Counted from the stretch's first letter, positions 1 to 33,588 are shown. The stretch is DNA of 33,588 bases from an uncultured Pseudobutyrivibrio sp. (GCA_946548305.1 CAMNPQ010000005.1:1-33588); one strand, 5' to 3'. A program made the numbers and translations. Notes: generated from the letters alone by a model not told the origin.

Positions 1-2112
1 ACAGGCTTTTATTACACCTTTGATGAAACGAACCACTATCAGCGCGGCAGAGGCTTTCTGGTTTGCTATTTGATGCCCCTTTTAATGCTGACAATCCAGC
101 TGGTTTCAGTATTAATGTACAGAAAGTATCTTAGCTATATTGAATTTTTACCAGTAATACTATTTGCTGTTATGCCTTATGTGGCAACAATCATTCAAAT
201 ATTCGCTTATGGCTTATCACTTACGAATCTTACCCTGGTAGGAATGGTAGTGCTTCTATATTTCTTTGAAATAAAGAACATGAGTGATTTGCAGGAAGCC
301 AAGGTAAAGGCGGAGGAGGCAAACACAGCCAAATCCAGATTCCTGGCGAATATGTCCCACGAAATCCGTACCCCTATAAACACAATCATGGGTATGAATG
401 AAATGATACTGAGGGAAGATGCTTCCGATGTACCAAGGGAATATTTCAACAAGATTACAAACTATTCAAAAGACATAGAAAATGCATCTGAGTCATTGTT
501 AAATCTGGTAAATGATATTTTGGATATCTCCCAGATAGAATCAGGAAAAATGCATTTGGATGAGCATGAATATGATTTAGATGATTTGCTGAAAAATCTC
601 ACTGCTTTTATCAGAGCAAAAAGTGAGGATAAGGATTTAAAATTTATAGTAGATGTAGATAAAAATCTTCCTAAGACTGTATTTGGAGACAGTGCAAAAA
701 TCAGACAGATTTTATCAAACATATTAACAAATGCTGTTAAAAATACGGATGAGGGACAGATTAGCTTCAACATAAAGCTTCTTGAAAGAAAGCGAGAGGA
801 TTGCAAGATACAGTTTTCCGTATCCGACACAGGTATTGGAATGAAACCTGAGGAAGTGAAAAGGCTGTTTTCAGCATTTGAGCTTCTAGACGTAGTAAAG
901 AGCAGTAACATACAAGGCTCTGGTTTAGGACTTGATATATCCAGACATTTTGCAGATATGATGGGAGCTACCTTAAATTGCGAAAGCGAATATGGCAAAG
1001 GCTCTACCTTCACCTTTGAATTGACCCAAAAGGCAGTGGAAGGAACGCTCATTGGGGAATTTGAAGAAGGTGATTTATCTCCTAACAAGGGAGCTTATAT
1101 CGCAGGCTTTGTGGCTCCAGATGTAAGCGTACTTGTGGTGGACGACAATCCTATGAATTTATCTGTAATAAAGGGATTGCTGGCTCCTACAAAAATGTAT
1201 GTTGTCACTGTTGCTTCTGGAGAAGAGGCACTGGAAATGCTGGCAGAATCAAACTACGATATTGTACTCCTTGACCACATGATGCCAGGCATGGACGGTA
1301 TTGAGACAGTGGCAAACATTCGAAAGAAGGATGAAAAAATCCCTGTAATTGCCCTGACAGCAAACTATATTTCAAATGGTGAGGAATTTTACACCTCAAG
1401 GGGTTTTGACGGGTATTTATCAAAGCCTGTTGACGGGGAGACACTTGAAAAGACCATCAGAAAGTTTTTACCAAACAGCATGGTTATGGATGTGGATGCC
1501 AGCGATAGACCGCTTCAAGCTATGGAGCTTTCAGAGGAATATAAATGGCTTGAGGATGTAAAGGGCATATCCGTAAACGACGGTATTTTATATAGCGGTG
1601 GGGCTGAAGGATTTATCGGTGCCCTAAAGATGTTCGAAGAGACGCTTGAAGAAAACGCTAATGTAATTGAAAAAGCATTTAACGATAATGATATTAAATT
1701 CTACACAGTAAAGGTGCATGCCCTAAAGAGCTCCGCTAGAATAATAGGTGCTTCGTATCTTTCAAATCTGGCAAAGCAGCTGGAGGATGCGGGCAAGGCT
1801 TCCGATGTGGAGTTTATAAAAAATAATAATGACACTCTTTTAAAGGAGTACAGGGCATACAAGGACAGGCTGGCAGGTCTTATAGTAGAAGCTGACGACA
1901 GCGACAAAGAGCTGATTGATGAAGAAGAGCTAGATGGCGCTTTTGAAGCATTGAAGGAACTGGCTCCTCAGATGGATTATGATGCCATTGAAATGGTTTT
2001 AGAGCAGGTGCATGAATATCGACTGCCAGATGAAAAAGCTAAACTAATTGGTGAAATAGAAAAAGCTTTAAAGACCTTTGATTGGGACAGAATGGAAGAG
2101 CTACTAAAATAA
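1..2112 (+). CDS. Hybrid sensor histidine kinase (HisKA-HATPase-REC-HPt), 5' end truncated by window edge
   Basis: Frame is open from base 1 (TGFYYTFDETNHYQRGRGFLVCYLM...), so the tracked start at 70 is probably internal. Motifs: H-box FLANMSHEIRTPINT, G-boxes DTGIGM and GSGLGL, REC VLVVDDNPMN...LLDHMMPGMDG, HPt VKVHALKSSARIIGA. Confidence 0.9.
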   Translation, partial: TGFYYTFDETNHYQRGRGFLVCYLMPLLMLTIQLVSVLMYRKYLSYIEFLPVILFAVMPYVATIIQIFAYGLSLTNLTLVGMVVLLYFFEIKNMSDLQEAKVKAEEANTAKSRFLANMSHEIRTPINTIMGMNEMILREDASDVPREYFNKITNYSKDIENASESLLNLVNDILDISQIESGKMHLDEHEYDLDDLLKNLTAFIRAKSEDKDLKFIVDVDKNLPKTVFGDSAKIRQILSNILTNAVKNTDEGQISFNIKLLERKREDCKIQFSVSDTGIGMKPEEVKRLFSAFELLDVVKSSNIQGSGLGLDISRHFADMMGATLNCESEYGKGSTFTFELTQKAVEGTLIGEFEEGDLSPNKGAYIAGFVAPDVSVLVVDDNPMNLSVIKGLLAPTKMYVVTVASGEEALEMLAESNYDIVLLDHMMPGMDGIETVANIRKKDEKIPVIALTANYISNGEEFYTSRGFDGYLSKPVDGETLEKTIRKFLPNSMVMDVDASDRPLQAMELSEEYKWLEDVKGISVNDGILYSGGAEGFIGALKMFEETLEENANVIEKAFNDNDIKFYTVKVHALKSSARIIGASYLSNLAKQLEDAGKASDVEFIKNNNDTLLKEYRAYKDRLAGLIVEADDSDKELIDEEELDGAFEALKELAPQMDYDAIEMVLEQVHEYRLPDEKAKLIGEIEKALKTFDWDRMEELLK

Positions 2113-2130
2113 TATTTTTGGAGGAAATAT

Positions 2131-2889
2131 ATGGGGCAAAATAAAATTTTGATTATTGGTGAAAAGGAGTCTTTCATCATTAGGGTGCTTTTAAAAAAGC
2201 TCAAGGATGTAGATATAGATGCTGTGTTTACACTGCCGACTTTGGACAGTATAAATGAGCACTGGGAGGAAACCGGGCTTGTGACATTTTATATGGAGCA
2301 GGATGAGAGGCTGGCAGATGAAGTGCGCACTTTTCTTGTGGACAAAATGGCAGATGATGACAAGCAGATAGTTCTTATTGGAGAGCCAAATGATACGAGT
2401 GTTGTTGAAAAGGAAATTCCCAAGGAACTGATTTATGAAATTCTCCCAAGACCTTTAGACTACGAAAAGTATATAGAGGTGGTGAATGTCTACTATAAAA
2501 AGGCGGCATCTGGTGAACTGAAAAAAAGTATTCTGGTAGTTGATGATGATCCAAATTATATGAATCTCGTTAGAGAATGGTTGAAGGATACCTACAAAAT
2601 ATCTATGGCAACCTCTGGGCTTAGAGCCATCAAATGGTTGGGGGCAAACAAGGTGGATTTGATACTCCTTGACTACGAGATGCCTGTGACAGATGGCCCT
2701 CAGGTACTGGAAATGCTCAGGGCAGATGATGACACTAAAAATATTCCTGTTATTTTCCTTACAGGAAGAGATGATAAGGAAAGTGTTATGTCTGTGGTGG
2801 CATTAAAACCAGAAGGATATTTTTTAAAGACTATAGGAAAAGAAGAGTTATTAAATAAATTAAAAATGTTTTTCATCCAAAAGGACTAA
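2131..2889 (+). CDS. Response regulator with C-terminal REC domain and divergent N-terminal domain; no DNA-binding domain seen
   Basis: SILVVDDDPNYMNLVREW...LILLDYEMPVTDGP...FLTGRDD is a typical REC. RBS ggagg upstream of the ATG. Confidence 0.85.
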   Translation: MGQNKILIIGEKESFIIRVLLKKLKDVDIDAVFTLPTLDSINEHWEETGLVTFYMEQDERLADEVRTFLVDKMADDDKQIVLIGEPNDTSVVEKEIPKELIYEILPRPLDYEKYIEVVNVYYKKAASGELKKSILVVDDDPNYMNLVREWLKDTYKISMATSGLRAIKWLGANKVDLILLDYEMPVTDGPQVLEMLRADDDTKNIPVIFLTGRDDKESVMSVVALKPEGYFLKTIGKEELLNKLKMFFIQKD

Positions 2890-2897
2890 TTTGAAGC

Positions 2898-5800
2898 ATG
2901 ACTAGACTGAGTAAACTATTGAAAAAGCTGGTGACTCCTGTTGCATTAATTAGCTTATTTGGTTGTTGTATTTGTGGGGCGGTTTTTGCAAAAGAGAATG
3001 TAGCTCAAAGTGAAAAAGTTCAGATTGGTGGAGGCTATGCCGCATCAAAACAATTAGGGCAGGTGGGATACTCTGCCCAGATTTATGATGCCACAAATGG
3101 TCTGCCCACCTCAGAGGCAAATTATATACTGGCAGCCGAAGATGGCTTCATTTGGATAGGGGGCTACAGCGGTATAATCAGGTATGACGGCAATGAATTT
3201 ACCAGATTTACCAATACCGATGGACTTACCAGTGGAAGAGCTTTGTTTCAGGATTCGAAAAATAGAATCTGGATTGGAACAAACGATAATGGAATAGTTT
3301 ATTTTGATACAGACAGGGGTGCTCACCATTATTCTGTGGCAGATGGTCTGCCTTCATCTTCAATTCGTACCTTTGCCGAGGATGAAAATGGAAATGTTTT
3401 TATAGGAACAACAGAGGGCGCAGCTTACTTTGACAATAGTGGTACTCTGTGCTCTTTTGATGATGAAAGAATCAATACACAAAGAATTCTTAGAATGGTA
3501 TCCGCAAGTGATGGCACTATTTACGGCTACACCAAAACCGGGGATATTTTTCAAATAAATGACTGCGAGCTTTCAAACTATATTGAAGGCAAATCTATAT
3601 CAAATCTGGAAATATCAAATATCTATGCTGATAAAGCAAATCAAGGTAAAGTTTATTTAGGAACAAAAACTGACAAGGTGTATTATGGCACTTTTGGAGA
3701 AAAGCTTTCAGATATGGAAGAAATATCTGTGAGTCCACTGAAAAATGTGAAGTGGGTGGATTATGCCTGTGGCAGAATATGGGTGGCATCAGAAAGTGCA
3801 TTTGGATATTTAGATGAAAAAGGTACTTTCACGCTTGTTGAAAATGTACCAATTAATAATGGCATAGAGATGATGACAGCCGACTATCAGGGAAATATAT
3901 GGATTGCATCTTCAAGACAAGGTGTGATGAAGCTGGTGGTAAACAATTTTTCAGATGTAACGAGAAATGCAGGACTGGAAAGTGAAGTGGTAAACACCAC
4001 CTGCAAACTGAACAATTCTCTTTACGTGGGTACAAATGATGGACTTAGAATACTAAAGAATCTGACAACCCCTGAGGAAAATGAACTCACGGATTATTTG
4101 AAGGGGGCAAAAATACGCTGTATTACAAAGGATGATGAGGACAATCTGTGGCTTTCCACCTTTGACAGCAAGCTGGGCTTGGTGTGTGCCAAAGCCGATG
4201 GAAGAATAATCAATTTTACCACGGCAGAAGGAATGCCAAGCAACGAGGTGAGATGTGCAAAGCAAGCCAGTGATGGAAGAATAATAGCTGGAACTAATGG
4301 AGGCCTGGCAATCATCAAGGATGATGAAGTGGTGGATTCCGTAGACTCCAGTGATGGCATAAAAAACACTGTATTTTTAGATATAGAAGATGGATTGGAT
4401 GGAGAGATATATGCTGCCACTGACGGTGACGGTATGTATGTTATCAAATCAGATTCCATAGAAAGATATGGAAGTGAAGCAGGTCTCACCAGTGATGTTA
4501 TCAACAGAATAAAATGGGATGAAAAAAGAAAGCTGTATTGGATTGTCACATCCAATTCCATTGAGTACATGAAGGATGGGCAAATCACCTGCGTCACCTC
4601 ATTTCCCTATAATAATATAGACAATATTTATTATGATGATAATGATGGGCTTTGGGTGCTGGCATCAAATGGTATTTACACTGTGAAGGTGGAAGAAATG
4701 CTAGAGGATAGGGTGGAAGACTATCAGCTGTATACAATGGCCAACGGACTCACCAGTATGCCTGTTTTATCAGAGTATTCCGATATAGATGCAGAAGGAA
4801 ATTTGTACATATCGGGGATAACCGGAGTATCTGCTGTTAATATCAACAACTATTACACTGGAAGTATGTGGATAAAGACAGGAGTTACTAATATTTTTTG
4901 TGATGATGAAAGCATTATCCCACAAAAGGATGGCACCTATGTGCTTCCTGCAACAAAGGGACGTATCCAAATAGTTCCGGCAGTTTTAGATTATTCCATG
5001 ACAAATCCGCTGATTCATGTATATTTGGAGGGAAGCAACGATAATGGGTATATAGAATACAGAGACAATATCACCTCACTGGAATTTACAGGCTTGAGAT
5101 ACGGCAAATATACTCTCCATGTGCAGGTACTGTCCGCAAATGGTGATGAAATTCTGGTGGATGATTTATACAAAATAAATAAGGAGCCTACCTTTTTTGA
5201 GAGAACTGCTGTCAGAGTGATGCTGGTAATTCTTTTTGCGGTATTTTCTGGTCTTGTGGTATGGCAGTTTATGACTCAAACCGTCATTCGCAGACAATAT
5301 ATGGAAATCGCCCAGGCTAAGGACGAGGCAGAGCGGGCAAACTCGGCAAAATCCAGATTTTTAGCAAATATGTCCCATGAAATAAGAACACCTATAAACA
5401 CTATTATGGGTATGGATGAAATGATTTTGAGGGAGAATCCTGACGGAGTGCCAAAGCCGTATCTAATGTCCGTTATCAACAATGCAATGGATATCATGAC
5501 TGCCTCAGAAACACTACTTGGTCTTATAAATGAAATACTTGATATATCCAAAATTGAATCCGGCAAAATGCATTTAGTGGAGCAGGACTATGAGCCAGAG
5601 GAACAGCTTAGAGCTATTATCACTATGATAAGGGTTAAAAGTGATGAAAAGGAATTGAAATTCGATGTGGATATTGATGAAAATATTCCAAAGAAGCTGT
5701 ACGGAGATGCAGGAAAGATAAAACAAATCACCCTGAACCTTCTGACAAACGCTGTAAAATATACTGAAAAAGGTGGATTTACATTAAAGGTTCAGCAGGA

Positions 5801-7148
5801 AAAAACAGAAAAAGATTATAGCGATATCAGAATATCTGTCAAAGATACAGGAATAGGTGTAAAAAAAGAGGATTTGGACAAGCTTTTTACCGCCTATGAG
5901 AGACTGGATGAGGAAAGAAACAGTGCAATTCAAGGAACAGGATTGGGACTGGATATCTCCAGAAGATTCAGTGAGCTGATGGGTGGAAAGCTCTGGTGTG
6001 AAAGTGAATATGGAAAAGGCTCTGAGTTTATTTTCACGTTCAAACAAAAAATAGTGGATGCCACACCAATAGGAGAGTTCAAGGAGCGTGTGGAGGAGGT
6101 TCCACAAGGCTTTTATGCACCTAAATTCATTGCTCCTGATGCCCATATACTTGTGGTGGACGATACACCAATGAATTTAAACGTAATCAAGGGATTATTA
6201 AAGCCTACAAAGATAGACATCACCACAGCTACAAGCGGAGCGGAATGTCTTGAAAAGGTGAAAGGGCAAAAGTTTCATGTGGTGCTTCTAGACCATCTAA
6301 TGCCAGAGATGGATGGAATCGAGACACTTCAAAAGCTCAGGGAAATAGACAAAGAAGTGCCTGTATATGCCCTTACAGCCAACACATCACCTGATGCAGA
6401 AAAATACTACAAGGAAAAAGGCTTTAGTGGATATCTGGCAAAGCCTATTGACACCAGTGTCATGGAGTCTACCTTGATGGAACACATAAAGGATGTGATT
6501 ATAGAACGCCCAGCAGAAGCCATGGATGAAATCGAGCCTACAGAGCTGTCTGAGGATATGCAGTGGCTAAAGGATGTGGAAGGCTTGGATTTAGATTTGG
6601 GCATTAAAAATTCAGGCGGAATAACTGTTTTCACACATAGCATTAAAGACTTCTATGATACTATTGATTTTAATGCAGACACAATTGAGGATGCATTTGA
6701 AGGCAAGGACTACAAGCTTTACACAGTAAAGGTTCATGCCCTGAAAACCTCAGCGAGAATTGTGGGTGCTACAGCACTTTCAATAGCTTCCGAGCAATTG
6801 GAAAATGCCGGTAAAAATAACGATATTGATTTTATACAGGCAAACACAGCCGCTTTATTAAAAGACTACAGAGCATTTAAGGATAGACTTTCAAAGCTTG
6901 ATACAGGCAAAGACCACGGTGCAAGTGATGCAAGAGAGGATATAACAAAGTCTGATTTAGACAGTGCATACGAAGCTCTAAAGGAACTGGTAGAGCAAAT
7001 GGATTATGATGGAGTGGAGCTGGTAATTTCGCAGGTAAATGATTATAAATTGCCAGAGGAAGATGCTGAAAAATTCAAAGAGTTGAAAAGACTATTGCAA
7101 CGGTTTGATTGGGATGCAATGGAAAATATGCTAAGAGAGGAGAATTAA
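2898..7148 (+). CDS. Large hybrid two-component sensor: signal/TM, beta-propeller (Reg_prop-like) repeats, TM, HisKA-HATPase-REC-HPt
   Basis: Repeated 'ED..GxIWIG' and 'GLPSSSIRTFAEDENGNVFIGT' propeller motifs, FLANMSHEIRTPINT H-box, DTGIGV/GTGLGL, ILVVDDTPMN...LLDHLMPEMDG, VKVHALKTSARIVGA HPt. Confidence 0.88.
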   Translation: MTRLSKLLKKLVTPVALISLFGCCICGAVFAKENVAQSEKVQIGGGYAASKQLGQVGYSAQIYDATNGLPTSEANYILAAEDGFIWIGGYSGIIRYDGNEFTRFTNTDGLTSGRALFQDSKNRIWIGTNDNGIVYFDTDRGAHHYSVADGLPSSSIRTFAEDENGNVFIGTTEGAAYFDNSGTLCSFDDERINTQRILRMVSASDGTIYGYTKTGDIFQINDCELSNYIEGKSISNLEISNIYADKANQGKVYLGTKTDKVYYGTFGEKLSDMEEISVSPLKNVKWVDYACGRIWVASESAFGYLDEKGTFTLVENVPINNGIEMMTADYQGNIWIASSRQGVMKLVVNNFSDVTRNAGLESEVVNTTCKLNNSLYVGTNDGLRILKNLTTPEENELTDYLKGAKIRCITKDDEDNLWLSTFDSKLGLVCAKADGRIINFTTAEGMPSNEVRCAKQASDGRIIAGTNGGLAIIKDDEVVDSVDSSDGIKNTVFLDIEDGLDGEIYAATDGDGMYVIKSDSIERYGSEAGLTSDVINRIKWDEKRKLYWIVTSNSIEYMKDGQITCVTSFPYNNIDNIYYDDNDGLWVLASNGIYTVKVEEMLEDRVEDYQLYTMANGLTSMPVLSEYSDIDAEGNLYISGITGVSAVNINNYYTGSMWIKTGVTNIFCDDESIIPQKDGTYVLPATKGRIQIVPAVLDYSMTNPLIHVYLEGSNDNGYIEYRDNITSLEFTGLRYGKYTLHVQVLSANGDEILVDDLYKINKEPTFFERTAVRVMLVILFAVFSGLVVWQFMTQTVIRRQYMEIAQAKDEAERANSAKSRFLANMSHEIRTPINTIMGMDEMILRENPDGVPKPYLMSVINNAMDIMTASETLLGLINEILDISKIESGKMHLVEQDYEPEEQLRAIITMIRVKSDEKELKFDVDIDENIPKKLYGDAGKIKQITLNLLTNAVKYTEKGGFTLKVQQEKTEKDYSDIRISVKDTGIGVKKEDLDKLFTAYERLDEERNSAIQGTGLGLDISRRFSELMGGKLWCESEYGKGSEFIFTFKQKIVDATPIGEFKERVEEVPQGFYAPKFIAPDAHILVVDDTPMNLNVIKGLLKPTKIDITTATSGAECLEKVKGQKFHVVLLDHLMPEMDGIETLQKLREIDKEVPVYALTANTSPDAEKYYKEKGFSGYLAKPIDTSVMESTLMEHIKDVIIERPAEAMDEIEPTELSEDMQWLKDVEGLDLDLGIKNSGGITVFTHSIKDFYDTIDFNADTIEDAFEGKDYKLYTVKVHALKTSARIVGATALSIASEQLENAGKNNDIDFIQANTAALLKDYRAFKDRLSKLDTGKDHGASDAREDITKSDLDSAYEALKELVEQMDYDGVELVISQVNDYKLPEEDAEKFKELKRLLQRFDWDAMENMLREEN

Positions 7149-7150
7149 TA

Positions 7151-7573
7151 TTGGACAACAAACTTTTTAGAAAAAAAACAATTGACAGAATATCGTCTCC
7201 AGAGCAGCTGACAGATTATTTAAAAGTGACTAACCCGGGAATATGGCTGATTCTTATTGCAGTGGTTTTGATTCTTGTGGGTTTTTTGGCGTGGGCTTCC
7301 GTAGGAACATTAACTACCACTGTGGATGCAACAGCCCAGATTGATAGTAAAGCTGCATATATAGTAGTCACAGGAAATAACAGCATAAAGGATGTGCAGA
7401 CAGGTATGAAGGTGATTGTGGACACTGAGGAGTATGTGATTTCAAATGTAGACACAGATGATTTAGGCAGAACAGTTGCTCATGCTACCATAGATTTGCC
7501 AGATGGAAAGTACAATTGCAAAATCGTGGTTGAGGAGATTCATCCCATTGTATTTCTGATGGAAGGTAGGTGA
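7151..7573 (+). CDS. Short HlyD/NHLM-type secretion (membrane-fusion-like) protein
   Basis: TTG start at 7151 (LDNKLFRKKTIDRISSPEQL). One TM (WLILIAVVLILVGFLAWASVG) then a beta-rich domain. Sits directly upstream of the exporter genes. The tracked start at 7109 overlaps the upstream CDS. Confidence 0.65.
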   Translation: MDNKLFRKKTIDRISSPEQLTDYLKVTNPGIWLILIAVVLILVGFLAWASVGTLTTTVDATAQIDSKAAYIVVTGNNSIKDVQTGMKVIVDTEEYVISNVDTDDLGRTVAHATIDLPDGKYNCKIVVEEIHPIVFLMEGR

Positions 7574-7577
7574 AATC

Positions 7578-9755
7578 ATGGAGAAAAAAATTCCACCATC
7601 CCTGACTCACGGTGTGGCAAAGGTACCTGTAATATTGCAGCTTGAAGCTTTAGAATGTGGTGCGGCATGCCTTGCTATGGTGATGGCTTACTATGGTAAA
7701 TGGGTCCCTCTAGAACAGGTAAGAGCCGATTGCGGTGTGTCCCGTGATGGCTCAAATGCAAAAAATATATTTAAAGCAGCAGAAAATTATGGCTTTGAAA
7801 CCTCAGCCTATAAAATGGATGCAGAGGAATTATTAACGGAAGGCGTATTTCCTTGCATAATTCATTGGAACATGAATCACTTTGTGGTTTTAAATGGTTT
7901 TAAAGGAAAAAAGGCATATATCAACGATCCTGCAAAGGGTCTAATTGTTGTAAACTGGGATATATTTGACGTTTCCTTTACTGGTATAGTAATAATGCCA
8001 GTGCCATCCAAAGAATTTAAACAGACAGGCAAACCAAAAAGCACTCTGGCCTTTGCAAAAAAGAGACTGGCAGGAGTGGGGGCTACCACAGTATTTGTTA
8101 TGATAGCCACTGCAATTGCCTATATGTTTGGAATACTGGATTCCATTACATCCAAAATATTTATAGACAGGCTGCTTACTGGAATTAATAGGGATTGGGT
8201 TCGCCCATTTATATATATACTGGTGGTTTTTGCCCTTTTGAACATAATAGTGCAGTGGGTAAACACCATATATTCTCTTAAAATCAATGGAAAAATGGCA
8301 GCGGTGGGAAGTTGCTCATATATGTGGAAGCTTTTAAAGCTTCCCATGGAATTTTATTCCCAGAGACTGGCTGGAGATATACAGGTAAGACTGGGGCTGA
8401 ACACAAGTATTGCAGCCACTTTGGTAAATACCTTTGGTCCACTTCTTATAAATTCTGTGATGATGGTTTTTTATCTGCTGCTGATGATTAAACAAAGCAG
8501 CCTGCTTACTGTCATAGGTCTTGCAGCAGTACTGATTAATATCTTTTTAGGAAAGGTTATTTCTGATAAAAGACTTGCTATTGCAAGAGTGCAGATGAGA
8601 GACGTGGGAAAGCTGGAAGCATCTACAGTAAGCGGAATTGATATGATAGAAACTATTAAAGCCAGTGGAGCGGAGAATGGTTTCTTTGAAAAGTGGTCAG
8701 GAATACAGGCATCAGTTAATTCTTCAAGTGTGAATTCTGCTCTTAACGAAGCCTGGCTTGGAACTATTCCAGCATTTTTTAGCAGCTTGGCAAACTATGT
8801 AGTACTTATCCTGGGTGCTTATCTTGTAATCAAAGGTGACTTCACTTTAGGTTCAGTATTGATGTTTCAGGGATTTTTAACATCCTTCATAGGTCCTGCC
8901 AACAGCCTTATATCAGTTGGACAGACTATTTTGGAGATGCGCACCAATATGGAGCGAGTAGAGGATGTTATGGAATATCCAGATGATGTGGGACTCACAG
9001 AAAATTTAGATGCTTCCACCCAAAACATTTCAAAGCTAAAGGGTGGAGTGGAGATTAATAATCTCACATTTGGTTATTCAAGGCTGGGAGAGCCTGTTTT
9101 AAAGAATTTCAATCTGTCTATAAAGCCCGGAGAAAGGGTAGCTATAGTAGGTGCCACTGGCTGTGGAAAATCCACTTTGTCAAAGCTGATATCGGGACTG
9201 TATCAGCCTTGGGAAGGGGAGATTTTATTTGATGGAAAGCCACGCAGCGCATATCCAAGAGAAGTGATGACAGGCTCAGTTGCTGTGGTGGATCAGGACA
9301 TCATTGTGTTTGAGGATACCATTGCAAACAACATCAAAATGTGGGATGAGTCAATCAAAGATTTTGAAATGATTTTAGCCGCAAGGGATGCACAGATACA
9401 TGATGACATATTAAAAATGCCTGATGGCTACAAACATAAACTGGTATCAGGGGGCAAGGATTTGTCTGGAGGCCAAAGGCAGCGTATGGAAATAGCCCGC
9501 GTGCTAGCCCAGGATCCCATTATTATAATTTTAGATGAAGCCACAAGTGCTCTTGATGCCAAGACTGAATATGATGTGGTGGAGGCTATCAAGGCTAGAG
9601 GCATCACATGCATAGTTATTGCCCATAGACTTTCCACAATTCGTGATTGCGATAAAATCATAGTTCTTGATGATGGAGAGATAGCAGAGCAGGGTACACA
9701 TGAGACCTTGCTGGCAGCTGGCGGTATTTACGAACAATTGATAGCTAATGAGTGA
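7578..9755 (+). CDS. NHLM/PCAT-type peptidase-containing ABC transporter (C39 peptidase, TMD, NBD)
   Basis: C39 domain VPVILQLEALECGAACLAMVMAYYGKWV...CIIHWNMNHFVVL; Walker A GATGCGKST; signature LSGGQRQRMEIARVL; Walker B IIILDEATSALD. Confidence 0.92.
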   Translation: MEKKIPPSLTHGVAKVPVILQLEALECGAACLAMVMAYYGKWVPLEQVRADCGVSRDGSNAKNIFKAAENYGFETSAYKMDAEELLTEGVFPCIIHWNMNHFVVLNGFKGKKAYINDPAKGLIVVNWDIFDVSFTGIVIMPVPSKEFKQTGKPKSTLAFAKKRLAGVGATTVFVMIATAIAYMFGILDSITSKIFIDRLLTGINRDWVRPFIYILVVFALLNIIVQWVNTIYSLKINGKMAAVGSCSYMWKLLKLPMEFYSQRLAGDIQVRLGLNTSIAATLVNTFGPLLINSVMMVFYLLLMIKQSSLLTVIGLAAVLINIFLGKVISDKRLAIARVQMRDVGKLEASTVSGIDMIETIKASGAENGFFEKWSGIQASVNSSSVNSALNEAWLGTIPAFFSSLANYVVLILGAYLVIKGDFTLGSVLMFQGFLTSFIGPANSLISVGQTILEMRTNMERVEDVMEYPDDVGLTENLDASTQNISKLKGGVEINNLTFGYSRLGEPVLKNFNLSIKPGERVAIVGATGCGKSTLSKLISGLYQPWEGEILFDGKPRSAYPREVMTGSVAVVDQDIIVFEDTIANNIKMWDESIKDFEMILAARDAQIHDDILKMPDGYKHKLVSGGKDLSGGQRQRMEIARVLAQDPIIIILDEATSALDAKTEYDVVEAIKARGITCIVIAHRLSTIRDCDKIIVLDDGEIAEQGTHETLLAAGGIYEQLIANE

Positions 9756-11949
9756 GGGTAAAATGAGTAACTGGTTTGAAGACCAAATTGAAGAGAGAAG
9801 AAATGCAGACAGGATTGCCCTGGAGGATTCCTTTAATCAAATAGCATCAGTGGTGCTGGGAAAGAATCTTGCAACTAAGCTGGAGGATGAAAGAACAGTC
9901 GCAAAGGATGCTTTGGAAGAGATTTTAAAGTTCTATCATCTAAAGCCTGTAGATATACCGGAATATATAGAAAGTGCTGAAGACCAGATGGACTATGTCT
10001 TAAGGCACCATGGCATGATGAAAAGAACTGTGGAGCTGACAGGAAAATGGTATAACGATGGCTATGGTCCTATGCTGGGAATTTTTAAGGATACGGGGTT
10101 GCCTGTGGCTATTTTGCCATACAATTTACGTGGCTATTACTATGTGGATAAGGTCACAGGTAAAAAGATAAAGTTCAATAAAAAAACGGCAAAGCTTATT
10201 GAAAAAGAAGCCTTTTTCTTCTATAAGCCTATGCCTTTGAAGGAACTGGGCATCCCGGATTTACTTATATTTCTAAAGGATTGCCTGAGTGTAGGTGATA
10301 TATTTTTGCTGGTGGTTGCCATTGCCTTCGCCAGCTTTGTTGGAATTCTCATTCCAAAGATAACAGTGGCTATAACAGGTCCAGTACTTGATAGCAAAAA
10401 TGTGTCAGCCCTTGCGGGAGCTGCCATATTTTTATTCTGTATATCACTGTCACAGCAGATTATTTCAAGCATAGGCAGTTTACTGGGAGAGCGTATAGAG
10501 ATAAAGACTTCTCTAGCCATAGAATCATCAATGATGATGAGAGTGCTGGCACTTCCAGTCAGCTTTCATAGAGCATACAGCCCAGGAGAACTGAAATCCC
10601 GTTCAATGGCAGTAAATGATTTGTGTAGGCTGCTACAGAATATATTTTTGACAACAGGCTTATCAGCACTGGCATCCCTTGTATACTTTACGCAGATTTT
10701 TGATTTTACACCTGCTTTGATGGGTCCATCAATAATCATCATTCTTATAACAGTGGGATTTTCCATTGCTGTAATACTGCTTGAGGTATCAATAAGCAAA
10801 AAAATAAAGGAGCACACGGCCAAAGAATCAGGATTTTCTTATTCTTTAATCACAGGAATACAGAAGATAAAACTGGCAGGTGCTGAAAAAAGAATTTTTG
10901 CAAAGTGGTTGAGCATATACGCAGAGGGGGCAAAGCTAGAATATAATCCACCTACATTTTTAAAGCTGAGTAATGTGATAACCACAGCTATATCTTTGAT
11001 TTCGACAATAGTATTATATTATCTTGCAATAAAAAATAATCTTTCCAGCTCTGCATATTTTGCGTTTATTGCATCATATGGAGTGGTGATGGGGGCATTT
11101 TCATCAGTTTCAGCTGTGGCTTCATCTGCATCTCAAATCAAGCCAATACTGGAGCTGGCTGAGCCATTTTTGAAGACAGTGCCTGAAACCTCAGAGGACA
11201 AGGAAATTGTAACAGGGCTTACAGGAAACGTAGAAATAGCTCATGTATCATTTAGATACAGCGAGAAGACTCCTTATGTGCTGAGAGACATTTCCCTGAA
11301 AATAAAAGCAGGGGATTATGTGGCTATAGTGGGAAGGACAGGCTGTGGCAAGTCCACATTAGTCCGTCTGCTATTAGGTTTTGAAAAGCCTGAAAGTGGA
11401 ACTATCTACTATGATGGGACAGATGTTTCAGAGCTGGATTTAGGCTCTTTGAGAAAGAATATAGGAACTGTGACTCAGGATGGAAAACTGTTCCAGGGAG
11501 ATATTTATTCCAATATAGTAATAACTGACCCACGTCTAAGTATGGATGCTGCCTGGGAGGCAGCAGAAACTGCTGGTATAGCTGAGGATATTAGAAGAAT
11601 GCCAATGGGCATGTTTACTGTCATTTCAGAGGGACAGGGTGGCATATCAGGCGGTCAAAAGCAACGACTTATGATTGCAAGAGCTGTAGCTCCAAAGCCA
11701 AAGCTTTTGATACTTGATGAGGCAACCTCGGCACTGGATAATGTGACTCAAAAACAGGTGTCGGATGCTCTTGACAATATGGGCTGTACACGTATAGTAG
11801 TGGCCCATAGGCTTTCTACCATAAAAAACTGCAGCAGAATAATTGTAATTGATGATGGACAAATCATAGAGGACGGCAATTATGATGAGCTGATAGCAAA
11901 GAATGGATACTTTGCCGAGCTTGTAGCTCGTCAGAGACTTGACGCATAG
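9748..11949 (+). CDS. NHLM-type ABC transporter, second ATP-binding/permease subunit
   Basis: Overlaps the preceding CDS. Walker A GRTGCGKST, signature ISGGQKQRLMIARAV, Walker B LLILDEATSALD; long non-peptidase N-terminal domain. Confidence 0.9.
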   Translation: MSEGKMSNWFEDQIEERRNADRIALEDSFNQIASVVLGKNLATKLEDERTVAKDALEEILKFYHLKPVDIPEYIESAEDQMDYVLRHHGMMKRTVELTGKWYNDGYGPMLGIFKDTGLPVAILPYNLRGYYYVDKVTGKKIKFNKKTAKLIEKEAFFFYKPMPLKELGIPDLLIFLKDCLSVGDIFLLVVAIAFASFVGILIPKITVAITGPVLDSKNVSALAGAAIFLFCISLSQQIISSIGSLLGERIEIKTSLAIESSMMMRVLALPVSFHRAYSPGELKSRSMAVNDLCRLLQNIFLTTGLSALASLVYFTQIFDFTPALMGPSIIIILITVGFSIAVILLEVSISKKIKEHTAKESGFSYSLITGIQKIKLAGAEKRIFAKWLSIYAEGAKLEYNPPTFLKLSNVITTAISLISTIVLYYLAIKNNLSSSAYFAFIASYGVVMGAFSSVSAVASSASQIKPILELAEPFLKTVPETSEDKEIVTGLTGNVEIAHVSFRYSEKTPYVLRDISLKIKAGDYVAIVGRTGCGKSTLVRLLLGFEKPESGTIYYDGTDVSELDLGSLRKNIGTVTQDGKLFQGDIYSNIVITDPRLSMDAAWEAAETAGIAEDIRRMPMGMFTVISEGQGGISGGQKQRLMIARAVAPKPKLLILDEATSALDNVTQKQVSDALDNMGCTRIVVAHRLSTIKNCSRIIVIDDGQIIEDGNYDELIAKNGYFAELVARQRLDA

Positions 11950-11958
11950 AGTAAAATG

Positions 11959-11992
11959 TGTGACACTTGTGTGACAAAAACTATGCTATTAT
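11959..11992 (+). promoter_or_regulatory. Putative OmpR/PhoB-like direct-repeat operator with -10 box
   Basis: TGTGACA (11959-11965) - cttg - TGTGACA (11970-11976) - N10 - TATTAT (11987-11992); same layout at 18183 and 21774. Confidence 0.6.
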
Positions 11993-12037
11993 ATCATCAA
12001 CAAAAGGAATATATTAGAAAATTCGGAGGTATGAATA

Positions 12038-12271
12038 ATGAAGGTAGAAATTAAGGATTTGGAAAATGTAGCAGGTGGCGTTAGCACAGGTGGTGATGTG
12101 GTTGCCTTCTGCAAGACCTGCGGTCAGAAGCTTAAATATTTAGGACAGACTCATATTGAAGGTGGCAACACAGGACAATACGAGTGTGAAAACACAAACT
12201 ACAACGGAACAGGGAAAAACTGTCCTGAGTACCACGTAATCAAAGACAATAACGAGGTCAGCTTTAAGTAA
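12038..12271 (+). CDS. Small double-glycine-leader peptide with four-Cys core (candidate exported peptide 1)
   Basis: MKVEIKDLENVAGG leader (L at -7, V at -4, GG at -2/-1); core VSTGGDVVAFCKTCGQ...YECENTNYNGTGKNCPEYH. SD ggagg 8 nt upstream. Confidence 0.8.
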   Translation: MKVEIKDLENVAGGVSTGGDVVAFCKTCGQKLKYLGQTHIEGGNTGQYECENTNYNGTGKNCPEYHVIKDNNEVSFK

Positions 12272-12303
12272 TTTAGGCTGTGAGGGCTATGTGGAGGCGA
12301 GGT

Positions 12304-12492
12304 ATGAATATGGAAGAATTAGAATTTGATGAGCTTGGAAAAGTTGACGGTGGCAGTCAGGTATTAGGAAGCAGCGCAGGCGTGGAAGCAAGCCACTTTT
12401 GCCCAAAGTGCCAAAAGGTTACTCAGTTTATTGTATTTTCTGGAGCCAGAGGCAAATGTAAAGAGTGCGGCACTATGGTTTATGATTTGTAA
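12304..12492 (+). CDS. Small double-glycine-leader peptide with CPKC/CKEC zinc-ribbon-like core (candidate exported peptide 2)
   Basis: MNMEELEFDELGKVDGG leader; core SQVLGSSAGVEASHFCPKCQKVTQFIVFSGARGKCKECGTMVYDL. SD tggagg 6 nt before ATG 12304, so the tracked GTG at 12280 is probably not the start. Confidence 0.78.
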   Translation: MNMEELEFDELGKVDGGSQVLGSSAGVEASHFCPKCQKVTQFIVFSGARGKCKECGTMVYDL

Positions 12493-12513
12493 TAAGTCAA
12501 TATATACTCCTTT

Positions 12514-12566
12514 CTAGGGTCATGTGTAATGTGATTGATTTTCAGTTGCATTACATATGACCCTAG
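12514..12566 (+). terminator. Long hairpin between the peptide genes and glmS (terminator-like, weak U-tract)
   Basis: CTAGGGTCATGTGTAATG (12514-12531) pairs with CATTACATATGACCCTAG (12549-12566): 18 bp with one G-U, 17-nt loop. Confidence 0.5.
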
Positions 12567-12655
12567 ATGTTTGTTAGTTATTTTGTGACTTATTGGAAAA
12601 TATATGGTAAAATGTATAAGATTGTTTTTTATTATTTATTTAAGGAGACAAATTT

Positions 12656-14524
12656 ATGTGTGGAATAGTAGGATTTGTTGGAAGAAAGCAGGCTGCACCA
12701 GTTCTTTTGGAAGGCTTGTCAAAGCTAGAATACAGAGGCTATGACTCAGCAGGTATTGCTGTAAGAAATAAGGATAATGCACCAGAAGTGGTAAAGACAG
12801 CTGGCGTTTTAGCAAATTTAAAGGAAAAAACTGAGGATGGAAAGGCACTTGTAGGTTCATGTGGTATCGGACATACCAGATGGGCCACACATGGAGGTCC
12901 TTCTCAGATTAATGCACATCCTCATGTTTCAGGAAAGTATATTGAAAATACAGCAGGACCTGTAGACGCAACAGTTGTTGGTGTACACAACGGTATTATT
13001 GAAAATTATCAGGAGCTTAAGACCAAGCTTTTAAAGAATGGCTATGAATTTTATAGCGATACCGATACAGAGGTAGTTATAAAGCTCATTGATTACTATT
13101 ATAAAAAATATAATGTTGGACCAATTGACGCCCTTGCAAAGACAATGGTGAGAGTCCGTGGTTCCTATGCTTTAGAGGTAATGTTTTCAGATTATCCAGA
13201 TGAAATTTATGTTGCCAGAAAAGATAGCCCAATGATTATCGGTATAGCAGATGGTGAGTCTTATATCGCCTCTGATGTGCCAGCAATCCTCAATTACACA
13301 AGAAATGTATATTACATAGGCAACAATGAAATGGGACGTATTGTTGCTGGAAATGTAGAATTCTATGACTTAAACGGAGATCAGATTCAAAAGGAACTCG
13401 TTGAAATCAAATTTGATGTGAAGGCTGCAGAAAAGGGTGGATATGAGCACTTCATGATGAAGGAGATTCATGAGCAGCCAAAGGTTGTGAGAGACACAAT
13501 CAATTCACTGGTAAAGGATGGAAAAATTGATTTTTCAGAGACAGGTCTTTCAGATGAAGATATTGCAAATATCTCTGGAATATGTATAGTAGCATGTGGT
13601 TCTGCATGGCATGTAGGTATGGCAGCACAGTACGTTATAGAGGATTTGGCATCTATACCTGTGAGAGTGGAGCTTGCCTCAGAATATCGTTATCGTAAAA
13701 ACGTATTAGATAAAAACTGCCTTGTGGTTGTTATTTCCCAGTCTGGTGAAACAGCAGATAGCCTGGCTGCCCTTAGAGAGTCTAAAAAGCTTGGATTAAA
13801 GACACTTGCTATCGTAAATGTGGTGGGTTCTTCTATTGCAAGAGAGGCGGACTATGTGCTTTACACTTTGGCAGGTCCAGAGATTTCAGTTGCCACTACA
13901 AAGGCATACAGCTGTCAGCTGGTTGCATCATATTTGCTGGCTTTGAAATTTGGAACTGTAAAGGGTACAGTTACAGATGAGCTTTGCCAGACATATATAA
14001 AGGAAATCAACAAAATTCCTGAAAATATAGAAAAAATCCTTGAGGATAAGGAAAGAATACAGTGGTTTGCTGCAAAAAATGCCAATGCAAAGGATGTGTT
14101 CTTTGTAGGTCGTGGTGTGGATTATGCTATATCTTTGGAAGGCAGCTTGAAGATGAAGGAGATAAGCTACATCCATTCAGAAGCCTATGCAGCTGGAGAG
14201 CTAAAGCATGGTACTATCAGCTTGATTGAGGACAACACACTTGTAATAGGTGTGCTGGGTCAAAGTGGACTTCTTGAAAAGACCAAATCAAATATGATGG
14301 AATGCAAATCCCGTGGTGCATTTTTGATGGCACTTACAGCAAAGGGCAATTATGAAATCGAAGATACAGTAGATTTCACCACCTATGTTCCAAATATGGA
14401 CGAGCATTTTATAGGCAGCCTCCTTGTTATTCCACTTCAGCTGCTTGGCTATTACATTTCAGTGGCAAAGGGATTAGATGTGGACAAGCCTAGAAACTTG
14501 GCAAAGAGCGTTACTGTAGAATAA
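12656..14524 (+). CDS. glmS: Glutamine--fructose-6-phosphate aminotransferase (isomerizing)
   Basis: MCGIVGFVGRKQAAPVLLEGLSKLEYRGYDSAG N-terminal GATase; SIS motifs SQSGETADSLAA; C-terminal DKPRNLAKSVTVE. Confidence 0.98.
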   Translation: MCGIVGFVGRKQAAPVLLEGLSKLEYRGYDSAGIAVRNKDNAPEVVKTAGVLANLKEKTEDGKALVGSCGIGHTRWATHGGPSQINAHPHVSGKYIENTAGPVDATVVGVHNGIIENYQELKTKLLKNGYEFYSDTDTEVVIKLIDYYYKKYNVGPIDALAKTMVRVRGSYALEVMFSDYPDEIYVARKDSPMIIGIADGESYIASDVPAILNYTRNVYYIGNNEMGRIVAGNVEFYDLNGDQIQKELVEIKFDVKAAEKGGYEHFMMKEIHEQPKVVRDTINSLVKDGKIDFSETGLSDEDIANISGICIVACGSAWHVGMAAQYVIEDLASIPVRVELASEYRYRKNVLDKNCLVVVISQSGETADSLAALRESKKLGLKTLAIVNVVGSSIAREADYVLYTLAGPEISVATTKAYSCQLVASYLLALKFGTVKGTVTDELCQTYIKEINKIPENIEKILEDKERIQWFAAKNANAKDVFFVGRGVDYAISLEGSLKMKEISYIHSEAYAAGELKHGTISLIEDNTLVIGVLGQSGLLEKTKSNMMECKSRGAFLMALTAKGNYEIEDTVDFTTYVPNMDEHFIGSLLVIPLQLLGYYISVAKGLDVDKPRNLAKSVTVE

Positions 14525-14558
14525 TCATTCTGATATATTTTTAATTAGGAGACATTCA

Positions 14559-15419
14559 ATGAAAAAGATTTTAGTTACAGGCTGCAATGGGCAGCTTGGA
14601 CGGGCTATTCAGCAGGAATATAAGGAGGACGCAGAGTTTATACTTACCGATGTTGTTGAAGGCGAGAATATTAAAAAGCTGGATATCACAAAGGTTGATG
14701 AGGTGTTAAATATTGCAAGAGACTTAAAGCCAGATGTTATTATCAACTGCGCTGCTGCTACAAATGTAGATGGGTGCGAGACCAATATTGATTTTGCCTA
14801 CAGGGTAAACGCCATAGGTCCTAGAAACCTTGCAATAGCTGCAACTGATATTGACGCAAAACTCATTCACATAAGCACAGATTATGTGTTCCCAGGCACA
14901 AATCCAAAGCCTCTGACAGAATTTGATGAGCCAGGACCTATCAGTGCCTACGGCAGGACAAAATATGCCGGGGAGGAATTTGTAAGACAGTTTGCCAAAA
15001 GGTTTTACATTCTCAGAACAGCATGGCTCTATGGCGATGGGAAAAATTTTGTAAAGACAATGCTAAATCTTTCAGAAAAGCATGATGAGATAAGCGTGGT
15101 GTGTGACCAGATTGGTTCTCCTACATCTGCTAAGGAATTGGCAGCTACAATCAAATTTTTGGAGCAGACAGACAACTATGGTCTGTTTCATGCCACTTGT
15201 GAAGGCAGCACCAGCTGGGCAGATTTTGCTGATGAAATTTTCAGACTTGCCGGCAAGTGTACAAAGGTCAACCATGTAACCAGCAAGCAGTACAAAGAAA
15301 TGAATCCTGCTTCAGCAGACAGACCGGCATTTTCAGTGCTGGACAATTACATGCTTAGACTTACCAGTGATTATAAGATGGCTGATTGGCACGATGCCAT
15401 TGAAGAATATTTTAGATAA
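14559..15419 (+). CDS. rmlD: dTDP-4-dehydrorhamnose reductase
   Basis: KILVTGCNGQLGRAIQQEY, HISTDYVFPG, SAYGRTKYAGE; in an rml cluster. Confidence 0.95.
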   Translation: MKKILVTGCNGQLGRAIQQEYKEDAEFILTDVVEGENIKKLDITKVDEVLNIARDLKPDVIINCAAATNVDGCETNIDFAYRVNAIGPRNLAIAATDIDAKLIHISTDYVFPGTNPKPLTEFDEPGPISAYGRTKYAGEEFVRQFAKRFYILRTAWLYGDGKNFVKTMLNLSEKHDEISVVCDQIGSPTSAKELAATIKFLEQTDNYGLFHATCEGSTSWADFADEIFRLAGKCTKVNHVTSKQYKEMNPASADRPAFSVLDNYMLRLTSDYKMADWHDAIEEYFR

Positions 15420-15443
15420 AACACATTTAGGAGGAAATATTAA

Positions 15444-16529
15444 ATGAGAACATATCTAGTTACAGGTGGAGCAGGTTTTATTGGCTCAAATTACATTCAT
15501 TACATGTTTAGAAAATATGACAATGAAATCCGCATCATCAATGTAGATGCCCTTACTTATGCAGGAAATTTAGAGAATCTTAAGGACATTGAAAATCGTG
15601 ATAACTACACCTTTATCAAGGCTGATATCACAGACAAGGAAGCTATCTCAAAGATTTTCGCTGAAAATGATATAGATAGAGTAGTGCATTTCGCTGCAGA
15701 AAGTCATGTTGACCGTTCAATTAAAAATCCAGAGGATTTCGTTCATACAAATGTACTTGGTACAGCAGTTATGTTAAATGCTGCAAAGGCTGCATGGGAG
15801 AATCCTGATGGAACCTTCAAAGAGGGCAAAAAATTCTTGCATGTATCTACAGATGAGGTGTATGGTTCACTTCCTGATGATGGCAAGAGCTATTTCTATG
15901 AGACCACTCCATATAGCCCACACAGCCCATATTCAGCAAGCAAGGCTGGCTCTGATTTGCTGGTAAAGGCTTACATGGATACATACCATTTCCCAGCTAA
16001 TATTACAAACACATCAAACAACTACGGACCTTATCAGTTCCCGGAGAAGCTTATTCCACTTCTTATAAACAATGCCCTTGCAGGAAAGGAATTGCCTGTA
16101 TATGGTGATGGAATGAATATCCGTGACTGGCTTTATGTGGACGACCATGCAAAGGGAATCGATATGGTTCAGGAGCAGGGCAAGCTTTTCGAAACATACA
16201 ATATCGGTGGACATAATGAAAAGAGAAATATCGAGATTGTAAATCTGGTAATCGAGACATTGCTTGAATTACTTCCAGATGAAGACCCTAGAAAGAAAAA
16301 TGTAAGCAAGGATCTCATCAAATATATTGAGGACAGAAAGGGTCATGACAGACGTTATGCCATTGCCCCAGATAAAATTAAAAAGGAAATCGGCTGGGAG
16401 CCAGAGACAATGTTTGCAGATGGCATCAAAAAGACAATCAAGTGGTATCTTGAGCATGAAGACTGGCTTAAAAATGTAACCAGTGGTGATTATCAGAAAT
16501 ACTATGATGCTATGTATCAGAACAAATAG
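15444..16529 (+). CDS. rmlB: dTDP-glucose 4,6-dehydratase
   Basis: [53 protein letters not shown]. Confidence 0.97.
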
Positions 16530-16540
16530 GAGAGTATAAA

Positions 16541-17419
16541 ATGAAAGGTATTATTTTAGCTGGTGGTAGCGGCACCAGGCTTTACCCATTAACAAAAGCG
16601 ATTAGTAAACAGATTATGCCTGTTTACGACAAGCCAATGATTTACTATCCACTGTCAACACTTATGCTTGCAGGAATCCGTGAGGTTTTAGTTATTTCTA
16701 CCCCTAGAGATTTGCCAGTGTTTGAGGATTTATTAAAGGATGGCTCACAGCTTGGTATGAATATCCAGTACGCTATTCAGGAAGAGCCAAGGGGACTTGC
16801 AGATGCATTTATCATTGGAGCTGATTTCATTGGAAATGATTCTGTGGCACTTGTCCTTGGAGACAATATTTTCTATGGACAAAGCTTCTCAAGTGTTCTA
16901 AAGAATGCCTTTGACAGAACTTCAAACGAAGGCGGTGCTACAATCTTTGGAGTATATGTAAAGGATCCTAGAGAATACGGTGTTGTAGATTTCGATGAAA
17001 ACGGTAAGGCTCTTTCAATTGAAGAAAAGCCAGAAAAGCCAAAGAGCAACTATGCGGTACCCGGTCTTTATTTCTACGATAACAACGTTGTAGATATTGC
17101 AAAGAACGTAAAGCCATCAGCCAGAGGTGAGATTGAAATCACTTCTGTAAATAATGAGTATTTAAGAAGAGGAACTCTTTCTGTAGAAAAGCTGGGTAGA
17201 GGCTTTGCATGGCTGGACACAGGAAACCATGATATGCTTTTAGCAGCTGCAGAATTTGTTTCATCCCTACAGAAAAGACAGGGGCTTTATGTGTCATGTA
17301 TAGAAGAAATCGCATACAAGAGAGGCTTTATCTCAAGGGATGATCTTTTGAAATTGGCAGAGCCACTTATGAAAACAGACTATGGCAAATATCTGGTAGA
17401 TGTTGCTAATGGACTATAA
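16541..17419 (+). CDS. rmlA: Glucose-1-phosphate thymidylyltransferase
   Basis: [46 protein letters not shown]. Confidence 0.97.
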
Positions 17420-17434
17420 GGAGGACTTGAATAA

Positions 17435-17998
17435 ATGGGTAAATTAAAGGTAGAAGACAACTGCGGTGGCATAGAAGGACTGAAGGTAATAGAGCCAACA
17501 GTTTTTGGTGATGAGCGTGGTTATTTTATGGAAACCTACAATTTCAATGATTTTAAAGAGCAGGCAGGCATTGATTTGGAATTTGTACAGGACAATCAAA
17601 GTGCCAGCAAAAAAGGTGTTCTTAGAGGCTTGCATTTTCAGATTAATTTTCCACAGGACAAGCTGGTAAGAGTTATAAAAGGCTCTGTGTATGATGTGGC
17701 AGTTGACCTTAGGGAAGGCAGCAAAACCTATGGAAAATGGTTTGGAGTAGTGCTTACAGAGGAAAACAAAAAACAGTTTTTTATTCCAAAGAATTTTGCA
17801 CATGGATTTTTAGTTCTTTCTGATTATGCTGAGTTCTGCTACAAGGTTACAGATTTCTATCATCCTAATGATGAGGGTGGAATCATGTGGAATGACCCGG
17901 CAATTGGAGTTGAATGGCCTCTTGCAGAACATGGACTTACAGAAGCTGATTTGATTTTATCTGATAAGGACACAAAGCATCCTGCATTTAATAAGTAG
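17435..17998 (+). CDS. rmlC: dTDP-4-dehydrorhamnose 3,5-epimerase
   Basis: DERGYFMETYN, SKKGVLRGLHFQ, VAVDLREGSKTYGKW, PKNFAHGFLVLSD. Confidence 0.96.
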   Translation: MGKLKVEDNCGGIEGLKVIEPTVFGDERGYFMETYNFNDFKEQAGIDLEFVQDNQSASKKGVLRGLHFQINFPQDKLVRVIKGSVYDVAVDLREGSKTYGKWFGVVLTEENKKQFFIPKNFAHGFLVLSDYAEFCYKVTDFYHPNDEGGIMWNDPAIGVEWPLAEHGLTEADLILSDKDTKHPAFNK

Positions 17999-18002
17999 AT
18001 TC

Positions 18003-18098
18003 AAAATCCCTTGTAATTATCAGGCTATATATTCACAAGCGAAGCTTTTTATGCTGAGCGGAGAATATATATGCTTGTTAATGTAACAAGGGATTTTT
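18003..18098 (+). terminator. Long near-continuous hairpin after rmlC, ending in a U-tract
   Basis: Outer 12-bp stem AAAATCCCTTGT/ACAAGGGATTTT (18003-18014 / 18086-18097), inner TATATATTC/GAATATATA, apical GCGAAGC-TTTTTAT-GCTGAGC. Confidence 0.65.
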
Positions 18099-18182
18099 GT
18101 ATATGTCTTATTAAATGTGAAACAATTGTGAAAAAATGGTATTTATCTCACACTTCTACTGTCAAATGTGCAATAATATCTG

Positions 18183-18216
18183 TGTGACATAGTTGTGACA
18201 GATGAAATGGTATGCT
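18183..18216 (+). promoter_or_regulatory. Putative OmpR/PhoB-like direct-repeat operator with -10 box
   Basis: TGTGACA (18183-18189) - tagt - TGTGACA (18194-18200) - N10 - TATGCT (18211-18216). A weaker pair TGTGAAA-N4-TGTGAAA lies at 18116-18133. Confidence 0.55.
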
Positions 18217-18270
18217 GTCAGCAAGAAGTTACAGACATCTGGGTAGAACCCAATGAAAGGAGATAATATT

Positions 18271-18954
18271 ATGTGGTCAATAGGTGAATTGAAAGCAAAA
18301 GGTAAAGAGGCATTTAAGAGTAACTATTGGAGTTCAGTTATAGTAGCTTTAATCCTGTCTCTACTTACAGGTGGTGCTGGTGCATCAGCCAGAAGCCAGA
18401 CAAGCCAGACAGGTGGTCAGGAAGGTCTTGATATGTCTGCTTTAACCCCAGAGGGTATGGCAGTTATTGTGGGCGCATTAAGCGTAGTTTTTATAGTTGC
18501 ATTATTGCTTCGCATTTTCTTGTTTAACCCACTTGAGGTAGGTGGCTTCAGATTTTTCAAGAAAAATGTGGAAGGTGAACACCCTACAGTAGGTATGATT
18601 AAAGAAGGCTTTGGTGAGTATGGTCGTACATTTATCACAATGTTTTTGAGAGACCTGTTTTTATCACTTTGGACATGCCTGTTTATTATACCAGGAATTG
18701 TAAAGGGCTATTCTTACAGAATGGTACCTTATATTATCAAGGACAATCCTGAGCTTTCAGCAACAGAGGTAATCACAAAATCAAGAGAGATGATGAATGG
18801 ACATAAGTGGAGAGCATTCCTCCTTGATTTATCATTCATCGGATGGATTTTACTTACTCTATGCACATGCGGTTTGTTAGGAATCTTCTGGACAAATCCA
18901 TATATTCAGAATACAAACGCAGCATTGTACCTTGAACTTTCTAAAAATCAATAA
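18271..18954 (+). CDS. DUF975-like integral membrane protein
   Basis: MWSIGELKAKGKEAFKSNYWSSVIVALILSLL; several TM segments; SRMMNGHKW-like motif (SREMMNGHKWRAFLLDLSFIGW). SD aaaggag before ATG 18271. Confidence 0.75.
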   Translation: MWSIGELKAKGKEAFKSNYWSSVIVALILSLLTGGAGASARSQTSQTGGQEGLDMSALTPEGMAVIVGALSVVFIVALLLRIFLFNPLEVGGFRFFKKNVEGEHPTVGMIKEGFGEYGRTFITMFLRDLFLSLWTCLFIIPGIVKGYSYRMVPYIIKDNPELSATEVITKSREMMNGHKWRAFLLDLSFIGWILLTLCTCGLLGIFWTNPYIQNTNAALYLELSKNQ

Positions 18955-18989
18955 ATGAGCCTAAAAAAAAGGCATTATTAAGTAGAAAC

Positions 18990-19021
18990 TTAACGGAGGG
19001 AGATGAATCTTCCTCCGTTAA
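18990..19021 (+). other. Strong hairpin directly upstream of the PPTase gene
   Basis: TTAACGGAGGGAGA-tgaa-TCTTCCTCCGTTAA: 14 bp with one G-U, 4-nt loop, no U-tract. Confidence 0.6.
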
Positions 19022-19034
19022 TTGTCTGAGAGGA

Positions 19035-19658
19035 ATGTTCTATGATATGAATATTTACGGGTTAAATATTGAGACAATAAGGGGCAGAGATTTTTCCTGG
19101 ATTGAAAAAGACATGCCTATTCGATATGAAAAAGGCATGAGATACAGATTTTACGAAGACCGATTGCGGTGCTTTGGGGTGGCATATCTGTTGAAGGAGA
19201 TTCTTGGAATATCCACAGAAAAAGACATCTGCATATTGCCATCTGGCAAGCCTGTAGCTCCTAAGTTCAAAGAATTTAGCCTATCCCACAGTGGAGATTA
19301 TTGTGTCATAGGGATTTCAGAAGAGCCCATAGGAGTTGACATAGAACTGATGTCACCACAGAACGTCCATTTAGCCAAGGATGTATATACGAAGGATGAA
19401 ATAGCATGGATGAGGCTTGATGAACTGAGAAGATTTCATGAACTGTGGACGTTAAAGGAAAGTGTGATGAAAGCAACTGGAAAAGGGCTGGTACTAGAGC
19501 CAAATACCTTTAGCACTATTCCGCTTATAAATAATGACAGTATTATTATTGAGGATAAAAAATGGTTTGGCTGTTGTGCTTCAAATGATAAATATTCCTA
19601 TAGTATTTGCATGGGAAAGCCAGTAGGAAATATAAAATGGGTTGAATGTAGCTTTTGA
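19035..19658 (+). CDS. 4'-phosphopantetheinyl transferase, Sfp type
   Basis: LPSGKPVAPKFKEFSLSHSGDYCVIGIS..IGVDIELM...FHELWTLKESVMKATGKGL. Confidence 0.9.
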   Translation: MFYDMNIYGLNIETIRGRDFSWIEKDMPIRYEKGMRYRFYEDRLRCFGVAYLLKEILGISTEKDICILPSGKPVAPKFKEFSLSHSGDYCVIGISEEPIGVDIELMSPQNVHLAKDVYTKDEIAWMRLDELRRFHELWTLKESVMKATGKGLVLEPNTFSTIPLINNDSIIIEDKKWFGCCASNDKYSYSICMGKPVGNIKWVECSF

Positions 19659-19679
19659 GTGATACCAGTGGGGGTGGCT

Positions 19680-21764
19680 ATGAGACTGATTGATAGTTTT
19701 CCAACAAACAAAATTGGGGATATAGAATATAGAGTAGGGCGTGTGTTCCCCTTTGGTGCCAGCGTGGTAGAGGGGGGAGTGAATTTCAGTGTTTATTCCA
19801 AAGAAGCAACAGGCTGCACTTTGGTACTTTATAATCACAGTGCAAGTGAGCCTTTTTTGGAAATTGAGATTCCAGAGGAATACAAAATTGGCAACGTATA
19901 TACGGTGATGGTTTTTGGAATAAACATTGAGACCACAGAATATGGGTATCGATTTGATGGAGTTTTCGACCCAGGAAAGGGACTGTGGTTTGACAAGACA
20001 AAAGTGCTGCTAGACCCATATGCTAAATCTGTTTCAGGAAACAGTATATGGGGAAAAGCTCAATATTTAGATAGAGAGTTTCGCCATAGAGGGCAGATAA
20101 TTCGTGAAGACTATGATTGGGAGGGGGATACACCACTAGGGCTTGCCCAACAGGATTTATGCATTTATGAGCTGCATGTCAGATCCTTTACTATGAATGA
20201 CAACAAGGTAAAGCATAAAGGCACATTCTACGGACTTACCGAGAAAATCCCTTACTTAAAGGAACTGGGTATAAACTGCGTTGAACTTATGCCTATATTT
20301 GAATTTGATGAATTCGAAAATACGAAGGAGTTCAATGGCAATACTCTATACAATTATTGGGGATATTCCACAGTGGATTTTTTCGCTCCAAAGGCAGGCT
20401 ACGGTGCATCAGCTCCATTTGGAATGGAGACTGACGAGCTGAAAAATATGATAAGGCAGTTCCATAAGAATGGTATAGAAGTGATTCTGGATGTGGTGTT
20501 CAATCATACAGCCGAAGGGAATGAAAAGGGAAGGTATATATCCTATAGAGGAATTGACAATTCCACCTATTATATGCTTACTCCTGATGGTGGGTATTAC
20601 AATTTTAGCGGCTGCGGAAACACATTCAATGGCAATAATGCTGTGGTCAGAAATATGATTTTGGATTGTCTGCGTTACTGGGTTTCCTCATATCATGTGG
20701 ACGGCTTCCGCTTTGACCTTGCCTCCATTTTAACTAGAAATATAGATGGCTCGCCTATGTACTATCCGCCTCTAATAGAGATTTTGGTGAATGACCCTGT
20801 GCTTGGAAAGACCAAGCTTATTGCAGAGGCTTGGGATGCTGGTGGACTATATCAGGTGGGAAGCTTTCCAGCCTGGCATCGATTTGCTGAATGGAATGGC
20901 AAATACAGGGATTGTGTCAGAAGGTTTTTAAGAGGAGAAGCTGATGCTGCAATAGAACTGTATTGGAGAATCGGCGGCTCAAAAGACATGTATGAATCCA
21001 GAAGCGCAGAAGCATCTATAAATTTTGTCACCTGTCATGATGGATTTACACTGTATGACACAGTGTCTTATAATGATAAGCATAACGAAGCCAACGGGGA
21101 AGAAGGTCGTGATGGCACCAATGATAATTACAGCTGGAATTGTGGACAGGAAGGTGAGACAGAGGATAGCGAAATAAACAACCTGCGAATGCGTCAAATG
21201 AAAAACGTATTTACGATATTGCTTACAAGCCGTGGCGTTCCGATGTTTTTATCAGGAGATGAATTTGCTAACAGCCAGTTTGGAAATAATAATGCATATT
21301 GTCAGGACAATGAGGTATCATGGCTCAATTGGAGTAAATTAAATAAAAACAGAGGCTTGTTTGAGTATGTCAAGGGACTCATAGCATTCAGAAATGCTCA
21401 TCCTGTACTAAGGAATAAAACCTATGACGAGGGGCAAAATGCCACAGGTTATCCTGAATTGTCATTTCATAGTGAAAATCCATGGGAATATGATATCATG
21501 TGCCCACGACTTGTGATAGGATATATGTATGTGGAAGAACACGAAAAGTATAATGTTACAGCTGATACATTTATCTATGTGGCATTAAATGCACACTGGG
21601 AAAGCCATACCATGAATCTTCCTATAATACCAGAGGGCAAACACTGGTATCTTGTGGCTGATTCCAATGCAGGAGTTTTCTTTGGTGACAAGGAAGAGAT
21701 TGAAATATCAAATGGGTGCTATGGACTCGCCCCCCGTAGTAGTGCCATATTGATAGCAAAGTAA
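19680..21764 (+). CDS. Glycogen debranching enzyme / isoamylase (GH13)
   Basis: VFPFGASVVEGGVNFSVYSKEA, CIYELHVRSFT, VILDVVFNHTAEG, DGFRFDLASIL, LIAEAWDAGG, NFVTCHDGFTLYDTVSYN. ATG 19680 has a G-rich SD; tracked start 19659 is GTG. Confidence 0.92.
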   Translation: MRLIDSFPTNKIGDIEYRVGRVFPFGASVVEGGVNFSVYSKEATGCTLVLYNHSASEPFLEIEIPEEYKIGNVYTVMVFGINIETTEYGYRFDGVFDPGKGLWFDKTKVLLDPYAKSVSGNSIWGKAQYLDREFRHRGQIIREDYDWEGDTPLGLAQQDLCIYELHVRSFTMNDNKVKHKGTFYGLTEKIPYLKELGINCVELMPIFEFDEFENTKEFNGNTLYNYWGYSTVDFFAPKAGYGASAPFGMETDELKNMIRQFHKNGIEVILDVVFNHTAEGNEKGRYISYRGIDNSTYYMLTPDGGYYNFSGCGNTFNGNNAVVRNMILDCLRYWVSSYHVDGFRFDLASILTRNIDGSPMYYPPLIEILVNDPVLGKTKLIAEAWDAGGLYQVGSFPAWHRFAEWNGKYRDCVRRFLRGEADAAIELYWRIGGSKDMYESRSAEASINFVTCHDGFTLYDTVSYNDKHNEANGEEGRDGTNDNYSWNCGQEGETEDSEINNLRMRQMKNVFTILLTSRGVPMFLSGDEFANSQFGNNNAYCQDNEVSWLNWSKLNKNRGLFEYVKGLIAFRNAHPVLRNKTYDEGQNATGYPELSFHSENPWEYDIMCPRLVIGYMYVEEHEKYNVTADTFIYVALNAHWESHTMNLPIIPEGKHWYLVADSNAGVFFGDKEEIEISNGCYGLAPRSSAILIAK

Positions 21765-21773
21765 AATCTGTTG

Positions 21774-21807
21774 TGTGACACTTTTGTGACAATTCGTGTG
21801 GCATAAT
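21774..21807 (+). promoter_or_regulatory. Putative OmpR/PhoB-like direct-repeat operator with -10 box
   Basis: TGTGACA (21774-21780) - cttt - TGTGACA (21785-21791) - N10 - CATAAT (21802-21807). Confidence 0.6.
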
Positions 21808-21842
21808 AGTAGTGTTGCAGGGGAGTTTTAAGGAGAAATTAA

Positions 21843-22280
21843 ATGAAAAAAGTTTTTGAATGTGAAGCTACGGTTGAAAATTTGACTAACGCATCAGCAT
21901 TTGCAGAGGCTGAACTTGAAGAGCTAGGTTGTGGCATGAGGCAAATGATGCAGCTGTCAGTTGCTTTAGAAGAGATTTATGTAAACATTGCCCATTATGC
22001 CTATGCAAAACTTGATGATAATGGCAAGCCGATTCCAAATACAGGGGTTGGTCCTATGAAGCTGACTGTGGATTCTGACGAGGAAAATGTGTATCTCATT
22101 TTTGAAGATGAGGGGATGCCATATAATCCTTTGGAAAAGGAAGACCCGGATGTGACCCTTGCAGCAGAGGATAGAGAAATAGGTGGACTTGGAATTTTTA
22201 TGGTCAAAAAGAGTATGGATGATGTATTATATGAATATAAGGATAATAAAAACATCCTAACATTAGTGAAAAAACTGTGA
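21843..22280 (+). CDS. RsbW-like anti-sigma / serine-protein kinase (HATPase_c_2)
   Basis: N-box LSVALEEIYVNIAHYAY, G1 IFEDEGMPYNPL, G2 GGLGIFMVKKSMDDVLYEY. Confidence 0.85.
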   Translation: MKKVFECEATVENLTNASAFAEAELEELGCGMRQMMQLSVALEEIYVNIAHYAYAKLDDNGKPIPNTGVGPMKLTVDSDEENVYLIFEDEGMPYNPLEKEDPDVTLAAEDREIGGLGIFMVKKSMDDVLYEYKDNKNILTLVKKL

Positions 22281-22348
22281 ATCACTAATAAAATAAAACA
22301 AAAACAGTTATACTAAACAAAGACAAACACGTCAGGAAGGGGAATATA

Positions 22349-23563
22349 ATGCAATCAGAACATGTAAAAATTGGAACATTGCAGGAAAACCTTGACAGAG
22401 TGGAGGATATTCTTGAGGATTATCTTTTCCGACTGGACATTAAAGGTAAGGATGCAATTAGATTTAATTTATTAACAGAGGAAGCACTTAGACTGGCAAA
22501 GTCCATTACAAGCGACGAGACAGCAGTAGAGCTATGGTTTGAAGGAAATGCCAGGGTGTCTCACATCTGCCTGATGCTTGAAAGCAAGCTTACACCAAAT
22601 AAGGAAGAGAAATTTATTTCTATTTCATCATCAAAAGAAAACAGTGCCGACCACACATTTTTTGATGACCTGAAGGAATTCTTTATTAAGCCTAGCAAAC
22701 CTACCTGGTCTTTGGCTGAATACGAAGCAGAAGTTATGAAGAAACGCTGTGCTGACAAGTATTCTGAAGAAGCCTGGGGCAATCTGGAGCGTTCTGTGCT
22801 GGCAAATCTGGCAAACGATATTTCTGTTGGAGTAAAGGATAATCATGTTCTTATGATTATCACAAAGGATTTTTCAAAATCCCTTGGTACAATCAATTCA
22901 AACAGACCACTTCAGACATCTAGCCAGATTTTTGTATCTTCAGATGAAGAGTCACTTAAAAAGGCATATGCCAGGGTAGATGGGGTAGTTGATGAGGTGA
23001 AACTCTCAGGCAAAAATGCTCTTAGAGTAAAGCTATTGTTAGAAGAGACAATCGGAATGGTTGAAGAAATGACAGGGGATTTTTCAGCTTTGCTCTGGTT
23101 GGAACAATATAAGGGCGAATGTGCTCTAAAGCTTGTGGGTAACACAAAGATTGACGCAGACAAAAAATATGATATTCTATCATTATCTACTACTGGAGAA
23201 AATGCTTTAGTTCATGGCTTTATGGGCAAATTAAAGGACATGATTGAGACTGGTATTTTAAATTACGAAAGTGTCATGAAGCTTAACCAGGAGTACAACG
23301 GCATCAGCGTAAATTATGCTGGAATGGGTGCTTACAATGATGTGTCCATCGCTACAAACCCTACAGCAATGTCGGGCTTTATGTGGTCAATGGTAGACTA
23401 TCGTAATGGCTTGGATGGCGAGAGAAACACCAATGAGGGCGTAAAGGCAGCTTGGGATGAATTGGAGAAATCTATTGTTGCTAGTATTGCTGATGATGTA
23501 ATAGTTGGTGTTAAAAATAATAAAGTACAAATGACTATGATTTATAAACTTAAGGAGGATTAA
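22349..23563 (+). CDS. Unknown protein with internal duplication, within partner-switching-like module
   Basis: Two similar halves, each starting near 'R(V)xxxxEdxxxxlxlxGKdAlRxxLLxEEt' and ending 'WxxLEksVxAxiADDixVGVKxNkVxMxi'. Confidence 0.7.
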   Translation: MQSEHVKIGTLQENLDRVEDILEDYLFRLDIKGKDAIRFNLLTEEALRLAKSITSDETAVELWFEGNARVSHICLMLESKLTPNKEEKFISISSSKENSADHTFFDDLKEFFIKPSKPTWSLAEYEAEVMKKRCADKYSEEAWGNLERSVLANLANDISVGVKDNHVLMIITKDFSKSLGTINSNRPLQTSSQIFVSSDEESLKKAYARVDGVVDEVKLSGKNALRVKLLLEETIGMVEEMTGDFSALLWLEQYKGECALKLVGNTKIDADKKYDILSLSTTGENALVHGFMGKLKDMIETGILNYESVMKLNQEYNGISVNYAGMGAYNDVSIATNPTAMSGFMWSMVDYRNGLDGERNTNEGVKAAWDELEKSIVASIADDVIVGVKNNKVQMTMIYKLKED

Positions 23564-23565
23564 TT

Positions 23566-23865
23566 ATGTTAAACATTAATGAGACAAAGGATGGGGCTAA
23601 TCTTAAAATTGCACTTGAGGGAAGACTTGATACTACTACAGCACCACAGCTTGAGGAAAAGGTAAACGGTTTGATTGATGGTGTTACAGATTTAAAATTT
23701 GATTTTGAAAAGCTTGAGTATATTTCCAGTGCAGGGCTTAGAGTATTACTTTCTACACAAAAGACCATGAACAAGCAGGGAAAAATGGTTATCAACAATG
23801 TGTCTGAGGAAGTTATGGAAATTTTTGATGTAACAGGATTTTCAGATATCCTTACAATTGAGTAA
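23566..23865 (+). CDS. STAS-domain anti-sigma factor antagonist
   Basis: LKIALEGRLDTTTAPQLEEKV...FDFEKLEYISSAGLRVLLSTQKTM, with the conserved phospho-acceptor SSAGLR. Confidence 0.92.
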   Translation: MLNINETKDGANLKIALEGRLDTTTAPQLEEKVNGLIDGVTDLKFDFEKLEYISSAGLRVLLSTQKTMNKQGKMVINNVSEEVMEIFDVTGFSDILTIE

Positions 23866-23883
23866 GAATAATTTAATTTATTT

Positions 23884-23909
23884 AGCCAGCTTTTTAGCTG
23901 GCTTTTTTT
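23884..23909 (+). terminator. Intrinsic terminator
   Basis: AGCCAGCT-TTTT-AGCTGGCT followed by a T run. Confidence 0.9.
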
Positions 23910-23996
23910 GTTATATAAACTACAGAACAAAGACACAACTTGATAACAATTGTCTAGTAAAATACCACTAAAGATTTTTATTTCAGGAGGTAGAGT

Positions 23997-24503
23997 ATGA
24001 AGAAATTATATATTAAGGAAAAGCTATTATCATTCGTCGATCATTTCACAGTAAAAAATGAGCATGAAGAGGATTGCTATGTTGTGCAGGGAGATAGAGT
24101 TCAAATCGGAGGAAAAAAGCTTCATATATTTGACATGAATGAAAGAGAACAGCTGATGATACAGCAGAAGATTTTAGCTCTAATGCCAAAATTTTTTGTA
24201 TATAAGGGTGACGAGCAGGTTGCAATGATTCAAAAGAAGATGTCGTTTTTAGGAAGTAAATACATCGTTGAAGGACCTGGCTGGGAAGTAAAGGGAAAAG
24301 TCATGGGTCACGATTATACTATGACAAAAGATGGAAAAGAGATAGTGTCCCTACACAAAGCCTGGCTTTCATGGGGCGACAGCTATGAGATGGATATAGC
24401 AGATGATGTAGATGAAGTGCTGGCTCTTGCGGTGGTACTTGCCATTGAGATGGTAATACAGCAGGAGGAGGCAAATGCTTCTGCTTCAGTTGGAACGGAT
24501 TAA
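23997..24503 (+). CDS. LURP-one-related (LOR/DUF567-like) protein
   Basis: YIKEKLLSFVDHFTVKNEHEEDCYVVQGDRVQIGGKKLHIFD...YKGDEQVAMIQKKMSFLGSKYIVEGPGWEVKGKVMGHDYTM. SD aggagg. Confidence 0.75.
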   Translation: MKKLYIKEKLLSFVDHFTVKNEHEEDCYVVQGDRVQIGGKKLHIFDMNEREQLMIQQKILALMPKFFVYKGDEQVAMIQKKMSFLGSKYIVEGPGWEVKGKVMGHDYTMTKDGKEIVSLHKAWLSWGDSYEMDIADDVDEVLALAVVLAIEMVIQQEEANASASVGTD

Positions 24504-24663
24504 TGAAGATAAAACAGGCATTGCCCTTGCAAATGGTGATTCACTTTCCTACACTTTCAGCAATGCCCAAGTCCTTCAAAAGATTGCATCTGAAATGAAA
24601 TATGATATTTGGGTGGGGAGAGTGATTGATTATTTAATAAATGTTTGGAGGGAACATAATTGA
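24475..24663 (+). CDS. 62-aa small protein of unknown function between the LOR gene and csm6
   Basis: Strong SD (gcaggaggaggcaaATG) inside the 3' end of the LOR CDS. Its stop TGA (24661-24663) overlaps the TTG start of csm6 (24660-24662). Confidence 0.6.
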   Translation: MLLLQLERINEDKTGIALANGDSLSYTFSNAQVLQKIASEMKYDIWVGRVIDYLINVWREHN

Positions 24664-25979
24664 GTAAAACTGTGCTTTTTTCCCCAGTTGGTGGGACCGA
24701 CCCAATTTCGCAAAATAATATACGAGATGGTTCACTTTTGCATATATGCAGATGGTACAAGCCAGACGAGGTATATCTATATATGTCAAAGGAAATGCTG
24801 GATTTTCAAGAGCAAGACGATAGATATAGATTTTGTATACAAAAGCTAGCAGAACAACAATCAAGAGAGATTATTATTAATGAAATAGAACGCTCAGATT
24901 TAATAAATGTACAGGACTATGATTATTATTACAGTGATTTCAGGAGTATAATCGCAGACATTTCAGCTTCATTGTCCAGCGAAGATAAGCTGATATTAAA
25001 TGTATCTTCAGGAACACCTGCGATGAAAAGCGGATTGATTGTACTAGCTACTCTTGGTGAATTTAATTGCAAAACAATACAGGTTGTAACACCAGTACGA
25101 AGAATAAATGAGCATAATCATAAAAACTATGATGTTCAGACACTGTGGGAATTAAATGAAGACAACAATGGGGATTCTGAAAACAGATGCAAAGAAGTTG
25201 TTTGTCCAACCTTGTCAAATATCAAACAGGAAGAAATAATCAAGCGATTACTCAAGGTGTATGACTATCAAGCCGCCTATTTAGCAGCAGAAAGCTTACC
25301 GTCAGAAAAAACAATAAACTATTTGGAACTATTACATGTGGCATATAAACGAATACAGCTTGATAATCAAGGACTAAATGCTTTAGTGAAAAAACATAAT
25401 ATGGAAGGCTTTCCAATAAAAAATGACGGAAGCAGAGAAATATTTGAGTATGCCTTAGCACTGGATATAAAGCGTAAGCGGGGTGAATATGCTGACTTTG
25501 CAAGAGCCATATCACCGCTTATAGTGGCATTATTTAGGGATGTATTATTAAAACAAGAGCAAGTACGCATAGAAGATTATACAAAAAATGAAAATGGTAG
25601 GGAATACTGGGATAGAGGAAAGCTGGCTGGCACAAAGCTAGATGAAATATTTAAAAATAAATGGCCTTATTTTAAATATGATTGGCCTCAATCCTCTCAT
25701 ATTTCACTTTTAACGCAGAAATTGATTACTAATCCTAAGATAGTTGATTTATGTTCAAAGCTAAGATCAGTAGAAGAAGGAGCAAGAAACGTGGCGGCTC
25801 ATCAAATAGTATCTCTTACGGAGGATGGCTTTAAAAAGAAGACTGGGTATTCCCCTGCTGATGTAAGTGGTTTGATTAAGGAATTGTGCAAATATACTAC
25901 ACTTAACATAAAGGATGAGTATTGGAATGCCTATGATGATATGAACAACTACATAATTAAGAAAATAGAGGAGATATGA
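24660..25979 (+). CDS. csm6: Type III-A CRISPR ancillary ribonuclease Csm6 (CARF-HEPN)
   Basis: CARF motif ILNVSSGTPAMKSGL; HEPN R-X4-H motif RNVAAH (25785-25802); first gene of a csm operon. Confidence 0.92.
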   Translation: MSKTVLFSPVGGTDPISQNNIRDGSLLHICRWYKPDEVYLYMSKEMLDFQEQDDRYRFCIQKLAEQQSREIIINEIERSDLINVQDYDYYYSDFRSIIADISASLSSEDKLILNVSSGTPAMKSGLIVLATLGEFNCKTIQVVTPVRRINEHNHKNYDVQTLWELNEDNNGDSENRCKEVVCPTLSNIKQEEIIKRLLKVYDYQAAYLAAESLPSEKTINYLELLHVAYKRIQLDNQGLNALVKKHNMEGFPIKNDGSREIFEYALALDIKRKRGEYADFARAISPLIVALFRDVLLKQEQVRIEDYTKNENGREYWDRGKLAGTKLDEIFKNKWPYFKYDWPQSSHISLLTQKLITNPKIVDLCSKLRSVEEGARNVAAHQIVSLTEDGFKKKTGYSPADVSGLIKELCKYTTLNIKDEYWNAYDDMNNYIIKKIEEI

Positions 25980-25989
25980 TAATCCTAAT

Positions 25990-26757
25990 ATGACAGAGAT
26001 AAACACAAATATATTGGCATCAATAACTATGGAGCTATCAGCAGATGGAATAAACTATAGAAAAGCGTCCGATTTTCAAGGTGTACTTTTTACAAAGATA
26101 GATTCAGAGTATGCCGACTTCCTTCATAAGGAACAGATGCATCCCTACAGTCAATACATTTATCAGGATGAGCACAGATGGTATTGGAAAGTAAGTACAC
26201 TTAATAATGAAGCCTATAAAAGAATAATAGAACCGTTATTAGCACCTGAATTTAATTGTTTTCATATAAATAATGGAGACATTAATGTGGATATTAAAAA
26301 TAAATCTATTGTAACTAAAAGCTATTCAGATTTAATGGAGGACTTCTATGAAAAGCCTGCTGAAAAGAACTTTGATTTGCGGATATTAACACTTACTGCA
26401 TTCAAACAGAGAGGCAGATACAATGTGACACCAGATTTACGGTTGATATTTCAAAATCTTATGATGAAATATAGTATTATTCTTGGAAACGAAAATATGG
26501 AGGATGAGGATACATTAAATCAGATTATAGATGATACTATTGTCTCTAAATATAGGTTAAAAACAGGAATCTTTCCAATTGAGGGACGAAACATTCCTGG
26601 CTTTAACGGAAACCTAAGCCTGAGGCTGTTTGGCTCTGAAACAATGATGCGCTATGTGCGGCTGCTTTTGAAATTTGGAGAATTCTCAGGAGTAGGAATA
26701 AAAACAGGAATGGGAATGGGAGCGATAAAAATAATTGAGGAGGAACCTAGTGACTGA
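25990..26757 (+). CDS. cas6: CRISPR-associated endoribonuclease Cas6
   Basis: C-terminal glycine-rich GEFSGVGIKTGMGMGAIKI; position between csm6 and cas10. Confidence 0.88.
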   Translation: MTEINTNILASITMELSADGINYRKASDFQGVLFTKIDSEYADFLHKEQMHPYSQYIYQDEHRWYWKVSTLNNEAYKRIIEPLLAPEFNCFHINNGDINVDIKNKSIVTKSYSDLMEDFYEKPAEKNFDLRILTLTAFKQRGRYNVTPDLRLIFQNLMMKYSIILGNENMEDEDTLNQIIDDTIVSKYRLKTGIFPIEGRNIPGFNGNLSLRLFGSETMMRYVRLLLKFGEFSGVGIKTGMGMGAIKIIEEEPSD

Positions 26758-29110
26758 TAAAGAATTGAAGGTGACAATTGGGGGCTTACTACATGATATA
26801 GGTAAGGTTATCTATCGTGAGGGAAATGAAAAAAGAACTCATAGTCAAATTGGATTTGAATATTTAAAAGAGAATATTGGAATTGAAGATAGGGATATTC
26901 TAGAATGCGTAAAATATCATCATGGGAAAGCACTAAGCAATAGTAGCATATCAGATGATTCCTTGGCTTATGTGGTATATATTGCTGACAATATAGCATC
27001 ATCTGTTGACAGGCGTGAAAAAATGTCAGATGAATCAGGATTTGAACTGCACACTCCACTGCAGCCTGTATTCAACCTTTTGAATGAAAATAATGGAAAA
27101 GATTACTATTCAACTAATAAATTAAATGTTGAAGAGAGCATAAATTTTCCCTCTTCAGAGAAAGGTACTTTTGCAAAAGAAGAGTACGCTAAAATAGTGA
27201 ATAACCTTACAGATAATCTGAAGGGAATCGATTATTCCTCTGAATATGTAAACTCGCTACTGGAAGTTATGGAAGCAAATCTTTCATTTGTGCCATCTTC
27301 CACATCAGCAGCTGAAGTTCCAGATATATCACTATATGATCATTTAAAACTGACAGCTGCTATTTCAAGTGCCATAGTAAAATATTTAGAGGATGAAGAA
27401 AGCGATTATAAGAGCACACTATTTAAAGCTGAGAAAGCATTTTATGAAAAAGAAGCATTTTTGATTGCAAGTATGGATATCTCTGGAATTCAAAAATTTA
27501 TATATACCATACAAACTAAAAATGCATTGAAGACACTTAGAGCAAGGTCATTTTATTTAGAGATTGTGATGGAGCATATTATTGACGAACTCCTGAATAC
27601 ACTAGGGCTTTCTAGATGCAATCTATTGTATGTTGGTGGCGGACATTGCTATTTATTACTTCCTAATACCCAACAATGTAAGACTGAGTTCGACGAGTTT
27701 ATCAAAAGGACTAATCAATGGTTTCTGGAAAAATTCCAAACAGAGCTTTATATAGCAGGTGGGTATGGCTCATGCTCAGCAAATAGTCTAAAAAATATTC
27801 CAAGTGGAAGCTATGAAGATATTTTTAAAAGAGTATCTTCAATGATATCAGAGCATAAAATCTGCAGATATGATGCGGATGTAATAAAGGCATTAAATAG
27901 CATAAAGCATGATGATTATACAAGGGAATGTTCTGTTTGTAAAAGAATAGCTGTTGGGGATGATAATGAACTTTGCCCGATTTGTTCAGGCTTTGAAAAG
28001 CTTTCAGCAAAGGTTTTGTATGCAGATTTCTTCACTGTTGAAAGGGATGAAAATAAGGACTTACTTCCTTTACCAGGAGGCTATAGTCTTTCGGTTGATA
28101 CAGATGAAACCCTAAAGAAAAAGATGGAGACTAGTGAAAATTTTGTGAGAGCCTATTGTAAGAATCGTTCTTATACAGGAAAACACATAGCTACAAAACT
28201 ATGGGTTGGCAGCTATTCCGCAAAAGCTACCTTTGAAGAATTTAGTAATACTGCTACAGGTATAAATCGTATAGGCGTTTTACGAGCAGATGTAGACAAT
28301 CTTGGAAATGCATTTGTTTCAGGCTTCCGTAATAAAGCCAATGACAATAGGTACATGACAATTTCCCGTACAGCAACACTGTCAAGGCAGCTTTCACTAT
28401 TCTTTAAATTACATATTAACAAGCTTTTAGAAAATCCTGAGTTTTCCCTTGATGGTAAAACAAAGGAGAAAAGAAATATCACAATAGTATATTCAGGAGG
28501 AGATGATGTATTTGTTGTTGGCTCTTGGAACGAAGTGATTGAATTTGCAGTAGACCTTAGTAATGCATTCAAAAAATATACAGAAAATACCCTTACCATT
28601 TCTGCAGGAATTGGAGTATACACAGATAACTATCCAATCAGTGTTATTGCCTCGGAAGTTGAACAGATGGAGGATGAATCCAAGGATTTGTCAGGCAAAG
28701 ATGCTATTACCTTGCTAGAGGACGGTGAATTTCATAATGAAGCTGGACAAAGTATTAGTGATGGCACATATAAGTGGCAGGAGTTTGAAACTGGCGTAAT
28801 AGCCGAAAAACTTAAAACGATTTCCACATACATGGATGCCACAGATAATCCGCATGGCAATGGTCTGTTGTACAGGATTTTAGAACTAATCAGAAATCAA
28901 AGTGAAAGAATAAACCTTGCTAGATTTGTCTATTTATTAGCTCGCCTGGAGCCAGATAGTCATTCTGATAATTACAAGGAAATAAAAGCGAAGTTTGACG
29001 TTTTTTCCAAAGACATGATTAGGTGGATAAACAATGAAAGGGATAGGCGACACTTGAAGACAGCAATTGAATTGTATGTATATATGCACAGAGGGGAGGA
29101 AACAAATTGA
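26750..29110 (+). CDS. cas10: Cas10/Csm1, type III-A, with HD and GGDD motifs
   Basis: HD motif GGLLHDIGK (HD at 26792-26797), CSVC..CPIC zinc finger, Palm GGDD (28496-28507). GTG 26750 is preceded by gaggagg; tracked TTG 26735 overlaps that SD. Confidence 0.95.
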   Translation: MTDKELKVTIGGLLHDIGKVIYREGNEKRTHSQIGFEYLKENIGIEDRDILECVKYHHGKALSNSSISDDSLAYVVYIADNIASSVDRREKMSDESGFELHTPLQPVFNLLNENNGKDYYSTNKLNVEESINFPSSEKGTFAKEEYAKIVNNLTDNLKGIDYSSEYVNSLLEVMEANLSFVPSSTSAAEVPDISLYDHLKLTAAISSAIVKYLEDEESDYKSTLFKAEKAFYEKEAFLIASMDISGIQKFIYTIQTKNALKTLRARSFYLEIVMEHIIDELLNTLGLSRCNLLYVGGGHCYLLLPNTQQCKTEFDEFIKRTNQWFLEKFQTELYIAGGYGSCSANSLKNIPSGSYEDIFKRVSSMISEHKICRYDADVIKALNSIKHDDYTRECSVCKRIAVGDDNELCPICSGFEKLSAKVLYADFFTVERDENKDLLPLPGGYSLSVDTDETLKKKMETSENFVRAYCKNRSYTGKHIATKLWVGSYSAKATFEEFSNTATGINRIGVLRADVDNLGNAFVSGFRNKANDNRYMTISRTATLSRQLSLFFKLHINKLLENPEFSLDGKTKEKRNITIVYSGGDDVFVVGSWNEVIEFAVDLSNAFKKYTENTLTISAGIGVYTDNYPISVIASEVEQMEDESKDLSGKDAITLLEDGEFHNEAGQSISDGTYKWQEFETGVIAEKLKTISTYMDATDNPHGNGLLYRILELIRNQSERINLARFVYLLARLEPDSHSDNYKEIKAKFDVFSKDMIRWINNERDRRHLKTAIELYVYMHRGEETN

Positions 29111-29502
29111 AAACTATAAATGATAGCAATTATGTAGATACTGCGGAAGCAGTTATAAAACACTTAAAGTCAAAGGTAAATACTAAAACAAATAAACCGA
29201 TTCCAATGGTCTCTACATCAAAAATCAGAAACCTTTTGGCTATGTCAGCGGACATTTACAACAATGTTTTGCTTCTGCAGGACGATACATTAAATGATGA
29301 ACTTGTTGGGCGCATAGAGTATTTAAGAATGAGATTTGTGTATGAAAGTGGCAGAGATCAAAGCGTAAAAGATTTTGTTTTAGAGGGAAAAATATTAGAT
29401 ATATTAAAGGAGATATCTGGTAGCAAGGCAAATTATATTTTGTTTAATCACTATATGGAAGCATTGATAGCTTATCATAAATTTTATGGTGGAAATGATT
29501 AG
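29107..29502 (+). CDS. csm2: Csm2 small subunit
   Basis: Small helical protein (TSKIRNLLAMSADIYN...LRMRFVYESGRD...VKDFV) between cas10 and csm3. Confidence 0.9.
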   Translation: MKTINDSNYVDTAEAVIKHLKSKVNTKTNKPIPMVSTSKIRNLLAMSADIYNNVLLLQDDTLNDELVGRIEYLRMRFVYESGRDQSVKDFVLEGKILDILKEISGSKANYILFNHYMEALIAYHKFYGGND

Positions 29503-29513
29503 GAGGCTGGGAA

Positions 29514-30173
29514 ATGTATAGTAAAATTCAAATTACAGGAAAGCTTAATATAGAAACAGGTATGCACATTGGAGGCTCTTCTGCTTTTGCTGCCATAGGA
29601 GCAGTGGATTCGCCAATAGTAAGAGATGTCAAAACAAATCTCCCGATGATTCCAGGATCATCATTAAAGGGAAAGATGAGAACACTTTTGGCAAAGGAAT
29701 ATAATGCTGGAGTATTACAACCTGATGATGACGATGAGCGTATTACACGTCTATTTGGTAGTGCAAAAAAGGGAAATGTAAAGAGAAGCAGACTGTTATT
29801 TTCAGATATGGTGTTGGCAAATCAGGAGGAACTCAGAAAGCTAGGCTTACAGAGTATGACGGAAGTAAAGTTCGAGAATTCTATAAATAGGGCAACTGCA
29901 GTAGCAAACCCACGCCAGATAGAAAGGGCTGTACGAGGTTCAGAATTTAATTTAGATATTATCTATGAATTTGAAAACGAAAAGGAATTCATAGAGGACA
30001 TGGAAACTTTAGCAGAGGCATTCAAGCTTCTTCGGTACGATTACCTGGGAGGAAATGGCTCTAGAGGATATGGCAAGGTCAGATTTGATGATTTGTATGC
30101 AGAAGTTGTAGTTGGTGAAGTGGAAGATTCATTAATGGATGAATGCAACAGAATGCTTAATACTGATAACTAA
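29514..30173 (+). CDS. csm3: Csm3 backbone / target-RNA nuclease subunit
   Basis: GMHIGGSSAFAAIGAVDSPIVRDVKTNLPMIPGSSLKGKMRTLLAKEYN. Asp32 aligns by eye with catalytic Asp33 of S. thermophilus Csm3. Confidence 0.96.
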   Translation: MYSKIQITGKLNIETGMHIGGSSAFAAIGAVDSPIVRDVKTNLPMIPGSSLKGKMRTLLAKEYNAGVLQPDDDDERITRLFGSAKKGNVKRSRLLFSDMVLANQEELRKLGLQSMTEVKFENSINRATAVANPRQIERAVRGSEFNLDIIYEFENEKEFIEDMETLAEAFKLLRYDYLGGNGSRGYGKVRFDDLYAEVVVGEVEDSLMDECNRMLNTDN

Positions 30174-30186
30174 GGTAGGGCATGGT

Positions 30187-31107
30187 ATGGAGTATGATAT
30201 TTTCAAACTAAAATTTCCCTATGGCATACACATAGGAGATAGGTCTTTAGAAAACTCTCATAATTCTTTTTTGGCGGACACACTGTTTTCGGCTTTATGT
30301 ATAGAAGCAGTAAAGGAAGGAAAAGAAACTTTTGAGAGACTATTGCAATATGCAAAAGCTGGTGAACTATTGATATCAGATGCATTTCCGTTTCTGGGGG
30401 ATGAGTTGTTTTTACCAAAGCCCTATATACGAATTAACGATAATAGCGATGGTACATCAACTTTAAAAAAGCAATATAAAAAAATGAACTATGTGGCTAT
30501 GTCAAAGTGGGATGAATATTTGGCAGGTAGTCTTAACCCAAATGATGAAATTGCTTTGGAAAAAAAGATTGGATGGTATAAAACCGAAACCCACTGTGCA
30601 ATAAGAGGTTTGGATGAAACCAAGCCATACAGGATTGGTTCATACGTTTTTTCTGACCAAGCAGGGTTATATATTATATATGGCTACGATAATGAGGATG
30701 CAAAGGATTTATTCTACAATCTACTAGATAAGTTATCCTTTTCTGGTATAGGTGGAAAAAGGTCTTCTGGTTTGGGTAGATTTGAGATATATACAGGAAA
30801 AATGTCAGAAGACATAAAAAACAGGCTTGAAACTGGCAATGACGCATTTATTTCTCTTTCGGTAAGTTTACCAAAGGATGACGAAATTTCAGATGTTATG
30901 CCAGACGCTAGGTATATGTTGGAAAAGAGAAGTGGTTTTGTTGAATCAGTCAGCTATTCAGACAGGTATATGCGAAAAAAGGACTTGTTTATGTTTGCAG
31001 CAGGATCGTTTTTTACAAAAAAGTATACTGGAGATATTTATGATGTATCGGCAGGGGGTAATCATCCAGTATATAGATATGGAAAGCCAATCTTTTTAGG
31101 AGTATAG
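30187..31107 (+). CDS. csm4: Csm4
   Basis: MEYDIFKLKFPYGIHIGDRSLENSHNSFLADTLFSALC...GIGGKRSSGLGRFEI. ATG 30187 fits better than tracked 30139, which lies inside csm3. Confidence 0.92.
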   Translation: MEYDIFKLKFPYGIHIGDRSLENSHNSFLADTLFSALCIEAVKEGKETFERLLQYAKAGELLISDAFPFLGDELFLPKPYIRINDNSDGTSTLKKQYKKMNYVAMSKWDEYLAGSLNPNDEIALEKKIGWYKTETHCAIRGLDETKPYRIGSYVFSDQAGLYIIYGYDNEDAKDLFYNLLDKLSFSGIGGKRSSGLGRFEIYTGKMSEDIKNRLETGNDAFISLSVSLPKDDEISDVMPDARYMLEKRSGFVESVSYSDRYMRKKDLFMFAAGSFFTKKYTGDIYDVSAGGNHPVYRYGKPIFLGV

Positions 31108-31111
31108 ATTT

Positions 31112-32212
31112 ATGAGGGATTATCTTAAAGAATATAATGTTGAGATTGAAACCATAGGTCCAGTATTCATTGGTTCAGGAAAAGAACTAAACAAGAAGGA
31201 ATATATTCTAAAGCAAAATGAAATATGGGTAATGGATGTTCAAAAGCTATATGAATATATGAAACAAAAAAGAATTGTGCCATTGTTCGAAAAGTTCTTT
31301 CTAAATGAGTATAGAAAGGATTTATATGGTTTTCTTAGGGAAAATAATATCAAGGCAGAAGATATAACACCGTATATTAAGTATAGGCTAAGGCAATCTG
31401 ACACATCTTTAGAAAGAGGTAATCAAATATCAGTATCTGAATTTGTGAAGGATTCTTACGGATTGCCCTATGTGCCAGGCAGCTCAATAAAAGGAATGTT
31501 GCGCACTATATTGTTGTCATACGAGATTATGTCAGACGGTTCTAGCTTTAATGAGGTAAAAGCTGGATTGCAGCAGGGGATAGGAAGAAAGACTGGCAGG
31601 AATAAATATCTTAGAAATGAGCAAAAGAATATAGAGGTGCAAGCATTTAACAAGCTTGATAAAAACGAAAAAAGAATTTCGGATGCTGTAAATGATATTT
31701 TGTCTGGATTAAGAGTGAGCGATTCTACCCCTCTGGCAATAGATGATTTAGTCTTGTGTCAACGAAGTGAGTATCACGCAGATGGAAGTGAGAACAAGCT
31801 AAATGTATTGAGGGAATGCATAAAACCTAAAACAAAGATATGTTTCACCCTAACAATAGATGAGACATTATGCAAATATACACCTAATGATATAATGAAT
31901 GCTATAAAACTATTTAGTGATAATTACAATGACGTTTTTCGAATGAAATATCCAAAGATTACCAAAGGGGCTGCCGACACTGTATACTTGGGAGGCGGCG
32001 TAGGATTTGTTTCAAAAACTAGTATATACCCTATGTTTGGGGATAAAATGGGAGTGAATGCTGTGGTTGATATATTTGATAATACAAATGTACCGAAGAA
32101 TCATAAGCACTACAAGGACAGGCAGATGGGGGTGGCACCACATATTCTAAAAACGGTTCATTATGAAGGAAAAATGTATCAAATGGGAGAGTGCAGATGG
32201 ATGTTTGTCTAG
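31112..32212 (+). CDS. csm5: Csm5
   Basis: YNVEIETIGPVFIGSGKELNKKEY...YGLPYVPGSSIKGMLRTILLSYE; after csm4. Confidence 0.93.
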   Translation: MRDYLKEYNVEIETIGPVFIGSGKELNKKEYILKQNEIWVMDVQKLYEYMKQKRIVPLFEKFFLNEYRKDLYGFLRENNIKAEDITPYIKYRLRQSDTSLERGNQISVSEFVKDSYGLPYVPGSSIKGMLRTILLSYEIMSDGSSFNEVKAGLQQGIGRKTGRNKYLRNEQKNIEVQAFNKLDKNEKRISDAVNDILSGLRVSDSTPLAIDDLVLCQRSEYHADGSENKLNVLRECIKPKTKICFTLTIDETLCKYTPNDIMNAIKLFSDNYNDVFRMKYPKITKGAADTVYLGGGVGFVSKTSIYPMFGDKMGVNAVVDIFDNTNVPKNHKHYKDRQMGVAPHILKTVHYEGKMYQMGECRWMFV

Positions 32213-32264
32213 ATTTCTGCTTTTTATCAGAAAAACAGAAAATATTTTCCCACGCAAAACAATG

Positions 32265-32298
32265 ATTCATGGCAGCAATAATAAGGGCTGCCATGGAT
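32265..32298 (+). other. Hairpin between csm5 and first CRISPR repeat
   Basis: attcatggcagc (32265-32276) pairs with gctgccatggat (32287-32298): 12 bp with one G-U, 10-nt loop; ends 3 bp before repeat 1. Confidence 0.65.
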
Positions 32299-32301
32299 GG
32301 T

Positions 32302-33588
32302 ATTTAGATATGTAGACTCCGAGAGGGGATGGAAACCAGCCCACAACTTATACATTCATTTTCGTATTTAACATTTAGATATGTAGACTCCGAGAGGGGA
32401 TGGAAACAATTCATTTATTTCATTCTTAGTAAATCCTATTAATTTAGATATGTAGACTCCGAGAGGGGATGGAAACCCTTTGTCAAATTCAAATAAATAC
32501 TTTTTATCTTATTTAGATATGTAGACTCCGAGAGGGGATGGAAACGCTTTAGTGTTAAATTCATCAAAAGGTTTCATATATTCATTTAGATATGTAGACT
32601 CCGAGAGGAGATGGAAACTTATAGTCAAAATTCATTGCTTCGTTATGTTCTATTTAGATATGTAGACTCCGAGAGGAGATGGAAACAATGTCTTCCTCCT
32701 TGACAAATATAAAAAAATAATTTAGATATGTAGACTCCGAGAGGGGATGGAAACGGGGTTCATTTAATGTTCTTATTTTAACAATACATTTAGATATGTA
32801 GACTCCGAGAGGAGATGGAAACTATTCTAAAACTGTTATTGTGTTACAAGTCTGTGACTATTTAGATATGTAGACTCCGAGAGGAGATGGAAACACTTCT
32901 GCAAGTTCTTTAGTAGTTTTCATTATCTTATTTAGATATGTAGACTCCGAGAGGGGATGGAAACGGGGTTCATTTAATGTTCTTATTTTAACAATACATT
33001 TAGATATGTAGACTCCGAGAGGAGATGGAAACTTATGTGCTTGTTTTTTCTCTAATTGAGTTTTAAAGCTAATTTAGATATGTAGACTACGAGAGGGGAT
33101 GGAAACAATAATCCAAATTGTATTAAATCCGAAAAAGAAATATTTAGCTATGTAGACTTCGAGAGGAGATGGAAACTTTACCTCCAAATTATGAACTTTT
33201 TAAAATATCATTTAGATATATAGACTCCGAGAGGAGATGGAAACTCTTCCAACATGTTATCTGCCATGTTTTCATAATACTTTGATGATTTAGATATATA
33301 GACTCCGAGAGGAGATGGAAACCTCATTTCTTCATATCGTTTCATTTGTTCTTTTGTATTTAGATATGTAGATTCCGAGAGGAGATGGAAACTTTGTAGC
33401 AAACTTGTGAACAACTTTTTTATAGTCACAGTTAGATATGTAGACTCCGAGAGGAGATGGAAACGGGTATTGCTCTTTTACGTAGTTTCTAACTATCTTT
33501 GCATTTAGATATATAGACTCCGAGAGGGGATGGAAACTTAATCTTCCTGTGATAAACATTTTGTTACTCATATTTAGAAATGTAGACT
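32302..33588 (+). CRISPR. CRISPR array: 18 full 35-bp repeats plus a partial 19th, 33-43 nt spacers, truncated at right edge
   Basis: Consensus ATTTAGATATGTAGACTCCGAGAGG(G/A)GATGGAAAC. Repeat starts: 32302, 32373, 32442, 32511, 32584, 32652, 32720, 32788, 32860, 32930, 32998, 33072, 33142, 33210, 33288, 33358, 33430, 33503, partial 33572. The 3' AUGGAAAC fits an 8-nt crRNA tag. Confidence 0.99.

What the first reader, a model, noticed from the sequence alone, without database searches (positions are those of the whole stretch)
7151..12492. PCAT-type exporter paired with two double-glycine-leader, zinc-ribbon-like Cys4 mini-proteins
Directly after a C39-peptidase exporter and its partner ABC protein lie two short genes with aligned leaders: MKVEIKDLENVAGG and MNMEELEFDELGKVDGG (L at -7, V at -4, GG). 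Their cores are not typical bacteriocins: each has two Cys pairs (CKTC..C..C and CPKC..CKEC), the second a textbook zinc-ribbon knuckle pattern. No lanthipeptide, radical SAM or YcaO maturase is visible nearby. C39 cleavage after GG is established; export of metal-binding or disulfide mini-proteins as signals, metallophores or toxins is inference and could be a new class of substrate.
Basis: partly seen in the sequence, partly recalled or inferred. Interest (0 to 1): 0.82.

Follow-up and report, generated by a model that had tools for sequence, protein, structure and literature searches.

The report
Exported zinc-ribbon mini-proteins with double-glycine leaders
A rumen bacterium makes two tiny proteins that look like zinc-binding folds behind a standard export tag, next to the pump that should cut off the tag and push them out; close and distant relatives show that such tagged zinc-fold proteins are a recurrent, apparently undescribed cargo of this pump family in gut bacteria.

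Summary
Window 7151-11949 encodes a short HlyD-like protein, a C39-peptidase ABC exporter (TIGR03796) and its partner (TIGR03797-like): the NHLM/NHLP type of PCAT. Two short genes follow in one operon (12038-12271, 12304-12492), with double-glycine leaders and Cys4 cores. Both are real genes under purifying selection, with relatives in other Pseudobutyrivibrio species. The closest exporter type occurs in exactly the same six of 29 genomes, two of them with peptides and exporter apart. The C39 domain is 66% identical to LahT, a characterised double-glycine protease that uses L-12, L-7 and V-4; pep2 has all three, pep1 has V-12, L-7 and V-4. The pep2 core is a predicted zinc ribbon; pep1 probably another. 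Leader-plus-Cys4-ribbon peptides recur across this order: 10 of 11 carrier genomes at family level have an NHLM exporter (35 of 298 background), and 9 of 10 further carriers at order level. One genome has about 20. The peptide genes share an undescribed 11-bp direct-repeat box with lipoprotein and anti-sigma genes. Cleavage, export, metal binding and function are untested. New variant of a known kind: known exporter, apparently undescribed class of unmodified metal-fold cargo.

The parts
7151..7573 (+). Short HlyD-like accessory protein (about 140 aa, one TM helix plus a short barrel fragment; start codon inferred)
   Evidence: TIGR03794 N-terminal match 3.4e-8; same short form precedes ABC1 in many Lachnospiraceae NHLM loci
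7578..9755 (+). ABC1: C39 peptidase-permease-ATPase, NHLM type
   Evidence: TIGR03796 878 bits, PF03412 4.8e-34; C39 domain 95/144 identical to LahT (6MPZ), Cys27, His101, Asp117 and Ile137 kept
9748..11949 (+). ABC2: permease-ATPase partner without C39 domain
   Evidence: TIGR03797 671 bits, below the 709 cut-off
11959..11977 (+). Operator-like box TGTGACA-N4-TGTGACAA, about 10 bp upstream of an extended -10 (TGCTATTAT, hexamer 11987-11992)
   Evidence: Conserved upstream of pep1 in all six genomes; 39 sites in 10 of 29 genus genomes, 0 for the reversed pattern; 0 expected in the window by shuffling
12038..12271 (+). pep1: GG-leader peptide, leader MKVEIKDLENVAGG, Cys4 core of 63 aa
   Evidence: Relatives in five other Pseudobutyrivibrio genomes, 57-66% identity, GG and 4 Cys invariant; dN/dS 0.04-0.08 where measurable; weak PF13408 hits in 3 of 6 members
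12304..12492 (+). pep2: GG-leader peptide, leader MNMEELEFDELGKVDGG, zinc-ribbon core of 45 aa
   Evidence: Relatives in four Pseudobutyrivibrio genomes and other genera; AF2 ribbon region pLDDT 82-89, top folds mostly zinc ribbons though E is about 0.2
12513..12567 (+). Strong hairpin after pep2, terminator-like
   Evidence: MFE -38.8 kcal/mol, z = -10.3
21774..21792 (+). Second copy of the box, before the partner-switch genes
21843..22280 (+). RsbW-like anti-sigma kinase (HATPase_c_2 family); same regulatory box, same neighbourhood in relatives
   Evidence: Close relative L033:4440-4877 hits PF13581 at 1.3e-21
22349..23563 (+). 404-aa protein of unknown family that travels with the RsbW/STAS genes
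   Evidence: No Pfam hit; shorter relative inside the Butyrivibrio NHLM locus L107
23566..23865 (+). STAS anti-anti-sigma-like protein
   Evidence: PF01740 1.1e-16

Best explanation
pep1 and pep2 are unmodified cargo of the adjacent NHLM-type exporter. Their leaders (hydrophobic -12, L-7, V-4, GG) dock on the C39 domain of ABC1, which cuts after GG while the ABC1/ABC2 pair with the short HlyD-like protein moves the core out of the cell. Outside, the pep2 core folds as a four-cysteine zinc ribbon (pep1 probably likewise, less certain). The peptide genes are switched on together with lipoproteins and an anti-sigma module through a PhoB/OmpR-like direct-repeat box, so the mini-proteins most likely act at or near the cell surface in response to an envelope or population cue. 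Shown by sequence: genes, leaders, selection, co-occurrence, shared box. Inferred: cleavage, export, metal binding, regulation and surface role.
For: C39 domain 66% identical to LahT with catalytic Cys/His/Asp and the Ile facing V-4 kept; LahT recognises V-4, L-7 and L-12 and tolerates diverse cores (PMC6363468), and PCAT1 specificity lies in the leader (PMC6959990). Among 32 leader-ribbon peptides: hydrophobic -12 in 32, L-7 in 30, V-4 in 30. Genus: pep1 and the closest exporter type (about 70% identical or more) in the same 6 of 29 genomes, unlinked in two. Family: 10 of 11 carriers NHLM-positive against 35 of 298 (P about 1e-9). Order: 9 of 10 further carriers against 57 of 295 (P about 1e-6). 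G402 has STAS-HlyD-ABC1-ABC2-two Cys4 ribbons, the window's order. G278: leaders 77% identical, cores 31%. Box shared with lipoprotein genes.
Against: No cleavage, secretion or metal data. G163 has two such peptides and no C39 domain in a 99% complete genome. A ribbon that binds zinc in the cytosol could block export, since the PCAT1 cargo appears unstructured in the channel (PMC6959990). pep1 fold prediction failed (pLDDT 50). Foldseek E-values for pep2 are not significant (0.2). Related genomes are not independent, so the P values overstate the case; carriers were recognised by inspection after a leader filter requiring hydrophobic -7 and -4.
Confidence: 0.72

Rival explanations
1. The peptides are a two-peptide class II bacteriocin: exported by the same route, with the Cys4 cores killing or inhibiting competitors.
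For: Two successive GG peptides beside a C39 exporter is the usual layout of unmodified two-peptide bacteriocins; Bacteriocin_IIc matches the pep2 leader weakly; the G278 array with conserved leaders and diverged cores resembles natural-product arrays.
Against: No adjacent immunity-like gene recognised in the window or G008; strong purifying selection on pep1; no hydrophobic membrane-active-looking core; pep2 is a predicted beta ribbon rather than an amphipathic helix.
Confidence: 0.2
2. The exported ribbons are signals (pheromones) read by a sensor kinase, possibly the large Reg_prop hybrid kinase encoded just upstream (2898-7148).
For: Hybrid kinases and a receiver protein lie directly upstream in the window and in G008; a response-regulator-like box precedes pep1 in all six genomes.
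Against: Hybrid kinase genes are not next to the exporter in G011 nor recognised next to the peptides in G006 and G011; Reg_prop kinases are often linked to glycan sensing (general knowledge); the box also occurs in genomes that lack the peptides (G004, G024, G028).
Confidence: 0.2
3. The peptides are cytosolic zinc ribbons and the leader resemblance is accidental.
For: Zinc ribbons are abundant inside cells; G163 has GG-ribbon peptides without a C39 exporter.
Against: Recognition positions -12, -7, -4 and GG are kept in dozens of otherwise dissimilar peptides; co-occurrence and synteny with NHLM exporters; Nif11-like leaders on some.
Confidence: 0.06
4. The cysteines are modified by a maturase encoded elsewhere (lanthipeptide, sactipeptide or heterocycle chemistry) and the zinc-ribbon look is coincidental.
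For: NHLM exporters and Nif11 leaders usually go with modified peptides (PMC2887384); other NHLM loci in the genus sit next to a protein that may be a radical SAM enzyme (family not tested).
Against: No maturase recognised in the window or beside the peptides in G008, G014 and G402; Cys spacing follows CPxC...CxxCG knuckles in otherwise unrelated cores; core hits are to zinc-ribbon families.
Confidence: 0.08

Closest known systems
LahT / LahA system of Lachnospiraceae bacterium C6A11 (AMS/PCAT, PMC6363468)
   Same: C39 domain 66% identical with the same catalytic residues; leader recognition positions V-4, L-7, hydrophobic -12; tolerant of diverse cores
   Different: LahA precursors have Nif11-type leaders and belong to a natural-product gene cluster; here leaders are short and cores are Cys4 ribbons without a recognised maturase
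PCAT1 / CtA of Clostridium thermocellum (PMC6959990)
   Same: C39 exporter with a small GG-leader protein cargo of similar size (24-residue leader, 66-residue cargo)
   Different: PCAT1 works as a homodimer; here ABC1 is paired with a C39-less ABC2 and a short HlyD. No metal fold was mentioned for CtA in the passages read
NHLP/Nif11 (NHLM) export systems (Haft 2010, PMC2887384)
   Same: The exporter trio TIGR03794/03796/03797; GG-terminated leaders; hypervariable cores in arrays such as G278
   Different: Window leaders are of the short bacteriocin type; HlyD is only about 140 aa; cores are predicted zinc ribbons; no modification enzyme in the cluster
Class II bacteriocins with double-glycine leader (Bacteriocin_IIc, TIGR01847)
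   Same: Short GG leader, two successive unmodified peptides, C39 exporter
   Different: Conserved Cys4 ribbon cores, no immunity gene recognised, NHLM rather than TIGR01193 exporter

Membership tests
NHLM/NHLP export system | C39-containing ABC1 at or above the TIGR03796 cut-off | tested here: met
   878 bits against 853.3
NHLM/NHLP export system | Partner ABC2 without peptidase (TIGR03797) | tested here: inconclusive
   Best match at 670.8 bits over nearly the full model but below the 709.4 cut-off
NHLM/NHLP export system | Full-length HlyD-like protein TIGR03794 | tested here: not met
   Only model positions 1-73 of 421 match, 32.8 bits against 156.2; a shortened form shared by Lachnospiraceae loci
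NHLP/Nif11 precursor peptides | Nitrile-hydratase or Nif11-type leader | tested here: not met
   Window peptides match neither TIGR03793 nor TIGR03798; relatives in G278 resemble Nif11 leaders below cut-off
C39 (PCAT) substrate | Leader L-12 xxx E-8 L-7 ... G-2 G-1 | tested here: met
   pep2 fits fully, pep1 with V-12 and D-8 (consensus from PMC6959990)
C39 (PCAT) substrate | Cleavage and export by the cognate transporter | not testable with these tools
   Needs biochemistry
Zinc ribbon (pep2) | Two Cys-x2-Cys knuckles on beta hairpins | tested here: met
   Cys pattern invariant in 11 relatives, hairpins with pLDDT 82-89, fold neighbours mostly zinc ribbons although E is about 0.2
Zinc ribbon (pep2) | Binds one zinc through four thiolates | not testable with these tools
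   Needs metal titration or native mass spectrometry
Zinc ribbon (pep1) | Two Cys-x2-Cys knuckles on beta hairpins | tested here: inconclusive
   Cys invariant but the second pair is C-x11-C; PF13408 only at 0.0055-0.04; model poor
Class II bacteriocin | Dedicated immunity gene | tested here: inconclusive
   None recognised next to the peptides in window or G008; a lipoprotein of unknown family is adjacent in G006, G011 and G014

The most novel reading that the evidence does not exclude
Anaerobic gut Firmicutes of this order use NHLM exporters to secrete a large, diversifying family of unmodified zinc-ribbon mini-proteins (about 20 in one genome), an extracellular small-metalloprotein repertoire that has not been recognised because each gene is short and its core looks like an ordinary intracellular zinc finger.
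Probability: 0.5. Interest if true: 0.82.

Novelty: new variant of a known kind. Interest (0 to 1): 0.66.

Why it matters
C39/NHLM exporters are usually annotated as bacteriocin or modified-peptide systems. If their cargo in gut Lachnospiraceae is often a zinc ribbon, exporters without maturases gain a substrate class, small ORFs usually called cytosolic zinc fingers become secreted proteins, and a testable question opens: how a metal-binding fold is kept unfolded for export and what it does outside an anaerobic cell.

Tried and rejected
Plasmid search with pep1 and phage search with a consensus-like pep2 sequence: no match. Viral-contig scans failed technically, so relatives there are untested. 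pep1 fold comparison uninformative because of a poor model. PDB sequence search with pep1 gave nothing credible. A first survey of 40 family-level NHLM loci with a strict leader filter found no further adjacent short-leader Cys4 ribbon; linked cases appeared only with relatives-based searches, so adjacency is not the rule. Weak A1/A2/A5 hits in long open frames were set aside as ordinary zinc ribbons or chance. A6 is too general to count on its own (206 of 295 genomes at E 0.01), so only ORFs inspected for leader and core were counted. Literature: no paper joining Nif11, or double-glycine leader with NHLM, to zinc ribbons; the main text of the Hungate1000 bacteriocin survey mentions neither zinc nor Nif11.

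Full report
OBSERVATION. The window is contig C5 of a 2.6-Mb draft genome. The nearest relatives of the peptides in named records are Pseudobutyrivibrio from ruminants, so the host is taken to be Pseudobutyrivibrio or very near it. Genes in order: hybrid kinase (70-2112), receiver protein (2131-2889), Reg_prop hybrid kinase (2898-7148), short HlyD (7151-7573), ABC1 (7578-9755), ABC2 (9748-11949), pep1 (12038-12271), pep2 (12304-12492), then a GlmS-like gene and sugar-nucleotide genes. pep1 and pep2 both have good ribosome-binding sites, and a strong hairpin follows pep2, so they look like a two-gene unit with its own promoter.

REAL GENES. pep1 has full-length relatives in five other genomes of the genus (57-66% identity) and pep2 in four (44-59%); GG and all four Cys are kept. 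Synonymous change far exceeds amino-acid change: pep1 dN/dS about 0.04-0.08 and pep2 0.10-0.29 where measurable, apart from one very close pep2 pair at 0.51.

EXPORTER. ABC1 passes the TIGR03796 cut-off; ABC2 is nearest TIGR03797 but below cut-off; HlyD is a shortened form matching only the start of TIGR03794, which recurs in many Lachnospiraceae loci. The C39 domain is 95/144 identical to LahT (PDB 6MPZ) with Cys27, His101, Asp117 and also Ile137 kept. In LahT the leader residues V-4, L-7 and L-12 sit in hydrophobic pockets and many unrelated cores are tolerated (PMC6363468); in PCAT1 specificity lies in the leader and the cargo is unstructured in the channel (PMC6959990). Both window leaders have V-4 and L-7, with V-12 (pep1) or L-12 (pep2). 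Only one C39 domain was found in the held, 78% complete genome, so this is the obvious exporter.

CO-OCCURRENCE IN THE GENUS. pep1 occurs in 6 of 29 genomes. The exporters about 70% identical or more to the window's ABC1 occur in exactly those six. In G008 pep1 lies before HlyD and pep2 after ABC2; in G014 both lie before HlyD with a lipoprotein gene between; in G006 and G011 peptides and exporter are on different contigs. Co-occurrence despite different arrangement argues for a functional link, although the six genomes may share ancestry.

A WIDER CLASS. A genome scan with the pep2 family found GG-leader zinc-ribbon peptides in Butyrivibrio, Eubacterium and unnamed Lachnospiraceae. In L107 such a peptide lies about 2.5 kb upstream of an NHLM exporter, in L113 just upstream of one, next to a GG peptide with a weak SH3_3 match. 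A profile search of 298 genomes, about one per genus of the family, followed by inspection, found short ORFs with leader and four-Cys core in 11 genomes: G000, G080, G107, G108, G109, G163, G181, G220, G259, G267 and G278. Ten are among the 35 NHLM-positive genomes; hypergeometric P about 1e-9. The exception, G163, has no C39 domain at all. In an order-level sample ten further inspected carriers were found, nine NHLM-positive against 57 of 295 (P about 1e-6). P values ignore relatedness and should be read as strong association, not exact probabilities. In G402 (L229) the order is STAS, HlyD, ABC1, ABC2, then two peptides with Nif11-like leaders and Cys4 cores: the window's layout with another leader type. 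G278 has one C39 exporter and 20 matches to the leader-ribbon profile; nine inspected members share leaders at 77% and cores at 31% mean identity, all 36 pairs with leader above core. Over 32 collected leaders, position -12 is hydrophobic in all, -7 is Leu in 30 and -4 is Val in 30; hydrophobic -7 and -4 were part of the selection filter for many, -12 was not.

FOLD. pep2 ribbon residues have pLDDT 82-89 and the best PDB neighbours are mostly zinc ribbons such as eL43 and TFIIS, but with E about 0.2. Family profiles hit zinc-ribbon families weakly. pep1 gave a poor model and weak hits to the recombinase zinc ribbon in three of six members; its metal binding is an inference.

REGULATION. Upstream of pep1 in all six genomes lies TGTGACA-N4-TGTGACAA, repeats 11 bp apart, about 10 bp before an extended -10. 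A variant (TATGACA twice) precedes pep2 in G008. The exact pattern has 39 sites in 10 of 29 genus genomes and none for the reversed pattern. Downstream genes are mostly two lipoprotein families, an RsbW-like kinase, a surface protein, a 43-aa ORF and pep1. The window has three sites: 11959 (pep1), 18183 (before a DUF975 gene) and 21774 (before the RsbW-like gene). Spacing and position resemble PhoB/OmpR-type sites (general knowledge); the regulator is unknown. RsbW, STAS, SpoIIE-type or 404-aa-type genes lie near 17 of 53 NHLM loci and none of 40 control loci, but the controls hold less than a quarter of the sequence.

HOW IT MOST LIKELY WORKS. The leader docks on C39, is cut after GG, and the core is threaded out, probably without metal, then takes up zinc outside. 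The link to a lipoprotein and anti-sigma regulon points to a role at the cell surface. Antagonism and signalling remain open. Purifying selection and the absence of a recognised immunity gene make a classical bacteriocin less likely for the window pair; the diverged G278 array may serve a different use.

NOVELTY. The exporter and leader logic are known; the cargo class was not found in the papers searched, in a library that lacks many subscription papers. Hence a new variant of a known kind.

Noticed in passing
window 11959, 18183, 21774: TGTGACA-N4-TGTGACA direct-repeat box defines a small regulon of lipoproteins, an RsbW-like kinase, a 43-aa ORF (MVVGQIINCSTVDEVIRKAFELKDKG...) and pep1; exact sites in 10 of 29 genus genomes.
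   Followed up: partly
L152:958-8481 and L149:6356-6637 (G278): Array of Nif11-like-leader peptides with very different four-Cys zinc-ribbon cores; 20 profile matches in one genome with a single C39 exporter.
   Followed up: partly
L113:10125-10427: GG-leader peptide whose core weakly matches the bacterial SH3 domain (PF08239, 0.0019), between a GG zinc-ribbon peptide and an NHLM exporter: exported mini-domains may not be limited to zinc ribbons.
   Followed up: partly
L107:9733-9963 and L108:10199-10438: A second GG-peptide family without Cys, similar in the two loci, paired with the zinc-ribbon peptide in two Butyrivibrio genomes.
   Followed up: no
L143:7389-7694 and 11969-12283 (G163): GG-leader zinc-ribbon peptides in a 99% complete genome with no detectable C39 peptidase; exporter unknown.
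   Followed up: partly
window 24660-32212: Type III-A CRISPR effector genes: Csm6, Cas6, Cas10, Csm2, Csm3, Csm4, Csm5.
   Followed up: partly
window 22349-23563: 404-aa protein without Pfam match that travels with RsbW-like and STAS genes near NHLM exporters.
   Followed up: partly
L040:11589-13437 and L043:3571-5419: A second NHLM exporter type in four genus genomes; where seen, it sits next to a peptide with a long acidic leader and Cys/Gly-rich tail and a 482-aa protein that may be a radical SAM maturase (not tested).
   Followed up: no
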